Positions 1-64,000 of a stretch of DNA of 64,000 bases are shown piece by piece. The DNA lies in assembly GCA_027366525.1 (NCBI GenBank), contig DAHXKG010000001.1, positions 1-64,000 of the forward strand. Reading direction: 5' to 3'. The stretch comes from a candidate division FCPU426 bacterium. GTDB lineage: Bacteria; Oederibacteriota; Muellerivitia; Muellerivitales; DAHXKG01. A program made the translations under genes and the position numbers. Positions within the stretch are counted from its first letter, which is position 1; the number at the start of each line of letters is the position of its first letter. A model generated the notes under the pieces. It ran no database searches, was not told where the DNA came from, and saw only the letters and a program-made list of their open reading frames with translations.

Positions 1-330
1 GTTCGTCGGGGTATTTGTCGGTGTGGTAGTTGGCGTGTTCGTCGGAGTATTCGTTGGGGTGTTGGTTGGCGTGTTCGTCGGTGTATTCGTCGGTGTGGTG
101 GTTGGCGTGGTAGTTGGCGTGTTCGTCGGGGTATTCGTGGACGTAGTCGTCGGTGTGGTGGTTGGCGTAGTCGTGGGTGTAATCGTCGAGGTGTTTGTGG
201 GTGTAGTCGTCGAGGTATTACTTGGAGTCTGTGTTGGAGTATATGTTATTGTTGGAGTTGCTGTATACGTATAAGTACTTGTTGGTGTTCCAGTTAGAGT
301 ATTAGTGGGTGTACATGTAGGTACAGCATA
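1..330 (-). repeat. Thr-Pro-Thr/Asn coding microsatellite
   Basis: Six-base units of the type G(T/A)(C/A/G)GT(G/C) repeat almost without break. Read on the minus strand they encode Thr-Pro-Thr-Thr and Thr-Pro-Thr-Asn. On the plus strand the same bases spell a Val/Gly-rich open frame, which is a by-product. Copy number is likely to vary between strains or assemblies. Confidence 0.8.
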
Positions 331-2223
331 ACATGGTGGAATTCCCGCATTGGGATCAAGTTCTCCTGAAGAATTCAACACGTCCTGTACTAATTGCCCA
401 TTATAAAGCATGACAAAGTATTGTGAATCATGCCAATTACTATCTGGACAACTTGTTCCATTTCCAAGATGAGAATAGTAATCTGCTATTGTTTGAGCAC
501 AGGCATTGCCTCCTATGGCGATCTCACTTGATTGCCCTTCCCAGTATCCACCATTTGCAGGAATTGTTGCTGGCCCTCCATTAACATTCGCACTTGTGAT
601 ACAGTACGTAACTGCTTGATTTGCCCAGTGATATGTTCCGTAGGAATCTGCACCACCCGCAGTACATGTTGAATAGGTTCCTTGTGCCACTGATCCTGAA
701 GCACTTACATTTCCAACCGCTCCTCCGCCATAATTATAAATGGTTCCAAATCCACCTCCCCAACTATTCAAATTAGTATTGCAACTACTGTAAGCATATA
801 ACACAAAGCACAAATCTTGGATAGAAACAGGTGTAGAACCATAATTTGTAACTAAAATATTGTATTGCTCTTGCTGATTTGAAACTTGATCGCATTGAAC
901 TTGAAGATTTAGCATTGGTGTAGTAATTCCACCATTCCCACCACAACCTGCTGGTATTGGAGTAGGTGTAGGTGTCAATGTCCCATTAGGAGTAGAAGTA
1001 AATGTTGGAGTTGATTGTGTCGAATTCGATGTAGGCGTCCACGTAGGCGTCCAAGTGGGTGTCCATGTAGGTGTCCATGTAGGTGTCCATGTAGGTGTCC
1101 ATGTGGGTGTCCATGTGGGTGTCCATGTGGGCGTAGGAGTAAAACAAGGTATGTTAACTGTTACAGCACTTGAGCCAATGCTAACACTCCCACCATACTC
1201 TACAGCTGCATTATCAGTAAAAACACTACACTGATTATTCGGCCAATAATAATTTTCTGCAAATAAATATAACGTTACACATCCATTTCCAAACCCGACA
1301 GGAAAAACCATTGTTGCTCCAGCTCCACCTGTAGAAACTGTTGGATCTTCCCCATTGGACGGACCACTGTATGTTGTTGGAGAATTCCATCCCCATGCAG
1401 TTGATTGAAAACCAGATGCACTTAAAAAATTATCCACGATACTCACAGGACTAGTTACAGGACCACCCGTATCACAAATCGGGATCTCAAAAGTAACACA
1501 ATAATCATTCGTTCCACAATCGTTAACTAGGGGTGTTCCTAAAACTGACTTAGAAATTGTAAAATTTGGAGGTCCAATTGTAGGTTCAGGAGTGGGAATA
1601 GTTACACCACATTGTCTCCAAAAAACAGCCCCAACGCTATCCCCATAATCTCCACTACTATTATTTGCAATAAATGGAATTTGTTGCCCAGTTACTGGAT
1701 TAAAAATCGATTGGCCCCAAGTGTCTCCATTAACTGTAACTGGTGCCAACGTAAAAGCCGTCCCATTATAACTTGGTGAATACCAAGGTGATCCATTTGA
1801 ACCTGGTCCAGGTGTTGGAGCTGGATTTCCAGTTGAAACATAATAACCCTGATAATTTCCATCCGAGGATGTAATTTCAGAATGTAATCCAGACGTACAT
1901 GTAATATCCAGATCCCAAGAAGCATAAGTTACTTCTGGAGCCGTATTTTGATCTTCAATTGCAATACAAATGGGATTGGTTAAAAGCGAGACTGGTACAC
2001 TCAAACTGCCTGGGGGACAAGTTCCAGATCCATTCCAATTACAGTAATTAACTTGTCCCAAAAAAACACCGTTAATATAAACTAAAGCATAATCATCCAC
2101 TGCCACAGCGATACTTGCTGATTGAGGTGTGCATTGCGCATAACTATTTTTTGGAGTTACTATGTTAATAAAACTCCAGATGCTAATAATTACTAAAAAA
2201 ATTTTTTTAATTTTTATATTCAT
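1..2223 (-). CDS. Secreted Thr/Pro-repeat protein, C-terminus cut by window
   Basis: The minus strand is open from an ATG at 2223 to base 1, about 741 codons with no stop, so the gene continues beyond the window. Residues 1-30 form a signal peptide (Lys-rich start, hydrophobic core, cleavage probably after SYA). Then come a Cys-containing beta-rich region, a DUF11-like stretch, eight TPTW repeats, a second domain whose opening (VTNYGSTPVSIQDL) resembles the CBM3 fold, and a long tail of Thr-Pro-Thr/Asn units. I do not recognise a specific family. The layout suggests a surface or secreted multidomain protein with stiff Thr/Pro linkers. No Shine-Dalgarno sequence is evident, but a strong promoter lies just upstream. 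The function is unknown and the CBM3 likeness is only an impression from the sequence. Confidence 0.8.
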   Translation of the reverse strand, partial: MNIKIKKIFLVIISIWSFINIVTPKNSYAQCTPQSASIAVAVDDYALVYINGVFLGQVNYCNWNGSGTCPPGSLSVPVSLLTNPICIAIEDQNTAPEVTYASWDLDITCTSGLHSEITSSDGNYQGYYVSTGNPAPTPGPGSNGSPWYSPSYNGTAFTLAPVTVNGDTWGQSIFNPVTGQQIPFIANNSSGDYGDSVGAVFWRQCGVTIPTPEPTIGPPNFTISKSVLGTPLVNDCGTNDYCVTFEIPICDTGGPVTSPVSIVDNFLSASGFQSTAWGWNSPTTYSGPSNGEDPTVSTGGAGATMVFPVGFGNGCVTLYLFAENYYWPNNQCSVFTDNAAVEYGGSVSIGSSAVTVNIPCFTPTPTWTPTWTPTWTPTWTPTWTPTWTPTWTPTWTPTSNSTQSTPTFTSTPNGTLTPTPTPIPAGCGGNGGITTPMLNLQVQCDQVSNQQEQYNILVTNYGSTPVSIQDLCFVLYAYSSCNTNLNSWGGGFGTIYNYGGGAVGNVSASGSVAQGTYSTCTAGGADSYGTYHWANQAVTYCITSANVNGGPATIPANGGYWEGQSSEIAIGGNACAQTIADYYSHLGNGTSCPDSNWHDSQYFVMLYNGQLVQDVLNSSGELDPNAGIPPCYAVPTCTPTNTLTGTPTSTYTYTATPTITYTPTQTPSNTSTTTPTNTSTITPTTTPTTTPTTTSTNTPTNTPTTTPTTTPTNTPTNTPTNTPTNTPTNTPTTTPTNTPTN
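1031..1138 (-). repeat. 12-bp tandem repeat encoding TPTW
   Basis: Eight consecutive 12-base units (consensus GTRGGTGTCCAT on the plus strand) plus a degenerate ninth encode Thr-Pro-Thr-Trp on the minus strand. Third-position differences are visible between units 1-2 and the rest. The block separates the two folded parts of the secreted protein and acts as a linker. Confidence 0.85.
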
Positions 2224-2593
2224 TTTATGAGTTTCACGTTCAACTATAACTCCAAAGTCAAAAAGTGTCTAGAAAATAACGTTTACCTATAGTCCTAAAA
2301 ATCATTTAAAATAAACGTTTTTTCAAATATTTTATTAATACATTTTTTAAAAAAATGAACAAATCTAGTCTTTAATTGTTATTAATTTTACTCACAATTA
2401 AATCCTAAAAAAGCTTTTGACTGCAGCCCCTTTGTAACATTCAAATGGATTATTTTTGATCATACTTTTATATTTAGAAATCAAATTTTTAAAATCTGAC
2501 TATTTAGTTTAGTGTCAAAATCGATTAAAGTAACTTACAATAGTTTTAATTTTTCAAATCATTTTATAATTTTTTAAAATAAAGGACTGCTTC
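2224..2593. other. Divergent intergenic region, no gene seen
   Basis: 370 very AT-rich bases separate the divergent Thr/Pro protein and bioB. It holds the minus-strand promoter at 2243-2271. A weaker candidate -10 for bioB (TACAAT, 2536-2541) is present, with no convincing -35. I see no BirA-type operator and no RNA gene. Confidence 0.6.
2243..2271 (-). promoter_or_regulatory. Sigma-70-type promoter of the Thr/Pro protein
   Basis: On the minus strand TAGACA (2271-2266) and TATAGT (2248-2243) are separated by exactly 17 bases. Each box has one mismatch to consensus. Predicted start of transcription is near 2236, about a dozen bases before the ATG at 2223, so the leader would be very short. 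Confidence 0.6.
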
Positions 2594-3595
2594 ATGGATA
2601 ATGATTTCAAATTGCTTTCAAACTCCTACTGGGATGTTTTGACAAAACAATCCATTGATAATTTAGGAATTACTCCTGAAGACGGGATTAATATTTTAAA
2701 AGCCAAAGATGATGACACATTTTCAATTATTAACGCGGCTTATCGTGTACGAACCCACTTTCACGGAAAAAAAGTACGAATTCATATTCTACAAAATGCT
2801 AAATCAGGAGAATGTCCTGAGGACTGTAACTTTTGTGCTCAATCATCCAAAAATTCAACATCAATTGAAACCTATCCACTTTTAAATGTTGAGTTATTAG
2901 TCGAGGAAGCAAAAAAAGCCAAAGCTTCTGGAGCTTGGAAATATTGCATGGTAACTGCAACACGTAGCCCAAGCAATAGAGATTTGGATATCATCTGTCA
3001 AGCAACTAAAAGAATAAAAAAAGAAGTTAATATTAAAGTTTGTACATCATTAGGATTATTAACGTTTGATAAAGCTAAAAGACTAGCAGAAGCTGGAGTT
3101 GATCGATTTAATCACAATCTTGAAACATCCAATCAATATTTTGAAAAAATTGTTCACACCCATACGTGGGACGAGCGATGGCAAACACTTACATATGTTA
3201 AAGAAGCTGGAATGGAAATTTGTTCAGGCGGAATTATCGGAATGGGAGAATCACTAGATGATATCTTAGATTTATGCTTTTCACTAAAAAGCATTGGCGT
3301 TGCATCTATTCCAATAAATTTTTTAAATCCACGTCCGAATACACCATTAGAAAAACAACCAACCGTAGATGCATTTTTTGGTTTAAGAGTTCTATCATTA
3401 TTTAGGCTAGTACATCCCGATAAAGATATACGAGCAGCCGGTGGAAGAGAAATTACATTTCGTACATTACAGCCACTTGTGCTTTACATTGCCAATTCTA
3501 TATTTACTAATGGATACTTGACAACAGATGGTCAAACTTCCGAAATGGATATACGAATGATTAAAGAGTTAGGCTTTTATCCTGAAGTAAATTAA
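2594..3595 (+). CDS. bioB: Biotin synthase
   Basis: Radical-SAM enzyme that inserts sulfur into dethiobiotin to make biotin. The 333 residues match the usual family length. The [4Fe-4S]-binding C-x3-C-x2-C motif is at Cys74, Cys78 and Cys81 in GECPEDCNFC, and the FNHNLETS and NFLNPRPNTPLE stretches are typical of BioB. The ATG follows AAAGGA with a 7-base gap. It is the only plus-strand gene in the first 42 kb and stands alone, without bioF, bioA or bioD nearby, so the rest of the pathway must be elsewhere or the cell must take up precursors. No operator is visible. Identification is firm. Confidence 0.96.
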   Translation: MDNDFKLLSNSYWDVLTKQSIDNLGITPEDGINILKAKDDDTFSIINAAYRVRTHFHGKKVRIHILQNAKSGECPEDCNFCAQSSKNSTSIETYPLLNVELLVEEAKKAKASGAWKYCMVTATRSPSNRDLDIICQATKRIKKEVNIKVCTSLGLLTFDKAKRLAEAGVDRFNHNLETSNQYFEKIVHTHTWDERWQTLTYVKEAGMEICSGGIIGMGESLDDILDLCFSLKSIGVASIPINFLNPRPNTPLEKQPTVDAFFGLRVLSLFRLVHPDKDIRAAGGREITFRTLQPLVLYIANSIFTNGYLTTDGQTSEMDIRMIKELGFYPEVN

Positions 3596-3811
3596 ATTTT
3601 TAAAATTGAAACAAGTATACTTTTTACGGCTCACATCAAAAATGCAAGCTAAATTATATTAGTTTAAAATGTGATCAAAAAATCAAACAAAAAAGACTGT
3701 GAAATTTTCATAGAAATTAGCTAACACATTCAATTAGAAGTTAAGGAATATTTAACAATTAAATTCAATCTGTAAAAACTGCAACTTCACAAAATGGATT
3801 ACAAATTAAAT

Positions 3812-4852
3812 TTATACTGAATTATTAAGCATTTTTTCCATGGCCATTAATACCCTCCTTGGAGTAATCCTTGTTAAACATTCTTGGTAACTATGCTCAC
3901 CCTGTTCTACACTTGTAGGAAAATGGCATTGTGTTTGATCACAAGGGCCACAATCTAAAAACTCTTGAAGATACTGATGTCGAGAATCAACTGGTTTCGT
4001 CCATGAAACACCCCATGTAGGTCCAAAAATAGTTAAACTTCTAGTGCCCAGGGCTTGCGCAATATGTTGAGGTGCACCATCATTTCCAACCAGCAACTGC
4101 ACTTGTGCAATCAATGACGCCAGTTGTCTTAGATCTGTCCGTGGAGCTATTATCAATCGATCTTCCATTTTTTTTTGAAATTCAATTGCCCAATTAGTAT
4201 CAGGTCCCCACAATAGTATTGGCCGCGTTTTAAAATGACTATTAATTTCAAAAATTAATTTTTCCCAATATTCCAATGGCCAACATTTTGCAGGCCAACT
4301 TCCAGTTGGATTCAAAGCAATTTTAAATTTTCCAAAATTCAACTGATCAATTGTTTTTTTTCCCCACGAGTATTCCTCTGAAGTTAAAAAAAAATCTAAT
4401 TGAAAATTATCGAATGGAATTTTTAAAAATTCCAAGAATTTCAAATTCACTTCTACTTGATATCGGCGAATGCGATTTAGAGGAATCGGATGCGTGTATG
4501 CCCATTTTCGAAATCGATGTGCATATCCCATGCGTAATTTTGAAAAAGTTAACCATGTAATCCATGCACTTCTAGGATTTCCAAAAAAATCCAGAACCCA
4601 ATTATAGTGATTCTCTATTATATTTTTTAAAACGAAACAATAACTCAAAACTGATTCATGTTTAGGTAAAACATAAATTTTTGATAAATAGGAATTATTT
4701 TTCAAAATTTCTGCTGGTTGTTTTTCTGTCAAAAAATCAATTTGAGCTTGAGGAAATTTCTTTCGTAATGCACGAACAATTGGAGTACATAATAAGACAT
4801 CTCCAATTGCTCGAAGCCGTATAATTAGAATTTTCCGAGGTTCAATTTTCAA
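3812..4852 (-). CDS. Glycosyltransferase family 9 (heptosyltransferase type) 1
   Basis: A 346-residue GT-B enzyme of the ADP-heptose:LPS heptosyltransferase family, expected to add a heptose or similar sugar to the LPS core on the inner face of the cytoplasmic membrane. The N-terminal signature KILIIRLRAIGDVLLCTPIV and the C-terminal nucleotide-sugar segment VGNDGAPQHIAQALG are both present. A short Cys cluster (CGPCDQTQC) lies near the C-terminus. The usual acidic residue of NDSG/NDAG is kept. It lies downstream of ilvE with a 41-base gap and closes the long minus-strand run. The acceptor sugar cannot be read from sequence; it is not close to WaaF in its motifs. Confidence 0.88.
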   Translation of the reverse strand: MKIEPRKILIIRLRAIGDVLLCTPIVRALRKKFPQAQIDFLTEKQPAEILKNNSYLSKIYVLPKHESVLSYCFVLKNIIENHYNWVLDFFGNPRSAWITWLTFSKLRMGYAHRFRKWAYTHPIPLNRIRRYQVEVNLKFLEFLKIPFDNFQLDFFLTSEEYSWGKKTIDQLNFGKFKIALNPTGSWPAKCWPLEYWEKLIFEINSHFKTRPILLWGPDTNWAIEFQKKMEDRLIIAPRTDLRQLASLIAQVQLLVGNDGAPQHIAQALGTRSLTIFGPTWGVSWTKPVDSRHQYLQEFLDCGPCDQTQCHFPTSVEQGEHSYQECLTRITPRRVLMAMEKMLNNSV

Positions 4853-4893
4853 TAATAATATCGCTAAATACTCTTAAGATTTTCATTGCCGAT

Positions 4894-5811
4894 TTACCGC
4901 ACAGGAGTTAACCAACCAAAAATATCTTCGTCAACCCCATTAATAATATTTAAAAAAACTTTTTGAATACGTTCTGTAATTTCGCCCCTCTTCCCATCGC
5001 CTATTTTTACATCATCTATTTTTTTGACTGGAACAATTTCAGATGCTGTTCCTGTTAAAAAAACCTCATCGGCTATGTAAAGCGATTCTCTAGGAAGAAC
5101 TTGTTGACGAATTTCAATACCCAAATGACGACAGATCACAATCACCGAATGCCGCGTAATACCGGCTAAGATTGATGAACTGCTTGGTGGTGTAAAAACA
5201 ACACCATTTTTAATCATAAATACGTTTTCTCCCGAACCCTCCGAAACATATCCATAATGATCCAATGCAATTCCCTCTTCAATTCCACTCTGCACTGATT
5301 CCACTTTTATAAGCTGCGAATTCAAGTAATTCCCCCCTGCCTTAGCTAGCGTTGGAAATGTATCCGGCGCTGGACGCCGCCAAGATGAAATACGCACATT
5401 GATCCCTTTATCAACTGCATTTTTTCCAAGATATCCTTGCCATTCCCATGCTGCAATTACTGCCTCCAATGGATTTGACAATGGATACACACCCATCGAT
5501 CCATAACCTCGAAACACAAGTGGCCGAATATAACACGATTTCAATCGATTAACTTGAACAACTTGTAAAGTGGCTGCTTTAAATTCATTTTTACTATATG
5601 GAATTTCCATGCGATAAATCTTAGCAGAATCATAAAGACGCTCTATGTGAGCATCCAGTCGAAAAATAAATGATTTATTTTTAATTTCATAACAACGAAT
5701 CCCTTCAAAAATGCTTGATCCATAATGAATCGCATGAGATAAAACATGGACTTTGGCATTTTTCCAAGAAACAAATTTTCCATTAAACCAAATTTTCCCT
5801 TGTTCACGCAT
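4894..5811 (-). CDS. ilvE: Branched-chain amino acid aminotransferase
   Basis: A class IV PLP aminotransferase (305 residues) that interconverts Leu, Ile and Val with their 2-oxo acids. The catalytic Lys is Lys157 in LAKAGGNYLNS, and the cofactor-phosphate segments (EGSGENVF, SILAGITR) and FEGIRCY are all present. The ATG follows AAGGGG with a 6-base gap. It is inserted among GT9 genes but has its own leader of about 200 bases with a promoter-like TATAAT and an inverted repeat. D-amino acid transaminases and ADC lyases share this fold, but the length and motifs favour IlvE. Confidence 0.92.
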   Translation of the reverse strand: MREQGKIWFNGKFVSWKNAKVHVLSHAIHYGSSIFEGIRCYEIKNKSFIFRLDAHIERLYDSAKIYRMEIPYSKNEFKAATLQVVQVNRLKSCYIRPLVFRGYGSMGVYPLSNPLEAVIAAWEWQGYLGKNAVDKGINVRISSWRRPAPDTFPTLAKAGGNYLNSQLIKVESVQSGIEEGIALDHYGYVSEGSGENVFMIKNGVVFTPPSSSSILAGITRHSVIVICRHLGIEIRQQVLPRESLYIADEVFLTGTASEIVPVKKIDDVKIGDGKRGEITERIQKVFLNIINGVDEDIFGWLTPVR

Positions 5812-5849
5812 GATTACCCCTTTTAATTATTAAAATCAGGATGTCAAAT

Positions 5850-5880
5850 ATTATATTCCAAATTCAAGCTTTATTTGGAA
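5850..5880 (-). promoter_or_regulatory. Candidate ilvE promoter -10 with adjacent inverted repeat
   Basis: Reading the minus strand, TTCCAAAT and ATTTGGAA (5880-5873 and 5863-5856) form a perfect 8-base inverted repeat with a 9-base spacer. It ends exactly where a TATAAT (5855-5850) begins. The arrangement is that of an operator overlapping a promoter. The matching -35 is poor, which would fit activator dependence. ilvE starts 39 bases downstream. No T-box features are seen. Confidence 0.35.
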
Positions 5881-6023
5881 ATGTTTTTATCGACTGATCA
5901 GATATATAATTTTCAAAATGCATCTTAGGTGCGGTTGATCTTTTCGAGTTCTAAATCATGTCATTTAGAAACTAACAATTTATGGGCTATATTATACTCA
6001 ATTTCTATTTCTATTCAAAATTT

Positions 6024-7043
6024 TCACGAAAGTATTTGAGATATCTTGGATATTAATTGTTGAACCGTAATATGATCCATGCAGGCCATTAGAGAGCAAA
6101 AATCCATTCCACAAAAACTGCAAGGAACTACTGCATGAATAGATTGATGGGGTACCGCATATGGGAACCAAATTTCAGGATTCCCTGGCCCAAAAATTCC
6201 TAGAGTAGTAGTACCAACTGCAGGGCCAATATGCATAGGACCCGCATCGTTGGAAATAAGGATTTCTGCTTGTTGAATCAAAGCCCCAAGTATTTTTAGC
6301 GAAGGGTTATTAACAATAATCCATGACGGATGATTAATCTGGTTTAATTGAGAAACTTCTGCTTGATCCTTAGGACCTAAAACAAATATTGATTGGATCC
6401 CATTTTTTTCCAGTTGAACAGCCAAATCAATAAATCGATGAATTCCCCAATGCTTTGATGGCCATGAAGCCCCTGGAGCTAATGCCACCAAATGCTGAAG
6501 AGCTTTGCTTCGCTTAGCATTTATTATTGATAATGCATCTTGTCGAGCCGTATGGGTTACCGGTATTAATGTTGAATAACCTAAAGAAGTCGAAATTCCC
6601 AACGCGTATAAATATCCTAAATAATCATCAATAACCGAACGTTTAGACAATTGAGCAAGATGCTGACTCTCTGCAAACTTGGTATATGCCCAACTGCGCC
6701 CTCGACGATTCAACCCTATGCGAACCGGAACTCTACTAAGAAAAGACAGTTGTGCTGTACGAGGATTAACAAACAAATCTAGAATTACATCAAATTTCAT
6801 TGATCGAATATCAGACAGTAATTTCATCGTATAAAAAGGGTTATTTTTTTTCCCTATATCTAACGATAATACTTCATCAATCCATGGATGAGATTCAAGG
6901 ATAGAGACAAACTGTTTTTCAACTAAATATACAACTTTTGCTTGCGGCCAATTTTTTTTAAGCATACCTGCAAGTCCAGTTGCTAATACAATATCGCCCA
7001 AAAATCTAGGTCGAATAATTAAAATGCGTTTCGTGTCATTCAT
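6024..7043 (-). CDS. Glycosyltransferase family 9 (heptosyltransferase type) 2
   Basis: 339-residue GT-B glycosyltransferase. It opens with RILIIRPRFLGDIVLATGLA and carries ISNDAGPMHIGPAVGTTTLGIFGPG, the nucleotide-sugar/acceptor region of the heptosyltransferase family. The Cys cluster reads CSFCGMDFC. It follows the next GT9 gene by only two bases, so the two are surely co-transcribed. The role is LPS core assembly; the sugar is not deducible. It differs from WaaF by lacking the PNWLGD signature. Confidence 0.88.
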   Translation of the reverse strand: MNDTKRILIIRPRFLGDIVLATGLAGMLKKNWPQAKVVYLVEKQFVSILESHPWIDEVLSLDIGKKNNPFYTMKLLSDIRSMKFDVILDLFVNPRTAQLSFLSRVPVRIGLNRRGRSWAYTKFAESQHLAQLSKRSVIDDYLGYLYALGISTSLGYSTLIPVTHTARQDALSIINAKRSKALQHLVALAPGASWPSKHWGIHRFIDLAVQLEKNGIQSIFVLGPKDQAEVSQLNQINHPSWIIVNNPSLKILGALIQQAEILISNDAGPMHIGPAVGTTTLGIFGPGNPEIWFPYAVPHQSIHAVVPCSFCGMDFCSLMACMDHITVQQLISKISQILS

Positions 7044-7045
7044 AA

Positions 7046-8080
7046 TTAAGTACTGAATGAATTCAACATAGCATCAACTTTTTGAATAACCATCTCTGGA
7101 TAAATAGACCTCATACATTTATGTTTTAAAACTATACAGACTGATAATCCACATGGTCGGCATGAAAGTTCTTTGATTAAAACAGGATGCTTATCTTGAG
7201 CATAAGGATGCCATCGATTAACTTCTTCTGGTCCAAATAAAGTCAATGTTGGAGTACCAATACCTGCGGCCAAATGTCGTGGACCCGAATCAACACTTAT
7301 TACCAATTGTGCTTTTTTAAATAAACCCATAAGACCAATTAATGATGTCTGTGTATAAGACTGAACTTTGTAATGAATGGAATTTTTTAAACGCTGTATC
7401 TTTTTCTTTTCAAACGGAGCTCCCGTTAAAAAAAAAGGTATATTCCTCTTGGTCAATTGATTCATAACCTCAACCCAATGCTCTATTTCCCACTCCTTGG
7501 TCATACAACTTGCAAACGGATTAATTGCAATGACTTTAGATTCATTTTCAAATTTTGCCCACTTCCAAAATGTATCCGCATAAGACAACGCTTGAACTGG
7601 AACTTTCCAAGTCACCGATTGATTGACTTCAATTCCGATCAATTCTAAAACTTTTCGATCCATGTCCAACACAGATCCTTTATTTCGATACTGCACTGGA
7701 ACTTCTAAATCGTAAGCTCCTTTTTGGTGATCCAATTCAATACCAATTCGAAACCCTGTGCCAATTTTTTTTAAAAAATGAGAACTTCTTCTTGAACCGT
7801 AAAGATCAATCATTAGATCAAAATTAAACTTTTTAAGATCTTGAATAATTTGATAATCATTCAAAAGGCGTGAAATAAACCCTTGATTTTTAATTTTTTC
7901 CCAATCATATACAAAAACGTGATCCACCCATCCAGAAATCTTAAGAATTTCATAAACCGGTGATGTGGTAAGGATCGCAATCCACGCTTTAGGAAAAGAA
8001 GATCTTACGGCTTGAAAAACAGGTGATGACAACAGCACATCACCCATTGATCGCAATTTGACAATTAAAATTTTTTTCAC
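7046..8080 (-). CDS. Glycosyltransferase family 9 (heptosyltransferase type) 3
   Basis: 344-residue GT9 enzyme with KILIVKLRSMGDVLLSSPV at the N-terminus and VISVDSGPRHLAAGIGTPTLTLFGP in the C-terminal Rossmann domain. The C-terminus has a four-Cys pattern starting CRPCGLSVC. The start is GTG at 8080 preceded by AGGA. It is separated by 19 bases from waaF upstream and 2 bases from the following GT9 gene. It probably adds a sugar to the LPS core after the first heptoses. Donor and acceptor are unknown. Confidence 0.88.
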   Translation of the reverse strand: MKKILIVKLRSMGDVLLSSPVFQAVRSSFPKAWIAILTTSPVYEILKISGWVDHVFVYDWEKIKNQGFISRLLNDYQIIQDLKKFNFDLMIDLYGSRRSSHFLKKIGTGFRIGIELDHQKGAYDLEVPVQYRNKGSVLDMDRKVLELIGIEVNQSVTWKVPVQALSYADTFWKWAKFENESKVIAINPFASCMTKEWEIEHWVEVMNQLTKRNIPFFLTGAPFEKKKIQRLKNSIHYKVQSYTQTSLIGLMGLFKKAQLVISVDSGPRHLAAGIGTPTLTLFGPEEVNRWHPYAQDKHPVLIKELSCRPCGLSVCIVLKHKCMRSIYPEMVIQKVDAMLNSFST

Positions 8081-8099
8081 TCATTTATCCTATTAATGT

Positions 8100-9155
8100 C
8101 TATATTTTAATTGACTCCATAACCTCTTCTTCAGTTATTTGATATAAGCATTTATATTTATCTTGAATCAAACACTTTTTTTTAAAACAGGGACTGCATG
8201 GTATTTTATGGTATAAGATTTTGTCATTGCCTCCCCATGGCCCAGTCCAATTAGGATTGGTAGATCCAAATAAAGCAATCGTAGGTATCTGAATTGCAGA
8301 AGCAACATGCATTGAACCTGTATCGTTTGAAATTAATAGTTTACAATTTGATAGTATAACAGCTAACTCAAGAACCGTCGTCTGCCCAACTAAAAATCGG
8401 ATTCGACTTTTGGTGGATAATTCCCAAGTATCAACTTCATCATAAAATTCTTTAAAATAAGAAACTTCTTGTCCACTACCAAGAATTATAATATTTTCCG
8501 TTCTTGTTTTTAAAATATTCTGAGTTAACTTCTTCCATCGTGATAATGGCCATCGCTTAGTAGGCCCATATGTAGCTCCAGGAACCAAAGCAATCCATTC
8601 ATTTTTAGACAATTCAAATTTATCCAAAATAAATTTGAATTGTCTCGAGTTAAAAACTTCTTTTAAATATCCAATATTGACTAATTTTGTTCTAAGATCA
8701 AAAGCTTTTATAACTAAATCTAAATATTCATAAACTAAGTGATGGGTTCTGTAATTTTTATAAGAAATACTTTTAGTTAATAACCAACTTCTTAATTCTG
8801 ATTGATATCCAATACGGTTTTTAATGCCTGATCTCCAAGCTAGCCATGCCGACGAAAATGATAATGGGAAAACAAGAATAGTATTGAATTGATATTTTTG
8901 AACATATTTTTTAATACTTTTTACTTGATTTTTAAGTGAATAGTCCGGGTTAAAACTTAATATTTCTTTTAAATGAGGGATACATTTAAAAAACGATATA
9001 TAACTAGGTTGTGTAAGAACGCTAATCTCCCAATTTGGGAACGATTGAAGAAGTAATTGAAGCGCCGGCAGGCTCATCATTACATCTCCAAGCCAATTTG
9101 GCGTACGAATTAAAATTTTTTGTTTGTCAAATTTAGAAATCAAAATTCCTCTCAA
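8100..9155 (-). CDS. waaF: Lipopolysaccharide heptosyltransferase II-type GT9
   Basis: 351 residues with the classical WaaF signatures: RTPNWLGDVMMSLPAL near residues 18-33, PGATYGPTKRWP in the hinge, and ISNDTGSMHVASA for nucleotide-sugar binding. WaaF transfers the second L-glycero-D-manno-heptose to the inner core. A C-terminal Cys cluster (CSPCFKKKC, then a fourth Cys) is present. The first candidate start is TTG at 9155, overlapping the stop of the GT2 gene; a TTG four codons later follows GAGAGG and is as likely. waaC could be one of the neighbouring GT9 genes. Confidence 0.87.
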   Translation of the reverse strand: MRGILISKFDKQKILIRTPNWLGDVMMSLPALQLLLQSFPNWEISVLTQPSYISFFKCIPHLKEILSFNPDYSLKNQVKSIKKYVQKYQFNTILVFPLSFSSAWLAWRSGIKNRIGYQSELRSWLLTKSISYKNYRTHHLVYEYLDLVIKAFDLRTKLVNIGYLKEVFNSRQFKFILDKFELSKNEWIALVPGATYGPTKRWPLSRWKKLTQNILKTRTENIIILGSGQEVSYFKEFYDEVDTWELSTKSRIRFLVGQTTVLELAVILSNCKLLISNDTGSMHVASAIQIPTIALFGSTNPNWTGPWGGNDKILYHKIPCSPCFKKKCLIQDKYKCLYQITEEEVMESIKI

Positions 9156-9931
9156 TAATCTAGCCGATTCAATTCAAAAACTTTTATGTACTTAATAAAG
9201 CTATTACACGCAGATAAACCGCATACAATCACGCCAATCCATCCATCTAAAAAACCCAGTTTTAAAATAAACATTTTTATAAAAACAAACGGTGGATCAA
9301 ATAAAATATGAAAAAAACACCATTTTTTCTTCGCATTCGAAACTTGACTAGCAGCTAACGTAGTATATATCTCCATTTTTTGAAAATAGTGCGAAATAGA
9401 CCTGTAACTATAATGCAACATAGGATATTTTAGTTTTTTAATTGAACCTTGAACCTCTAAACTTTCATGTACTTTTCGGCTGTTAAATTTTCCAAACCCC
9501 TTTCGGAAAAGTCGCAATTGAAAATCTGGCCACCATCCCGCATGACGAATCCATTGTTCAGCAAAGAAGGTTTTTCGTGCGATTTGAAATCCATTGTAAT
9601 TAGTTTGACTCTTCAACTCCTTGCTAATTTCACTTGCTAATTCAGCAGTGAGCCGCTCATCAGCATCTAATGAAAGAATCCATTGTCCGCGTATATGTTC
9701 AAAAGCAAAATTTTTTTGCTGAGCATATCCCAACCAAGCATGAGTTAGAACTCGAGCTCCAAGTTTTTTAGCCATTTTTGCTGTCATATCGGTACTTTGA
9801 GAATCTACAACAAGTATTTCAAATGAAAGCAATCGTGAAAAATGCTCCAAACAGCTTTGTATACAAGGTTGAATATTGTTACTTTCATTATGGGTAATTA
9901 TAACCACTGATAGGATTGGGTTATTTTTCAT
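9152..9931 (-). CDS. GT2 glycosyltransferase, WaaE/KdtX type
   Basis: Inverting GT-A glycosyltransferase of about 259 residues. It has LSVVIITHNESNNI at the N-terminus, LSLDADERL as the metal-binding DxD region, and RLFRKG plus KVHESL, which are typical of LPS core beta-glucosyltransferases related to WaaE/KdtX. A hydrophobic C-terminal segment may attach it to the membrane. I prefer the ATG at 9931 to the GTG seven codons upstream; neither has a clear Shine-Dalgarno sequence. It sits between a GT9 gene and waaF, which supports a role in core decoration. Confidence 0.85.
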   Translation of the reverse strand: MKNNPILSVVIITHNESNNIQPCIQSCLEHFSRLLSFEILVVDSQSTDMTAKMAKKLGARVLTHAWLGYAQQKNFAFEHIRGQWILSLDADERLTAELASEISKELKSQTNYNGFQIARKTFFAEQWIRHAGWWPDFQLRLFRKGFGKFNSRKVHESLEVQGSIKKLKYPMLHYSYRSISHYFQKMEIYTTLAASQVSNAKKKWCFFHILFDPPFVFIKMFILKLGFLDGWIGVIVCGLSACNSFIKYIKVFELNRLDY

Positions 9932-9994
9932 TGAAATACTATAGCAAATCACACATACAACGTCTAGTTAAGGAACTTGAAACAAAATTTGAAA

Positions 9995-11032
9995 TTACAT
10001 TTTTTGAATAACACGACTGATAGCAGACTCCACGTAATCAACTGAAATATCATACATGCATCGAAAATGGCCTAGCGGACAATGATTCCGACCATGAATA
10101 TGACAAGGACGACAAGTCAAATTGGTTGTCTCAATAATGCTATGTTTGCCCCATGGGTAAAAGCCCAACTGCGGTACCGTCGATCCAAATACAGCAACTA
10201 CTTTGCAGTTTCGACCCGCCGCCAAATGCATCCATCCTGAATCATTGCTGATAAAAACATCACATCGTTCGGCAATCGCAACTGATTGTGATAACGAAAG
10301 ATCTTGGGCTAAGTTAATTCCATTATTTGTTATTCCCATTGAACTGACTTTATCCTGAATACTTTGAATTAGCGGAATTTCATTTTGACTTCCAAACCAA
10401 AAAATATTCATTGCATAATGCTCTGCGAGGCGAACAGCCAATTCTGAAAAACGTTCAGGAATCCATTGCTTTGTCTTCCATCGTGATCCTGGTGCTATCC
10501 CAACCACTAATTGGAATGGTGAAATTCGTTTCTTTTTCAAAAACTCACGTACAAATCCAGAATCCTTCTTCGAAACAGGGATTTTATAATTAATTTTTTT
10601 GGGCAATGGAACTTCCCATTTTTTAAACGTTTGAAGATATCGAATAATCACATGTGGTACTGGAGATAGAATTTTATTTTTAACCATCTGTTGCCGTTCT
10701 GCATGCAACTTGGGATAAACTGCCCAATGTTTTTTGCTTAAAAAAAGCCTAATGAGTTTAGTTCGGAATGAACTATGAAGATCTAGCACAAATTGTGCAT
10801 TGGTTTCTTTTAGCCGCTTTAAGTGATTGATCCATGCATCTGGTGTATTTTGCTCTAAATAAATTACTTTGGGCTTTATGGGATGATTTTCAATCAAGTT
10901 TTGATATTGAATTTTAGTTGCGTAATAAACCTCAGCACTTGGCCACTGCGAATAAATAAAATCCAGAACCGGAAAGGTCAGTACAACATCTCCCAACGAT
11001 GAATATCTCAAAATCAGGAACCGTATTTTCAT
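9995..11032 (-). CDS. Glycosyltransferase family 9 (heptosyltransferase type) 4
   Basis: 345-residue GT9 enzyme. RFLILRYSSLGDVVLTFPVL forms the N-terminal acceptor-side loop and ISNDSGWMHLAAGRNCKVVAVFGS the nucleotide-sugar site. The C-terminal Cys cluster is complete: CRPCHIHGRNHC followed by a further Cys. The ATG overlaps the stop of the LpxL-type gene by four bases (ATGA), so translation is coupled. As the first GT9 after lipid A and Kdo genes it is a candidate for the first heptose transfer (WaaC function), but this rests on position, not on motifs. Confidence 0.88.
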   Translation of the reverse strand: MKIRFLILRYSSLGDVVLTFPVLDFIYSQWPSAEVYYATKIQYQNLIENHPIKPKVIYLEQNTPDAWINHLKRLKETNAQFVLDLHSSFRTKLIRLFLSKKHWAVYPKLHAERQQMVKNKILSPVPHVIIRYLQTFKKWEVPLPKKINYKIPVSKKDSGFVREFLKKKRISPFQLVVGIAPGSRWKTKQWIPERFSELAVRLAEHYAMNIFWFGSQNEIPLIQSIQDKVSSMGITNNGINLAQDLSLSQSVAIAERCDVFISNDSGWMHLAAGRNCKVVAVFGSTVPQLGFYPWGKHSIIETTNLTCRPCHIHGRNHCPLGHFRCMYDISVDYVESAISRVIQKM

Positions 11033-11931
11033 TGACTTATTTCTGTCGCATTATTTTCATAGTGTTTCCATCGACGATGAAACCAAAAATAATGATCCGG
11101 ATTCTTTTTGATGAAATTTTCCTGAGCTTTCACCCAATTTTGAGTAGCTGTTAAAATATCATGCTCAACATTATCCGTCTCTGGAACTATAATTTCAGGA
11201 AGAACTACATTGATAAATCGATCGGGTGAATTTTTTTTTCGAAGTAAAAAAGTTGGGAACAGTGCTGCATGTGTTTTTCGGGCAATTGCTGCCGGGGCCT
11301 TTGACACCGAACATGGTCTTCCTAAAAAAGATAGCCTTAAACCAGAATCACCTGCATTTTGATCTGCAAGCATCCCAACAACACCGCCCATTTTTAAATG
11401 GGCTATAATATCCCGCGTTCCTTGGTGACCGGTATAAATAACCTGCATTCCACTACTCTCGCGCTTTTCTCTGATCAATTGATCAACGCGCTTATTGGAT
11501 TGTGGAAAGGCTATAACCTTTAAAGAATACCCACGTTTTGCCCAAATAGTTCCATGCAACTCCCAATTTCCAAAATGTGCAACCAACGCAATAACTCCAC
11601 GACCTTTTTTTAATACTGCATCAACCATTTCTTGATTTTGAAATTCCACATGATAAAAAAGCCAATCGGAATCAAATCTCGAAAGATAAAAAAATTCACC
11701 TAAATTCCGCCCTAATTGTCGATACATTTTTTTTAAAATCAAATCAACTCTTAAAGCACTCCAATGCGGGAAGCTTTCACTAATGTTCTTTCTAGCTAAT
11801 TTGCGATATTTTGGAAGAATCCAAAAGGCTATTCGAGAAATAAAAGAACCACTCCAACAGCATATTTTTAATGGTAGAAATGAAAAAACAAAATCAATTA
11901 TTTTCAAAAAAAAATATTCTATGTTTTTCAT
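11029..11931 (-). CDS. lpxL: Lipid A lauroyl/myristoyl acyltransferase, LpxL family
   Basis: A 300-residue member of the LpxL/HtrB family, which acylates Kdo2-lipid IVA using acyl-ACP at the inner membrane. The catalytic HX4E-type motif is in VAHFGNWELHG (about residues 118-128). The N-terminal hydrophobic segment is a membrane anchor. The DQNAGDSGLRLSFLGRP and APAAIARKTHA blocks are typical. The ATG overlaps the lpxK stop (ATGA). A second, partial LpxL-type gene is at the right end of the window, so two secondary acylations are plausible. Confidence 0.9.
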   Translation of the reverse strand: MKNIEYFFLKIIDFVFSFLPLKICCWSGSFISRIAFWILPKYRKLARKNISESFPHWSALRVDLILKKMYRQLGRNLGEFFYLSRFDSDWLFYHVEFQNQEMVDAVLKKGRGVIALVAHFGNWELHGTIWAKRGYSLKVIAFPQSNKRVDQLIREKRESSGMQVIYTGHQGTRDIIAHLKMGGVVGMLADQNAGDSGLRLSFLGRPCSVSKAPAAIARKTHAALFPTFLLRKKNSPDRFINVVLPEIIVPETDNVEHDILTATQNWVKAQENFIKKNPDHYFWFHRRWKHYENNATEISQ

Positions 11932-13058
11932 GAATTAGAACACATTAAAATAATATTTTTCAAAATATTTTCCCATCTAGTTTTCCCTTTGAAAATTTCC
12001 AATTCAATTTCTAAAACCAAAATAGGAATTCCATAATTCTCGTCCAACGGAATTTTCACTAAATCCTTTTCAGTTGTAATAAGATGAGTTACTCCATGCT
12101 TTTTGACATCCTGCACGATTTCCAAAAGTTTTTCTTTTGAATACGTATAATGATCTTTAAAATGATAGGCATGTTGAACCAAAATGTGAAATTGCTCCAG
12201 TGTTCGAATAAATGATAGTGGATTAGCAATTCCTGAAAAAACTCCCACTGAATGATCATCCAAATCATCTGGTTTTATTTTTTCTCCTGTCAAAACATTT
12301 TTAAGAGCAACCGGCCGATATACCGATTCCATTAAATAGGCCCTCGAATTATAGGATTCAATAATAGTTTTAATATCTTGGGCATTAGAAATCAGGTCTA
12401 CTTTATTTAAAATAATAACATTTGCCTCTGATAAACATTGCATTGGTTCTCTTAATAATCCAGCAGGCAAAACATATCCACTACTAAAAGGATTCAAGGC
12501 ATCAATGAGTAAAATATCCAAGTTGCGATGAAGATTAAATCGCCGTTGAAATCCATCATCCAAAATAATTAAGTCAGGATTGAATTTTTGAATAACTTCC
12601 TTTCCAACAACATATCGATTATGTCCAACCACAACCGCTGCCTGAGGAACTTTTTTGGCAATTAAAACTGCTTCATCGCCACTTTCAGCTGGTGTTGCTA
12701 AAATTTCTTTCCCATTCGAAACCCAAACAATTTCTGAAAGCTTTTGTGACCGCCCATAGCCTCTTGTTAAAATTGCCACTCTTTTTCCAGCATTCGTAAA
12801 ATGTGTTGCTAATTTGATTACCAGTGGTGTTTTTCCAGTACCACCCGTCGTCAGATTCCCAATGCTAATCACCGGACATGATAATTTTAATTTTTTGAAC
12901 ATCCTCGTACGATAACTAACTTTCTTAATCCACCAACCAAATAGGAAAAGATATGATAGAAGTTGCAAAATAAAAAAAATGATACTTGCTAAAAAATTTT
13001 TTTTCTTTTTAGAGTTAATTAAATTTAAATACTCGTTTTTAAAATCTCTCAGTCGCAA
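11928..13058 (-). CDS. lpxK: Tetraacyldisaccharide 4'-kinase
   Basis: Phosphorylates the 4' position of the lipid A disaccharide at the membrane. The P-loop is GNLTTGGTGKTP (residues 67-78), the family-specific long Walker A. A hydrophobic N-terminal helix near residues 22-45 anchors it, and LDDGFQRR and TTEKDLVKI are typical. It has 376 residues, slightly longer than usual because of the N-terminus. The apparent start is TTG at 13058, touching AGGAG directly; a CTG two codons later has a better 6-base gap, so the true start is unsettled. It is coupled to lpxL by an ATGA overlap and follows waaA after 86 bases. Confidence 0.94.
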   Translation of the reverse strand: MRLRDFKNEYLNLINSKKKKNFLASIIFFILQLLSYLFLFGWWIKKVSYRTRMFKKLKLSCPVISIGNLTTGGTGKTPLVIKLATHFTNAGKRVAILTRGYGRSQKLSEIVWVSNGKEILATPAESGDEAVLIAKKVPQAAVVVGHNRYVVGKEVIQKFNPDLIILDDGFQRRFNLHRNLDILLIDALNPFSSGYVLPAGLLREPMQCLSEANVIILNKVDLISNAQDIKTIIESYNSRAYLMESVYRPVALKNVLTGEKIKPDDLDDHSVGVFSGIANPLSFIRTLEQFHILVQHAYHFKDHYTYSKEKLLEIVQDVKKHGVTHLITTEKDLVKIPLDENYGIPILVLEIELEIFKGKTRWENILKNIILMCSNS

Positions 13059-13144
13059 CTCCTAATTAAGGTATTTATTTTTACAGTTTATCGAAGCTTG
13101 AGAGTCATGACAAGTAAAACGCAAGGTGATTTTTTAATTAAATT

Positions 13145-14425
13145 TTATACAAATAAAGAGTCTTCAATGATTTTTAAGGTTTTTTCGGTTGCACCACTTA
13201 AAGACTGAATCGCATTTTTAGCTTGCTTCCCGATTTGAGCAAAATCACTTTTTAAAATTTGGCTTATAACTTGTGGCAATTCACCAATAGTTTGAATTTG
13301 AAATCCGCCTCCATATTTTTGAAGTATATCCGCAGCTTCTTTAAAATTCGAAATAAACGGGCCAAAACAAACTGGTTTTTCAACTAAAGCGGGTTCCATC
13401 AAATTATGTCCGCCAATCGGCACAAGCGTACCTCCGACAAAACAAACACATGAGCAAGCATAAATTTTTGATAATTCACCTAATGTGTTTAAAATCAAAA
13501 TTCTCCAATTTTCACGATTTACATTACCGGTTCGAAGATGAAATTTAAGATCCATTTTCTTCAACCGTAATATTAGTTCATCTAAGCAACTTAAATGGCG
13601 AGGCGCCAGTACTATTCGAATATTAGAGGAAATATCCAGCATTGTAGGTAGAATTGGTACAATTAGCTCAATTTCTTCTTCTCGAATACTTCCAAGTGTT
13701 ATTAAGTGATCCGACGATTGAATGCCCATTTCTAATTTAAATTGATTTTCTAGCTCCGATTCCCGAAATTCCAAATCATATTTCATTTGTCCAACTACAT
13801 AAATATTACTTGAAATAACACCTAGATGTGAAAGTCGATTTTGATCTTCCGAAGTTTGGACCAAACATTTTTCAAAACTATTTAATAAACTTTCAAAAAG
13901 AAATCTAAACCGATAATAACTTTTGAATTTCTTTTCAGAAATTCGTCCATTGATAAGAATTACCGGAATGCTTTTCTCTCGGGCATACATCAACCAATTT
14001 GGCCAAAATTCCGTTTCAACTATTAAGATCATGCTTGGGTTTAATGCTCCAAAACTTCTTTTTAAGCACTGTTCAAAATCCAAAGGGGCTAAAAAAACAT
14101 GATCTGCAATTTTAAGCTTTTGAGCAAAAGCTTTTCCGGAATTAGTCGTCGTAGTTAAAATGATTTCGAACGAACTATTTTTTTTTTTCAAATGCTGACA
14201 AAATAATCGAATGGCATTTACTTCTCCGACTGAAGCTGCATGTATCCAAATAGTTTTCATTTCATGATGATTTTTTGAATAAAATCCAAATCGTTCGTTC
14301 AGATCCTTTAAAAAAAATTGTCCTATCCCATACGCAATCCAAAACAAAGGATAAATTAACAGCATTAACCATTGATAAAGCAACTCATAAATTTTTCGAG
14401 GCCGATTCATAGATATTGCATTCAC
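13145..14425 (-). CDS. waaA: 3-deoxy-D-manno-octulosonic acid transferase
   Basis: GT30 enzyme (426 residues) that adds Kdo to lipid IVA, linking lipid A to the core. The N-terminal membrane segment is followed by IWIHAASVGEVNA, whose Glu is the catalytic base in the family. ETEFWPNW and GGHNLMEPALVEKPVCFGP mark the acceptor and CMP-Kdo regions. The start is GTG overlapping the stop of the DUF374 gene (GTGA). Whether it adds one or two Kdo residues cannot be read. Kdo synthesis genes are not in the window. Confidence 0.94.
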   Translation of the reverse strand: MNAISMNRPRKIYELLYQWLMLLIYPLFWIAYGIGQFFLKDLNERFGFYSKNHHEMKTIWIHAASVGEVNAIRLFCQHLKKKNSSFEIILTTTTNSGKAFAQKLKIADHVFLAPLDFEQCLKRSFGALNPSMILIVETEFWPNWLMYAREKSIPVILINGRISEKKFKSYYRFRFLFESLLNSFEKCLVQTSEDQNRLSHLGVISSNIYVVGQMKYDLEFRESELENQFKLEMGIQSSDHLITLGSIREEEIELIVPILPTMLDISSNIRIVLAPRHLSCLDELILRLKKMDLKFHLRTGNVNRENWRILILNTLGELSKIYACSCVCFVGGTLVPIGGHNLMEPALVEKPVCFGPFISNFKEAADILQKYGGGFQIQTIGELPQVISQILKSDFAQIGKQAKNAIQSLSGATEKTLKIIEDSLFV

Positions 14426-15090
14426 AAATTAGCATTCGTAGACGTAAAATAATTTTCAGCAATTCTAGTAATACGATCTAATTCTATTTGAACTTTTTCA
14501 ATATACCATGCATCGGTTTCACCTTTTCGAGGTATCGTAATTGGGTTCCCATATACAAAAACTGCACGACTAAATGGTTTGGGAATAATAAATCGGTCCC
14601 AACTTTTTAGCCGCCAACCTCGCTCAACTTCAAAAGCAAAAGGAACGACCGGACAATGTGCTAATCGTGCAATTAAAACAACCCCCTGTTGTACTTTGCG
14701 GCGTGGGCCCTTAGGGCCATCCGGTGTAATAGCGGCACGATTACCCTTCAACACATGTGAAACTAATTCCCGCGCAGCTTCTAATCCGCCTTTGGATGAA
14801 GAGCCGCGAATAGGGCTATATCCAAGTTTATGAGAAATTTCAGAAATAATTTCTCCATCACGACTTGCTGAAATCATCACATGGACCTGCTTAAATCGGT
14901 GATACCATACACTCGTAAAAATAGTTTCATGCCAAAGTGCCCAAAGAATAGGATAGCCCTGCTTGGCTCGTGGACCCAAGTCACTTCTGCCTTCTTCATT
15001 GATCCTTAACGAACTACCTATTACAGCCATTAACCCTAAGCCTAACCATGTGAGCACTTTATCTTTCCATGACAATTTATATGTATTCAT
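14422..15090 (-). CDS. DUF374 lysophospholipid acyltransferase-like protein
   Basis: A 222-residue protein of the DUF374 family, relatives of LpxL/PlsC acyltransferases. The short ALWHETIF segment carries the presumed catalytic His, and ISASRDGEIIS and AITPDGPKGPRR are diagnostic of DUF374. I choose the ATG at 15090 because it overlaps the lpxB stop by four bases; an upstream in-frame start would overlap by much more. The gene sits between lpxB and waaA, as in many diderm lipid A operons. The substrate is unproven; acylation of lipid A or of a phospholipid intermediate is the likely role. Confidence 0.85.
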   Translation of the reverse strand: MNTYKLSWKDKVLTWLGLGLMAVIGSSLRINEEGRSDLGPRAKQGYPILWALWHETIFTSVWYHRFKQVHVMISASRDGEIISEISHKLGYSPIRGSSSKGGLEAARELVSHVLKGNRAAITPDGPKGPRRKVQQGVVLIARLAHCPVVPFAFEVERGWRLKSWDRFIIPKPFSRAVFVYGNPITIPRKGETDAWYIEKVQIELDRITRIAENYFTSTNANL

Positions 15091-16247
15091 ATATAATTTT
15101 TTGCTTTTAGCCAATTTAAAATTTTCCTTGTTGTAAATTCAAAATGGAATTCCGGAAAAGATAATAATTTCTTGATTTTAAGAAACTGCTGCACTTGTTC
15201 ACTTCTTTTTTGGGAAGATTGTAACAGATCAATTGTACATTCAACAATATTTTCTGGTATGGCCTTTTCCAATAATAATTCTGGAACTTTAGACCCACAC
15301 CCTAAAAGATTAACAATAGCAACATGAGATAATCGGACCCAACGTTTGGCTATCATAGATGAAATTGCCGTCATTTTATAAACTACCACCATGGGTGTTC
15401 CTAACAAGGCAGTTTCCAATGTACTCGTTCCAGATTTAACCCAAGCCATATGACATGATTTTCTCCAGTAGTAGTCATTGGCCTTAATTATTTTGAAATG
15501 ATTTCCCAATAAAAGGCTTTTAAAGTGCTTTTCTATTTGTGGTGAAGCACATGGAATCAAAAATACTGCCGATGGATACTTTTCAAGTAAAAGATATGCT
15601 GCTCTTAAAAACAATGGTCCCATTTTATCAATTTCTGATTTTCTACTTCCAGGCATCATACAAATTAGAGGGAATGTCTTGAATGGAAAATCAAGTTGAA
15701 GTAATGTTTTTTTAAATGTCTGCTTCGCTTGAGGAATTTCTTGTATTAGTGGATGACCAACATATGTGGCTGAAATTTTTTCTTTTTGAAAATAAGTTTC
15801 TTCAAACGGAAAAATCACCAACAAATAATCTATTACTTTTTTCATTAATTTTAATCGCTTAGAATTCCATGCCCATACTTGAGGAGCAATATAATAGATA
15901 ACAGGAATGTTTTGTTTTTTAGCAACTTTAGCTAATTGCAAATTAAACCCTGGATAATCAACTAAAAAAAGGAAGGTTGGTTTCTCATCCTTTAACCACT
16001 GAACACATTTAAAATATCTTTTCAAAATCAATGGAAAATATCTTACAATTTCAATAAATCCAGCAAGAGCAGGGTGTGTTAAATCTTCACGAATATCCGC
16101 TACTTGTGAAAGTTTAGGCCCGCCCATCCCAAAAAACCTTATCGTTTTATTTTTTTGAGTAATCATTTGAATGAGTCTAGCTGCATGTTCATCAGCTGAT
16201 GGGTCGCCAACAACAACCATAGCGGAATTTTTATGGGGCAAAGTCAT
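15087..16247 (-). CDS. lpxB: Lipid-A-disaccharide synthase
   Basis: GT19 enzyme condensing UDP-diacylglucosamine with lipid X to form the lipid A disaccharide. 386 residues match the family. VVGDPSADEHAA replaces the E. coli GEASGD motif in a way common in other phyla. RFFGMGGPKL, VYYIAPQVWAWN and MPGSRKSEI follow in the expected order. The ATG overlaps the upstream dehydrogenase stop (ATGA) behind AAAAGG. lpxA, lpxC, lpxD and lpxH are not in the window. Confidence 0.95.
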   Translation of the reverse strand: MTLPHKNSAMVVVGDPSADEHAARLIQMITQKNKTIRFFGMGGPKLSQVADIREDLTHPALAGFIEIVRYFPLILKRYFKCVQWLKDEKPTFLFLVDYPGFNLQLAKVAKKQNIPVIYYIAPQVWAWNSKRLKLMKKVIDYLLVIFPFEETYFQKEKISATYVGHPLIQEIPQAKQTFKKTLLQLDFPFKTFPLICMMPGSRKSEIDKMGPLFLRAAYLLLEKYPSAVFLIPCASPQIEKHFKSLLLGNHFKIIKANDYYWRKSCHMAWVKSGTSTLETALLGTPMVVVYKMTAISSMIAKRWVRLSHVAIVNLLGCGSKVPELLLEKAIPENIVECTIDLLQSSQKRSEQVQQFLKIKKLLSFPEFHFEFTTRKILNWLKAKNYI

Positions 16248-17203
16248 TTCCTTTTTTGTATCAATTCAACAATCTGAAGTGCTACCGCTAAAGCTTCTTT
16301 AGCATGTTTGCCCGTCACAATGGGTGATCGATTATTTAAAACACAATCTAAAAAATCTTTAATCTCAAGTTGAAGTGCATTCGATTTCAAAACTGGTATT
16401 TGCTCGCGAACAATCTGTATATTCCCAAATTGAATTCCCTGAGGCTTAAGCGGCTCATTTAGAATTTTTCGGTGAATCACAATCTCTTGATTCAGGTAGT
16501 CTATGGATAAATATGCGTTTCCTTGAAAAATACGAATTTTTCGTATTTTTTCAGATGAAATACGGCTAGCTGTTAAATTAGCAATGCAGCCATTTTCAAA
16601 CTGAATTCTTACATTCGCGATATCTTCTGTTGGCGATAAAACAGAAAGCCCAACTGCATCAATATGAGTAATTTTTGCATCAACTAACTCTAAAATAATA
16701 TCAATATCATGTATCATTAAATCTAAAACTACACCTATATCTAAATTTCTTGGAGAAAACGGACCCAACCGATGGGATTCAATAAACTGAGGATACGTAT
16801 CTAATTCACGTAAAACTTGAATCACCCTGTTAAATCGTTCAATATGTCCTATTTGAAAAATTCTTTGCTTTCGCTCCGCCAATTGAATCATGTAATCAGC
16901 TTCTTCTAAATTCATTGCAATTGGTTTTTCTAACAAAACATGACAATTGGCTTCAAAGCACTGCATTGTTACTCTGAAATGATCACTCGTGGGAACTACA
17001 ATACTTATTGCTTCGACGCCTGCCTGCAATAAATCAGCCAGCGTCTCATAGGCCTGCGTATGATATAAAGAAGCAATTTCTGTTGCTCGGGACATTGAAT
17101 TATCTACTACGCCAATTAAATCAGTATTGGGAAGTTCATGATAAATTTTTGCATGGTACTGGCCTAAACTTCCTACCCCTACTACACCAACTCGAATAGA
17201 CAT
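16244..17203 (-). CDS. Gfo/Idh/MocA family dehydrogenase of the lipid A operon
   Basis: 319-residue NAD(P)-dependent oxidoreductase: Rossmann motif GVGSLGQYHA at residues 8-17, the EKPIA active-site loop, and a C-terminal alpha/beta domain containing DLMIHDIDIILEL with its likely catalytic His. A strong GGGAGG lies 5 bases before the ATG. Such genes are often found beside lpxB. One characterised relative, GnnA, oxidises UDP-GlcNAc for 2,3-diamino lipid A, but it acts with an aminotransferase GnnB that is not seen here. I therefore call only the family. A role in making a lipid A or core sugar precursor is inference. Confidence 0.82.
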   Translation of the reverse strand: MSIRVGVVGVGSLGQYHAKIYHELPNTDLIGVVDNSMSRATEIASLYHTQAYETLADLLQAGVEAISIVVPTSDHFRVTMQCFEANCHVLLEKPIAMNLEEADYMIQLAERKQRIFQIGHIERFNRVIQVLRELDTYPQFIESHRLGPFSPRNLDIGVVLDLMIHDIDIILELVDAKITHIDAVGLSVLSPTEDIANVRIQFENGCIANLTASRISSEKIRKIRIFQGNAYLSIDYLNQEIVIHRKILNEPLKPQGIQFGNIQIVREQIPVLKSNALQLEIKDFLDCVLNNRSPIVTGKHAKEALAVALQIVELIQKRK

Positions 17204-17234
17204 TTCGGCCTCCCTTTAGAATTCAGGTTTGTCT

Positions 17235-18326
17235 TTATGAAGAAGAAGGAATAATCGTAAATCGAACATTAAAATATCCTAATAAGCTATATCCGCCAAT
17301 CCAATGTTCAAACGCTAAGTTAAAAGAAAACAATCTGGAAACTCTTGTATTAATTAAAAACGGTGACAAATCCATTGGGAAGGGTTTCCAAAGCTCAAAC
17401 TCGAGTTGAGTCTTTCCCAAAGAAATACTAAATTCAGAGAAAAACATATTTGGTGCTTCTTCATTTTCAATGGAAGATAACGAAGGGCTTAACAAGGTAA
17501 GAAGATAAGATGGATTGCGATTAGGCAAAATTCGGTTGAAGGTTGGACTATTTCCAAATAGCCCAGCTAAATTCCCTCGCATAATACCGACACCGACCGA
17601 CGAACCTCCACCAAGACGCTTCGATACAACTGTATATATGCTTCCAATCGAATTTGTTGTAAATTGAAAACCACTATTATTTGAAGCTGCGGAAGCTCCT
17701 TGTGCACTTCCATTGACAATAAATGTTTGAAAATAGCCGGTGGCAATTCCAGGATGATTTTCCGTGTCGTTAAGCCATGCATATTTCAAATCAGCCGTAA
17801 AAAGCCATAAGCGAAGCGGAGTTAAATAATTTATATTTGGTGTGGGTTGGAAATTTTTCTGTAAAATAGAACCAATATAATAAGTAAATAACAAATCAAG
17901 ATTCCAACCACTAGTTCTATAACGATTATTAGAGAAAGCCGTTGGTAAAAGTGCTATCCCAGATCGATTAATCGGCGTTGCAGTAGGCGTTGGCGTCGGC
18001 CCATAATAAATGAACTCGGTCGGGGTTGGCGTTGCAGAAAAAAAGGCTTCAGGAGTTGGCGTACTAGTCGGTTCACTAGGTTGAAATAATTTGATCCCGC
18101 TAATAAAAGAGGTGGCCGTTGGAGTGGGAGTAGTTGTTGCAGTTGCAAACGCATTTAAAAAATTAAAAGCACTTGTTGCTGTTGGAGTCGGAGTTGGAGA
18201 AAAAAACTGAGCGCTCCCAATTGTAGAACCACTAGTTGGGCTCATTGAAACTATAGGTGTTTGAGCAAATACTAATGCTGTCCATAATCCACAAAAGGCC
18301 AATTCAACGTAAAATATAAACTTCAA
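17235..18326 (-). CDS. Secreted Thr/Pro-linker protein with beta-barrel-like C-terminus
   Basis: I set the start at TTG 18326: GGAAGG lies 7 bases upstream, inside the end of the preceding gene. It gives a 363-residue protein with a clear signal peptide ending near ALVFA. Residues 25-130 hold several TPTPTAT clusters joined to short aromatic segments. The rest is rich in alternating polar/hydrophobic stretches and ends in aromatic beta-strand-like sequence, as in outer-membrane proteins. Family unknown. It resembles the Thr/Pro secreted protein at the left edge only in its linkers. The overlap with the 3D-domain gene suggests translational coupling and possibly a shared envelope role. Confidence 0.7.
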   Translation of the reverse strand: MKFIFYVELAFCGLWTALVFAQTPIVSMSPTSGSTIGSAQFFSPTPTPTATSAFNFLNAFATATTTPTPTATSFISGIKLFQPSEPTSTPTPEAFFSATPTPTEFIYYGPTPTPTATPINRSGIALLPTAFSNNRYRTSGWNLDLLFTYYIGSILQKNFQPTPNINYLTPLRLWLFTADLKYAWLNDTENHPGIATGYFQTFIVNGSAQGASAASNNSGFQFTTNSIGSIYTVVSKRLGGGSSVGVGIMRGNLAGLFGNSPTFNRILPNRNPSYLLTLLSPSLSSIENEEAPNMFFSEFSISLGKTQLEFELWKPFPMDLSPFLINTRVSRLFSFNLAFEHWIGGYSLLGYFNVRFTIIPSSS

Positions 18327-19146
18327 CTGTTTTCCTTCCGAAATCCAAAGCTTTACGATAACTATCAAAACACAAATCGATTCGATTGCCTTTGATTGCC
18401 CCACCTACATCACAGGCAATCGCATATCCATATCCACGAACATAAAGTTTAGTGTTAAGTCGCATAAATCGCGGGTCAATTGCAGCCACTCCATATCCTG
18501 CACGCATATCGGTAGCAGTTAAATCTTCTGCATAGTTACCAGTATCCTCAGGACCAGGATAGTATGCCGTAGCACGCATCCATATGATTTTTGAAACAAC
18601 CGCCCGATGTGAAAGATGATAAAGCTTGTGTTTTAAACTGGTTCCCTCTAAAACCACTTCTGTTTCTGGAGTAACTAACCACCGAGCATTTAATATTCGA
18701 TCAATGGTTTCTGTCCCATTTAAATAATAACATTGCGAATTCATCTGTTCTGTTCCATTTCGCCCATCTTGGATGTTAATAATTTCATCCACATTCAAAT
18801 GAGGTGTATATTCAACTTGAACAGCATGTTTGATCACATGATTAATTCGTCTATGGACTATTTTTACAATTCCCAAATCAACTTCCATGTTATTGTGAAT
18901 TAATGCAGATGGTGAGGGAATCACAATATCATTGCCTGTCAAATGAATGCCTTCACTAACTAAAAACTGCTTAACGGTTCTTGCGTTTGTTTCAAATATT
19001 TTCTTCCGATTTCCAACATATAATAAAACTTGCTTTTTAGGCATTGATTTAAATAAATTTTGAAAACGGAACGCATACAAAGTTGTTGCCATTACAAGGA
19101 GCCCTATACTCCACACAATAGCTGAATATGATTTAACAGTCTTCAT
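18304..19146 (-). CDS. Secreted 3D-domain protein with DUF348 (YabE/YocH-like)
   Basis: 280 residues from the ATG at 19146, which follows the trpG stop and a GGAGG sequence. Residues 9-27 form a signal or anchor segment. A DUF348-type repeat follows (TVKQFLVSEGIHL). The C-terminal 3D domain carries its conserved Asp residues in TATDMRAGYGVAAIDP, CDVGGA and RIDLCFDS. 3D domains have the double-psi barrel fold of lytic transglycosylases and occur in YabE, YocH and Rpf-like wall enzymes, so peptidoglycan cleavage in the periplasm is likely. The architecture is better known from Firmicutes. Confidence 0.85.
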   Translation of the reverse strand: MKTVKSYSAIVWSIGLLVMATTLYAFRFQNLFKSMPKKQVLLYVGNRKKIFETNARTVKQFLVSEGIHLTGNDIVIPSPSALIHNNMEVDLGIVKIVHRRINHVIKHAVQVEYTPHLNVDEIINIQDGRNGTEQMNSQCYYLNGTETIDRILNARWLVTPETEVVLEGTSLKHKLYHLSHRAVVSKIIWMRATAYYPGPEDTGNYAEDLTATDMRAGYGVAAIDPRFMRLNTKLYVRGYGYAIACDVGGAIKGNRIDLCFDSYRKALDFGRKTVEVYILR

Positions 19147-19150
19147 GAAA

Positions 19151-19720
19151 TTACAATCCTCCACTTAAAAAATTTTTTAACAACTCTTTCCCAAATTCCG
19201 TCAATATGGATTCCGGATGAAATTGGACTCCTTCCAATAAAAAATGACGATGTCGAACCCCCATAATTTCCCCATCTTCACTCGTGGCCGTAATTTTCAA
19301 ACAATCGGGTAATGTATGTCGATCAATTGCAAGCGAGTGATACCGAGTGGCCTTAAATGGATTCGGAATATCTTTAAATACTCCTTGACCATCATGTTGA
19401 ATCTGGCTAGTTTTTCCATGCATTAAGTGTTGTGCATGAATAATTTTCCCACCGAATGCATACCCAATACTTTGATGCCCTAAACAAACTCCTAAAATTG
19501 GAATTTTACCAGCAAAATGACGAACAATATCAACAGAAATGCCCGCTTCCGTAGGTGAACATGGTCCAGGAGAAATTAAAATATGGTTCATTTTTTGGGA
19601 TTGAATTTGGTCAATACTCCATTCATTATTCCGAATAACAATTACTGTTTCCCCAAGTTCTTGCAGATATTGAACCAAATTGTATGTAAATGAATCATAA
19701 TTATCAATTACTAAGGTCAC
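19151..19720 (-). CDS. trpG: Anthranilate/aminodeoxychorismate synthase glutaminase subunit
   Basis: Class I glutamine amidotransferase of 189 residues supplying ammonia to TrpE. The catalytic triad is visible: Cys79 in GVCLGHQ, His168 and Glu170 in QFHPES. The start is GTG, overlapping the trpE stop by one base, with GGAG six bases upstream. In many bacteria the same subunit also serves PabB for folate. Pairing with trpE favours tryptophan synthesis. No other trp gene is present. Confidence 0.94.
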   Translation of the reverse strand: MTLVIDNYDSFTYNLVQYLQELGETVIVIRNNEWSIDQIQSQKMNHILISPGPCSPTEAGISVDIVRHFAGKIPILGVCLGHQSIGYAFGGKIIHAQHLMHGKTSQIQHDGQGVFKDIPNPFKATRYHSLAIDRHTLPDCLKITATSEDGEIMGVRHRHFLLEGVQFHPESILTEFGKELLKNFLSGGL

Positions 19721-21252
19721 TAATCACTCCATTGTTCGGACAAGCCAACTGCTAACATAACAGCTTTCGCTTTGTTACATGATTCTTGATATTCTAAATG
19801 GGGTATAGAATCAGCCACTATTCCACAACCTGCTTGAACAAAAGCCATTTTTTGCAACTTGTTTTTTTTCAAAACAACTGATCGAATGGCAATCGCAGAA
19901 TCTAATGCTTGATTATATCCATAAGCTACCACAGTTCCACCATAAATGCCACGCTGGGAAGGTTCAAGTTCTTCTATTAACTCCATGGCTTTGATTTTTG
20001 GTGCTCCGCTGAGAGTTCCAGCTGGAAATGCTGATCGAAATGCTCTCCAAGGTGTTTGATCTTTTTTAAGTCGCCCTGTTACTTCGGAAACAATATGCAT
20101 AACATGAGAATATTTCTCGACTTTTTTAAATTGAGGAACAACCACAGTTCCTGGCTCACAAACCCGTCCTAAATCATTGCGAGCTAAATCGACCAACATG
20201 ACATGTTCGGATAGTTCTTTCTCATCGTGTAACAACTCTTTTTCCAAGCCAATATCCTCATGGTCAGTTTTTCCTCTTGGCCTTGATCCGGCAATCGGAT
20301 GCATGGTGATTATGCCTTCTTGAACTTTAACTAACATTTCTGGAGACGCCCCCACCAATTCAATACCATTCATTTTGAGAAGAAACATATAAGGAGATGG
20401 ATTTAGATGGCGAAGCACTCGATATATCGTAATTGCATTTGCTTTTGTTTTTTTTTCAAAGCGCTGTGATAAAACAATTTGAATTAAGTCACCATCTCGA
20501 ATATATGTTTTGGCCTTCCTAATATTTTTTTTAAATTCATTTGGGCTTTGATTGGAATGAAATCCAAATGGAAATAAAATTTCCGAATGAACCGAAGGAA
20601 TCTCCAATAAATTAAAATCAAACTTGGTATTGAAAATTTTTTGAATAATATCCTGAACTTGTTTTGAAACCTTTTTGTAAACCTTCAAATATTGATGTGA
20701 ATTTTCAATAACAGCATTAACAATGACATCAAATGTTTGACGAAAATGATCAAAAATTACCATTTGATTTGTTTCCATCAAATACAATTCCGGCAATTCG
20801 AGCACATCAGAAATTTTCGATGGAATTTTTTCAAATGTTCGTACTAAATCATAACCAACATACCCCACTAATCCTCCTAAAAACCCCATGGGTTTTTCGA
20901 TTGGCATTTGGTGAATTAACTGCATTCGTTTTTCAATTTCCCCTAATGGATCGTTGGTTTTAATTTGATATGTTTGATTTGGTTCGATTATCCAAAATTG
21001 ATTCCCTTTCGATTTGAAAATTCGAATTGGATCAAATCCAATTATTGAATACCTTGCAATTTTCTCATTCTTTTCAACGCTTTCCAGAAGGAAAGCATTC
21101 GTGCTCTGTTGTTCCAATTTCAAATAGATAGAAAGTGGTGTATCCAAATCACTATGAAAGGAACAACAAATCGGTATTCGATTGAATTGATTTGATAATT
21201 TTTTAAACTCTGATTGAGAAATTGAAAGATGGAATTGTTTTACACGTTTCAC
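19720..21252 (-). CDS. trpE: Anthranilate synthase component I
   Basis: Converts chorismate and ammonia to anthranilate. The 510 residues carry the C-terminal chorismate-binding domain: PIAGSRPRG, DLARNDLGRV, SEVTGRL and AFPAGTLSGAPK. The N-terminal FLLESVE matches the LLES element that binds feedback-inhibiting tryptophan and separates TrpE from PabB. The start is GTG with AGGAG seven bases before. It follows hisI by 69 bases, with no obvious attenuator or leader peptide, so it may be co-transcribed with the his genes. Confidence 0.94.
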   Translation of the reverse strand: MKRVKQFHLSISQSEFKKLSNQFNRIPICCSFHSDLDTPLSIYLKLEQQSTNAFLLESVEKNEKIARYSIIGFDPIRIFKSKGNQFWIIEPNQTYQIKTNDPLGEIEKRMQLIHQMPIEKPMGFLGGLVGYVGYDLVRTFEKIPSKISDVLELPELYLMETNQMVIFDHFRQTFDVIVNAVIENSHQYLKVYKKVSKQVQDIIQKIFNTKFDFNLLEIPSVHSEILFPFGFHSNQSPNEFKKNIRKAKTYIRDGDLIQIVLSQRFEKKTKANAITIYRVLRHLNPSPYMFLLKMNGIELVGASPEMLVKVQEGIITMHPIAGSRPRGKTDHEDIGLEKELLHDEKELSEHVMLVDLARNDLGRVCEPGTVVVPQFKKVEKYSHVMHIVSEVTGRLKKDQTPWRAFRSAFPAGTLSGAPKIKAMELIEELEPSQRGIYGGTVVAYGYNQALDSAIAIRSVVLKKNKLQKMAFVQAGCGIVADSIPHLEYQESCNKAKAVMLAVGLSEQWSD

Positions 21253-21321
21253 AGCATCACTCCTAGCAATTCAGCAGAAGAAATTCAACCATTGAATCTC
21301 TCCAGATTTTATTGAGAAAAT

Positions 21322-21708
21322 TTATTTTTCACCATATATTTTTTCAGGATCGAAAACTTGCACCCCTACATCTTTCCACACATCATTTGAAAGTTCATTG
21401 AAAAAACAAGATCTTTTACCTGTATGACACGCCGCATTCCCAATTTGTTCAATTTTGACCAAAAGCACATCATGATCGCAATCTGTATAAATTTTTTTAA
21501 CTTCTTGAACATTTCCCGAACTTTCGCCTTTTTCCCACATTTTTTTCCGACTTCGGCTCCAGTAGGTTAAATGTCCTGTTTGAATAGTATGCAATAAAGC
21601 TTCTCGATTTGAAAACGCAAACATCAAAATTTCTCCCGTTTTCCAATCTTGGGCAATTACAGGAATTAATCCATCTTCTTGAAATTTAAGTGTTTCGATC
21701 CACAACAT
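21322..21708 (-). CDS. hisI: Phosphoribosyl-AMP cyclohydrolase
   Basis: Third step of histidine synthesis, opening the purine ring of PR-AMP. 128 residues, only the HisI domain; there is no fused HisE pyrophosphatase. Zinc and magnesium ligands are in DCDHDVLL and the Cys residues of ACHTGKRSCFF. TYWSRSRKKMWEKGESSG is the family core. It lies last in the his cluster, 19 bases after hisF, behind AAGGAG. Confidence 0.95.
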   Translation of the reverse strand: MLWIETLKFQEDGLIPVIAQDWKTGEILMFAFSNREALLHTIQTGHLTYWSRSRKKMWEKGESSGNVQEVKKIYTDCDHDVLLVKIEQIGNAACHTGKRSCFFNELSNDVWKDVGVQVFDPEKIYGEK

Positions 21709-21726
21709 TTTTTTCTCCTTTTCAAT

Positions 21727-22497
21727 TTATAGTCGAATTGATACTCCATGATTTTTTAAAAATTGTTTTGCTTGATCTATCGAATATTCTCGATAATGAA
21801 ATAACGAAGCAACTAGAACAGCGTCTGCTTGCCCGATTTGAATAGCCTCCAAAAGATGATCCAAGTTCCCAGCCCCACCTGAGGCAATTATTGGCACTGA
21901 AACTGCATTGGAAATAGCTTGAAGTAGCGGAAGATCATATCCGGTTTTAGACCCATCTTGATCCATGCTTGTTATTAGAATTTCTCCCGCGCCGCGTGCA
22001 ACCCCCTCACGTGCCCACTCAATCACATCTTTGCCTGCTGAACGCCTTCCACCATGCGTAAAAACTTCCCATCCCTCTAAGGGATTAGCAACATCTCTAC
22101 GTTTAGCATCAATTGCTAAAACAATACATTGTGTACCAAAACGAATGGCTGATTCTTCTAAAATTGAGGGGTTTTCAACTGCTTGAGTGTTGATGGATAT
22201 CTTATCGGCTCCCGCACGTAATAGATTTCGAATGTCTTCAATCGTGCGAAGACCACCTCCTACCGTTAATGGCATAAATATATTTTCCGCAGTTTGAGTT
22301 ACTACATCTAATAAAATTTTTCTATTTTCAGAGGATGCCGTAATGTCTAGAAATACAAGTTCATCTGCTCCCTCCGAATCATAAAAACGAGCAATTTCCG
22401 CTGGATCCCCAGCATCACACAGGTTTTCAAATTGAACTCCCTTTACCACTCTTCCATCTTTTACATCTAAACAAGGAATAATCCTTTTAGCGAGCAT
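21727..22497 (-). CDS. hisF: Imidazole glycerol phosphate synthase, cyclase subunit
   Basis: (Beta/alpha)8 barrel of 256 residues, making IGP and AICAR with ammonia from HisH. The catalytic Asp residues are Asp11 (IPCLDVKDG) and Asp130 (AIDAKR), as in Thermotoga. Phosphate-binding loops TVGGGLRT and IASGGAG are both present. It overlaps hisA by 11 bases. All surrounding genes belong to the same pathway. Confidence 0.97.
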
Positions 22498-23251
22498 TTT
22501 TTTTCCTTGGAACCGAAGATACTACTGGATCTTTGGCAATTTTTATAGCCATTTTTAAATCAATCTTTCCTGTATAAAGAGCCTTCCCAATAATAACTGC
22601 TTTAACGCCATATTTTTCTATTTTTTTGAGATGCTCTAAATCTGCTAAACAGCTCATCCCTCCCGAAGCGATCACGGGAATATGAACGGCACTAGCCAAT
22701 TCTTTGATGCTTTTAAAATTGGGGCCCTCAAGCATTCCATCACGTTGAATATCCGTAAAAACTACTGTTGAAATACCTAGTTGTTCAATCTCACGAACTA
22801 AATCAATGGCCCTGATTTTTGTGACCTGTTTCCATCCGCGAATAGCCACCATCCCCTTTTTAGCATCAATACCCGCAACCATAGATTGATGATAATTTTG
22901 AATGGCTTTTTTTAAAAAAGCACGATCTAAAACCATTGCAGTTCCTAAAATAACCTTATCTACACCTGCGGATAAAACACGTTCAATTGTTTTAAAATCA
23001 CGTATTCCTCCGCCCATTTGAACACTAAGTCCTGTATTTTGAATAATCTCTTTAACAATTTCTAAGTTAGTTAACTTCCCTGAAAAAGCCCCATCTAAAT
23101 CAATCACATGAAGCCTTTTGGCGCCTTTTAATTTCCATAATTTAGCCATAGAAACTGGTTCTTGTGAGTAAATCGTCTCATCTCTCAAATCACCTTGTAC
23201 AAGCCTTACACATTTACCTTTACGAATATCAATAGCTGGAATAATTTCCAT
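22487..23251 (-). CDS. hisA: ProFAR isomerase
   Basis: Isomerises ProFAR to PRFAR. 254 residues from the ATG at 23251, which has GAGGG seven bases upstream; an earlier in-frame start would add nine residues without support. [19 protein letters not shown] contains catalytic Asp8. The mate Asp is in [18 protein letters not shown] and IASGGMS bind phosphate. The gene starts inside the end of hisH (23-base overlap) and ends inside hisF. Confidence 0.96.
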
Positions 23252-23897
23252 GGACTTGCCCTCGTTTTTCTTCAACAAAAGTCAAAAAATTTTTTAAAAT
23301 TCTCAATCCCATTTTTTGGCTTTTTTCAGGATGAAATTGTGTTGCAAATATATTTTTCCAATAAATAGCACACGCATACTCAATACCATAAGAACATGTT
23401 GCTATTACTACTTGAGGATCTGCTGGAATAACATAAAATGAATGTACAAAATAAAAGTGAGTATTTTCAGGAATGCCTCTTAAAAGTGGATTTTGTCGAT
23501 CTACTAGATGAATCTGATTCCATCCTAAATGAGGTATTTTTTGCCCTTGGCGAAATAAAACAACTCTTCCGGGAATAATACTAAGCCCATGTGCTACTCC
23601 AAATTCTTCACTTTCTTCAAACAATAACTGTAATCCAAGACAAATACCCAAAAAGGGCACCTGCCTTCGAACAATTTCCTGAATAACTGTTATCAAATTT
23701 AATCGTTTGAGCGATTCCATTGCATCTTTAAAAGCACCTACACCAGGTAAAACAACAGCTTGAGAACTCAAAATCACTTTCGGGTTTTGAGTAACCACCA
23801 CTTGCGCACCTAACTTTTCAAATGCTTTTTTAACACTGTGCAAATTACCAACTTCGTAATCAATAATAGTAACCACCGGGAGGTCTGAATTAATCAT
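23229..23897 (-). CDS. hisH: Imidazole glycerol phosphate synthase, glutaminase subunit
   Basis: Glutaminase partner of HisF. 222 residues, with Cys86 in GICLGLQLLF and His189/Glu191 in QFHPEKSQ forming the catalytic triad. IIDYEVGNLHSV at the N-terminus is typical. About 20 residues longer than E. coli HisH, mostly at the C-terminus ([15 protein letters not shown]), where it overlaps hisA. The gene follows hisB by two bases. Confidence 0.96.
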   Translation of the reverse strand: MINSDLPVVTIIDYEVGNLHSVKKAFEKLGAQVVVTQNPKVILSSQAVVLPGVGAFKDAMESLKRLNLITVIQEIVRRQVPFLGICLGLQLLFEESEEFGVAHGLSIIPGRVVLFRQGQKIPHLGWNQIHLVDRQNPLLRGIPENTHFYFVHSFYVIPADPQVVIATCSYGIEYACAIYWKNIFATQFHPEKSQKMGLRILKNFLTFVEEKRGQVHGNYSSY

Positions 23898-23899
23898 TT

Positions 23900-24493
23900 T
23901 TATAGCTGTCCTTTAGTCGAGGGAATCCCTTTGATCGAAACGTCTCTTCCAACCGCCATCTTCAATGCTCGTGCAAAACTTTTAAAAGCTGCCTCAACAA
24001 TATGATGACTGTTTCTTCCATGAATCATTTCTAAATGTAAATTCATTTTTCCATTTTCACAAACCGCTTTAAAAAAATCCTCAATTAATTCTGTATCAAA
24101 TGTTCCTATGCGTTTTTTAGTATTTAAATTCAATAAAAAATTCATGTAACTTCTTCCACTTAAATCAATCACAGTTCGAACCAAGGCTTCGTCTAATGGA
24201 ATATACGCGTATCCAAATCGAGAAATATTCATTTTAGAACCCAATGCATCGTTCAAAGCGGTTCCTAAACAAATTCCTAAATCTTCAACCGTATGATGAT
24301 CATCAACTTCAATGTCACCCGCAGCCTGAATTTCCAAGTCAAAACAACTATGCTTAGAAAAGACTTCCAACATATGCGTTAAGAATGGAATCGGAGTTTT
24401 GATATGATAGATGCCATGTCCATCTAATCCAAGCTTTAATCGAATCGATGTTTCTTTTGTAGTTCGATTAATTAAAGAAATCCGTTTAGACAT
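23900..24493 (-). CDS. hisB: Imidazoleglycerol-phosphate dehydratase
   Basis: Monofunctional IGPD (197 residues) without the HisB phosphatase domain of enterobacteria, so histidinol-phosphatase must be encoded elsewhere. The metal-binding His-rich motifs are present: VDDHHTVEDLGI and RNSHHIVEAAFKSFARAL, as well as FLTHMLEVFSKH. It is placed between hisC and hisH with gaps of 9 and 2 bases. Confidence 0.96.
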   Translation of the reverse strand: MSKRISLINRTTKETSIRLKLGLDGHGIYHIKTPIPFLTHMLEVFSKHSCFDLEIQAAGDIEVDDHHTVEDLGICLGTALNDALGSKMNISRFGYAYIPLDEALVRTVIDLSGRSYMNFLLNLNTKKRIGTFDTELIEDFFKAVCENGKMNLHLEMIHGRNSHHIVEAAFKSFARALKMAVGRDVSIKGIPSTKGQL

Positions 24494-24502
24494 ATCGCAT
24501 CC

Positions 24503-25576
24503 TCACTTTTTAGAAATTTTCAATATTTCTTGACAGGCTTTTAACAGCTGATGGTTTTGATTTGGAGATCCGATTGTAATCCGTATTGCATTTTTAAGCC
24601 TATCATAAGGAAAATATCTTACAAAGATGTTATTTTTTTTGAGCTCATTATAAACCAATTGAGCCTGAGGGTGAAATGCTAAAACAAAGTTCGCTTGGCT
24701 CGCTGGAACATCAAAACCTTGGTTACGTAATTGCTCGGTCAATCTAACTCTTTCAGAACAGATGTTTTGAATTGTTTTTTTAACATACGTTAAACTTGAA
24801 GGTTGCAAAGCAGCCATTCCAAGCGTTTGAGTTAGATCGCTAACATTATAAGAATTTTTTACTTTTAAAAGTTGGTGAATAACCGAAGCATTTCCTAATA
24901 CAAATCCCAAGCGAATGCTCGCAAGTGAAAATGATTTTGAAAGCGTTCTAAGTATTAATACATTTGGAAACTGACGTGCCCATGCAATAACGCTTGCATT
25001 TGAAAAATCAACATAGGCTTCATCAATAACCACCAACCCTTGAGTTTGACGGCAAAATTTTTTCATATCCTCAGTTGAAAAACAATTCCCAATCGGTGGA
25101 TTGGGGTTACCCCAAATAGTCAAGTGTGATTTCAGCGAACATTGATTAAATAAAAGTTCAAAATTATTATCTAAATAAACTTTCTTTATTTCCGCATTAT
25201 TTAAAGATGCTAAAACGGGATATAAGCTGTAGGTCAAATTTGGAAATTGAACACTACGTCCCTTTTCCAAAACAGCTTGAAAAATCATCGATAAAATTTC
25301 ATCAGAACCATTTCCAACTAAAATTCCATCCATTGGCCAATGATAAATCCGCGATAATCTTTGAATTAATTTGATGGGCTGAGAAGGTGGATAAAGTCTC
25401 ATTCGTTCTTTAGAATATTGCTGAAGAGCTTTAAAAACTAGTGGCGCTGGTAAATAAGGATTTTCATTAGTATTTAATTTTATGACATTTGCCGTTGAAG
25501 GTTGTTCACCTGGAATATAAGGATCCATTTCCAAAATAGTCGGGCGGAAATATAATTGAGGCTGAGATTTCTTCAT
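24503..25576 (-). CDS. hisC: Histidinol-phosphate aminotransferase
   Basis: PLP enzyme (357 residues) converting imidazole acetol phosphate to histidinol phosphate. TNENPYLP, VGNGSDEIL, IDEAYVDFS and RTLSKSFSLASIRLGF, which holds the PLP-binding Lys, follow in family order. The ATG overlaps the hisD stop by four bases. Related aromatic aminotransferases share the fold, but the operon context makes HisC secure. Confidence 0.95.
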   Translation of the reverse strand: MKKSQPQLYFRPTILEMDPYIPGEQPSTANVIKLNTNENPYLPAPLVFKALQQYSKERMRLYPPSQPIKLIQRLSRIYHWPMDGILVGNGSDEILSMIFQAVLEKGRSVQFPNLTYSLYPVLASLNNAEIKKVYLDNNFELLFNQCSLKSHLTIWGNPNPPIGNCFSTEDMKKFCRQTQGLVVIDEAYVDFSNASVIAWARQFPNVLILRTLSKSFSLASIRLGFVLGNASVIHQLLKVKNSYNVSDLTQTLGMAALQPSSLTYVKKTIQNICSERVRLTEQLRNQGFDVPASQANFVLAFHPQAQLVYNELKKNNIFVRYFPYDRLKNAIRITIGSPNQNHQLLKACQEILKISKK

Positions 25577-26898
25577 CGACTCATCCGAAACAAGGCACTT
25601 TGAGCATGTGCCGTTAACCCTTCAGATTCCGCTAAATAAATTGCCTCAAGGCCTAATTTAAAACTTTCATTCTTTTTTAATTCCAAAATATTTATATGTT
25701 TTAAAAAATCGAAAACAGAAAGACCCGATGAAAAACGTCCGCTTCCGCCTGTCGGCAAAACGTGATTTGGACCAGCTATAAAATCGCCAAAAACTACTGG
25801 TGTATATTCCCCTAAAAAAACAGCTCCTGCTTGTCGAATTCCGTCAAACCAGTGCCTAGGGTCCTCACAAACAATTTGCAAATGTTCTGGAGAAAATTGA
25901 TTTACTAGATTTTTAACTTGTTGAATATTTTTACAAAAAATGAGTGCACCGCGATCCCGAATTGCCTGTTCAGCAATTGCTTTTCTATTTAAATTTTTTA
26001 TTTGCCTTTCAATTTCTTCAAATACCTTTTTTAAAAAATTCATTGATGTTGATATCAAGATTGGCATAGCCATAACATCATGTTCTGCTTGAGCTAAAAG
26101 ATCGGCTGCTATCCAAGCTGGATAAGCTTTCCCATCACTAATCACGATCACCTCTGAAGGGCCAGTAAATCCATCGATTCCCGCTATTCCAAAAATTTTT
26201 TGTTTAGCTAGGGCGACAAAAATATTTCCGGGGCCTGTAATCTTATCAACCTTTGGAATACTTTTTGTGCCATATGCTAAAGCAGCAATAGCCTGTGCCC
26301 CTCCAATTTTAAAAATTGTTTGAACGCCCAATAGTTCGGCTACCGCCAAAACCGCAGAATTCACTTTTCCATCTTTTTTAACTGGAGTTGCAAGGATCAA
26401 TTCCGAGACACCTGCAACTTGAGCTGGAATTACATTCATCATAACAGATGATGGATAAGCCGCCATTCCTCCAGGAACATAAAGTCCAACTTTATCGATT
26501 GGCACCCATTTTTGTTCAATGTTTTTTCCATGCATATTTTTAGACCATGATCGGGGCATCTCCTGTTCATGAAATCTTCGAATGTTTTTAATTGCTTTTT
26601 GAAATGCATGTTTTAATTTTATTGGAATGCTCTGCGTTGCTTTGCGCACTTCTTCTTTCGTAACTCTACAATTATGTTCATGAATTTGGAATCCATCAAA
26701 TTTCCTCGTATAATAAAATAGTGCTGAATCACCTTGCCTTCGAACTGCATCAACTATTTTTTCAACGATCATTTCTGGAGTTGATGTTTTTTTTTGATTT
26801 GAAAAGTTTGTAGACGTTTTTAAACTTAGCGATTCGCGTCGAATAAGTTTTTGAATAAGATTTTGATCTTGAGATCGTGTATATTTTAAAATTCGCAT
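25573..26898 (-). CDS. hisD: Histidinol dehydrogenase
   Basis: Zinc- and NAD-dependent enzyme performing the last two steps of histidine synthesis. 441 residues from the ATG at 26898, which has GTGGAA upstream; another ATG six codons earlier has no Shine-Dalgarno sequence. VPGGMAAYPSSVMMNVIPA, DLLAQAEHDVMA (Zn-binding Gln and His) and GPNHVLPTGGSGRF are diagnostic. It is the first gene of the his run and starts only about 40 bases after the RNase P RNA terminator. hisG and hisE are absent from the window. Confidence 0.96.
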   Translation of the reverse strand: MRILKYTRSQDQNLIQKLIRRESLSLKTSTNFSNQKKTSTPEMIVEKIVDAVRRQGDSALFYYTRKFDGFQIHEHNCRVTKEEVRKATQSIPIKLKHAFQKAIKNIRRFHEQEMPRSWSKNMHGKNIEQKWVPIDKVGLYVPGGMAAYPSSVMMNVIPAQVAGVSELILATPVKKDGKVNSAVLAVAELLGVQTIFKIGGAQAIAALAYGTKSIPKVDKITGPGNIFVALAKQKIFGIAGIDGFTGPSEVIVISDGKAYPAWIAADLLAQAEHDVMAMPILISTSMNFLKKVFEEIERQIKNLNRKAIAEQAIRDRGALIFCKNIQQVKNLVNQFSPEHLQIVCEDPRHWFDGIRQAGAVFLGEYTPVVFGDFIAGPNHVLPTGGSGRFSSGLSVFDFLKHINILELKKNESFKLGLEAIYLAESEGLTAHAQSALFRMSR

Positions 26899-26936
26899 AA
26901 AATTCCACAAATCCATTAAAAATTTAACTTATTTTT

Positions 26937-26966
26937 AAAAAAAAACCGCCCTTAAAGGCGGTTTTT
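26937..26966 (-). terminator. Rho-independent terminator after RNase P RNA
   Basis: On the minus strand AAAACCGCC and GGCGGTTTT pair around a 6-base loop, followed by a T-tract. This is a strong intrinsic terminator directly after the 3' end of rnpB. Since hisD begins about 40 bases further on, it may also tune read-through into the his genes. Confidence 0.85.
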
Positions 26967-26970
26967 AAAA

Positions 26971-27331
26971 GCAAGCAGATCATAAGCCGAATTCTGTTTA
27001 AGTGATCATTTCTCTATATAGTATCGTTGCCGATACCATTTAGCGATCATACCCGGGAGTTTACCTTAAATAAAGGTGATGGTGGATAACCTTACCTCCC
27101 CTATTTGATCTTGCTCCAGATGGGGTTTGCCTAGCAAGATCTTTCACAAGATCTCCGGTGGGCTCTTACCCCGCCTTTTCACCCTTACCTAATTTCTAGG
27201 TGGTTTGTTTCTGTGGCACTTTCCTTCAGTTCGCTTTAAACTGACTGGTCGTTAACCAGCATCCTATCCTATGGAGTTCGGACTTTCCTCGATTGAATTG
27301 AGTTTCAATCATAATCACCCGTCTGCTTGTC
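26971..27331 (-). ncRNA. rnpB: RNase P RNA, bacterial class A
   Basis: About 361 bases encoding the catalytic RNA that trims the 5' leader of tRNA precursors. On the minus strand the 5' end reads AAGCAGACGGGTGA, followed by GAGGAAAGTCCGAACTCC (P4/J-region core), later GGTGAAAAGGCGGGG and TAAGAGCCCACCGG, then GGATAACCTTACC. The 3' end CTTATGATCTGCTTGC pairs with the 5' end. Length and pieces fit class A. The 5' boundary is set from the promoter and pairing. It has its own promoter and terminator. Confidence 0.95.
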
Positions 27332-27333
27332 GT

Positions 27334-27363
27334 ATCATAGCATAAAAGTTCACATATATTCAA
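27334..27363 (-). promoter_or_regulatory. rnpB: Promoter of rnpB
   Basis: TTGAAT (27363-27358) and TATGAT (27339-27334) on the minus strand are 18 bases apart. The predicted start lies about five bases after the -10, at the conserved 5' end of the RNase P RNA. Both boxes have few mismatches to the sigma-70 consensus. Confidence 0.7.
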
Positions 27364-27471
27364 ATGACTTATCTAAATATTCATGCAAAAAATGCTGTTA
27401 TTATCAAGCTAAAGCTTATTTAAAAATAGCCATAAAATAATTTCTTTACTGCTATCAAAATTTTTGTCGGT

Positions 27472-29046
27472 TTAATTTTTTGAAAAAACGCGGAAGTCAA
27501 TTTTAGGAAATATAGGATTCTCGCACCACAACGATTTTGCCAATTTACTTCCTGGTATGTTTTTTTCAACCTGCTTTAAAAGCATCAAGCAATTCTTCAT
27601 ATGGTTTTCTAATCGTTTTCTTGCATAAGAACCATAATTATTATTCTTGATCATAAAAGTCCAATCGCTAGACTGAAACAAAAGAATTTCCCGAACAGCT
27701 TGATTTAATGTTTGAATAATCCATTGTTTTCGAGTATTGAAATGAATTTTCGCCAATTGTTTCAAACGATAACACAATCGAAAATTTATTGGATAAACCC
27801 AATCATTTTTTTCATTAAGCCAATACTCGCCATAGCCATTTTCACCCCACGTGGAAAAGCAAACATCGGATTCGACTGTTGGTTTTATTTTTTTTAAATA
27901 ACCTGTGGGAGTCATGAGTTTTATTTTTTTTTGGTGATCCAATATCTTAAAAAGAAATTCCAAAAAATATATTCCTTCATACCACCAATGTCCAAAAAGT
28001 TCTGCATCATACATTGAAAGAATATACGGACTCTGTTTTAACTTCAAACCCTCAATCTGCTTTTTGCGTTTTTCAAAAAAATCCTGAGCATGAATGCGAG
28101 CCTTTTCTTGTGCCAATTCAGGTTGATAAAGTTTTTTATCTTCAGCTTGATTCGTAATCCGATAATATTTAATTCCAGTAAATTTTCTTGGCTGAGATTT
28201 TAAAATCAGTTGTTCTAACTCCTGACGCATTAAATCAAACCCAACATCTCTATAAAATTCTCGATATTCCGCATCACCAGGATATCCTTCTTTTGAACTC
28301 CAAACTTCTTTGGATGTTTCAAAATCTCTTCCAAAAACCCAAAGGTGAGCCGGAGTATAAATAGGAGCCAATGTTCCTAGTGACGGAAAGGGGCGTGCAA
28401 GCAGGAGGGCGTGTGTATCAACAAGCACAAATTGAATCTTGTGTTCTTTTAATATCGCATCTAGCCCGGTACAAATCCCACATTCTGGCAACCATAATCC
28501 TCTAGGCGCCTTTCCAAAGCAGTCTTGATAGACTTGAATTCCCGCTTGAATTTGACTATGAATTGCATTTAACGGTAAATAGGGAAGTAAGGCGTGTGTC
28601 CCAACCGTTGTTAAAATTTCAATCATTCCCGCATCGGAAAATTTTTTGAATTCTCGTATTAAATTCTTATTCAGTTCAACATCGAGCATATCTCGATATT
28701 TTTTAAATTTATCATCATACATTTTTAAGATGGGATAAAATTCTTTCTTTGATTGCAGTCGTTTTTTTTCATCTTGTAAAAATTTAATCCGTTGATCAGC
28801 ATATTGCAATGCGCGTTCCTGCAATAAATCATCTTGCATCATTGTGAGTAATGTTGGAGAAATCGAAATCGTAATTTGGAATGAAACTTTTTCCTTCTGT
28901 AATCGATTGAATAAGTCTAATAGAGGAAGGTATACTTCAAAAAGAGCTTCATAGTACCAATCTTCTTCAAGAAAATTATTATTAGCATAGTGGCGGATAT
29001 ATGGAAGATGAGCATGTAAAACTAAACCCCAATATGCATGTTTCAT
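27472..29046 (-). CDS. GH57 alpha-glucan branching enzyme (DUF1957 type)
   Basis: A 524-residue cytoplasmic GH57 enzyme. GLVLHAHLPYIRH opens the catalytic barrel; the nucleophile is Glu188 in GLWLPECGICTGLD and the acid/base Asp347 in MYDAELFGHWW. The C-terminal DUF1957 region is present, including WGENGYGEYWLN and SSDWTFMI. This architecture matches characterised GH57 1,4-alpha-glucan branching enzymes from thermophiles and predicts 1,6-branching of glycogen-like polymer. The neighbouring DUF4912 gene strengthens the call, as the two often occur together. No signal peptide is seen. Confidence 0.88.
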   Translation of the reverse strand: MKHAYWGLVLHAHLPYIRHYANNNFLEEDWYYEALFEVYLPLLDLFNRLQKEKVSFQITISISPTLLTMMQDDLLQERALQYADQRIKFLQDEKKRLQSKKEFYPILKMYDDKFKKYRDMLDVELNKNLIREFKKFSDAGMIEILTTVGTHALLPYLPLNAIHSQIQAGIQVYQDCFGKAPRGLWLPECGICTGLDAILKEHKIQFVLVDTHALLLARPFPSLGTLAPIYTPAHLWVFGRDFETSKEVWSSKEGYPGDAEYREFYRDVGFDLMRQELEQLILKSQPRKFTGIKYYRITNQAEDKKLYQPELAQEKARIHAQDFFEKRKKQIEGLKLKQSPYILSMYDAELFGHWWYEGIYFLEFLFKILDHQKKIKLMTPTGYLKKIKPTVESDVCFSTWGENGYGEYWLNEKNDWVYPINFRLCYRLKQLAKIHFNTRKQWIIQTLNQAVREILLFQSSDWTFMIKNNNYGSYARKRLENHMKNCLMLLKQVEKNIPGSKLAKSLWCENPIFPKIDFRVFSKN

Positions 29047-29096
29047 TTATTTTGACTTCGTCTTTAGTATCAATAATTTAAAGTATTAAAAGAATG

Positions 29097-29909
29097 TCAT
29101 AAAGATTTACGATTTGATGAATACGGCGCTCTTCCTGAAAAATCAGCATTTGAAGTCCGCCAAGAACTTATGCCGGAAATTTTTCCTTGAAAGTAATTCT
29201 CCCAAAATTGTTGATCACGAATGGGAATTCCCTCATTCCATTTCATCCAATCTAATGGAGTCTGAATTTCATTAGAGCATGCGATTAATAAAAAGCTGCC
29301 ATTCGCCTTGCTTTTAAATCCAATTTCCACAAAGTATTTTTTCCCAGGTGACGGAACACTTAAATATCGCTGTAATTCATTAACATTTAATTCTATTTCC
29401 GAAATAAGAATGAGAGCATTTAGATTAGTGTCCACAATTTGATACATTCTCAAAACAAGCTGCGCTTTCATAGACTTCATCATCTTAATTTTGGATTTTG
29501 AAATTTCCCAGTGAGCAAAAATCACATATGGATCACGTGGTAAAATAAAAATCCAAGTGGCATCTGATTCTTTTTTAAAATCAGGAATCTGAACTGGAAA
29601 TCCAGGACGCGGTAAAAATTGTTTAACGGATCGCTCTTCATTTCTTTTAGCTTTTTGTACTTCCGTTAATATTTTTTTTGAATTTTTAGGATGAGCTCGT
29701 TTGGTTTTTCTCAATTTAAACACTTGAGATTCTAGCTGGATAACAGATTTTGCCTTTGTTAAGCTATTAGCTTTTTTTAGACGCAATCCAATTTTTTTTG
29801 TACTCGAGACATTCTGAACCGGTGTTGAGTTCAGACTATTGGATTTTCGAACCACACGTTTCTTTTTTATATTTTGATTTTTATCACTATCATCTTTTTT
29901 TCTTGGCAT
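29097..29909 (-). CDS. DUF4912 protein linked to GH57 branching enzyme
   Basis: 270 residues from the ATG at 29909, which has AAGG upstream; an in-frame start 14 codons earlier has no support. The first 120 residues are very basic, Lys/Ser/Asn-rich and probably disordered. The second half is DUF4912: WIFILPRDPYVIFAHWEIS, then a beta-rich segment ending in IACSNEIQTPLDW. The function of DUF4912 is not established; it may bind glucan or regulate the branching enzyme that follows it by 50 bases. The basic tail could contact nucleic acid or an acidic polymer. Confidence 0.78.
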   Translation of the reverse strand: MPRKKDDSDKNQNIKKKRVVRKSNSLNSTPVQNVSSTKKIGLRLKKANSLTKAKSVIQLESQVFKLRKTKRAHPKNSKKILTEVQKAKRNEERSVKQFLPRPGFPVQIPDFKKESDATWIFILPRDPYVIFAHWEISKSKIKMMKSMKAQLVLRMYQIVDTNLNALILISEIELNVNELQRYLSVPSPGKKYFVEIGFKSKANGSFLLIACSNEIQTPLDWMKWNEGIPIRDQQFWENYFQGKISGISSWRTSNADFSGRAPYSSNRKSL

Positions 29910-30398
29910 AATTGAAACCTTATTTAAACCATTTATTCTTTTGATTATCATCTATCTAAAATCTAAAATATTCAATATCTAATTCTCATGTTGATTCTTT
30001 TGAATTTAAACGTTAAACAGAATATCCATTTTTATAATTACTCTTGCAAACAAAAGTAATTTGTATCATTCCAAGCCTTAATTATGTATAGTTCGTTGTT
30101 TCGCAATGATTTTTGGTATTCAAAATGGCCTAAACTAACTTTTAATCTCTGTTTGTTCAAAATCGAAAAATTTTTTAAATTCTGTACCAAAATTATCCGA
30201 CACCGATTTTTACCAAAAACATTTGGATGGAAATCAATAAATTCACATTTTTTATCAACACTTCAAATTCAAAATAACTTCATACCCATCATTGCTACTT
30301 GAGTAATTTTGACTATTGCACCATAAACTAATCTTTCAAACATCAATCAATCGATCTCAAAATGAAAAGCTCTTTACTATTTATCAAATTATTAAACC
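29910..30398. other. 489-base gap without a convincing gene
   Basis: AT-rich spacer between the DUF4912 gene and the DUF190 gene, both on the minus strand. A 72-codon plus-strand frame at 30084-30302 lacks a Shine-Dalgarno sequence and is rich in Phe and Lys as expected from random AT-rich DNA. No RNA gene, strong hairpin or clear promoter is seen, though one for the DUF4912/GH57 pair must lie here. Confidence 0.5.
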
Positions 30399-30754
30399 TT
30401 AATTTTTTTCATCTGTTTCATTTTCCATACTATGATGTAGGACCTGTACATCTTGTATAGTAATCAAACAATGTGTCGGCAGCATAGGTTCAATGATTTT
30501 AAGAAGGCTTAATGCATTATCAGATTTTTCAATAACCTCAATGAGCACTGGCAAATGCTCTGTTGCTTCCAAAATATGTGTTGAGTGAATATGCCGCGTT
30601 ATTCCAAAACTTTCTATCCCTTTATAAACAGTAACGCCTGCTATCCCGGATTTATTTAATAATTCAATCATCGCTTGATATAATAAACCATGCTTCCATT
30701 TTAATGTCTCATCAATATAAATTTTAATTACTTTACATGGGCCTTTAATCCCAT
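30399..30754 (-). CDS. DUF190 protein with apparent 5' frameshift
   Basis: DUF190 is a small ferredoxin-fold family often encoded beside crcB. The readable ORF with a normal start begins at ATG 30671 (90 residues: GIAGVTVYKGIESFG, then the HILEATEHLPVLIEVI core) but lacks the first strand and helix. Those parts are present upstream in the same frame (KGPCKVIKIYIDETLKWKHG) without any ATG, GTG or TTG. A perfect start (AAGGAG, 6 bases, ATG at 30754) exists one frame away. One extra G in the GGG after that AT would restore a protein of about 118 residues. So this is a sequencing error, a real frameshift, or an unusual ATT start. Confidence 0.75.
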
Positions 30755-30785
30755 AATATGCTCCTTGATATTTTATCCCCTAAGA

Positions 30786-31160
30786 TTAAAAAAGTCTTGC
30801 AACCACTACTCCAGCCCAAGTTGCTAACAAACACCCTAAAACATTTGCAAGAATATTTAAAAACCCGAAAGTTATATTTCCCTCTGAAAAATAGCGAAAT
30901 GTTTCCCAACTAAAAGTCGAAAATGTTGTAAAAGATGCACACCATCCAATAGCTAAAAAATAACGTGTATTCGCTTGAAAAACTCCGCGTTCTAAATTTA
31001 AAAATAAAAACCATCCTAGTATAAAAGATCCAATTAAGTTAATGATCCATGTTCCATACGCGAAATGTGTTCCCCATTTTTCAGAAGTCCAATTTGCAAG
31101 CCAATAACGACAAGAAGCTCCTAATGCCGCTCCCATCCAAATCCATAAATATTTAATCAT
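30786..31160 (-). CDS. crcB: Fluoride channel CrcB/Fluc
   Basis: 124 residues with four membrane segments. Dual-topology Fluc dimers export fluoride passively. Family hallmarks are GAALGASCRY at the N-terminus, the pore segment GTWIINLIGSFILG with its Asn, and CASFTTFSTFSWE with the Phe box and Thr residues. The single gene implies a homodimer. It follows the YfhO gene by 17 bases, so there is no room for a fluoride riboswitch directly upstream. The DUF190 gene follows. Confidence 0.94.
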   Translation of the reverse strand: MIKYLWIWMGAALGASCRYWLANWTSEKWGTHFAYGTWIINLIGSFILGWFLFLNLERGVFQANTRYFLAIGWCASFTTFSTFSWETFRYFSEGNITFGFLNILANVLGCLLATWAGVVVARLF

Positions 31161-31177
31161 TTTATTGCATTGCCTTA

Positions 31178-33271
31178 CTATTTAAATCGAAAATTATTTG
31201 AATTTAAAAAATTCCAACTCAGGATGAAAACTATACTACATATTCCAAATAATGCAACAAACAAACCAATCACAAACGAATTAGGCCAGTACAAAAAAAC
31301 CACTTTCGACAATCCTGAATTTGAAATTTCAACAGCCATGAAATATGTATCCGCACGAAAAATAGGTACTGATTTTCCATTAATCCACGCCTTCCACCCC
31401 GGGTCAAAAGCAGTACTAACTACCATATATTTTGGTTTATTGGAATGACTTTGAAATTCCATAAAACAAGGCGAAGCTTTTTCAAAATCAAGCTTATTAT
31501 CATAAAATCCTTGAGGCAATTTTTTATTACATTGTTTCAAGTGAACTACTGATAGTTTTCTCTGTTCTAAAAAAACATCACGTTCAATAAATGCTGATGA
31601 ATTTAAAATTTTTTCAAACTCATTCGATCGTGTTTTACACGTTACTGCTTTACTATCTTCCCAAACACGAGGTTGACTGCCAGCATTTTTAAAAACATTT
31701 AAAAAATCGCTTGAAAAAACTTTCTTATATTTAAAAAAATTTAATGGACCATGAAAAAGTACATATTTAACATTGGCTGCGTCAAACAATCGTCCTTCAT
31801 ACGGGTAACCATGTTCAATATACAATAAAAAATCTTGATATCCTTTTAAAAAGAAAGAGAGATAAGCATTAATAGAATTAATCTGAAACACCGAATTCGA
31901 ATTTGGTTGTAATGAACGGACTAATTCATTACAAGAGCCTTGAAACGTTTCTGATGCCGGAGAAAGAGGTTGTCCATGGACAGCTAAGCTTAAAATTCGA
32001 GAACCTTTTGAAATTTTCTTTATTCTTTCAACAGTTTGAATAACTTTAGCATTTAAATACGGGTTTTTAACCCAACGAATGACTCTAAACGGGATCATAC
32101 CAATATCCATTACCCATAAACCTATGATTAAAAATACTATTTTTTTCCATGGCGAACTTCGCATTTTTTTAAATAGTTGATCGGTCAAAAATCCAACCGC
32201 CGTTAAAGCCGCAAAAATAAATATAAACGATGATTTAGATCTTTCGAGCATAATAAGCCACTTTGGCATAAATGAAATTCCAATACTTGGAAGAGAGATC
32301 ATAAAAAAAAGCCATATAACCGAGCTCCAAGAAAAAAATCGTTCATTTTTATTTTTCAATAAAAACAAACTCATGACCCACAGAATTAAAGGAATTACTC
32401 CAAAGTATAAGTTGAAAATAAAATTTTGATATCGACCTTGATATCCCAGTATCCCAGGGAATCCAAGCGAAGTGGGTTGAAATAAAGTTAGGTAATGGAT
32501 CCACCGAAAACTATATCCATCATTCGACCATCCAAGACGATAAGAAAAATGAAGTTCTCCTAAGAATGGTATCCACTGATTGGCTGTTAAAGTCAGACTC
32601 ATTAAAAATGCAGCTATAATTTTTAAAATGGTTGACCTAGGACGCTGTTGAAAAAGAAGCCAAAACCAAACAAAAATCCAAGTATAAAAAACAAATTGTG
32701 GATACCCAGCCCAAATTTGAAAACTCAAAACTGCTACTAATCCCCAGAATTGTTTCCAAGAAAATTCATCCATGTTTTTTTGTACCAGCCAAAAAATCCA
32801 TGGTACCCAACTCAATGTCGCCAAATGCGTTGGAAATCCCCAGAATTGAACCATTTGGGCAGTACCCGAAAAACTCAATGCACATAATGAACTTGTTATT
32901 TCAGAAACGCGTTGACTGCGCATCCAAAAATAAAATCCAATAAAAGCTAAAAATTCGTGGAATAATGCCATTCCAACAAAAGTTTTCCAAAATCCGAATA
33001 AATTCCATAACCAAAAAAACGGATAAAAAACCCCAGGTTGCCAACAGGCTAATTGGGGAGTACCTGCCCCAATATATGGATTCCATAGTGGAATTAATCC
33101 CTTTTGGAAAGAAAAAATATTAACCCATTTTTCCGGTATTACATACAAAAGCGTATCTGCAAATCCAGGAATCATTTTTTGAGTTAAAATTCCCCACAAG
33201 ATTAGGGTTAATGCGTAACAACATGCCACTACCAAGAAAAACTTGTTTATTTTTTTTGAAGTAAAATCCAC
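31178..33271 (-). CDS. YfhO-family multi-pass membrane protein 1
   Basis: About 697 residues with roughly a dozen membrane helices and a C-terminal soluble beta domain. LIPLWNPYIGAGTPQLACWQPG in the first periplasmic loop and the final AWINGKSVPIFRADTYFMAV are YfhO hallmarks. YfhO proteins are GT-C-like and in Bacillus take part in lipoteichoic acid glycosylation. I take GTG 33271 as start: it lies nine bases after GGGGAGG and within the end of the upstream YfhO gene; ATG codons slightly upstream are alternatives. Role here: probably transfer of a lipid-linked sugar onto an envelope glycan. Substrate unknown. Confidence 0.8.
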   Translation of the reverse strand: MDFTSKKINKFFLVVACCYALTLILWGILTQKMIPGFADTLLYVIPEKWVNIFSFQKGLIPLWNPYIGAGTPQLACWQPGVFYPFFWLWNLFGFWKTFVGMALFHEFLAFIGFYFWMRSQRVSEITSSLCALSFSGTAQMVQFWGFPTHLATLSWVPWIFWLVQKNMDEFSWKQFWGLVAVLSFQIWAGYPQFVFYTWIFVWFWLLFQQRPRSTILKIIAAFLMSLTLTANQWIPFLGELHFSYRLGWSNDGYSFRWIHYLTLFQPTSLGFPGILGYQGRYQNFIFNLYFGVIPLILWVMSLFLLKNKNERFFSWSSVIWLFFMISLPSIGISFMPKWLIMLERSKSSFIFIFAALTAVGFLTDQLFKKMRSSPWKKIVFLIIGLWVMDIGMIPFRVIRWVKNPYLNAKVIQTVERIKKISKGSRILSLAVHGQPLSPASETFQGSCNELVRSLQPNSNSVFQINSINAYLSFFLKGYQDFLLYIEHGYPYEGRLFDAANVKYVLFHGPLNFFKYKKVFSSDFLNVFKNAGSQPRVWEDSKAVTCKTRSNEFEKILNSSAFIERDVFLEQRKLSVVHLKQCNKKLPQGFYDNKLDFEKASPCFMEFQSHSNKPKYMVVSTAFDPGWKAWINGKSVPIFRADTYFMAVEISNSGLSKVVFLYWPNSFVIGLFVALFGICSIVFILSWNFLNSNNFRFK

Positions 33272-35460
33272 ACTCCCATTCCTCCCCATACAAGACATGC
33301 AATTAAACAAAAAAACAGACCGACCCGAAATGTTCGCGGTTTATAAACCAACAATATTTTTTGAATATTGGAATTTAACGCAATTCCACAATATAAGTGG
33401 TCAATTAATATTGGTTTTACATAACAATTATGTGCCGTTTGAAACCTCCAACCAGGATAGAAAATAACAGGAGTAACTAAAAGAGCCTTATGAGTACCCA
33501 GGGCATTTATTTGAATTTTTTGTGGTGAAATTCTTTTTTTAAAAATTAATCGTGGATAAAAAAAACCTTTATCTTGAATACTCGAAACCGTACAAATTTT
33601 AAATAAATTCCAGTGTTGTTTTGAAATACGGCGAAAATCCATTTGCAATGAAGGCATTTCCAAACGAGCTTCTCTAATTGATATCCAAGATGATATAAAA
33701 TTTTTATTTTCAAAAATTTTATAATGATCTAATGGTATTTTTAAATCCACAAACTCAGGCAAATGAATATTTCCAACTGCATACTGAACATTCATAAAAT
33801 TTAATGCTTGTTGAGTTAAAAAAAATGAATAATGGAAAAATGTCTCATACCAATCTTCCGCGCGCTTCAATTGAAGGGTATTATAAAATGGAATGCATTT
33901 TCGTTTAAAAGCTATGGGCCAATTTAAATAAATTTCTTGCTTTGTCATTTGATAAATTGATTTCCAATTTTTTCCATAAACCCATCGCATTTTTTCAAGA
34001 GTATAAGGCGAATAAAAAATAGCACCTTTTTTTTTATTTAATGCCGTTAAAATTTTAGGCTGAATCTTATAATAAGAACTTTTCATCTCCGTTTTAATAT
34101 TCCAAGCAGCTGGCCACAAAGATAAAAGGATTGCGCTCAATAAAAAAATATATCGCATTTTTTCCCATATAACTGATAAAAAAACGCACCCTAAAGACAT
34201 CCAAAAAAATACTCCAAAATGAAAAAAAGGGTGATAGATTCCTAAATCAAAATGGTTCCAAAAAAATGATATTCCAAAAATTATTACGCTCAAAAAAAGA
34301 AAAGTCACTTTTTCCCAATATTGAGTCATTGTTAAAAACGAAGGAATAATTTGAACGACCGATCGTGCTAAATAAAATACAATCAAAGGAATGAAAAATC
34401 CAGAATGAACAATCCATGAAAATCCAGGAAGACTCTTTCTTAAAATCAGGGCTATACCCAAACTACCTGAAAGACTAAATAATATAAATATACCAGCCAA
34501 AGCACTCAACTTGTAGTGAAATTTTTTTTGGATACTTGCCCAAAGGATCAATATTAGCGGGGGAAGCCCAATAAAGAAATTTCTAACCCAAAATTCACCG
34601 TTATAAATCCCTTTTTTTGGATTTCCAAAGCAAAATGGTGAAAAAAAAGTCTTTAAATCACTAAATTTCAAATTATCATAAAAATGAACTCCTTGGCTGT
34701 AATTCGTTTGTTTTAAAAATTCCAGAAACGGAATACCCCATACCGCATTGTAAAAAGCCGCTATTATTACCCCCATGACTAACCCGGGAAATATTTCACG
34801 TAAAAATTTAACCGTAATCCCATGTTCCAATATCAATTCAAGTCCCAAAGCCAGTGTAGTTAAATAACAAAAAACCGGATAACCTGAAGCCATTTGAAAA
34901 GCAAGAGACAGAGAAAAAAATAATAATCCACTTTTTTTTTGTAAAACAATTTGATCCATTGCCCAAAAAATCCATGGAATCCATGAAACACTTAAAACTG
35001 CTATCGGAACAGATACCATTGAAATCAAATTCAGGGAAAAAATAAATATAATTGTGCCAATTAAACAAGCTTGAAATGAAAATTTTTTACTGCTCATTAA
35101 TAAATAAAATCCCAACATGCCCCAAAAATATCCGAATAATAAAATCCAAGAAAAAGCCGTTGAAGTTTTAAAACATTTTAAAAAAATAAATACAATGGGA
35201 TTCGCTATGGCCATTTGTGGATCTGCCAAATAGGGGCTTCCGCCTAGCCCGGCAAATGGATTCCATAATGGAATTTTTCCATTTTTAAATATACTGCTTC
35301 CCCATTTCCATAAGGGGAAAAAGAACCGTGATGAATCCATCATCACAAAAACATTTTTTCCACTGAGAATATTCCAGTAAAAAACACACAATAAAAAAAA
35401 TAATATGCCAATCCCTAAAAAATGTTGTTTGAATCTTAGTTTAAAATAATTAAGTCGCAT
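33247..35460 (-). CDS. YfhO-family multi-pass membrane protein 2
   Basis: 737 residues with many membrane helices. IPLWNPFAGLGGSPYLADPQ is the equivalent of the first-loop motif in the downstream paralogue, and the same C-terminal ending (PGWRFQTAHNCYVKPILIDHLYCGIAL) is found, so the two genes are an old tandem duplication. The sequences are clearly divergent, suggesting different acceptors. The gene is nine bases downstream of the double Wzy gene and overlaps the next YfhO gene, which ties all three to one operon and probably one pathway of surface glycan assembly. Confidence 0.82.
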   Translation of the reverse strand: MRLNYFKLRFKQHFLGIGILFFLLCVFYWNILSGKNVFVMMDSSRFFFPLWKWGSSIFKNGKIPLWNPFAGLGGSPYLADPQMAIANPIVFIFLKCFKTSTAFSWILLFGYFWGMLGFYLLMSSKKFSFQACLIGTIIFIFSLNLISMVSVPIAVLSVSWIPWIFWAMDQIVLQKKSGLLFFSLSLAFQMASGYPVFCYLTTLALGLELILEHGITVKFLREIFPGLVMGVIIAAFYNAVWGIPFLEFLKQTNYSQGVHFYDNLKFSDLKTFFSPFCFGNPKKGIYNGEFWVRNFFIGLPPLILILWASIQKKFHYKLSALAGIFILFSLSGSLGIALILRKSLPGFSWIVHSGFFIPLIVFYLARSVVQIIPSFLTMTQYWEKVTFLFLSVIIFGISFFWNHFDLGIYHPFFHFGVFFWMSLGCVFLSVIWEKMRYIFLLSAILLSLWPAAWNIKTEMKSSYYKIQPKILTALNKKKGAIFYSPYTLEKMRWVYGKNWKSIYQMTKQEIYLNWPIAFKRKCIPFYNTLQLKRAEDWYETFFHYSFFLTQQALNFMNVQYAVGNIHLPEFVDLKIPLDHYKIFENKNFISSWISIREARLEMPSLQMDFRRISKQHWNLFKICTVSSIQDKGFFYPRLIFKKRISPQKIQINALGTHKALLVTPVIFYPGWRFQTAHNCYVKPILIDHLYCGIALNSNIQKILLVYKPRTFRVGLFFCLIACLVWGGMGVWILLQKK

Positions 35461-35468
35461 GCGATTTA

Positions 35469-38441
35469 TTATTTTAATTCCTTTTTAAATTGCTGAATTT
35501 GATTTTCAAGGGCAATCTGTACTTTTGGAGAAATAAAAACCAATTGATGATTAATTGGATTTCTGCATTTTTTTCCCCATTTTTCCGAGATTTTTAAAGC
35601 TCGTTGATAATATGAGCATGCTGATGTTATGCATCCTTGATTTTTCATAATCGATCCGAGATTAATCCAAGCCGCAGCATAATTCGGTTCCAGTTCTACG
35701 GCCTTACAAAATTCCAATGTCGCTTTGTGCACATGGTTTTCATAAAATAAATAAAAAAGTCCTTGATCATATCGAATAAATGCCAAGTACGGTTGTGTAT
35801 GCTGAGCGTTTATCCAGTCTATTTGAACTTTTTTAAAATATTTTTTAGTTCGTTGCATTTCGGCGATTTGTTCATCCCATAATGCGCGTCGTATCCAAAA
35901 CGAGGTTCGCTCTGGCTCTAAACGCCTTGTTTGATGCCAATTGTGATTAGCATGATTCAGCCAAATGGGATCTTTCGTCAATAGGAACATATGATCTGAA
36001 AATTCAGCCATAGCACAATAATATTTTGCATTCCATGGATCTAATTGTTTACAATTTTCTAGAATCAGAAAATCTTTTTGGTAGTGATTGTATTTTTTAT
36101 AATCTAAGTATTGAGAATAAAGATGCGATGAAAAAACTGGAGGAATAAAAATTCCCATTGCGATTCCCGTAACTATTATTCCATTAGCCCAAAATAAAGA
36201 GCGTTTGCGTTTTTTCTCCCATCTTGATGCAAATCCAACTGCCTCAAGACTAATTAGCGGAGTATGAAAACAAAAATCAAAAAACGCTGCAATCGAGAAA
36301 GCACTCATTACTGATTTTTTGAAAACCGCGGTCTTGTTTTTTTGAATCCAATAAAAAGTAAGTGATATTAAAAATAAGAAACCCAAAATTCCAAAAGCTA
36401 CTAAAAACTCGAGAAATTCATTATGTGTAACTTCTGCGGTCATTAAGTATCGACTGGGGCCTGAAAATCTTGGAAATTTAAATTTTTGATATAGATAGTT
36501 AAACATTCCTGGTCCAACTCCGAACCATATATTACTTACCCAAATTTTAATGGCAGATGCCCATATCCAAACTCGAGATAAACTAGTAGGACTCGTATCA
36601 TCTAAGCGCATTTTCAAAACAACAATCCCGATTATTCCGCAGATAGTTATCCATAACCAATTTAATTTTTTTCTAAAAAAAACTACCCATCCTAATAAAA
36701 TACCCAAGATTGCACTGACTGACCAAATTCGAATTATAGTTAATACTGCCAAAAAACCCAGCAGCCATTTTTCCCATCTATTGCTCATTTTTAAAAATAT
36801 CCAAAGTACTACTGGAATCAAAAAAATAGCTAAATGTTTTGGATTTGGAAATATTGTGTAATTAGGATAAAAATTGAAACTGTTAGGGAACCATATTTTT
36901 ATAGCCCAGACTAATCCTAATGTGGAGAACCAAAACATAAAATTTTTTCCATCTTTAAGTTTGGAAATGATCAAAAACAGTGCAATGACTAGTCCCGCTA
37001 GCTCAATCGAAAATACCATCCCTCTAGCAGAAGATGTTAAAAAGCTTCTGCCCAATAAATAAGCAAAACCTAAAAAAATCCAACTTTTAATGTTTTTAAA
37101 TTGCCCACCTAAAAAAGCCAATGTCCCCCAAACAACAACTCCCAGCATTCCAATATTCCAATTCAAAAATGGAGGCCAAAAAGCTGAAACTGCAAAAGCT
37201 AATAACATGATTATTTCAAAAATTTTATTTGGTAATCTTATTGGACAACTCCAAGTACTTTTAGTCGTCACTGGAATCAGCGCAGCTAAAAAACAAAATA
37301 TCCATACTAATTCCGGCATTTGAAATGGAATATCAATCAAACTAAAAATTAGAAATGCAAAAACCCCAATGGTTATGGCTCTTTGTCTGGAAGTCTGATT
37401 CCATTGGATTCGTCCCCAAAAAGAAATTGTTAAACACATTATTAAAATGAACCCCAATAATCCTTGTTCCACTAGAACTTGAAACAATAAATTGTGTGCA
37501 AATCTAGCCCCGGATGTTAATGGAAAATGTAAAGCTTGATACGCTGCTCCAAATGTTCCGACGCCAAATCCATTAATGGGGCGATTTAAAAATATTCTCC
37601 ACGCCTCAGTCCATAAAATAATTCGACCCTTAAATGCTAATAAAAACCAACGGTGTATTCCTCGATTAATTAAAATTGTCAAAATTAACAACGAACCAAA
37701 TATAATAAAGCCATATCGATATATTTTTTTAAAAAAAGGCGGCACTATTAAAATGGCAGATATAAACAAGCTAATCCAAGCTCCTATACTTTTTGTATAA
37801 ATCAGTGCCAATCCCACTACTATCAAACCCATTCCATATACCATTCGCATCCCATTGGATTGTTCTTTATCAAGGGTGCGCTGAATAAAAATTGGTAAAA
37901 ACAATATAAGTAAGGCTCCCAATGCCCCAGAAGTTACTAATGGTCCAAAACTTCTTCTGGATACTAATGCATTTTGGACTATTGATTTTACATAAGAATT
38001 AAATGTTGGTAGTTCTTGTTGTAATTCTGGAAAAATGAAAAAGTGTTGCCAAATTGCAATCATGGCCACAAAACTTGTCACTGCCATACTTATTGAAATA
38101 ACATTATTTTGAATTTTTGAAGAAATTGATCCTGAAATTAAATAAATAAATAATCCCAAACATAAGAATCCAAAAGCTTGAAAACTTTTTCCAATATTTA
38201 ACGACCAAAAACAAGATAAAAAAGTTTCCATTAAAAATACTAAAAACCACCCTCCTATTTTTTCATAGTGAACATTTTCAATTTTTTTGAATAAAGCTAA
38301 TACAAGTCCACTCCCCAAAGCAATTGCATAAAATTTGTGATATTGAAATGGAGGGTTAAAAACAAGAGCAACCCAAGTTGCTAAGAAAATAGTTGCAAAA
38401 AGCGCATCAGACGATATTGAGTATTTAAAAAGTTTTTTCAT
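35469..38441 (-). CDS. Tandem O-antigen ligase/polymerase (Wzy_C x2) with TPR tail
   Basis: 990 residues. Module 1 (about 1-390) carries RIILWTEAW, GFGVGTF and AHNLLFQVLVEQGLLG; its His316-Asn317 is the catalytic-type loop. Module 2 (about 405-740) repeats the whole plan: RVWIWASA, WFGVGPGMFNYLY, and THNEFLEFLVAFGILG with His673-Asn674. Residues 780-990 contain TPR-like helices (YAAAWINLGSIMKNQG). Single Wzy_C proteins with a TPR tail are common; two full modules in one chain are unusual. It should act in the inner membrane with a periplasmic active loop on lipid-linked glycans. Ligase and polymerase cannot be told apart by sequence. Confidence 0.83.
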   Translation of the reverse strand: MKKLFKYSISSDALFATIFLATWVALVFNPPFQYHKFYAIALGSGLVLALFKKIENVHYEKIGGWFLVFLMETFLSCFWSLNIGKSFQAFGFLCLGLFIYLISGSISSKIQNNVISISMAVTSFVAMIAIWQHFFIFPELQQELPTFNSYVKSIVQNALVSRRSFGPLVTSGALGALLILFLPIFIQRTLDKEQSNGMRMVYGMGLIVVGLALIYTKSIGAWISLFISAILIVPPFFKKIYRYGFIIFGSLLILTILINRGIHRWFLLAFKGRIILWTEAWRIFLNRPINGFGVGTFGAAYQALHFPLTSGARFAHNLLFQVLVEQGLLGFILIMCLTISFWGRIQWNQTSRQRAITIGVFAFLIFSLIDIPFQMPELVWIFCFLAALIPVTTKSTWSCPIRLPNKIFEIIMLLAFAVSAFWPPFLNWNIGMLGVVVWGTLAFLGGQFKNIKSWIFLGFAYLLGRSFLTSSARGMVFSIELAGLVIALFLIISKLKDGKNFMFWFSTLGLVWAIKIWFPNSFNFYPNYTIFPNPKHLAIFLIPVVLWIFLKMSNRWEKWLLGFLAVLTIIRIWSVSAILGILLGWVVFFRKKLNWLWITICGIIGIVVLKMRLDDTSPTSLSRVWIWASAIKIWVSNIWFGVGPGMFNYLYQKFKFPRFSGPSRYLMTAEVTHNEFLEFLVAFGILGFLFLISLTFYWIQKNKTAVFKKSVMSAFSIAAFFDFCFHTPLISLEAVGFASRWEKKRKRSLFWANGIIVTGIAMGIFIPPVFSSHLYSQYLDYKKYNHYQKDFLILENCKQLDPWNAKYYCAMAEFSDHMFLLTKDPIWLNHANHNWHQTRRLEPERTSFWIRRALWDEQIAEMQRTKKYFKKVQIDWINAQHTQPYLAFIRYDQGLFYLFYENHVHKATLEFCKAVELEPNYAAAWINLGSIMKNQGCITSACSYYQRALKISEKWGKKCRNPINHQLVFISPKVQIALENQIQQFKKELK

Positions 38442-38469
38442 TAAAATTTAATAATCACTAAATTAAAAA

Positions 38470-38922
38470 TTACTTACCATTTTGCAAAAGAAGTTCTGCT
38501 GCTTTTAAAGCTAGTATATAACTATATTTTCCAAATCCGATCACCTGTCCTGTAGCAACCAATGAAATATACGATGTTTGCCGGAAGGATTCCCGAGCAT
38601 GAATGTTCGAAAGATGTACTTCTATAGTCGGTAATTGAACTGCTGCTAATGCATCCCGGATTGCAATGGATGTATGTGTATAGGCGGCTGGATTGATAAT
38701 AATTATGTTCGCCCAGTTCCGAGCATTTTGAATAGTCTCAACAATTTCACCTTCGTGATTTGATTGAACTATCTTTAAATCCAACTGATTTTGTGAAGCT
38801 TCTTTTAATAACTCTTGATTTATTTCTTCTAAAGAAAAATTTCCATAAATTTGCGGTTCCCGCTCGCCCAAAAGATTTAAATTAGGACCATGAATAATTA
38901 ATATTTTACCCGTATTTTGCAT
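38470..38922 (-). CDS. aroQ: Type II 3-dehydroquinate dehydratase
   Basis: Shikimate-pathway enzyme (150 residues, the usual length) from ATG 38922, which has GGAAGG upstream; a longer in-frame extension would run through the inverted repeat and is not supported. HGPNLNLLGEREPQIYG holds the catalytic Arg and Tyr; SNHEGEIVETIQ and INPAAYTHTSIAIRDAL include the active His and Asn; VHLSNIHARESFR completes the site. It precedes the double Wzy gene by 28 bases. Confidence 0.95.
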   Translation of the reverse strand: MQNTGKILIIHGPNLNLLGEREPQIYGNFSLEEINQELLKEASQNQLDLKIVQSNHEGEIVETIQNARNWANIIIINPAAYTHTSIAIRDALAAVQLPTIEVHLSNIHARESFRQTSYISLVATGQVIGFGKYSYILALKAAELLLQNGK

Positions 38923-38981
38923 CTGATTACACCTTCCCAATAAACTTACTATTACTTCGCATTTAATATACGAAGATGATC

Positions 38982-39017
38982 TGAATACATTAACATTACC
39001 TAATGTTAATGTATTCA
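38982..39017. promoter_or_regulatory. 36-bp perfect inverted repeat upstream of aroQ
   Basis: TGAATACATTAACATTA is followed by CC and its exact reverse complement: 17-base arms with a 2-base centre. It lies about 60 bases before the aroQ ATG and about 100 bases after the glnA stop. No T-tract follows, so it is not an ordinary terminator. On the minus strand a -35-like TTAATG at its edge is 17 bases from TATATT, so a repressor bound here could block an aroQ promoter. Confidence 0.6.
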
Positions 39018-39118
39018 AATTCATATTATAGTAAAGAAAATTCTGTTTTTTTAGAAATGTGTATCGAATTAGATCTCATAATATTTTTTAATATTCCTAG
39101 ATAAAAAGCGTTTTTAAT

Positions 39119-40531
39119 TTAAATGTCTCCATATAAAGCAAATTCGTACGGATGGGGTCGTAAGCGAATTGCATCTATTTCTTTTTTCTTGAGTGATATC
39201 CACTCTGAAATGAGATCCTCTGTAAAAACGTTTCCTTTAAACAAAAAATCATAATCTTTTTCAAGCGCGTCAATAGCTTTATCCAAAGAATTAGGAACAT
39301 TTTTAATTTTTTGACGTTCTTGATAGCTCAACTCATAAATATTTTTATCACAAGGTTCTCCAGGTTCAATTTTATTTTGAATTCCATCTATCCCAGCCAT
39401 CAGCATGGCTGAAAACGCTAAATAGGGATTACACGATGGATCTGGCGTTCTAAATTCGACTCGTTTGGCTTTGGGACTATTGCTGTAAAGAGGTATACGG
39501 CAAGCCGCGGAACGATTCCTTTGGCTGTAAACCAAATTAACTGGAGCCTCATATCCTGGAACTAATCGTTTATAACTATTTACTGTTGGAGTAATAAAAG
39601 CACAAAGGGCCTCTGCATGTTTTAATAGTCCTCCTATATACCAAAGCCCTTCTTGAGAAAAACCTGCATATCCTTTTTCAAAATAAAAAATATTGGTTGC
39701 TTCTTTCCAAATAGATTGATGCACATGCATACCTGATCCATTATCACCAAACAATGGTTTAGGCATAAATAATGCTGTCATATTGTTTCGTCTGGCAACA
39801 TTTTTAACTACATATTTATATTTTAAAAGTTTGTCGGCCATATTAACTAGAGAATCAAAGACCATATCAATCTCTGCTTGCCCACCTGTCGCAACTTCAT
39901 GATGATGTGTTTCAATATTAATACCAATTTTCATCATCATTGACACCATTTCTGAACGAATGTTCTGCTGTGTATCAGATGGGGGAACTGGAAAATACCC
40001 TTCTTTATTTCTTATTTTGTAAGCCAGATTGGGATCTTCATCTTTCCCGGAATTCCAGATTGCTTCTACTGAATCAACCATATGGTAACTGCTATTCATA
40101 GAATAATCATATTTTAGGCTATTAAAAATAAAAAATTCAGCTTCGGGACCCCAATAGGATATGGTACCGATATTGGTATTTTTCAAATACTCTTCCGCTT
40201 TCTTGGCAATATATCGCGGATCTCGACTATAAGGTGCTCGAGTTACTGGGTCTTGAATATTACAAATAAAAACTAATGTCGGATATTCGTAAAACGGATC
40301 AACAAATACAGAATTTGGATCTGGAATTAACAACATATCTGATTCATGAATGGCTTGGAACCCACGAATTGAAGAACCATCAAAACCTTTTCCAGAAGAA
40401 AACACTTCCTCATCAAACTGATCTACTGGAGTTGAAATATGTTGCCACATACCGATCATATCAATAAATCTAAAGTCAATAAATTTTATTTTTTTTTCTT
40501 CAATTAGATTCATTATTTGTTTAATAGTCAT
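39119..40531 (-). CDS. glnA: Glutamine synthetase, type I
   Basis: 470-residue dodecameric enzyme making glutamine from glutamate, ammonia and ATP. GFDGSSIRGFQ, YWGPEAEFFIF, GSGMHVHQS and NRSAACRIP are the usual substrate-binding blocks. KNIYELSYQE near residue 400 places a Tyr where enterobacterial GlnA is adenylylated, though the flanking LPP is changed. The ATG follows AAGGAG at an ideal distance. A sigma-54 promoter about 45 bases upstream and a sigma-54 activator gene next door indicate nitrogen-responsive control. Confidence 0.96.
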   Translation of the reverse strand: MTIKQIMNLIEEKKIKFIDFRFIDMIGMWQHISTPVDQFDEEVFSSGKGFDGSSIRGFQAIHESDMLLIPDPNSVFVDPFYEYPTLVFICNIQDPVTRAPYSRDPRYIAKKAEEYLKNTNIGTISYWGPEAEFFIFNSLKYDYSMNSSYHMVDSVEAIWNSGKDEDPNLAYKIRNKEGYFPVPPSDTQQNIRSEMVSMMMKIGINIETHHHEVATGGQAEIDMVFDSLVNMADKLLKYKYVVKNVARRNNMTALFMPKPLFGDNGSGMHVHQSIWKEATNIFYFEKGYAGFSQEGLWYIGGLLKHAEALCAFITPTVNSYKRLVPGYEAPVNLVYSQRNRSAACRIPLYSNSPKAKRVEFRTPDPSCNPYLAFSAMLMAGIDGIQNKIEPGEPCDKNIYELSYQERQKIKNVPNSLDKAIDALEKDYDFLFKGNVFTEDLISEWISLKKKEIDAIRLRPHPYEFALYGDI

Positions 40532-40575
40532 TTTAGTCTCCTTGCTTTAAAATAAATCTTTACAGAAATACCAAA

Positions 40576-40590
40576 GCAAGAAATTTGCCA
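40576..40590 (-). promoter_or_regulatory. Sigma-54 promoter of glnA
   Basis: The minus strand reads TGGCAAATTTCTTGC, matching the -24/-12 consensus TGGCAC-N5-TTGC at the invariant GG and GC with correct 10-base separation. Transcription should start near 40564, giving a leader of about 30 bases before the glnA ATG. rpoN and a sigma-54 activator are both encoded in this window. Confidence 0.8.
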
Positions 40591-40639
40591 AAAAAAACAA
40601 TGAAAAAGATTGGAATTTATCTGTTTTTTTATACCAAAA

Positions 40640-42220
40640 TTACAAAAATGTTTTTTTGTATTCAATTTTGTATTTTTTAAGTTTATATCCGAGTTGTCGT
40701 GGTGTAATTCCGAGTATTTGACATGCTCGTACTTGAACCCATCCACACTGTTCCATCACTTTCAATATTTTTTGTTTTTCGATTTCTTGAAGGGTATTTT
40801 GGCTGCTTTGAGAAGATACGTCTTGAGGCTTATCTACAAATCTAGTTTCTAATAGCGCAGTAGATGGATTAAGTTTTAAAGGCAATGAAATTTCATCAGC
40901 TGAAATAATTGAGCGTTGGGCCATCACTAGAGTTCGTTCAATTGTATTTTCCAATTCTCGAACATTCCCAAACCAAGGACATTCTATAAGTTTTTCTATG
41001 GATTCTGAAGAAAATTTATAATTAGTTTTATTCTCATAATTATACTTTTTCAAAAAAAAGTCTAATAACATCGGGACATCCTCTGGACGATTCCTCAAAG
41101 GAGGAACAAAAATTGGAACAACATTTAATCGATAGTATAGATCCTCTCGAAATTTCCCCTCTGAAACAGCTTGTTCTAAATTACGATTAGTCGCCACAAT
41201 CAATCGAAAATCCGATGCGATCGTTTTGGTGCCGCCAATTCGTTCGAATCGTCTCTCTTGGAGAACTCGAAGCAGTTTAATTTGAATCAATAAGGAAATA
41301 TCGCCAATTTCATCCAAAAAAATGGTTCCGCCATCTGCAAGCTCAAATCGTCCTTTAACTGTTTCAATCGCCCCAGTATAACTTCCTTTTTCATGGCCAA
41401 ACAATTCGCTTTCTAAAAGCGCTTCTGGTAAGGCTGCACATGAAATTTTAATAAACGGTTTATTGGCACGTGGACTTTCATAATGAATCGCATGTGCAAT
41501 TAATTCTTTTCCTGTACCCGATTCTCCACGAATAATAACTGTCGAACGCATTGGAGCAATTCGTTCAATACATTTATAAATTTCCAACATTGGTTTTGAA
41601 TTTCCAACAATGTTTTGAATATGATATTTTTCCTTTAATTCACTGACCAGAATGCGATTTTCCTGAAGCAGATCCTCTTTTTCACTATTTATAATCATAT
41701 GTATTTTCAAATTTTGACCGATTAATGAAGCCACTATTGATAAAAGACGTAGATCATCTTGCAATGTTAACTGCTTGCCACTAAATAATTGATCCACTGA
41801 CAAAACCCCTAGAGTTTCCCCTTTGATTTTAATGGGAACACAGATAAAAGATATATTACTTCGCTCCCAATCACGTCGAGCTTGGGTTCGATTCAAAAAA
41901 AGTGGTTCTTTTTCAATATTCGGAATTAACATGGCCTCGCCTGTTTCAAGAACCCTACCAGTTACACCTTCACCAATTTTATATTTTCCTCGACCAATTT
42001 CTGCGCGAGTTAATCCATGAGCAGCTTTTATTTCTAATTGACCTTGCGATTTATCATAAAGCGTTATGGTCCCACGATTCATTGATAACTTTTCAGATAA
42101 AATTCCTAAAATCTGATTCATTGACGAAGTTAGATCCAAATTTGAAGCTAAGCACCGACTAATTTCATATAGGGCCGTTAACTCTTGAATTCGTTTTAAA
42201 AGCAATTCTTCTGATTTCAT
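40640..42220 (-). CDS. NifA-like sigma-54 activator (GAF, AAA+, Fis HTH)
   Basis: 526 residues from ATG 42220 (AGGAG seven bases upstream). Residues 10-170 are a GAF domain; 200-435 the AAA+ domain with Walker A GESGTGKE (232-239), Walker B IFLDEIGD (300-307) and the sigma-54 contact loop GSYTGA (279-284; GAFTGA in most relatives); 485-526 a Fis-type helix-turn-helix (VRACQILGITPRQLGYKLKK) very close to NifA. The neighbouring glnA has a sigma-54 promoter, so glnA is its likely target. No nitrogenase genes are present; calling it NifA would be too specific. It contacts RpoN, encoded in the same window. Confidence 0.9.
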   Translation of the reverse strand: MKSEELLLKRIQELTALYEISRCLASNLDLTSSMNQILGILSEKLSMNRGTITLYDKSQGQLEIKAAHGLTRAEIGRGKYKIGEGVTGRVLETGEAMLIPNIEKEPLFLNRTQARRDWERSNISFICVPIKIKGETLGVLSVDQLFSGKQLTLQDDLRLLSIVASLIGQNLKIHMIINSEKEDLLQENRILVSELKEKYHIQNIVGNSKPMLEIYKCIERIAPMRSTVIIRGESGTGKELIAHAIHYESPRANKPFIKISCAALPEALLESELFGHEKGSYTGAIETVKGRFELADGGTIFLDEIGDISLLIQIKLLRVLQERRFERIGGTKTIASDFRLIVATNRNLEQAVSEGKFREDLYYRLNVVPIFVPPLRNRPEDVPMLLDFFLKKYNYENKTNYKFSSESIEKLIECPWFGNVRELENTIERTLVMAQRSIISADEISLPLKLNPSTALLETRFVDKPQDVSSQSSQNTLQEIEKQKILKVMEQCGWVQVRACQILGITPRQLGYKLKKYKIEYKKTFL

Positions 42221-42341
42221 GAAGGCTCTCCTAAAAATGTAGGACTTAGTTAATGCATTTTGCATATTTAACCTAAATTTAAAAATTCATTTTAATGCAA
42301 AATTTGATACAATACACTTTTTAAAATTCAGAGATCAATTT

Positions 42342-43115
42342 ATGAAAAAAAAAACTTCCATTCACAAAAAATTACTTCTATTTCCACTTTTTTTAATATT
42401 ACTTGTTCCCTTCGTTGCTTTTTCAAAACCGATTTTATATCATCCCCAACATCTTTTTAAAAAATTAAATGGAGTTATTAAAGGATGCATTCATGTTTCG
42501 GCCTCCCTGCCACCGCCACATGCAGCATACTCTTATGCAACACTCTACTCACAGCTATTCCCAAATAAAAATACTCATGCCGTAACGCTTGCATCGCCGC
42601 GGTCCATATACGAAGTCTTTGTTTATCTTAACCATGTTTCTGGATATTTTCATCCGCCTGCTAATCCCGCTACCATAATAATTCACGACAACCACTTCGC
42701 ACCTGAGATTCTTCCAGTGCTAGCTGGTGGATTTGTTAAATTTGAAAATTTGGATTTTAGAAATTATAAATTATATTTTCATTCATATCTAGATAACTAT
42801 CGTTTCACTCGATCGATTAATCTCAATAAGAGTATTAGTCAAAAAATGTGGAAACCACAGTTTATAAAAGTCACTTTAAAAAGCCATTTACTCCATTTTC
42901 ATCATGCATATATTTTTGTTGTTCAAAACCCATATTTTGATATTTGTTCCCTTAACCAATATTATCATATCGACCATGTTCCACCAGGTCACTATGTGCT
43001 TACCGCATGGAGTTATTATTGGAAAACTTTCCGAAAATCAATTGATATTCATTCAGGAAAAAATTTGAAGTTAAATATAACTTTTACTAAGGTAAAATCT
43101 TTTGAAAAACCATAA
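42342..43115 (+). CDS. Periplasmic cupredoxin-like/regulatory-domain protein
   Basis: 257 residues with a signal peptide ending near VAFSKP. The body resembles the cupredoxin-plus-carboxypeptidase-regulatory proteins seen beside membrane sensors: EVFVYLNHVSG, then NHFAPEILPVLAGGFVKFENLD (cupredoxin strand order), then NPYFDICSLNQYYHIDHVPPGHYVLTAW (the transthyretin-like domain). The usual copper ligands are not kept: the Cys-x2-His-x2-Met position reads SHLLHFH. The family assignment is from pattern memory and is moderate. It overlaps the downstream cyclase-type sensor by 14 bases, so it probably serves as its periplasmic partner. Confidence 0.55.
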   Translation: MKKKTSIHKKLLLFPLFLILLVPFVAFSKPILYHPQHLFKKLNGVIKGCIHVSASLPPPHAAYSYATLYSQLFPNKNTHAVTLASPRSIYEVFVYLNHVSGYFHPPANPATIIIHDNHFAPEILPVLAGGFVKFENLDFRNYKLYFHSYLDNYRFTRSINLNKSISQKMWKPQFIKVTLKSHLLHFHHAYIFVVQNPYFDICSLNQYYHIDHVPPGHYVLTAWSYYWKTFRKSIDIHSGKNLKLNITFTKVKSFEKP

Positions 43116-44820
43116 TAAACATTTAAAATTCAATTGGCGTTTTTTATTTTTTATTCTTCCAATCATTCTATTTGCTGGTTCACTACTGATACTATTAAAT
43201 ATCTCTAAAAATTTCATTGCTCCCAAAACATTTACTACCCAAAAAGATCGGGTTTTGGTTTCTGAAATCCTTCGGCAAAATGACCAATTGCTTATCGCCA
43301 AAGCATCAATTTTATTAAATAATCCCTTGCTTATTCCAAATATTCGTATGGCCCAACTACATCCCAGACATTTTATTCATTACAGCAGCAAATGGAAAAA
43401 AAATCTTCATGTCTCTTTTTTAGTTCTGACAACAACAAACGGAAGGGTTTTATTTCCTTCAACGAATTCTAAAACTACCAATCATGTTCAAACTAAATCT
43501 AACCACTACAATATTGCCCAGGCTATGCACGGTCTACCCACACAGGGTATTTATTTGATTCAAAATCAATTTTATGATCTTCTGACCACGCCTGTTTTAA
43601 ACCACTATCAACGATACGGAATTTTAATCATTGGAATCCCACTCGGATCCATCATAAATCAATTACAACACATCACACGTCAGAAAATACTTTTCAATTT
43701 CAATCATCAACTTTGGAGGACTTCCAAACAAAATATAATGGTAAAAATCCATAATCCTTTAACCTTGACTAAAAAATCAAATGTAGATTCCAACAGCGTT
43801 TTAGTATTTTCAAATAATCATCATAAATATCTTGCTTCAAACCTCGTATTCGCAAGTCTAAATCCAAACAAAAAAATAAAAATTATTTTCCTAAAAAAAT
43901 ATTTTCTAAATTCACACTTTCTTTTAAATCAATTACAAATTGCTATATTAATTTTGATGTTTTTTTTAGGACTTTTTTCGCTAATCCTTGGAATGAATGT
44001 AGAAAAAAAATATTCTTCTCAATTTCAAAAATTAAATAATGCATTTCAAGAAGTGTCTCATGGGAATTTTGATTTTTCAATTTCAGTTCCATTTCAAAAG
44101 GAGAATTCGGAAACTTTCGAGTCCTTCAATCAAATGCTTGGAAATTTAAAACAAAAAAATAGAATTCAAGAGATTTTGGGGAAAAATATATCTGCAGATG
44201 TTGCTGCAAAATTATTAAATTCTCAAGATTTTTTTTCATTACAAGGCGAAAAACGTGAATGTTGTTTTATGTTTATTGATACTCGAGGATTTTCTGACAA
44301 TATTGAAAATAAAAATCCCATACAATTTTTAAAAGAAGTTAATGAATTTCTTGAACAAATGATTGAAATCATCTTTAACTATGAAGGAACCGTGGATAAA
44401 TTTGTTGGTTTTTCTATTTGTTCAATCTGGGGAGCCCCAAATACCTTATTAAACAAAGAGACAACTGCAATAAATGCTGCAATTGCTATTCAAAAAAATG
44501 TAATAGATTACAATATCACGAGACTTAAAAAAAATCTTCAGCCCATCACTCTCGGTATTGGTTTATCAAACAACTGGGCCATTACAGGAAATCTAGGATC
44601 AAAAACCCGTCGAGACTATACAGCCATAAGCTTAGAAACACAGGTGACTGAATTTTTATCGCATCACGCAGAAAATGGAGAAATTCTAATATCTGAAAGA
44701 CTATTTGAAAAAATAGCACAGGCAACTCAATGTTCACCTCGACAACCTCTTTGGTACCCTCCTATTTCTCAATTCATAAAAGTTTATCATTTTGACCGCA
44801 TTTTAAAAAGTGATGATTAA
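43102..44820 (+). CDS. Membrane sensor with degenerate class III cyclase domain
   Basis: 572 residues: membrane helix 13-33, a periplasmic sensor domain to about 277, second helix 278-297, HAMP-like linker to 350, and a cyclase homology domain 380-545. The first metal Asp (Asp393, FIDTRGFSD) is kept, but the second is lost: the usual KFxGD reads KFVGF (Phe437). The IGDxVNxAAR segment reads ISLETQVTEF, so the Asn and Arg of catalysis are Gln514 and Phe518. It is therefore probably inactive as a cyclase and may bind nucleotide or act as a dimer partner. The start is TTG 43102 with AAGG upstream. Confidence 0.85.
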   Translation: MKNHNKHLKFNWRFLFFILPIILFAGSLLILLNISKNFIAPKTFTTQKDRVLVSEILRQNDQLLIAKASILLNNPLLIPNIRMAQLHPRHFIHYSSKWKKNLHVSFLVLTTTNGRVLFPSTNSKTTNHVQTKSNHYNIAQAMHGLPTQGIYLIQNQFYDLLTTPVLNHYQRYGILIIGIPLGSIINQLQHITRQKILFNFNHQLWRTSKQNIMVKIHNPLTLTKKSNVDSNSVLVFSNNHHKYLASNLVFASLNPNKKIKIIFLKKYFLNSHFLLNQLQIAILILMFFLGLFSLILGMNVEKKYSSQFQKLNNAFQEVSHGNFDFSISVPFQKENSETFESFNQMLGNLKQKNRIQEILGKNISADVAAKLLNSQDFFSLQGEKRECCFMFIDTRGFSDNIENKNPIQFLKEVNEFLEQMIEIIFNYEGTVDKFVGFSICSIWGAPNTLLNKETTAINAAIAIQKNVIDYNITRLKKNLQPITLGIGLSNNWAITGNLGSKTRRDYTAISLETQVTEFLSHHAENGEILISERLFEKIAQATQCSPRQPLWYPPISQFIKVYHFDRILKSDD

Positions 44821-45901
44821 TTTTTCTGATGAATTTTCAAAAAATATTTTGAACTGGTTTGCCCGTTGTCAAAGAAATCTACCTTGGAGAAAAGATGTAT
44901 CAGACTATTCTAGTTTTATTTCCGAATTTATGCTTCAACAAACACAGGTCAAAACTGTAATTCCTTACTACAATCGTTTTATTGAAAAATTACCAAACTG
45001 GAAATCGCTAGCTTTTGCATCTGAAAAAACAGTTCTAAAACTTTGGGAAGGACTTGGATATTATCGTCGTGTTAAAAATTTAAAAAAATCTGCAGAAATA
45101 ATTGTTCAACATTACAATGGAAAGCTACCTGACCAATTTGATGAAATCCATAAACTCCCCGGGGTTGGACACTATACAGCAGGTGCGCTATTATCAATCG
45201 TTTACAAAAAACCTTACCCTGCTGTTGATGGGAACGTTATTCGAGTATTTTCACGCATTTTTGAAATTAAAAATCCAGCTAAGTCAACTTCGTTAACTCA
45301 AGAAGTCTGGAAGCGAGCAAGTGAAATGCTTCCACCTTATGATCCCGGAAATTTCAATCAAGCACTAATGGAACTAGGAGCGTTGATTTGTATTCCTAAA
45401 AATCCACGATGCTTGGTATGTCCTGTTCAAAAGCATTGCCAGTCGTTTCATCATGGAACACAATCTCTTTTCCCTAGTACCACTGTCAAAAAAAAATTGG
45501 TCCCTACTTATATGATTTCTGTACTTCTTAAACAAAGCAATCGTATTTTACTTCGAAAAATATCTAATCAAGCCTCTTGGTTTCAATCGCTTTGGGAGTT
45601 TCCAACATATACCGATAAAAATTTTAAACGTGCTATCGCTAAAGCTGAGAAAGATTTAGATGTGCAGATCGATAGAAATGAATTATTACTACTCAAGTTC
45701 TATATTACAAAGCACAAAGTAACTTTAAAACTTTTTAACGCCGATTTTCATAATCCAGTTATTTTTAAAAAAGATTATCGTTGGATTCCAATGAAATCTT
45801 TGGCACAATATCCCTTGGCTAAAGCACAAAATCAAATTCGGGACTTTATATTGCATACTTTTCAAAAAATTCAGAAAAAAATTTTAAAGCGAAAGAAATA
45901 A
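44810..45901 (+). CDS. mutY: A/G-specific adenine glycosylase
   Basis: Removes adenine mispaired with 8-oxoguanine. 363 residues: HhH motif LPGVGHYTAGAL, catalytic Glu39 (SEFMLQQTQV) and Asp140 (AVDGNV), a [4Fe-4S] cluster C-x6-C-x2-C-x5-C at Cys194, 201, 204 and 210, and a C-terminal NUDIX-like domain. The start is GTG 44810 or the ATG next to it at 44813; both overlap the end of the sensor gene. Context with a sensor is probably only operon arrangement. Identification is secure. Confidence 0.95.
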   Translation: MMINFSDEFSKNILNWFARCQRNLPWRKDVSDYSSFISEFMLQQTQVKTVIPYYNRFIEKLPNWKSLAFASEKTVLKLWEGLGYYRRVKNLKKSAEIIVQHYNGKLPDQFDEIHKLPGVGHYTAGALLSIVYKKPYPAVDGNVIRVFSRIFEIKNPAKSTSLTQEVWKRASEMLPPYDPGNFNQALMELGALICIPKNPRCLVCPVQKHCQSFHHGTQSLFPSTTVKKKLVPTYMISVLLKQSNRILLRKISNQASWFQSLWEFPTYTDKNFKRAIAKAEKDLDVQIDRNELLLLKFYITKHKVTLKLFNADFHNPVIFKKDYRWIPMKSLAQYPLAKAQNQIRDFILHTFQKIQKKILKRKK

Positions 45902-45902
45902 T

Positions 45903-46142
45903 TTGTTAAAAAAATTTCCACATACACAATCGACATCAATACCGCCGCCTACGTACCAAACTACTGCTATCCCGCATTCTATATTTAAAAAAGGCTCAAA
46001 CCATTCTCCTGGAGCTTATGTTGCAGCAGCCTTTTTTGGCATAGTAACATTAGTAGTTTTAGGGTTGGTCGTATTCAAAATTTTCACTACATCTGAGAAA
46101 AAGACATCCAATTCCTTCAAAGATTTTCCCCCTGAGCATTGA
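45903..46142 (+). CDS. Small single-pass membrane protein, unknown
   Basis: A possible 79-residue protein from TTG 45903, one base after the mutY stop. A Pro/Thr/Ser-rich N-terminus precedes one strong membrane helix (AYVAAAFFGIVTLVVLGLVVF), and a short charged tail follows. Tight spacing after mutY and the well-formed helix favour a real gene; the weak Shine-Dalgarno and small size leave doubt. I do not recognise a family. Confidence 0.45.
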   Translation: MLKKFPHTQSTSIPPPTYQTTAIPHSIFKKGSNHSPGAYVAAAFFGIVTLVVLGLVVFKIFTTSEKKTSNSFKDFPPEH

Positions 46143-46324
46143 AATTATTCTCATTCATCCGTTGACAAATATATATCAACTATTATTGTCGTCTGTTGAA
46201 CTCATGATTCAAAAATGAGGCCTCCAAGCTGACTAGAAAACAGGTAAATTGGTTTTGAAATATTTTAAATCCTGAAAATGAAAATCTGGAAAAATTTATA
46301 TCAAGGAAATTTTAAAGAATCAAT

Positions 46325-48076
46325 TCAAAATAAAAAACTTTTCAATTCATTCGAAATATTATCATGAATCAATTGAGAAACCTCTTGTGAAGTTCTCATT
46401 TTAAGTGCTTCCTGTGCAATAAATTTTGATTGATCCATTGAAATCATTCGAATAACTGTCTTAATCACTGGAATCACAGTCATACTACACGATAATTCAT
46501 CTAACCCTAATCCAAGTAATAAAGGAATAAATTTCGGCTCGCCAGCCATTTCACCACACATGCCTACCCATTTTCCATTATTATGTGCTGCATCAATGGT
46601 CATCTTAATTAATCGAAGAATTGCTGGGTTTAAAGGATCATACAAATATGCTACTTCTTCGTTAATGCGATCTACTGCTAAAGTATACTGAATTAAATCG
46701 TTTGTCCCTATAGAAAAAAAGTCCACTTCTTGTATAAGAATATCTGCTAACAATGCCGCTGATGGGACTTCAATCATGGCCCCCAATTCAATATCATTTT
46801 TAAATGGCGTGTTTTCCGCTTGTAGCTCTTCCATACAAATACGAATATATTTTTTGGATTCTATGAGTTCATTAACCGAAGAAATCATTGGGAACATTAA
46901 TTTTAAATGTCCATATACCGCCGCGCGAAGAATCGCACGAATTTGCTTTTTGAAAATCTCAATATCTTTTAAACAAAGACGAATAGCCCTAAGTCCTAAA
47001 AAGGGATTCAATTCCTTATATGGATTTAAATGGTCTAAAAATTTATCACCGCCTAAATCTAATGTTCTAACAATTGCTTGTCCCTGTCCTATTTTCAGCG
47101 CAAGCTCTTTGTAGGATTCAAATTGCTCTTCCTCAGATGGAATTTCTTCACGATTTAAAAACAAAAATTCCGTTCGAAAAAGTCCAACTTCCTCAGCACC
47201 ATGCAAAAAAACATCGTCCGTCTCTGTTGGTAATTCAATATTTGCAGCTAATCGAATATAATGGCCATCGAGAGTTTTCGTTTCTAATGCTTTTACATCT
47301 TCCAAACTTTGTTGAAAATTGCGAAAATGCTCTTGAACAATTTGGTAATTTTTCAAGCTTTGGGGAGACGGGTTAATAATAACAATTCCCTTATTACCAT
47401 CCAAAATAATCATATCGCCAGTTTGGACAGTTTCTGTTAACCCTGTAACACCAACAACGGCAGGTAGCCCTAATGATCGAGCAACAATAGTCACATGAGA
47501 GGTCCTGCCCCCAATATCAGTCGCAAATCCCTGTACCACATCAGTTGGTAGATTCACGGTATCAGTTGGTGAAAGATCAATGGCTAGAAGTACAACTTCT
47601 CGATTTAACTTTTGAAGTTGATCTCGTTCCCAGCTACCCAGATTTTCAATAATTTTTTCTCCAACATCTTCAATATCACTAATTCTCTCTTTAAAAAAAT
47701 CATTCCCAATAGTGCTTAAAACCTTTTTAAATTGGCTTAACTCCTCATGGATAAGAAATTCAGCATTTAAACATCGTTTTTGAATGGATTTTGGAATGCC
47801 TTCTGTAAAAACCGGATCCTCTAAAACAACTTGATGTGCCTTAAAAATGGATGCATGTTCTGCATCCATTTGTTCTTTAACTTTTTTTTCTAATTCGAAA
47901 ATTTGAGATTTGGTTTTTTCAATGGCGTTTTGGTACCGCTGAATTTCTAAAGGAATTTCCTCTGAAGTAAGAACACGTCGAGTAATTGTAAATCCCAAGC
48001 GATGGTAGATATAAGCTGGGCCAATAGCGATTCCTGGAGATGCTGGAATTCCATGAAGTTTTTTTTCCAAAGTCAA
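46325..48076 (-). CDS. ptsI: Phosphoenolpyruvate-protein phosphotransferase (PTS enzyme I)
   Basis: General PTS enzyme that takes phosphate from PEP and passes it to HPr. 583 residues. The phosphorylated residue is His194 in DIGGRTSHVTIVAR; the PEP-binding barrel has LFRTEFLFLNR, GLRAIRLCL and the catalytic Cys in GMCGEMAGEP. The start is TTG 48076, only three bases after AGGAG; a TTG two codons further (48070) has a better gap. It lies directly after HPr and closes the PTS operon, cytoplasmic. Confidence 0.96.
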   Translation of the reverse strand: MTLEKKLHGIPASPGIAIGPAYIYHRLGFTITRRVLTSEEIPLEIQRYQNAIEKTKSQIFELEKKVKEQMDAEHASIFKAHQVVLEDPVFTEGIPKSIQKRCLNAEFLIHEELSQFKKVLSTIGNDFFKERISDIEDVGEKIIENLGSWERDQLQKLNREVVLLAIDLSPTDTVNLPTDVVQGFATDIGGRTSHVTIVARSLGLPAVVGVTGLTETVQTGDMIILDGNKGIVIINPSPQSLKNYQIVQEHFRNFQQSLEDVKALETKTLDGHYIRLAANIELPTETDDVFLHGAEEVGLFRTEFLFLNREEIPSEEEQFESYKELALKIGQGQAIVRTLDLGGDKFLDHLNPYKELNPFLGLRAIRLCLKDIEIFKKQIRAILRAAVYGHLKLMFPMISSVNELIESKKYIRICMEELQAENTPFKNDIELGAMIEVPSAALLADILIQEVDFFSIGTNDLIQYTLAVDRINEEVAYLYDPLNPAILRLIKMTIDAAHNNGKWVGMCGEMAGEPKFIPLLLGLGLDELSCSMTVIPVIKTVIRMISMDQSKFIAQEALKMRTSQEVSQLIHDNISNELKSFLF

Positions 48077-48349
48077 TTACTCCTTTTCATTAAATCGGTT
48101 AATGAAAATTTTTTGAATAGCCTCCACGGCTTCCTTAGAATCCTCTCCCTCAGTTATAATTTCCAGTTTACAGCCTTTGGAAGCCGCTAATGTCATTAAT
48201 CCCATCAAACTTTTTACATTTACCATTTGTATCCCGCTTTTAATTGTAATGGAACATTTAAATTTATTGGCAACTTTTACCAATTCCGCTGCAGCTCTTA
48301 AATGTAGTCCTAATTTATTGGTGACTGTTACTTTAGCTGTGAATTTCAT
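48077..48349 (-). CDS. ptsH: Phosphocarrier protein HPr
   Basis: 90 residues from ATG 48349, which has GGGGGA seven bases upstream; an in-frame ATG six codons earlier is less likely. His16 in NKLGLHLRAAA is the PTS phosphorylation site. Ser47 in VNVKSLMGLMTLAA is the regulatory site for HPr kinase, and hprK is encoded upstream in the same cluster, so both sites are expected to be used. Confidence 0.95.
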   Translation of the reverse strand: MKFTAKVTVTNKLGLHLRAAAELVKVANKFKCSITIKSGIQMVNVKSLMGLMTLAASKGCKLEIITEGEDSKEAVEAIQKIFINRFNEKE

Positions 48350-48382
48350 ACTAATATCCCCCATCAATTAGAAGTGGAATGA

Positions 48383-49243
48383 TCATTTGATGCTCGAAAA
48401 TTGAAACGATGGATGAAGTATCATAATCGATTTTCTCAATCGAGGCCAATAAGCTAAAATCATCCCCAACAAAATAATTGAGTATAAAATATGCACTGGC
48501 GTTATTTTTTTATGCAATGCAAATAAAAATAAACCCGTTATCCCCGAAAAAAATAAAATTTTAATTAAAAAAAATTTAAAATCTTGCTGATGAGGATTGT
48601 TGTTCATGAAAATCATTAGTGAGCCTATTAATAATAAAGATAGAAGATGGAGCCCTTGAATCGCACGTTGAAATCGATATTTCTTTAAAACAAGTATCAC
48701 TTGGTCACCATGTTGATATCCCTGAAAAAAACCGTCGATTCTAATATAAAGATGGGCAAAGTTATAAATCACGAGAAAAGTAATGGGGACTATTAAAAAC
48801 CCATATTGATTTTTTTGAAAATAGAATTCAGAAAAATAAAAACCCAATGCGATGAGAACACAGAAAGGTCTGATTGTGGCCCAAAATAAATTATCACCAA
48901 TTGCTGCGAGTGGACCCATCATTCCAATCTTTAAAGCACTAATTTCTTCTTCATGAACTTTTGATTTGAATTTGCTGTTTTTTGATTCCAAATGAACTAT
49001 TGATCCAATAATAAATGAGGCCATATATGGATGTGTGTTGAAGTATTCCATGTGTCTCGACAAAGCACGCGGACAGTCTTTTTTCAAATATAATCGCTTC
49101 ATAATTGGTATCAACGCAAAAGCTACGCCATAATTCAAGTAGCGTTCAAAATTCCAAACACACTGGATTAGAAAAGTACGGATGATAGTATTCCCTATAT
49201 CGATCCAATTTATTTTTCTATTTTCAATGTTTCTATTGATCAT
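48383..49243 (-). CDS. PTS mannose-family EIID component
   Basis: Membrane subunit of the mannose/fructose/sorbose PTS permease, 286 residues. MMGPLAAIGDNLFWATIRPF and YFNTHPYMASFIIGSIVHLE are family signatures; several hydrophobic segments lie in the C-terminal half. It follows EIIC by three bases and precedes HPr by about 30. It works as a complex with EIIC and takes phosphate from EIIB to the incoming sugar. The sugar is not predictable. Confidence 0.92.
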   Translation of the reverse strand: MINRNIENRKINWIDIGNTIIRTFLIQCVWNFERYLNYGVAFALIPIMKRLYLKKDCPRALSRHMEYFNTHPYMASFIIGSIVHLESKNSKFKSKVHEEEISALKIGMMGPLAAIGDNLFWATIRPFCVLIALGFYFSEFYFQKNQYGFLIVPITFLVIYNFAHLYIRIDGFFQGYQHGDQVILVLKKYRFQRAIQGLHLLSLLLIGSLMIFMNNNPHQQDFKFFLIKILFFSGITGLFLFALHKKITPVHILYSIILLGMILAYWPRLRKSIMILHPSFQFSSIK

Positions 49244-49246
49244 GGC

Positions 49247-50011
49247 TTACAGAATCTCGTGTTGAAAATATAAAACATATATCACAAATCCAATTACCAA
49301 AATTGACTCAAATGAATAAATTTCAGAAATATGCATGAATTTAATTACAATGACGACTGCCATCCCTAAAAGTATCAAATAAATCAGTTTAATTTTATTC
49401 ATTAAAAGATGGATTGCTGTTGCACAACCCAAGGCCATTAAAAACCAATTTGAGTATTTCAACCCTTGAATTACTGTCGTCGGCAAAATAACAAATAATT
49501 TTCTAGCCCAAATTACAATTGTTAAACTTAAAAAAAACATTAAGAAATTTTTAATCCATTGCTCGATCAAAACTATTACCCAAATCCATTTGAATTTATG
49601 GATACTTCCTTGTTCCAACAATTTTTGGGCAAATTTCATCCAAAAAACTTGAAGTTTACGAACCCACAGTTCCACGCGTGAACTAGCATATGCAAATGGA
49701 ATCGCTGCTCCGAGGCAATATGTAACTAGCGCTTGCTTTGAATACAGAAGCGTAAGACTCGATCCAAGTGCTACAGCAACAACTGTTAAAAGGGTCAGAT
49801 CAATGGGGATATGGGCCCCAATAGCTAAATCGCCTATCCAAATTATTTCCACCATTACACCAATCGTTAATCCCCAAATAGGCTGTCCCAACAAAAAGCC
49901 AGCTATTGGACCAATTACAATAGGCCTAGAAATCATAAACTGTCCAATTGAAGTTATATCTAAACTTAAAAAAGCCATTAAACTTGATAACTTGATCCAA
50001 GCATTAATCAC
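49247..50011 (-). CDS. PTS mannose-family EIIC component
   Basis: 254-residue polytopic sugar channel. LSLDITSIGQFMISRPIVIGPI near the N-terminus and GLTIGVMVEIIWIGDLAIGAHIPIDLT are typical of the ManY/SorA family. The start is GTG, eight bases inside the GH57 gene. Fully hydrophobic as expected. It is separated from EIIB by the GH57 gene, an order that is not usual in this operon type. Confidence 0.93.
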   Translation of the reverse strand: MINAWIKLSSLMAFLSLDITSIGQFMISRPIVIGPIAGFLLGQPIWGLTIGVMVEIIWIGDLAIGAHIPIDLTLLTVVAVALGSSLTLLYSKQALVTYCLGAAIPFAYASSRVELWVRKLQVFWMKFAQKLLEQGSIHKFKWIWVIVLIEQWIKNFLMFFLSLTIVIWARKLFVILPTTVIQGLKYSNWFLMALGCATAIHLLMNKIKLIYLILLGMAVVIVIKFMHISEIYSFESILVIGFVIYVLYFQHEIL

Positions 50012-52166
50012 GTTTTTCCTTTATAAAAACATTCAAATGCCGTCTCATCACTTCCTGCGACTTTAATTGAACTTTCCAACCTAAAAGAATACAAGAACCT
50101 TGATATACTTTTTCAAATCCACTTTCAGATTGTGAAATTGTTTCAATCGGATATCTCCAAAAAATCATTTTTTCTAATGACTGAAATCCTATTTGGATAT
50201 TCAACCAAGAATCTAAAAATCCCATTTCTTGTACATTTAATTCTTCTCCTATTGAATTCAACTGAGGCTCTTGAAGTTTTCTTTCTTTAACATAGTACGT
50301 TCGATCCGAGCTTGTCCCAGCTAACAGCGTTAAATTCCATTCACTCATAACCAGAAAATTTAAATTATCTTTTGAAAAATTTTCTATCTCATAATCAATT
50401 TCCAATTTAAAATTGCCGGGGAAAAAAACTAATTGTTTAGTAAACCGAACATCAGGGAAAATAGAAATCGGTGCTGAATTCAATTTCAAGCATGATTGTT
50501 TATCAACTGAAATTCTTGAATTTTTAAATTTAAAAGGAACATTTGCCACGGAGAAAAGTGAATTCAATTTACCACTATGCGCTTCCCAAATCGAACTATC
50601 AACTGGCAAAAAATGTTCCAATAAACTCACTCGGTTATACGAATCGTAAAATAGTTTTTTTTCTAATCCCGGTTCTTTGGGCTGAATCAAATCATGAATA
50701 CTTGCAATTTCATTAATACTGTTCCCTTGGGATGCGTTAAATAATTTTTTGTGATAAACCTCTTCACGCCGTGTTAAAACATCGGTCAAATTAATTGGGT
50801 TAGGTAGATAATCTATTTCGCTAATAGTTCCACCTTTCGACGGATTTAAGATAACATGATAAGCATCTGATTCTATAATAATTTCTGAATTGCCATCTTT
50901 ATCAAAATCAGTATTAATAAAATTAATATACTTTTTTTTAGAACTCACAATGGAATCTATCAATTTTTCAGCTTGAATTAATTCACGATATACAGCAAAT
51001 CGCAAATGATTCAAATAAAGCCCACCAAATATTCCATGCCAATATGGACAGTTACATTGACCCCGAAAGAGCGCACGCTGGGCATCTCTAAGTATTTTAG
51101 ACTTTTTTTCAGAAATCGTTCTCTTCGAAATTTTTTGCTGTGCTTCTGCAATTTTATTTGAAACCCATAACATTTTCTTGTGAAGATGGTTGCTTTCACT
51201 ATACTTAATTAAAAAGTTTCTCCAAAATCCACCTTGAAAAAATCGACCATATTTTTCCAATTCATTATTTTGCCTTAGATTGTTCCGAAGCGCATTATAC
51301 TCCACTGCATCGGCCGTTCGCAGCGCCCATTCATTCATCTCGGTATAGGATCCATTCGGTAAATAAACTAAGCCCATGGGTTTATGTGTATCTACAAATT
51401 CAGAAAAAGTGGTCATTAAAACCCAATCTTGATTTTTCTCTAGTGATGCAAAAAAATTCTCCAACCATTTTTGTGTATAAACCCAATCATAAGTATGTGG
51501 CCACCCTCCAAATTTCTCTCCATCATCCATAAGAACAATACATTGATCTCCTTGATCTGTTGCAATGCTTCCTAAATATTCAAAAATTTTATTAACATCC
51601 TGAAAGGGAACTAAATAACGCATGCGTTCCGAAATTGGAAAGACTTTGATCGTTTTCCCCTGTTCTTCCATTTGATAATACCCCAGAAGTTGAGATTCAG
51701 AAAAACCTGTGGATTTAAAATGAGCATCATCAATTGCAATATATTCCACATTTGCTTCTGCAATGACCTTAGTAAGGTGCGTCTCCCAAACTCTTTCGGC
51801 TAACCACATCCCTCGTGGTTGATAATGGAACTGATTCTTAATATAGTTTCCCATCATTTGGATCTGACCCAATTTATCTTGATCTGAAATAATTGGTAGG
51901 ATTGGTTCGTACATTCCTCCTGAAAACAGCTCTACTTGTTTTCGATTTACCATTTGTTTCAAAATGTCAAAATAGCTCGGATGATTTTTCTGTATCCATT
52001 CCAAAAGCGGCCCAGTAATATGAAATGTACATTTGATTTTTGGATGTTGATTTAAAATATTCAAAAATGGATTATATGATTTTTCAAACAAGTATTGAAA
52101 AACTCCATCAAAGTTTCCAACTGGTTGATGATTATGAACGCCAAATATAAAATTTATTTTTTTCAC
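50004..52166 (-). CDS. GH57 4-alpha-glucanotransferase/alpha-amylase inside the PTS operon
   Basis: 720-residue GH57 enzyme of the 4-alpha-glucanotransferase type. FGVHNHQPVGNFD opens the barrel. The nucleophile is Glu124 in GMWLAERVWE and the acid/base Asp214 in VLMDDGEKFGGWP, essentially the positions known from the Thermococcus enzyme. DUF1925/1926-like beta domains follow. There is no signal peptide, so it acts on intracellular glucan. The start is GTG overlapping the EIIB stop (GTGA), and it overlaps EIIC by eight bases, so it is a true member of the operon. Amylase and transferase activity cannot be separated by sequence. Confidence 0.88.
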   Translation of the reverse strand: MKKINFIFGVHNHQPVGNFDGVFQYLFEKSYNPFLNILNQHPKIKCTFHITGPLLEWIQKNHPSYFDILKQMVNRKQVELFSGGMYEPILPIISDQDKLGQIQMMGNYIKNQFHYQPRGMWLAERVWETHLTKVIAEANVEYIAIDDAHFKSTGFSESQLLGYYQMEEQGKTIKVFPISERMRYLVPFQDVNKIFEYLGSIATDQGDQCIVLMDDGEKFGGWPHTYDWVYTQKWLENFFASLEKNQDWVLMTTFSEFVDTHKPMGLVYLPNGSYTEMNEWALRTADAVEYNALRNNLRQNNELEKYGRFFQGGFWRNFLIKYSESNHLHKKMLWVSNKIAEAQQKISKRTISEKKSKILRDAQRALFRGQCNCPYWHGIFGGLYLNHLRFAVYRELIQAEKLIDSIVSSKKKYINFINTDFDKDGNSEIIIESDAYHVILNPSKGGTISEIDYLPNPINLTDVLTRREEVYHKKLFNASQGNSINEIASIHDLIQPKEPGLEKKLFYDSYNRVSLLEHFLPVDSSIWEAHSGKLNSLFSVANVPFKFKNSRISVDKQSCLKLNSAPISIFPDVRFTKQLVFFPGNFKLEIDYEIENFSKDNLNFLVMSEWNLTLLAGTSSDRTYYVKERKLQEPQLNSIGEELNVQEMGFLDSWLNIQIGFQSLEKMIFWRYPIETISQSESGFEKVYQGSCILLGWKVQLKSQEVMRRHLNVFIKEKRD

Positions 52167-52648
52167 AGCTTGATCTCCGGCAAATATTTTTCAAGCATTT
52201 CTTTCGGATCTCCAGGAACTGCTTGAATTTCTAAGTTAATGTGAAACGATTTTAATTTTTTAAAGGCTTCGACTTCTTCTTTTGTAACGCAAATATCACG
52301 ACAAATTTGGACCTTCCCTTCACAATAATGCATTCCACCAACATTAATTGTTTCCAATTTACAGCCTAATTTAACAAACGTTAAAATATCCAAAGGATTC
52401 GAAAAAATCAAAATCGCTTTTTTAGTGCTTTGATCTTTTTGGAAAACATGTGCGCCACCCTCTATTGTCATAAATTCAACGACTAATTTTTCTGGAACTG
52501 CCATCCTCATTAAGGTCTGTTGGGTAGTATCATGTGCTAACAAATCATTGATGACAATAATACGTTCAGCACTAAGAAATGTGACCCAGCCCACAACCAC
52601 TTGTCCATGAATTAATCTATCATCAATTCGAACTAATTGAATGTTCAA
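52163..52648 (-). CDS. PTS mannose-family EIIB component
   Basis: 161 residues, cytoplasmic. His14 in RIDDRLIHGQVVVGW is the phosphorylation site. MRMAVPEKLVVEFM and FSNPLDILTFV are typical. It accepts phosphate from EIIA and passes it to sugar bound at EIIC/EIID. The ATG overlaps the EIIA stop by four bases (ATGA). It ends in a four-base overlap with the GH57 gene. Confidence 0.94.
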   Translation of the reverse strand: MNIQLVRIDDRLIHGQVVVGWVTFLSAERIIVINDLLAHDTTQQTLMRMAVPEKLVVEFMTIEGGAHVFQKDQSTKKAILIFSNPLDILTFVKLGCKLETINVGGMHYCEGKVQICRDICVTKEEVEAFKKLKSFHINLEIQAVPGDPKEMLEKYLPEIKL

Positions 52649-53070
52649 ATTTTCCTCATATTTTTTGACGATTGATCATGCAATAATTTAAAAGAATTTG
52701 TAATACTCTCTTTCGCAGCCTTTTCGGCTTCCAGCGTCAATGTTTTTAAATCCATTTCATGTTGATGTGAACCCACACTAAATAGCATTGGTAAATTTAT
52801 ACCCGTTAAAATAGCCATTTTTTCATTATCGACCATCTTAGAAGCAATATTAAAAGGAGTTCCTCCTAATATATCTACTAACACCAATATTCCATTATTA
52901 GGGCTCAACGCTTCAATTGCAACCGATATCTTTCGCTGCAATGTTTCTGGTGAATCTTCTGATAATAAACTAATAGCTTTTATTTTTTTTGGTTCTCCCA
53001 TAATTAATTTAAAAGCTTCCAAAAAAACATCTGCTAAGTTTCCATGTGTAATAATTATCACACCGATCAT
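52645..53070 (-). CDS. PTS mannose-family EIIA component
   Basis: 141-residue cytoplasmic protein. His9 in IIITHGNLADVFLEA is the phosphorylation site, and LVDILGGTPFNIA is the family's second motif. The fold is that of ManX EIIA. In this cluster it is a separate protein from EIIB, unlike the fused E. coli ManX. It follows the yvcK-like gene by 23 bases. Confidence 0.94.
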   Translation of the reverse strand: MIGVIIITHGNLADVFLEAFKLIMGEPKKIKAISLLSEDSPETLQRKISVAIEALSPNNGILVLVDILGGTPFNIASKMVDNEKMAILTGINLPMLFSVGSHQHEMDLKTLTLEAEKAAKESITNSFKLLHDQSSKNMRKI

Positions 53071-53093
53071 AATCTAGAACCACACCTCATATT

Positions 53094-54356
53094 TTATCGT
53101 ATTAGCATTTTTACAATTGCTTTGCTTAATTTTTCAGGACTATGCCGAACAAAATTTTCTCGATTTAATAAATTAGCACGAACTAATTTAGGCCCTAAAG
53201 ATTCCACTTCTTTTTGATCAATAATTACTGGTTCTTGTTTGAATTTCAAATATCGATTCAGAAGATAAGAAGGCACCGTCTCCTTATTTGCTAAAACATA
53301 ATGAATGAAATTTGTCGAAGTATGCGCCAGCAAAGCTCTAACATGGTCGGATACGCGAAACGCATCGGTTTCACCAGGTTGTGTCATAACATTACAAACA
53401 TATATTTTTATCGCACGTGCAATTGCAATCGTTTCTGATACTTCTTTAACCAACAAATTTGGGAGAATACTTGTAAATAAACTTCCAGGTCCTAAAACTA
53501 TAGCATCTGCATTCAGAATAGCTTTCAAAACAGCCTTATTGGGATGTACAGACGTTTCTTTTAGCATTAATTGGGCAATCGGAACTTTACTTGCGGAAAT
53601 ATTAGTTTCGCCTGTGATAATTTTTCCATTTGCAAGCTTGGCTTGAAGCGTCATTGAATCAAATGTAACCGGCATAACCGTTCCTCGGCTTGCTAAAACT
53701 TTACTAGACTCTTCTACTGCTCTCCCAAAATCGCCTGTAATTTCTGTCATCACCGTAATAAATAAATTTCCAAAACTGTGCCCCTTTAAATCTCCATGCC
53801 CGTGAAACCGATATTGAAAAAGATCTTTTAAAAGATCCTCTTGATCCGCCAAAGCAACAATGCAATTTCGAATATCTCCTGGAGGTAAAATATTAAAATG
53901 TTTTCTCAGTCTTCCTGAACTTCCTCCATCATCCGCCACCGTTACCACTGCAGTTAAGTTGCTAGTAAACGTTTTTAACCCAAAAAGAACATTCGGAAGA
54001 CCTGTGCCTCCTCCTACAACTACAATTTTGGGGCCACGTTTTAATTTTGCACGTTCATAAGCAATATTTAAAAATTCCTTTTCTCGTTTGGGCAATAGAA
54101 TAGTTAATATGGCATATTGCGATCGTCGGACTGAAAAAACTACACCTGTAATTCCCAAAAAAATAAAAAGGAAGTCTACAAATTTTAATTTTTTTACATT
54201 ATTTGAAAATCGTTGAATCCAACCCGTTCGGTAGTGAAATCCCGTTAATTGTTGACCCATGTACCCAGACATTCCCACACCGATAACAATTACAGACAAT
54301 GCCAAAAGGAACAGCCACCTTTTAAGACGGATTCCAGGATAAAGCCACCGAAACAT
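53094..54356 (-). CDS. YvcK/CofD-like gluconeogenesis factor with membrane anchor
   Basis: 420 residues. From about residue 100: VVVGGGTGLPNVLFGL, VTVADDGGSSGRLR, PPGDIRNC, and FGNLFITVMTEITGD are the YvcK/CofD nucleotide-sugar-binding blocks. Bacillus YvcK binds UDP-GlcNAc and controls carbon flow and wall synthesis. The first 80 residues add two membrane helices (about 13-31 and 58-75), absent from Bacillus YvcK, so this copy should be at the inner membrane. It abuts hprK and the PTS genes. Confidence 0.88.
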   Translation of the reverse strand: MFRWLYPGIRLKRWLFLLALSVIVIGVGMSGYMGQQLTGFHYRTGWIQRFSNNVKKLKFVDFLFIFLGITGVVFSVRRSQYAILTILLPKREKEFLNIAYERAKLKRGPKIVVVGGGTGLPNVLFGLKTFTSNLTAVVTVADDGGSSGRLRKHFNILPPGDIRNCIVALADQEDLLKDLFQYRFHGHGDLKGHSFGNLFITVMTEITGDFGRAVEESSKVLASRGTVMPVTFDSMTLQAKLANGKIITGETNISASKVPIAQLMLKETSVHPNKAVLKAILNADAIVLGPGSLFTSILPNLLVKEVSETIAIARAIKIYVCNVMTQPGETDAFRVSDHVRALLAHTSTNFIHYVLANKETVPSYLLNRYLKFKQEPVIIDQKEVESLGPKLVRANLLNRENFVRHSPEKLSKAIVKMLIR

Positions 54357-55370
54357 TTAGACGGGAGCCTTTAACACATGAGATTTTGTTCTGTGTTTCG
54401 ATTTTTGCATTGACTCATTTTGTAACAATTTATTGACGCGATCTGAAAATTCTTGTGCTGTAAAATACCCCAGTTTTATTAATCGATGATTCATTGCCGC
54501 AACTTCAATAATGACTGCTAAATTTCTTCCTGGACGAACCGGTATAACTAAAAAAGGAAGTGATACATCTAAAATATTATAATATTTTTGAGTGAGCCCT
54601 AATCGATCATATTCTCTTCGATTATTCCACTCTTCCAGTTGGACAACCAACTCAACACGTTTTTTATCACGAACAGCACCGGATCCAAACAAACTTTCAA
54701 TATTTATAATACCCAATCCACGAATTTCCATATGATGTTTTAAAATTTCAGAACATGATCCCATTAATAATTGACTTGATAAACGTTTAATATACACCAT
54801 ATCGTCTGCAACTAAACGATGCCCTCTTTCCACTAAATCTAAAGCACACTCACTTTTCCCAATACCCGAATCACCCAAAATTAATACCCCAACACCATAA
54901 ACGTCTAAAAGAGTACCATGCGTCGTTGATTCAGGAGCAAATTTTTCCTCTAAAAACGTAGAAATCTCCGAAACAAATTTCGTGGTAGGTATCGTAGTCA
55001 AGAAAACAGGTATTTTTTTTTCTTTAGCTTGACGCAGCAAACCTGGATGAGGTTTCATTTTATGTGTAAATATTATGCAAGGAATTGAATATGACATGAT
55101 TTTTTTTAAAATTTTTTCACGTTGAAGAGATGAGAGAGTATATAAATAATCGCGCTCTGTTTTTCCAAGGATCTGAACTCTTTCAAAAGGGAACCACTTA
55201 AACCAACCTGTTAAGGCCATCCCCATCCGGTTAATATCTACCCCAACAATATATCTTTGTGTCATATCTGATTCAGAAGTAAGGGGTGTTAACTTAAGAC
55301 GAATTTTAGCTTCTTGAAAAAAATTCTCTACTGAGAGCTTTTTCATCGATAAAAATTCCATTTCCGACAA
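54357..55370 (-). CDS. hprK: HPr kinase/phosphorylase
   Basis: Phosphorylates and dephosphorylates Ser46 of HPr in response to glycolytic state. 337 residues: catalytic His151 in HGTLLDVYG, P-loop GDSGIGKSE (166-174), ERGHRLVADDMV, and the HprK signature MEIRGLGIINIESLFG. The first in-frame ATG at 55370 has two more ATG codons within nine residues, so the exact start is uncertain. With HPr carrying the Ser site, a full HprK-HPr switch is present. No CcpA is seen. Confidence 0.95.
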   Translation of the reverse strand: MSEMEFLSMKKLSVENFFQEAKIRLKLTPLTSESDMTQRYIVGVDINRMGMALTGWFKWFPFERVQILGKTERDYLYTLSSLQREKILKKIMSYSIPCIIFTHKMKPHPGLLRQAKEKKIPVFLTTIPTTKFVSEISTFLEEKFAPESTTHGTLLDVYGVGVLILGDSGIGKSECALDLVERGHRLVADDMVYIKRLSSQLLMGSCSEILKHHMEIRGLGIINIESLFGSGAVRDKKRVELVVQLEEWNNRREYDRLGLTQKYYNILDVSLPFLVIPVRPGRNLAVIIEVAAMNHRLIKLGYFTAQEFSDRVNKLLQNESMQKSKHRTKSHVLKAPV

Positions 55371-55389
55371 ATCAAACTATAAATGAAAA

Positions 55390-55854
55390 TTAATATTTTA
55401 ATTTTTCTTCATCCTGTATAATCTTAATTACCTCATCAGATGATTTAACCCCAAGCAGCGATTTCCTAAAATACTTGTCTTTTAAAAGGCTAGAAATACG
55501 TGCTAAAGCTTTCAAATGTGCTCCAGCAGCTCCTTCAGGCGCAACTAGTAGAAAAAAAATATTAACTGGCTCGCCATCTAGGGCCTCAAAACTAATACCT
55601 TCCTTTGACAAACCGAATGCAGCTTGAAGTTCAAGAACTGTATCAGACTTACCATGAGGAATCGCAATGCCCTGTCCTATTCCCGTTGATCCCAATTCTT
55701 CTCGTTCAATGAGTGCCTGAAATAACTTTTTTTTATCTTTTATTTTATTAGTCTTAAAAATCAATTCTACTAGTTCTTTGATAACATCCTTTTTGGTTTT
55801 AGACTCCAAATTAATCTTAATTGCATCTTTAGACAAAAGACTTGATATCTCCAT
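55390..55854 (-). CDS. ptsN: PTS EIIA-Ntr
   Basis: 154 residues from ATG 55854, preceded by AGGAGG with a 5-base gap; a longer frame upstream would overlap hpf and is not supported. The phosphorylated His lies in GIAIPHGKSDTV. FFLLVAPEGAAGAHLKALARIS is the family core. It belongs to the fructose/nitrogen EIIA family and here sits directly between hpf and hprK. In proteobacteria PtsN links PEP supply to nitrogen and K+ control; no EI-Ntr or NPr is seen, so the general EI/HPr may phosphorylate it. Confidence 0.92.
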   Translation of the reverse strand: MEISSLLSKDAIKINLESKTKKDVIKELVELIFKTNKIKDKKKLFQALIEREELGSTGIGQGIAIPHGKSDTVLELQAAFGLSKEGISFEALDGEPVNIFFLLVAPEGAAGAHLKALARISSLLKDKYFRKSLLGVKSSDEVIKIIQDEEKLKY

Positions 55855-55879
55855 ACCACCCTCCTGAAGATTTTGGAAC

Positions 55880-56425
55880 TTAAGACTCAGGTTCGATCCA
55901 CCCAATATTTTTATCTTTTCGTCGATAAACCACATTGGGTTTTTCTGTTTCCGCATTCTGGAAAATTAAAAAATCACTATCAGACACCACAAGTTGAGCT
56001 ACTGCTTCTTCAACCGTCATGGGTTTCACACTGTACTGTGTTGATCGAATAATTTTAGGTTTGGAGAGTTTTTCATCATCACTCAAGAAAGCTTTAGAGT
56101 CATCCATTTTGAATTTTTTAATATTTTGATTCTCGCGACGTTTTTTAACTACACGTTTTTTTTGTTTAGAAGCTTGTCGTCCTAATCGTTGAATAGAAGC
56201 ATCAATAGATTGATACATATCCCTCGATATCCCGCGCGAACTTAACTGCATTTTCCCAATCAATAATGTTAATTCACAAATATGTGACTTTTTTTCAAAA
56301 TTTAGAATGACACGAGCTTCAGTAATTTTCCCAATGTATTTTTCTAAATGATAAATTTTCTTTTCAATATATTCTTTTAAAGCCTCAGTTAAAACTTCAT
56401 GGCGACTTGTAATTAAAATATGCAT
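55880..56425 (-). CDS. hpf: Ribosome hibernation factor, long form
   Basis: 181 residues from ATG 56425 (GGGAA six bases upstream). The N-terminal ~100 residues form the ribosome-binding domain (MHILITSRHEVLTEALKEYI). A Lys-rich linker precedes a C-terminal dimerisation domain with KPMTVEEAVAQL and FLIFQNAETEKPNVVYRRKDKNIGWIEP, typical of long HPF that makes 100S ribosomes. Long HPF is the form of most phyla outside the enterobacteria. It is located between rpoN and ptsN as in Proteobacteria. Confidence 0.94.
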   Translation of the reverse strand: MHILITSRHEVLTEALKEYIEKKIYHLEKYIGKITEARVILNFEKKSHICELTLLIGKMQLSSRGISRDMYQSIDASIQRLGRQASKQKKRVVKKRRENQNIKKFKMDDSKAFLSDDEKLSKPKIIRSTQYSVKPMTVEEAVAQLVVSDSDFLIFQNAETEKPNVVYRRKDKNIGWIEPES

Positions 56426-56532
56426 ATAATTCCCAAAATATTTAAAAATAAATTTTAATTTTAACACTCGGATAAATAAAGTCAATCAAATCTTGAACAT
56501 TAATAAAAACAACCTTCTAGTAGTGGATGTTG

Positions 56533-58017
56533 TTATATTTTTTTTCGATAACGCGCAGCCGGAATTTTTAACATTTCACGATATTTAGCAACTGTTCTAC
56601 GCGCAATCATCACACCTTTTTTCCGAAGCCACTCCATAATTTTTTGATCTGAATAAGGTTTCCCCGAAGGTTCCGAAATGAGCAACTCATGGATCATATC
56701 TTTGACACTCCTGGATGAAATGTCCACACCTGTATCTAATTCTAAACTGCTAGTAAAAAAATACTTAAGTTCAAAAAGTCCACGTGGTGTTTGAACATAT
56801 TTATGCGTCGTTACTCGACTAATGGTTGATTCATGCATTCCAATTATTTCTGCAATTTGTTTTAATGTTAACGGTTTTAAATATGAAATACCTTTTCTTA
56901 AAAAATCTTCTTGGATTTTAAAAATGGCTTCCCCTACACGAAAAATAGTTTTTCGCCTTTGCTCAATACTTTTGATCAACCAAAGAGCTGATTGAATTTT
57001 TTTTTCTAAAAACTTTTTTGTTTCAACATCTTTCATATAAACTTTATCTTTTATCAATTTTCTGTAATATTGAGAAATATGCAAATTGGGAATTTCTCCA
57101 TCATTTAACTCAACCACATATCTTCCATCAATCTCCTGAACCCAAAGGTCCGGAACTACATTTTGAACAATCTCACTCGAAAAATTTCTTCCGGGTTTTG
57201 GCTCTAATTTTGATATTAATTTCAGCACTTCGCGGAACTCTTCATCCGTCCACTTCGATTCATTTAAAATGGCTGAATATTTTTTTGAAATTATATTTTC
57301 AAAGTGGTTCAAAATTAACTGATAGGCTTTATTTGCTAGGGTGCCCTTTTTCTCTCTTAGTTGAATCAGCAAGCACTCTCTTAAATTTCTTGCTCCAATA
57401 CCTGCAGGATCCATGGTTTGAATAAGATTGAGTATTTTTTTTATTTTTTGAAATTTAATTTTCTGCAAATTAAATATTTGATCAATTGGATATTCCAAAT
57501 ATCCATTTTCATTAATATTCCCAATAAGAATTTTTGAAATCCATTGTTCTTCATTCGTAAGCGGATATAATGCCAATTGTGCTTTTAAATGGTCCGACAA
57601 TGTTAAAGCATGCTTAACAAACTGATTGGAATACTTATCCGCTTCAATTTCTTCTTGCTCTTGAAATTCAGAAGGATACGTCGAATCATCGGCCTCACTC
57701 AAGTCAGAATAAAAAGAAAGAAAATCTTGATCATGCAATGAATTCTTAGATATTTCTTGACACAAATCAACAGATCGGCGTTCTTCTGTAATTTTATCAA
57801 AGGCGTTTTTGCGATCACCCTCCTTAATGTCTTCAACACTCATTTGGCCTATGTCAACTTCCTCTACCTCAAGCACAGGATTCTGCTGCATTTCTTGATC
57901 TATCCATTCTTTCAATTCCAAAGTAGATAGTTGAAGAATTTTCATTGCCTGCTGAAGCATCGGCGTCATTACCAACCGCTGTTGGAGGCGTTGAGTTAAT
58001 TTGAAGTCCTGTGACAT
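56533..58017 (-). CDS. rpoN: RNA polymerase sigma-54 factor
   Basis: About 494 residues. The Gln/Leu-rich region I (RLQQRLVMTPMLQQAMKILQ) binds activators. The core-binding part follows, and the C-terminal RpoN box (ARRTVAKYRE) reads the -24 element. I take ATG 58017, which has AGGAG upstream; a GTG 12 bases earlier overlaps that sequence. rpoN serves the glnA promoter found in this window. The neighbourhood lpt-rpoN-hpf-ptsN mirrors E. coli, with three genes inserted before rpoN. Confidence 0.96.
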   Translation of the reverse strand: MSQDFKLTQRLQQRLVMTPMLQQAMKILQLSTLELKEWIDQEMQQNPVLEVEEVDIGQMSVEDIKEGDRKNAFDKITEERRSVDLCQEISKNSLHDQDFLSFYSDLSEADDSTYPSEFQEQEEIEADKYSNQFVKHALTLSDHLKAQLALYPLTNEEQWISKILIGNINENGYLEYPIDQIFNLQKIKFQKIKKILNLIQTMDPAGIGARNLRECLLIQLREKKGTLANKAYQLILNHFENIISKKYSAILNESKWTDEEFREVLKLISKLEPKPGRNFSSEIVQNVVPDLWVQEIDGRYVVELNDGEIPNLHISQYYRKLIKDKVYMKDVETKKFLEKKIQSALWLIKSIEQRRKTIFRVGEAIFKIQEDFLRKGISYLKPLTLKQIAEIIGMHESTISRVTTHKYVQTPRGLFELKYFFTSSLELDTGVDISSRSVKDMIHELLISEPSGKPYSDQKIMEWLRKKGVMIARRTVAKYREMLKIPAARYRKKI

Positions 58018-58082
58018 AACCAGTGCCACTCCTACATAAAATAAATTCTCCTTAAATTATACATTCATTTTCACAATAAATA

Positions 58083-59312
58083 TTATTGAGTATTTTCAGA
58101 TTGAATATTTTTTCCATTGTTCCACTGATTAATCCAGAAATCCAAATTAAAAGCTTTTGGATATTGGACTGGTTGAGGAGCAATTTTTTTCCCATTTTTC
58201 AATGTTAAAATAATAGTTTTAAAGTTTTCGGGATTATCTAATGGATTATCGGTATAAATGCCTAAATCAGCAAATTTACCTACCTCCAAGCTTCCAACTT
58301 GCTCTTGACATCCTAATGCTTCCGCAGCTTGAATCGTAGAAATACTTAAGCACTCCAATAAACTTAACCCTGCTTGCCTTAAATCTTTCCATTCTTCTAC
58401 TGAAACTCCAAATGGTAAAAATGGATTGCCCGCATCTGTCCCATAAATAATTTTCCCCCCTAAATTCAAAAATCGTTCTAGATTGCCCAATGCCTGCTTA
58501 TATCCTGATTCAAATCCAAGATAACAATGGTGTCCAAACGGATGAGCTTCTTTTTTTTTCCATTCACAAGCCCATCCCCAGTGAGCATGGATCGTCGGTA
58601 CAATTCGTATACCTTTTAAAATAGCTTCCTTCCATAGATCATCTGAAACAGGTCGTGCAGGAATATGAGCTAATTCATCTACCGACCCTTTCAAACAAAG
58701 TTCAAAATCTTTTTCGTTAGTTAAATGCGCCGTTACTTTTTTCCCTAAGTCATGGGCCATTGTTGTAATAGCCTTTATTTCCGTTTCAGACAAACATGGT
58801 CCCAATTCATTTTCCAATCCAATTTTGATGACATCAATTCCTAAACTATCCAGCCATTTCACTTTTTCTTGGGCTTGAAATCGTCCTTTAACTAAAAGAG
58901 AGATTTGAGAATTCCATAATTGCGTTGGATATCCTCCAGGACAGGTTAATATTGGGCCCGAAAAATAAACCCGTGGAGATAATGTCTTGCCACTTAATTC
59001 TTGATGTTTACATTCTAGTCCATGGAATGGATCTGATGCCAAATCACGTATTGTAGTAACGCCATTTCTTAAAAAACTTTCTAAACTTCCGTGGTGATCA
59101 AAACAGTGAACATGCAAGTCAATAAGCCCTGGAATAATATATGCATCTTTAACATCTAAAATCTCAGCAGCTTGAAAACTCGGTGCACTCTGTTGTAGGC
59201 CAACATAATTAATTTTACCATGATCAATTAAAAGAACACCTTTGGGTATCGGAGATGGGTGTCTGCCATCATAAATCATGGCATTAACAATGGCTAGTTG
59301 AACTGAAATCAA
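58083..59312 (-). CDS. Amidohydrolase-family metal hydrolase
   Basis: 409 residues of the urease-type metallohydrolase superfamily. PGLIDLHVHCFDHHG has the metal-binding HxH. Further motifs are NGVTTIRDLA, KVTAHLTNE (His), DELAHIPARPV (His) and IIYGTDAGNPFLPFG (Asp), followed by the composite C-terminal beta domain VGKFADLGIY. It resembles imidazolonepropionase/prolidase-like members, but the substrate is not predictable. It lies between rpoN and ino1; a link with inositol or lipid metabolism is not implied by sequence. Confidence 0.85.
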   Translation of the reverse strand: MISVQLAIVNAMIYDGRHPSPIPKGVLLIDHGKINYVGLQQSAPSFQAAEILDVKDAYIIPGLIDLHVHCFDHHGSLESFLRNGVTTIRDLASDPFHGLECKHQELSGKTLSPRVYFSGPILTCPGGYPTQLWNSQISLLVKGRFQAQEKVKWLDSLGIDVIKIGLENELGPCLSETEIKAITTMAHDLGKKVTAHLTNEKDFELCLKGSVDELAHIPARPVSDDLWKEAILKGIRIVPTIHAHWGWACEWKKKEAHPFGHHCYLGFESGYKQALGNLERFLNLGGKIIYGTDAGNPFLPFGVSVEEWKDLRQAGLSLLECLSISTIQAAEALGCQEQVGSLEVGKFADLGIYTDNPLDNPENFKTIILTLKNGKKIAPQPVQYPKAFNLDFWINQWNNGKNIQSENTQ

Positions 59313-59370
59313 CCTAACACTCTAAAAAAATTTATTTCAAAAATATAATCCAATTTTTCAAAAACCATAT

Positions 59371-60474
59371 TTAAACTTTAACTGGAGTTTCAACCTTTTG
59401 ATATTTTTCAATAAATGTATCAACTAAATCTCTGGCTTCAGAATCAGAATATTGAGTCGGAGGGCTTTTAAAAAAATAAGCTGATGGAGCTTCAATTGCA
59501 CCCTTTAATCCAGCATTTAAAGCAAGCTTACAGCACCGAATGGCATCAATCGCAACGCCTGCACTATTGGGTGAATCCCAAACTTCCAATTTTAAATCAA
59601 TTTGCACTGGTATATTTCCAAATTCTCTTCCTTCCATTCGAATATGGCACCATTTCCTATCTTGAAGCCATGGAATATAGTCCGAAGGACCAATATGAAT
59701 ATTTTCGTCATCAATAGGATGTGAAAGTTGACTCACAACCGCTCCTGTTTTAGATATTCTTTTCGATTCTAGCCTGTCGCGTTCTAACATGTTTTTAAAG
59801 TCCATATTCCCACCAAAATTCAATTGGTAGGTACGATCCAAAGTGACGCCTCGATCCGAAAACATTTTTGCTAATATCCGATGCGTAATTGTTGCTCCAA
59901 CCTGGGCCTTAATGTCATCGCCTAATATAGGAAGACCTGCATCAAAAAATTTTTTAGCCCAAGTAAGATTAGATGCAACAAATACAGGCATACAATTCAC
60001 AACACCAACTTTGGCTTCTAACGCTTGTGTCATATAAAAATGAGCAGCTTCTTCACTGCCAACGGGTAAATAATTTACTAAAATATCTGTGTGGGTGTCG
60101 CGCAGTATCTTCGAAACATTTACCGGCTTCTCGGAAGATTCTTTAATCGTTTCACGATAATATTTTCCAAGTCCATCATAAGTAGGCCCACGATAAACAT
60201 GTGCATTGAGTTTTGTAACATCTGAAAACTTTATTGTATTATTTATGGGTGAAAAAATAGCATCCGATAAATCTCGTCCCACTTTTGCATCATCAACATC
60301 AAACGCACATGAAAACTCAATATCGCCAACATGATAATCGCCTACCTTAACATGCATAAGTCCTGGAACCATTGCGTCATCTTCAACATTTTTATAATAG
60401 GTTACACCTTGTACTAAGGACGACGCACAACAACCCACACCAACAACTGCAACTCGAATTTTTGACGATACCAT
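59371..60474 (-). CDS. ino1: Inositol-3-phosphate synthase
   Basis: NAD-dependent synthase converting glucose-6-phosphate to myo-inositol 3-phosphate. 367 residues, the actinobacterial/archaeal length. The NAD site is [44 protein letters not shown] and [11 protein letters not shown] are family blocks. The gene lies 140 bases upstream of the amidohydrolase's side and directly follows a CDP-alcohol phosphotransferase gene in the same direction, suggesting inositol is used for a phospholipid. Rare but known in LPS-bearing bacteria. Confidence 0.94.
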
Positions 60475-60617
60475 GAATTCCTCCTCACAAATTAAACGCT
60501 TATTATTTTTAATATCTAATTCACAAAAAAATCAAGCTTTTTTAACTCATTTTAACTTTTAAACTATTAAATTGATCATACTGTCTTTCATCATCTTCAA
60601 TTTCATGCAACTACTTG

Positions 60618-61202
60618 CTATTGCATGCATTGCCAATTCCAAACAATGCGCTGAATTATAGTTATTAATGATAGAACCATTATAATCCATAAAATAAATA
60701 TTACGTAGTTAGTCAATAATCCTATGCTTAAAAGCAAAACCCGACCAGTTCTCGGTAATACTCCAACCTTACATTCTACTCCTAATCCTTCTGCACGAGC
60801 TCGAGTATAAGACACCATCTGTGATAGCAAACAAACTATAAATGTCAAAATTAATGCCACAAATTGTTGATTTTGATAAAAAAAAACAATAAGTCCTAAA
60901 AAAATCAGTGCTTCTGAAAACCGATCAGCTGTTGAATCCCAAAATGCCCCAAATTTTTTATATAAATTATGGTTGCGAGCTGTGGCCCCATCTAAAATAT
61001 CAAAAAAACCTGATACCAAAATGGTTATTCCCGCCATCAGTAAATTTTGCTTTATTAAGAAAAACAAAGCGAATATTGAAATAAATAACCCAACGGATGT
61101 AATCATATTCGGAGAAACTTGGCTCATTAAACACACTTTAGTTAATGGTAATAACCATTGATCGATTTTTTTTTTCCACGTTAGCTGATCTTTTTCGCTC
61201 AT
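60618..61202 (-). CDS. CDP-alcohol phosphatidyltransferase
   Basis: 194-residue inner-membrane enzyme. The signature D-x2-D-G-x2-A-R-x8-G-x3-D-x3-D is intact: DILDGATARNHNLYKKFG followed by FWDSTADR. Six hydrophobic segments are expected. Members make phosphatidylglycerol phosphate, phosphatidylinositol phosphate and related lipids. Sequence alone does not fix the alcohol, but the adjacent inositol-phosphate synthase makes phosphatidylinositol-phosphate synthase the best guess. PgsA remains possible. Confidence 0.87.
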   Translation of the reverse strand: MSEKDQLTWKKKIDQWLLPLTKVCLMSQVSPNMITSVGLFISIFALFFLIKQNLLMAGITILVSGFFDILDGATARNHNLYKKFGAFWDSTADRFSEALIFLGLIVFFYQNQQFVALILTFIVCLLSQMVSYTRARAEGLGVECKVGVLPRTGRVLLLSIGLLTNYVIFILWIIMVLSLITIIQRIVWNWQCMQ

Positions 61203-61253
61203 GATTGAAGCTTTTCCATTAAATTATTGTAAGACCTTTATACCTCAAAAATT

Positions 61254-61988
61254 TCAAAGTGAAAACCGCTCGCCTAGGTAAATTTCTCGTGCTTTTTTGC
61301 TAGCGGCTAAACTTTTAGCTGTTCCAGACAATAAAATTCTCCCCTCAAACATAATATATGCACGATCTACTATCGAAAGTGTTTCTCGAACATTATGATC
61401 CGTAATAAGTACACCAATCCCTTTAGATCTTAAAAAACGAATGATACCTTGAATATCTTGAACGGCGATGGGGTCAATTCCCACAAAAGGTTCATCTAGA
61501 AGGATAAAGGTTGGTTGTAAAACTAAAGCTCTGGCTACTTCTACTCGACGGCGTTCTCCACCCGAAAGGGTATACGCTTTTTGTTTAGCTAAATGAGTAA
61601 CATTTAGTTCCTTTAAGAGTTCCTGCAATTTTTGTGATCGCTCCAACGGTGAAAGCCGCATCAGCTCCAAAACAGCCATTAAATTTTCTTCAACAGTCAA
61701 TTTTCTAAAAATAGATGGTTCTTGAGGTAAATAGCTAATGCCAAGTCGAGCTCGTTTATACATCGGCAAGTATGTTAAATCCTGCACTTCTCCATTTTCT
61801 TCAAAAAAGACATAGCCTTTGGTCGGAGGTACTAATCCAGTGGCCATATAAAATGTTGTGGTTTTACCAGCTCCGTTAGGTCCTAATAACCCAACCACCT
61901 CCCCTTGATTCACCTCAATAGAAACTTGATTTACAATTTTACGCTTATTATAAACTTTGGACAAATGATGTAATTTTAATATTTTCAT
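61254..61988 (-). CDS. lptB: LPS export ABC transporter ATPase
   Basis: 244-residue ABC ATPase powering LPS extraction by LptFG. Walker [14 protein letters not shown]-loop [17 protein letters not shown], signature [15 protein letters not shown], Walker [14 protein letters not shown] and the LptB-typical ending [20 protein letters not shown] are all seen. It follows lptA after 77 bases. LptF and LptG are not in the window. Confidence 0.95.
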
Positions 61989-62065
61989 CTTCTTCGCTCT
62001 TTAACTTTTCATTCACCAAAAACAATGAATTTTGAATTAAGACTATTTTAAACGCATCAATTACT

Positions 62066-62824
62066 TTATTTCATGATTTTATTTTCATTGGACATGTTTT
62101 TTTTGAACATTAGGGTTCTACTTTTTTTAACATCACCCGGATAAAAATCAACATGAACAAATTGATCTAAAATCACGCGTTCATTATGACCCAAATAGGC
62201 AACAATATGTCTTGCCGCAAATTTCCCTTGGATATTTCTAACAACTGGATCGCCTGTTAAAAATATTTTATTTTCCTTTTTAAAATAAATCGCCTTTTGT
62301 GCTTTGGCAACTCCAATTGGATCCACGATTGTCACATTCTGATTTGCTACAGCTTGATCGGTTTTAGAATAAAATTTCATTTGCCGAGCATACATCGTCA
62401 ATGGACGGTTATGCTGATCCACAGTATTCAAAACGGGTTGATCATATGCAACGCATGATTGCATCTTATCTAAATAACTTAAAACTCCACACCGTAATGT
62501 TACGCTCGATGACCTGTCAATCATAGTGACGTGCCCTTCTGCCGTGGCCTCTTGGTTCTGAGAAATCGTTCTCAACTCATCAGATTTTAAAGAAATCGAA
62601 TCATGCCAAACCCTCACATGCCCCTTAAATGTTGTAAGTCCAATAGAACGTTGATAGGTTAACTCATTAGAAAAGATCTTCAGTGGTTTATGAACATTAA
62701 CATTGATTAATTTATTCCGTTGCTTCATCCCATAACAGGAAGCCGTCCATATTAAAATCATACTCATCATAAGCCATCTAATGGCCACTGTTCTTAAAAA
62801 TGTATTAAAATTTAGATTTGTCAA
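62066..62824 (-). CDS. lptA: LptA-like periplasmic LPS transport protein (OstA family)
   Basis: 252 residues with an N-terminal export segment (RWLMMSMILIWTASCYG) and OstA/LptA beta-jellyroll repeats: FSNELTYQRSIGLTTFKGHVRVW, TAEGHVTMID, MKFYSKTDQAVANQNVTIVDP. LptA bridges the periplasm between LptC and LptD. The first start is TTG 62824, overlapping the lptC end by 20 bases; a GTG 12 codons later would place the signal peptide better, so the start is uncertain. It is longer than E. coli LptA, as usual outside Proteobacteria. Confidence 0.88.
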   Translation of the reverse strand: MTNLNFNTFLRTVAIRWLMMSMILIWTASCYGMKQRNKLINVNVHKPLKIFSNELTYQRSIGLTTFKGHVRVWHDSISLKSDELRTISQNQEATAEGHVTMIDRSSSVTLRCGVLSYLDKMQSCVAYDQPVLNTVDQHNRPLTMYARQMKFYSKTDQAVANQNVTIVDPIGVAKAQKAIYFKKENKIFLTGDPVVRNIQGKFAARHIVAYLGHNERVILDQFVHVDFYPGDVKKSRTLMFKKNMSNENKIMK

Positions 62825-63467
62825 AATTTTTAATCTCTTTCACATTTCTAATTTCGGTTTGAACATCTTTATCGAAATGAATGTTATCTAAATTTGCATC
62901 AGACACCATCCCTATGGCAGTAATATTATTTTGGCCTTTAATAATGTGTACAAATTGGTTTGTTTCAATTAATTGTTTTGAATTGACCCACTGTAAATAA
63001 TTCGTAGTTAATCTTGTTCCATTTTCAGTAATTAGAGAAACATGGCCTTCCACTGCCGTATTATTAGTTGTTGTGTTAATAATACCTTTATCAGCTCGCA
63101 AAACTGAAACAACCTTTCCATTTTTATAATATTTAGCGAAAATATGATTCGCATAAGCTTTTTTTTGGTGTTGAAAAAGTTTGGCGGTTGATGCAATTAG
63201 ATCCCACTCTTTATGACCCTCGTAACTAGAAATTAAGTGGAAGCCAGTAATAATAGCATCCGGAGCTTCAACTCCTTCCGGAATTTTTTCCCATTTTACC
63301 TGTTTAGGATTTTTTTTTTCAATCGAAAAAAAAACTACTATCACTATCAATATTATACTCACAATACCTAAATTACTTAGAAAATTTTTTTTCTTTGATT
63401 GACGCGGAATTAACCCCGCTGGAATTGAAGGATTATCACTAGCTCGCTCTTTATTTTGAAATTTCAT
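62805..63467 (-). CDS. lptC: LptC-like LPS export protein
   Basis: 220 residues from ATG 63467 (GGGAA upstream; an ATG four codons earlier is less supported). One membrane helix near residues 30-50, then the LptC beta-jellyroll: EGHKEWDLIASTAKLF, RADKGIINTTTNNTAVEGHVSLIT, TTNYLQWVNSKQLIETNQFV. It anchors the Lpt bridge to the inner membrane and hands LPS to LptA, encoded next with a 20-base overlap. Confidence 0.88.
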   Translation of the reverse strand: MKFQNKERASDNPSIPAGLIPRQSKKKNFLSNLGIVSIILIVIVVFFSIEKKNPKQVKWEKIPEGVEAPDAIITGFHLISSYEGHKEWDLIASTAKLFQHQKKAYANHIFAKYYKNGKVVSVLRADKGIINTTTNNTAVEGHVSLITENGTRLTTNYLQWVNSKQLIETNQFVHIIKGQNNITAIGMVSDANLDNIHFDKDVQTEIRNVKEIKNFDKSKF

Positions 63468-63490
63468 AAACTTTCCCATAGTTGTTACGC

Positions 63491-64000
63491 TTAAATTTCA
63501 TGGCGGATTGGTTGAGTCCGCCATCGTTCATGCATCCACACCCACTGGTCCGGGAACCGACTAACATAATTTTGAATAATTTCAGTATATTGCTGAACTA
63601 AATTGCGAATATTGGTACTTTCATCATCAGCTAAAGAATAGTGTATTTCAGATTCAATATGTATTTCAAATTGACCACTCGCTCCTCGCACAATAAAAAC
63701 TGGAACGATGGCACACCCTGTTTTAATAGCAATACGGGCAATGCCAGTTTGCGTCCAAGCCAATTTATTGAAAAAATGAACAAAAATACCATCATTCCCA
63801 GTATCTTGATCTGCCAAAACTCCAATAACCTTGTTATTCTTAAGAGCCTTTAAAATTTTCTTTAAAGCTGCGCCTCGTTGAATAATTTCACATCCCCAAT
63901 TCTCGCGAAATTGATTAATCATTTGATTTAAACGTGGATCATATAATTTCTGGGCAATCACAGCAACCGGAAAAATTGCACTGATGTAAGCTGCCAGCAG
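63491..64000 (-). CDS. LpxL-type lipid A acyltransferase, 5' end outside window
   Basis: C-terminal 169 residues of a second LpxL/HtrB-family acyltransferase; the frame stays open through base 64000, so the start and the HX4E motif lie beyond. Visible blocks are ARKL-like QKLYDPRLNQMINQFRENWG, VIGVLADQDTGNDGIFVHFF, QTGIARIAIKTGCAIVPVF and WMHERWRT, all typical. A GTG at 63961 is an internal codon, not a start. It lies 23 bases upstream of lptC, so it is the first gene seen of the lpt-rpoN-PTS run. Confidence 0.88.
   Translation of the reverse strand: MLAAYISAIFPVAVIAQKLYDPRLNQMINQFRENWGCEIIQRGAALKKILKALKNNKVIGVLADQDTGNDGIFVHFFNKLAWTQTGIARIAIKTGCAIVPVFIVRGASGQFEIHIESEIHYSLADDESTNIRNLVQQYTEIIQNYVSRFPDQWVWMHERWRTQPIRHEI

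Follow-up and report, generated by a model that had tools for sequence, protein, structure and literature searches.

Why would a bacterium build two O-antigen ligase/polymerase modules into a single polypeptide? The question is raised by a large gene in a candidate division FCPU426 genome, found in a stretch of 64,000 nucleotides that we refer to as the window. To our knowledge, the periplasmic coordination of polymerisation with ligation of lipid-linked glycans is an open question, and work on it has used separate proteins. A first-pass annotation, made from the letters and translations alone, described the gene product as two complete Wzy_C modules, both apparently catalytically intact, followed by a TPR-like tail. 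Here we ask whether the two modules are real, where they came from and what they might do together.

Module architecture of the double protein

The gene and its parts are as follows.

35469..38441, minus strand: double Wzy_C-TPR open reading frame, 990 amino acids, called from the open frame and its translation and conserved across the phylum
37257..38441, minus strand: N module, residues 1-395, Wzy_C / WaaL-like (PF04932, profile and fold matches to 7TPG)
36192..37256, minus strand: C module, residues 396-750, Wzy_C / WaaL-like (PF04932, profile match to 7TPG)
35472..36044, minus strand: C-terminal TPR-like tail, residues about 800-990 (TPR matches in a PDB search, sub-cut-off Pfam TPR matches, predicted all-helical)

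The frame runs on the minus strand from an ATG at 38441 to a stop codon at 35469-35471, with no internal stops. Each half passes the Wzy_C model PF04932 separately at the curated Pfam cut-off of 31.7 bits, applied per half (residues 1-395, 41.7 bits; residues 396-750, 36.1 bits). The solved structure 7TPG was found by the sequence profiles of both halves (E 2e-9 for the N half and 7e-14 for the C half); 7TPG/7TPJ is WaaL, the O-antigen ligase of Cupriavidus metallidurans (CAZy GT121). It was also the best fold match (probability 0.96, E-value 0.15) of an AlphaFold model of the N half, which was moderate (pLDDT 67) and served solely for this match. A full-chain model was poor (pLDDT 58) and matched mostly TPR proteins and other helical repeats in a fold search, and we left it out of the structural argument for the modules. 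Compared with hhalign, the halves prove homologous to one another, with a probability of 100% and about 15% identity.

After the second module comes a hydrophobic stretch at about residues 757-765 and then the tail, which is predicted to be all-helical and is the region of highest confidence in the full-chain model. Residues 751-990 give weak TPR matches slightly below the Pfam cut-offs, the best of them around 899-957 in the Pfam and PDB searches, in agreement with the tail proposed at the outset. The presence of two Wzy_C modules and a TPR tail in one chain, as first described, is confirmed.

Distribution, origin and gene neighbourhood

We searched 384 genomes for the double chain, 45 from the window's phylum and about 340 from outside it; order-level relatives of the window's genome are mostly titled candidate division FCPU426. 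The chain is present in about 42 of the 45 phylum genomes and across most families. In all, 41 double proteins were listed. In 39 of them both histidine positions can be read within a single frame, and the other two are truncated at contig ends; a further double protein occurs in genome G021. No double chain was found in G012, G017 and G043, phylum genomes of 82-89% completeness. Among the matches listed for the roughly 340 outside genomes, with the top candidates per genome scored, none spans both halves; any double chain should have ranked first among the candidates of its genome. Three small other phyla (12 genomes) yielded no independent fusion. The survey for further double-module proteins that the first-pass annotation had suggested thus finds them throughout one phylum, with none listed outside it.

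Single-module relatives outside the phylum are of two types: an N type of about 415-740 amino acids, in which TPR may be present or absent, and a C type of about 620-735 amino acids that has TPR. The closest single relative of the N half has about 414 amino acids and no TPR. In a phylogenetic tree, the N halves of the double proteins group with N-type singles and the C halves with C-type singles of other phyla; the tree was built quickly and contains many long branches, and its exact placements are unsure. A tree constrained to keep every half of the doubles in a single clade is worse by 62.6 log units, and the AU test rejects it (p = 0.0007). Profile scores agree with the tree on this split, as most outside C-type singles reach 126-256 bits against the C profile versus 90 for the window's own N half. 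Judged by these sequence comparisons, the double chain is shown to be a natural fusion of two distinct glycosyltransferases of the O-antigen-ligase clan (Wzy_C, GT-C_B fold), and we infer that the two were already joined in the phylum's ancestor.

Three further genes define the surroundings of the double gene.

38470..39024, minus strand: aroQ, type II 3-dehydroquinase, the conserved upstream neighbour (PF01220, E 2e-59)
33247..35460, minus strand: open reading frame of a large membrane protein, immediately downstream of the double gene and YfhO-like by position and length only
31178..33310, minus strand: YfhO-family membrane protein (PF09586, 43.3 bits)

The double gene lies directly behind aroQ in 31 of 39 stretches, the exceptions being mostly contig ends, inserted genes or start-site ambiguity. 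Outside the phylum, five genomes of family f109 have aroQ immediately upstream of a C-type single, and in three loci (L152, L154, L179) it stands just downstream of N-type singles. We also observed C-type Wzy_C genes immediately followed by a shikimate kinase, with pilin-like genes a few kilobases away (L171:6784-9178 and L181:7826-10218). The linkage to aroQ and shikimate kinase hints at what may be an old aro/type IV pilus gene cluster. On the downstream side, the membrane protein at 33247..35460 has no Pfam match, and YfhO genes immediately follow the double gene in three other stretches (L060, L072, L086), several families being represented, including the window's own. The YfhO link extends beyond the window's phylum: in genome G141, from another phylum, a C-type Wzy_C gene begins within a gene of the YfhO family (L169:4402-8968). 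Two families (L051, L066) have GT2 and WecA/MraY-type transferase genes downstream of the double gene.

Elsewhere in the window, DUF190 and CrcB genes lie together at 30399-31160; CrcB is a fluoride-channel family, and no fluoride riboswitch scored above the Rfam threshold in the window. A bacterial RNase P class A RNA gene occupies 26967-27330 on the minus strand, and no tRNA genes were found in the window.

An unfused arrangement is present in genome G275, one of the five f109 genomes (L163:272-4382), in which a type IV pilin gene, an N-type Wzy_C gene (414 amino acids) and a Wzy_C-TPR gene (775 amino acids) stand in a row; the Wzy_C genes share 4 bases, and T2SS/T4P genes lie further upstream. 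By gene order and module type, this pair is the apparent unfused counterpart of the double protein. C-type singles also directly follow pilin genes in three other loci (L172, L173, L176), and 21 of 31 genes for the O-oligosaccharyltransferase PglL are reported to lie next to a pilin gene (PMC3643930). A motif scan of the phylum stretches recognised no pilin gene directly beside the double gene, so the idea of a pilin acceptor is carried over from these relatives.

Active-site residues

In WaaL, Arg191 is a phosphate-binding residue that forms the diphosphate arginine pair with Arg265, and His313 activates the acceptor. Alignment to 7TPG places the following codons at two of these positions.

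37494..37496, minus strand: codon of His316, N-module counterpart of WaaL His313
37785..37787, minus strand: codon of Ile219, at the WaaL Arg191 position in the N module
36423..36425, minus strand: codon of His673, C-module counterpart of WaaL His313
36717..36719, minus strand: codon of Val575, at the WaaL Arg191 position in the C module

Both halves thus align an acceptor-activating histidine of the GT121/WaaL type (H316, H673) and the second diphosphate arginine, that of WaaL Arg265 (R273, R623). The motif positions originally given were all right: His316-Asn317 and His673-Asn674, the GxGxGxF-type turns (GFGVGTF at 291-297 in the N half, GVGPGMF at 641-647 in the C half) and the Arg-x3-Trp helices (R273xxxW277 and R623xxxW627). 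The equivalent of Arg191, part of an SRG motif, is absent from both halves of the window's protein in the 7TPG alignment (I219, V575). The first-pass annotation's full Wzy_C plan in both halves therefore holds for the domain and fails at this residue. Its view that both halves are catalytically intact is right about the histidine and the Arg265 equivalent and too strong as a whole, because no N half in the phylum retains the Arg191 equivalent, and neither does the C half of the window's protein; either half could therefore be weak or non-catalytic.

Across the phylum, H316 is retained in 40 of 41 double proteins and H673 in 36 of 39, and the catalytic histidine is kept in both halves at about 20% identity; like the Arg265 equivalent, it persists through deep divergence. 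These alignments lend good support to the view that the catalytic histidine is under selection in both halves. At the Arg191 position no N half of the phylum's double proteins has arginine, and the 40 C halves with a letter there divide into 11 with arginine, 12 with lysine and 17 with another residue; among C-type singles outside the phylum, 18 of 20 have arginine. Arg163 is retained in 38 of 39 N halves, and the aligned WaaL residue is also an arginine (Arg139). The patterns of conserved arginine positions differ between the two halves. R260, considered as a member of a PglS-like arginine set, was dropped, as it is not conserved in N-type singles. Taken together, these patterns suggest that the Wzy_C fold may tolerate loss of the WaaL Arg191 while the catalytic histidine stays.

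Two natural experiments bear on the need for each half. Genome G031 encodes the only double protein whose N half has lost Arg163 and His316 (L057), and it is also the only phylum genome with a strong stand-alone N module (L143), a copy that keeps both residues. This one case suggests that the N activity may be needed and able to act in trans. In all three genomes of family f13 (L059, L070, L079), the catalytic histidine of the C half is replaced by glycine and its conserved arginine by lysine, and no obvious replacement for the lost histidine was found in the three genomes. This suggests that the C half may be less strictly required, at least in that family.

Proposed mechanism and relation to known systems

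On our best reading, the double protein is a fused pair of undecaprenyl-PP glycan transferases, and we favour, with a probability of roughly 60% as a whole, a natural fusion with two-step action on an undecaprenyl-PP glycan. Working on the periplasmic side of the membrane, both modules would take undecaprenyl-pyrophosphate-linked glycan as their substrate. In the first step the N module would either polymerise or move one glycan unit onto another. It would then hand the glycan over to the C module, whose TPR tail would recruit the acceptor for the attachment step, possibly a pilin-like subunit or another protein. With both active sites in one chain, the glycan would be kept from escaping after the first step. 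In the N module Arg273 (lysine in some relatives) and the conserved Arg163 would hold the diphosphate, and in the C module Arg623 would do so, with neither module using the full WaaL arginine pair. It is a guess that the halves split the work as polymerase and ligase, one extending the glycan and one, with the TPR tail, attaching it. The coupling of polymerisation and ligation, or the joining of two glycans, proposed when the gene was first noted, is a hypothesis that gains plausibility from the separate origin of the halves, the unfused pair near a pilin gene and the neighbouring glycan genes. We take this to suggest that two steps of surface-glycan assembly may be physically coupled in the phylum. 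The fuller statement, that of a phylum-wide enzyme with two different Und-PP-glycan transferase sites for successive periplasmic steps and with arginine sets unlike that of WaaL, is more tentative, and we would put it at somewhat less than even odds.

The main rival to two-step action assigns catalysis to one half alone and makes the other half a degenerate partner whose role would be to gate, stabilise or position the lipid-linked glycan. It draws on the Arg191 equivalent, missing from all N modules and from 29 of 40 C modules (lysine in 12 of the 29), and on family f13, which has neither the C-half histidine nor, with lysine in its place, the conserved arginine. However, the histidine counts in the two halves (40 of 41 and 36 of 39) argue for both sites, and the sole genome without an N-half histidine carries an intact stand-alone N module. 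PglS, an active relative, works with Arg159, Arg271, Arg278 and His324, and Arg159 is one of three arginines whose library clones lacked activity (PMC12800693). As N-module Arg163 resembles Arg159, a likeness by spacing alone, a different arginine set may suffice. On balance we regard a single active half as rather unlikely, though it is the most serious of the competing explanations.

The remaining alternatives carry far less weight. The protein could be the general LPS O-antigen ligase of the phylum with an extra module irrelevant to its function; membership of Wzy_C would fit, as would the lipid A/LPS-type genes at window ORFs 3812-16247, which were assigned by reading. Yet the same genome encodes a separate 394-residue Wzy_C protein with a canonical Arg191 equivalent (L038), the genes linked to the double gene are aroQ and YfhO, not those of the LPS core, and at least six other single Wzy_C proteins were found in the genome by a Pfam family search whose counts are lower bounds, because it missed the window's own double protein. 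The double protein thus need not be the main ligase, and by these counts it is one glycan system among several in its genome; we consider the LPS reading improbable. An internal duplication in one ligase, which would yield two equivalent modules performing the same reaction as a covalent dimer, is about equally improbable: the fold and motifs common to both halves would be expected of it, but a single clade of N and C halves is rejected by the AU test, the nearest single relatives differ between the halves, as do their conserved-arginine patterns, and we rejected it on the first two grounds. As for an assembly or annotation artefact that fused two neighbouring genes through a missing stop or a chimera, neighbouring Wzy_C genes do occur in related genomes (L163, L165, L166, L174), but about 40 phylum genomes share this fused frame, most of them with the same upstream neighbour. 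Since the chain is conserved in about 42 of 45, we ruled the artefact out and give it virtually no credence; the missing stop near residue 395 that the first-pass annotation had named as a danger did not materialise.

A fusion that keeps both histidines phylum-wide, set beside an unfused counterpart, offers a direct means of testing whether and why the two steps are coupled, and the N-half loss in G031 with its separate copy and the C-half histidine loss in f13 add natural cases for testing it. The two-site reading, if true, would describe the first coupled Wzy_C-Wzy_C machine of which we are aware, and the unfused pairs elsewhere would be its two-protein counterpart.

Among known systems, WaaL belongs to the same fold family, and its His313-Asn314, its Arg265 with a Trp four residues on and its GxGxGxF turn are matched in both halves; it differs in having one module per chain, in possessing the Arg191 that both halves lack here and in being without a TPR tail. 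PglL, TfpO and PglS are Wzy_C enzymes often encoded beside pilin genes, as are several C-type singles related to the C half, but unlike the double protein they are single-module enzymes. The PglL-specific Pfam models gave no match to the window's protein, and the N half scored 22 bits with the TfpM model, far below its cut-off of 600. In most inverting BP-Pols of the clan a conserved Asp/Glu replaces the histidine (PMC10920833); no such replacement was seen in the double protein, in which the histidine is kept.

The fold and the family are known, and in the literature searched we found no description of a phylum-wide conserved chain whose two Wzy_C modules differ in origin. That search also returned no characterised tandem Wzy_C enzyme, in line with the first-pass annotation, which had known of none. 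The closest bimodular relative that we found is WadA of Brucella and Mesorhizobium, a GT25+GT121 protein for which coupled action has been suggested (PMC10920833); it likewise joins a GT121 O-antigen ligase to another module in a two-module chain, but its second module is a globular GT25 and not a Wzy_C domain. The unfused pairs (L163, L165, L166, L174) have two Wzy_C proteins side by side, as separate genes. In L165:4234-8005, L166:3841-7651 and L174:4412-9151, all in other phyla, the first gene lacks an Arg191 equivalent and belongs to a group of its own in the tree, a different type from the N half. The first gene of L163 also lacks that arginine and ranks with the N half's closest single-module relatives.

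Follow-up and report, generated by a model that had tools for sequence, protein, structure and literature searches.

The window (the whole 64,000-nucleotide stretch of DNA analysed here, from a candidate division FCPU426 bacterium) carries on its minus strand a series of open reading frames in the order rpoN-hpf-ptsN-hprK-yvcK-EIIA-EIIB-GH57-EIIC-EIID-HPr-EI. Families were assigned to the PTS genes with Pfam and NCBIfam and to the GH57 gene with Pfam, a search of GH57 against NCBIfam giving no match; the names hpf and rpoN are our assumption from homology and conserved position, not from a family scan. The features are as follows.

46325-48076, minus strand: EI (ptsI), PEP--protein phosphotransferase, with the active-site His (TIGR01417, 633 bits)
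48077-48367, minus strand: HPr, with His15- and Ser46-type phosphosites (PF00381, E=4e-29)
48383-49243, minus strand: EIID, mannose family (PF03613, E=6e-48)
49247-50011, minus strand: EIIC, mannose/sorbose family (PF03609, E=1e-24); its start overlaps the GH57 stop by 8 bases
50004-52166, minus strand: GH57, predicted 4-alpha-glucanotransferase of the Thermococcus litoralis type, 720 aa (PF03065, PF09094, PF09095; PDB 1K1W, E=3e-135; E124, D215, K218)
52163-52648, minus strand: EIIB, mannose/sorbose family, phospho-His intact (PF03830, E=1e-46)
52645-53070, minus strand: EIIA, mannose family, phospho-His intact (PF03610, E=3e-23)
53094-54356, minus strand: YvcK/CofD-like UDP-GlcNAc-binding regulator (TIGR01826, 374 bits)
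54357-55370, minus strand: HprK, HPr(Ser) kinase/phosphatase, P-loop intact (TIGR00679, 381 bits)
55390-55956, minus strand: PtsN-like EIIA of the fructose/nitrogen type (PF00359, E=8e-42)
55880-56485, minus strand: HPF, hibernation-promoting factor-like (open reading frame; position kept in relatives by profile search)
56533-58029, minus strand: presumed RpoN, sigma-54 (open reading frame; position kept in relatives by profile search)

An earlier, sequence-only reading had described a GH57 gene built into a mannose-family PTS operon, and its gene order, strand and overlaps are borne out: GH57 starts with GTG and overlaps the EIIB stop by 4 bases, and the overlap with EIIC is 8 bases. The operon is longer than that reading had it: yvcK, hprK, ptsN, hpf and rpoN, in the same orientation, immediately precede EIIA (53094-58029). 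Two known kinds of gene set coincide here. EIIA, EIIB, EIIC and EIID are all of the mannose/sorbose class, with the phospho-His present in IIA and IIB, and rpoN, ptsN, hprK, IIA-Man, a Ser46-bearing HPr and EI occur together, as in a regulatory PTS cluster. None of IIA to IID reaches the NCBIfam cut-offs, which leaves the family scan without a name for the sugar.

Comas et al. (2008, PMC2405797) describe an ancestral rpoN cluster that also contains EI-R, HPr, HprK, PtsN and IIA-Man and that in Desulfovibrio vulgaris is accompanied by a putative mannose-class transporter. The window shares rpoN, ptsN, hprK, IIA-Man, HPr and EI with that cluster and, as in D. vulgaris, has a full mannose-class EII. 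It differs in the addition of yvcK and of GH57 between EIIB and EIIC; the passages on that cluster name no glucan enzyme.

The GH57 product consists of the GH57 catalytic domain followed by the middle and C-terminal domains of the AmyA/4-alpha-glucanotransferase type, all scoring above cut-off (PF03065, 178 bits; PF09094, 109 bits; PF09095, 210 bits). Its sole sequence match in the PDB is the 4-alpha-glucanotransferase of T. litoralis (E=3e-135; PDB 1K1W/1K1X/1K1Y), with which it shares the three-domain family, the catalytic Glu and Asp, the fingerprint Lys and an alignment over residues 2-547; the two differ in that the C-terminal part matches weakly and that the window gene lies in a bacterial PTS operon. 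Both the nucleophile Glu124 (CSR-3) and the acid/base Asp215 (CSR-4) are kept in 103 of the 104 rows of the alignment, the exception being one gap. The catalytic pair had earlier been given as Glu124/Asp214: Glu124 is indeed the nucleophile and the pair is intact, but in the 720-aa numbering the T. litoralis Asp214 aligns to Asp215, and Asp214 of the window protein is its neighbour, the first D of the DDGEK motif. In GH57 4-alpha-glucanotransferases, fingerprint position 23 is a Lys and position 12 is aromatic (PMC6037648). Counted from the catalytic residues, these positions are K218 (Lys in 103/104 rows) and W121 (Trp in 102/104), the remaining rows having gaps. The earlier statement that there is no signal peptide also holds, as the frame opens directly on the first strand of the catalytic domain and leaves no room for one. 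With domains, PDB match, catalytic residues and fingerprint Lys in agreement, the class is well supported by sequence and the protein is very probably a cytoplasmic 4-alpha-glucanotransferase. We rejected one candidate feature, a special inserted segment marking the PTS-linked GH57 copies: the loop-length pattern is unmatched in 10 of 28 rows, and the remainder delimit no group.

We searched 59 genomes, of which 45 (G000-G044) comprise the window's genome and its phylum. This type of GH57 occurs in 20 of the 45, and it adjoins EIIB and/or EIIC in all 18 that have both GH57 and EII genes. Both junctions are visible in 15 of these 18 (in G005 and G016 on separate contigs); in the others a contig end leaves one to view, the EIIB side in G003 and G006 and the EIIC side in G008. 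Since the arrangement recurs in 18 genomes, the placement is not chance. It had been called unusual, and to our knowledge a GH57 gene inside a mannose-type PTS operon is so when set against textbook examples, but in the host phylum it is the rule wherever the enzyme and EII genes co-occur. A search for EIIB in the other two GH57-bearing genomes, G011 and G017, gave no match; their order is hprK-yvcK-GH57-HPr-EI, nearly contiguous from yvcK to HPr in G017 and with gaps of ~1.3-1.4 kb on each side of GH57 in G011.

Among the 25 host-phylum genomes that lack GH57, EIIB is found in 22 (not in G022, G035 or G038). Nineteen of these can be read past EIIB, the contigs of G009, G032 and G037 ending too early, and in all 19 EIIC follows EIIB with no GH57 between them; the intervening gap is ~250-270 bases in two such relatives (L147 and L150). 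The phosphorylation machinery is the same in both groups. The active-site His of EI is present in 15/15 rows with GH57 and 16/16 without, the His and Ser of HPr in 16/16 and 16/16, and wherever sequence is available, both groups retain intact phosphosites in EIIA, EIIB, HPr and EI and an intact P-loop in HprK. Some relatives show local irregularities. G027 has two GH57-EIIC-EIID pieces (contigs C84 and C74; L114 and L124), one on a short contig, which may be either a true duplicate or a contig that strayed in from a related strain. In G030 (L119, 2077-4109) GH57 is split over two frames, by a frameshift or an assembly error. Family f9 (L142, L145 and L149) has a gap of ~0.4-0.9 kb between hprK and yvcK, which in most other relatives nearly abut or overlap.

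The presence of GH57 in the host phylum mirrors that of MalQ (GH77 amylomaltase), an unrelated family with the same proposed reaction. GH77 is found in none of the 20 genomes with GH57 and in 19 of the 25 without it, and no genome has both; five (G013, G038, G040, G043 and G044) have neither, and a sub-threshold GH77 match in G012 was left uncounted. Where both places are known, MalQ lies on a different contig from EIIB. Full-length glycogen phosphorylase is distributed over the genomes much as GH57 is (17/20 with, 1/25 without; the others have a partial-profile phosphorylase or none), a search for it in G018, which has GH57 in the operon, giving no match. Glycogen synthase is present in most genomes of both groups. 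Fisher tests on the raw counts, which ignore relatedness, give 7e-8 for GH77 and 2e-8 for phosphorylase; with phylogenetically independent pairs, neither correlation is significant. On the operon tree, four changes are needed to account for the presence of GH57, and only three independent pairs on supported branches differ in it; averaged over these three, GH77 differs in the opposite way in 0.9 and shows no difference in 2.1.

Free glucose in these cells need not depend on the PTS. Classical glucokinase (PF02685) is found in only 3 of the 59 genomes, but the host genome encodes a ROK-family kinase, which could phosphorylate free glucose, and such kinases occur in 50 of the 59 searched, so a lack of kinase does not force internal glucose through PTS phosphorylation. 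A second GH57, of the branching-enzyme type (PF03065 and PF09210 BE_C), lies ~20 kb from the PTS operon at 27472-29951 on the minus strand, adjoining a DUF4912 protein, and places enzymes for making and for trimming glucan in the same region.

Outside the host phylum GH57 in some cases comes after hprK or before HPr-EI, but it is more often unlinked. In a separate genome collection, 39 of the 80 closest loci extend at least 5 kb on each side of GH57 and 41 are shorter; PTS or HprK genes lie near GH57 in six of the former and two of the latter, one of the two (L097) being the host-phylum member G018. One locus, L092, has the complete gene order of the window. Zixibacteria and Calditrichota have the order (rpoN)-hpf-hprK-(EIIA-EIIB)-MlaD-like-GH57, and Muiribacterium (L095) has GH57-HPr-EI with no EII genes at the cluster. 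The MlaD/MCE-type gene between hprK or EIIB and GH57 is seen in Zixibacteria, Calditrichota and G053, assigned by Pfam in L065 (9102-9998) and by eye in L066, L068, L077 and L126. In 80 genomes of another phylum we find a GH57 match in 64 and a strong match in 61. Of the 61, 13, from seven families, have hprK within 2 kb upstream of GH57 on the same strand (gaps of 181-1968 bases); by a rough estimate that we did not compute, random placement would bring the two genes so close in well under 1% of genomes. HPr, present in 79 of the 80, lies away from GH57 in the linked genomes compared. Overlapping frames occur in several families.

The sequence-only reading had held that GH57 genes lying elsewhere in relatives would speak against a coupling. 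Such placement is absent from the host phylum and in part present beyond it, GH57 being away from HprK in 48 of those 61 genomes and apart from PTS or HprK genes in 33 of the 39 long loci outside the host phylum. Unlinked copies in G045, G055 and G057 have a ROK kinase, a GH57 branching enzyme or a glycogen-synthase (GlgA) match as neighbours. These glucan-gene neighbours, together with the GH77 and phosphorylase splits, support the view of GH57 as a MalQ-equivalent in alpha-glucan turnover.

The history of the insertion can be read in more than one way. A tree of the operon genes from 42 host-phylum members fits an old GH57 lost several times, with gain and loss not separable. The GH57 tree is poorly resolved at depth and does not recover the host-phylum copies as one clade; constraining them to a single clade is borderline rejected (p-AU 0.047, on a reduced set and with a simpler model). 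Several insertions or replacements are possible, and repeated arrival at the same junction, if true, would be more, not less, remarkable.

The explanation we favour, with confidence a little better than even, is that GH57 acts as a MalQ-equivalent in glycogen and maltodextrin turnover, that it is made in an rpoN/hprK PTS operon and that its coupling is to the HprK/HPr relay rather than to the permease. The enzyme would be a cytoplasmic 4-alpha-glucanotransferase, a non-homologous substitute for MalQ that disproportionates short maltodextrins and the branch stubs left by glycogen phosphorylase. Made from an operon in which its frame overlaps its neighbours on both sides, it would be produced at a dose that tracks the PTS proteins. 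The coupling under selection would most likely be to the HprK/HPr phosphorelay, a gauge of PEP, ATP and sugar status, so that the sensor that sets PTS activity would also set glycogen use, whether by simple co-expression or by direct contact with HPr. We favour the relay over the EII permease because GH57 keeps its place by HPr-EI or HprK even where a cluster has no EII genes. Co-transcription, the glucanotransferase activity and control by the relay are what we infer from the sequences, which suggest that glycogen use in these bacteria is controlled through the PTS sensing system. The earlier proposal that PTS and internal glucan are co-regulated gains support from comparative genomics (conserved junction, overlapping frames in several families, retention of GH57 beside HprK/HPr where EII genes are absent, and the either/or with MalQ).

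Among the alternatives, the best surviving is that GH57 is a passenger, an ancient arrival in a highly stable operon, co-expressed with its neighbours but functionally unconnected with the PTS. Because the operon around it is conserved in its entirety, a gene once inside would tend to be retained, and both the absence of GH57 from many relatives and the frequency of unlinked copies elsewhere agree with such a history. We nevertheless think it unlikely: other phyla again show GH57 linked to HprK or HPr, in clusters of different build; GH57 holds its position in G017, although its EIIAB and EIICD flanks are missing there; and several families have overlapping frames.

A stronger variant of the favoured explanation, in which HPr, either as such or in its Ser-P or His-P form, binds GH57 and switches its activity, seems to us somewhat less probable again. 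The HPr of E. coli is reported to bind glycogen phosphorylase and thereby to regulate it (PMC5320558, PMC11046441), which likewise ties the PTS relay to an alpha-glucan-degrading enzyme; there, however, the link is protein binding to the phosphorylase, whereas here it is the operon membership of a GH57 transferase. The E. coli case is a precedent, not evidence, for contact between HPr and GH57. That GH57 lies by HPr or HprK even in EII-less clusters, and that HprK and the Ser46-type site are conserved, would fit direct control, but gene proximity alone shows no contact, and the 48 of 61 genomes with GH57 away from HprK weigh against it. We give a similarly low probability to the boldest version, in which either HPr (depending on its phosphorylation state, which EI and HprK determine) or EIIB would bind to GH57 and gate glycogen and maltodextrin breakdown, as a second, independently evolved PTS-to-glycogen switch in several little-studied phyla.

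Least probable, and in our view doubtful, is a metabolic channel in which GH57 frees glucose in the cell and the mannose-type EIIBCD phosphorylates it with PEP, the EIIB-GH57-EIIC order reflecting joint work: the EII complex looks active from the intact phosphosites of EIIA, EIIB, HPr and EI, GH57 sits exactly between EIIB and EIIC, and the mannose PTS of lactic acid bacteria carries out internal phosphorylation, but G011 and G017 keep GH57 and HPr-EI with no EIIB match, the L095 cluster shows no EII genes, 19 relatives keep EII genes without GH57, and the ROK kinases leave PTS phosphorylation unforced. The kinase survey itself speaks weakly against the free-glucose model. The related earlier suggestion that the PTS sugar is the GH57 product fares worse than coupling to the relay, given the EII-less clusters with GH57 beside HPr-EI (G017 and Muiribacterium) and the ROK kinase of the host.

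Coupling of GH57 to the HprK/HPr relay would bear on a wider question. Clusters of HprK, HPr and EI-R beside rpoN occur widely among bacteria that have few PTS sugars, and their regulated targets are largely open (Comas et al. 2008, PMC2405797). A conserved glucan-processing gene within such a cluster points to glycogen turnover as a concrete candidate. The rpoN/HprK/IIA-Man/EI-R cluster and the GH57 4-alpha-glucanotransferases are each known already; our search of the open-licence literature found no description of a GH57 gene in a PTS operon, nor of the combination.

Genes of other kinds lie on either side of the operon. Just upstream of it, at 59371-61202 on the minus strand, are a myo-inositol-1-phosphate synthase and a CDP-alcohol phosphatidyltransferase, a pair that suggests inositol-type lipids. 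On the other side, at 43102-44820 on the plus strand and transcribed opposite to the PTS operon, a membrane-sensor-like protein carries a class III adenylate/guanylate cyclase domain.
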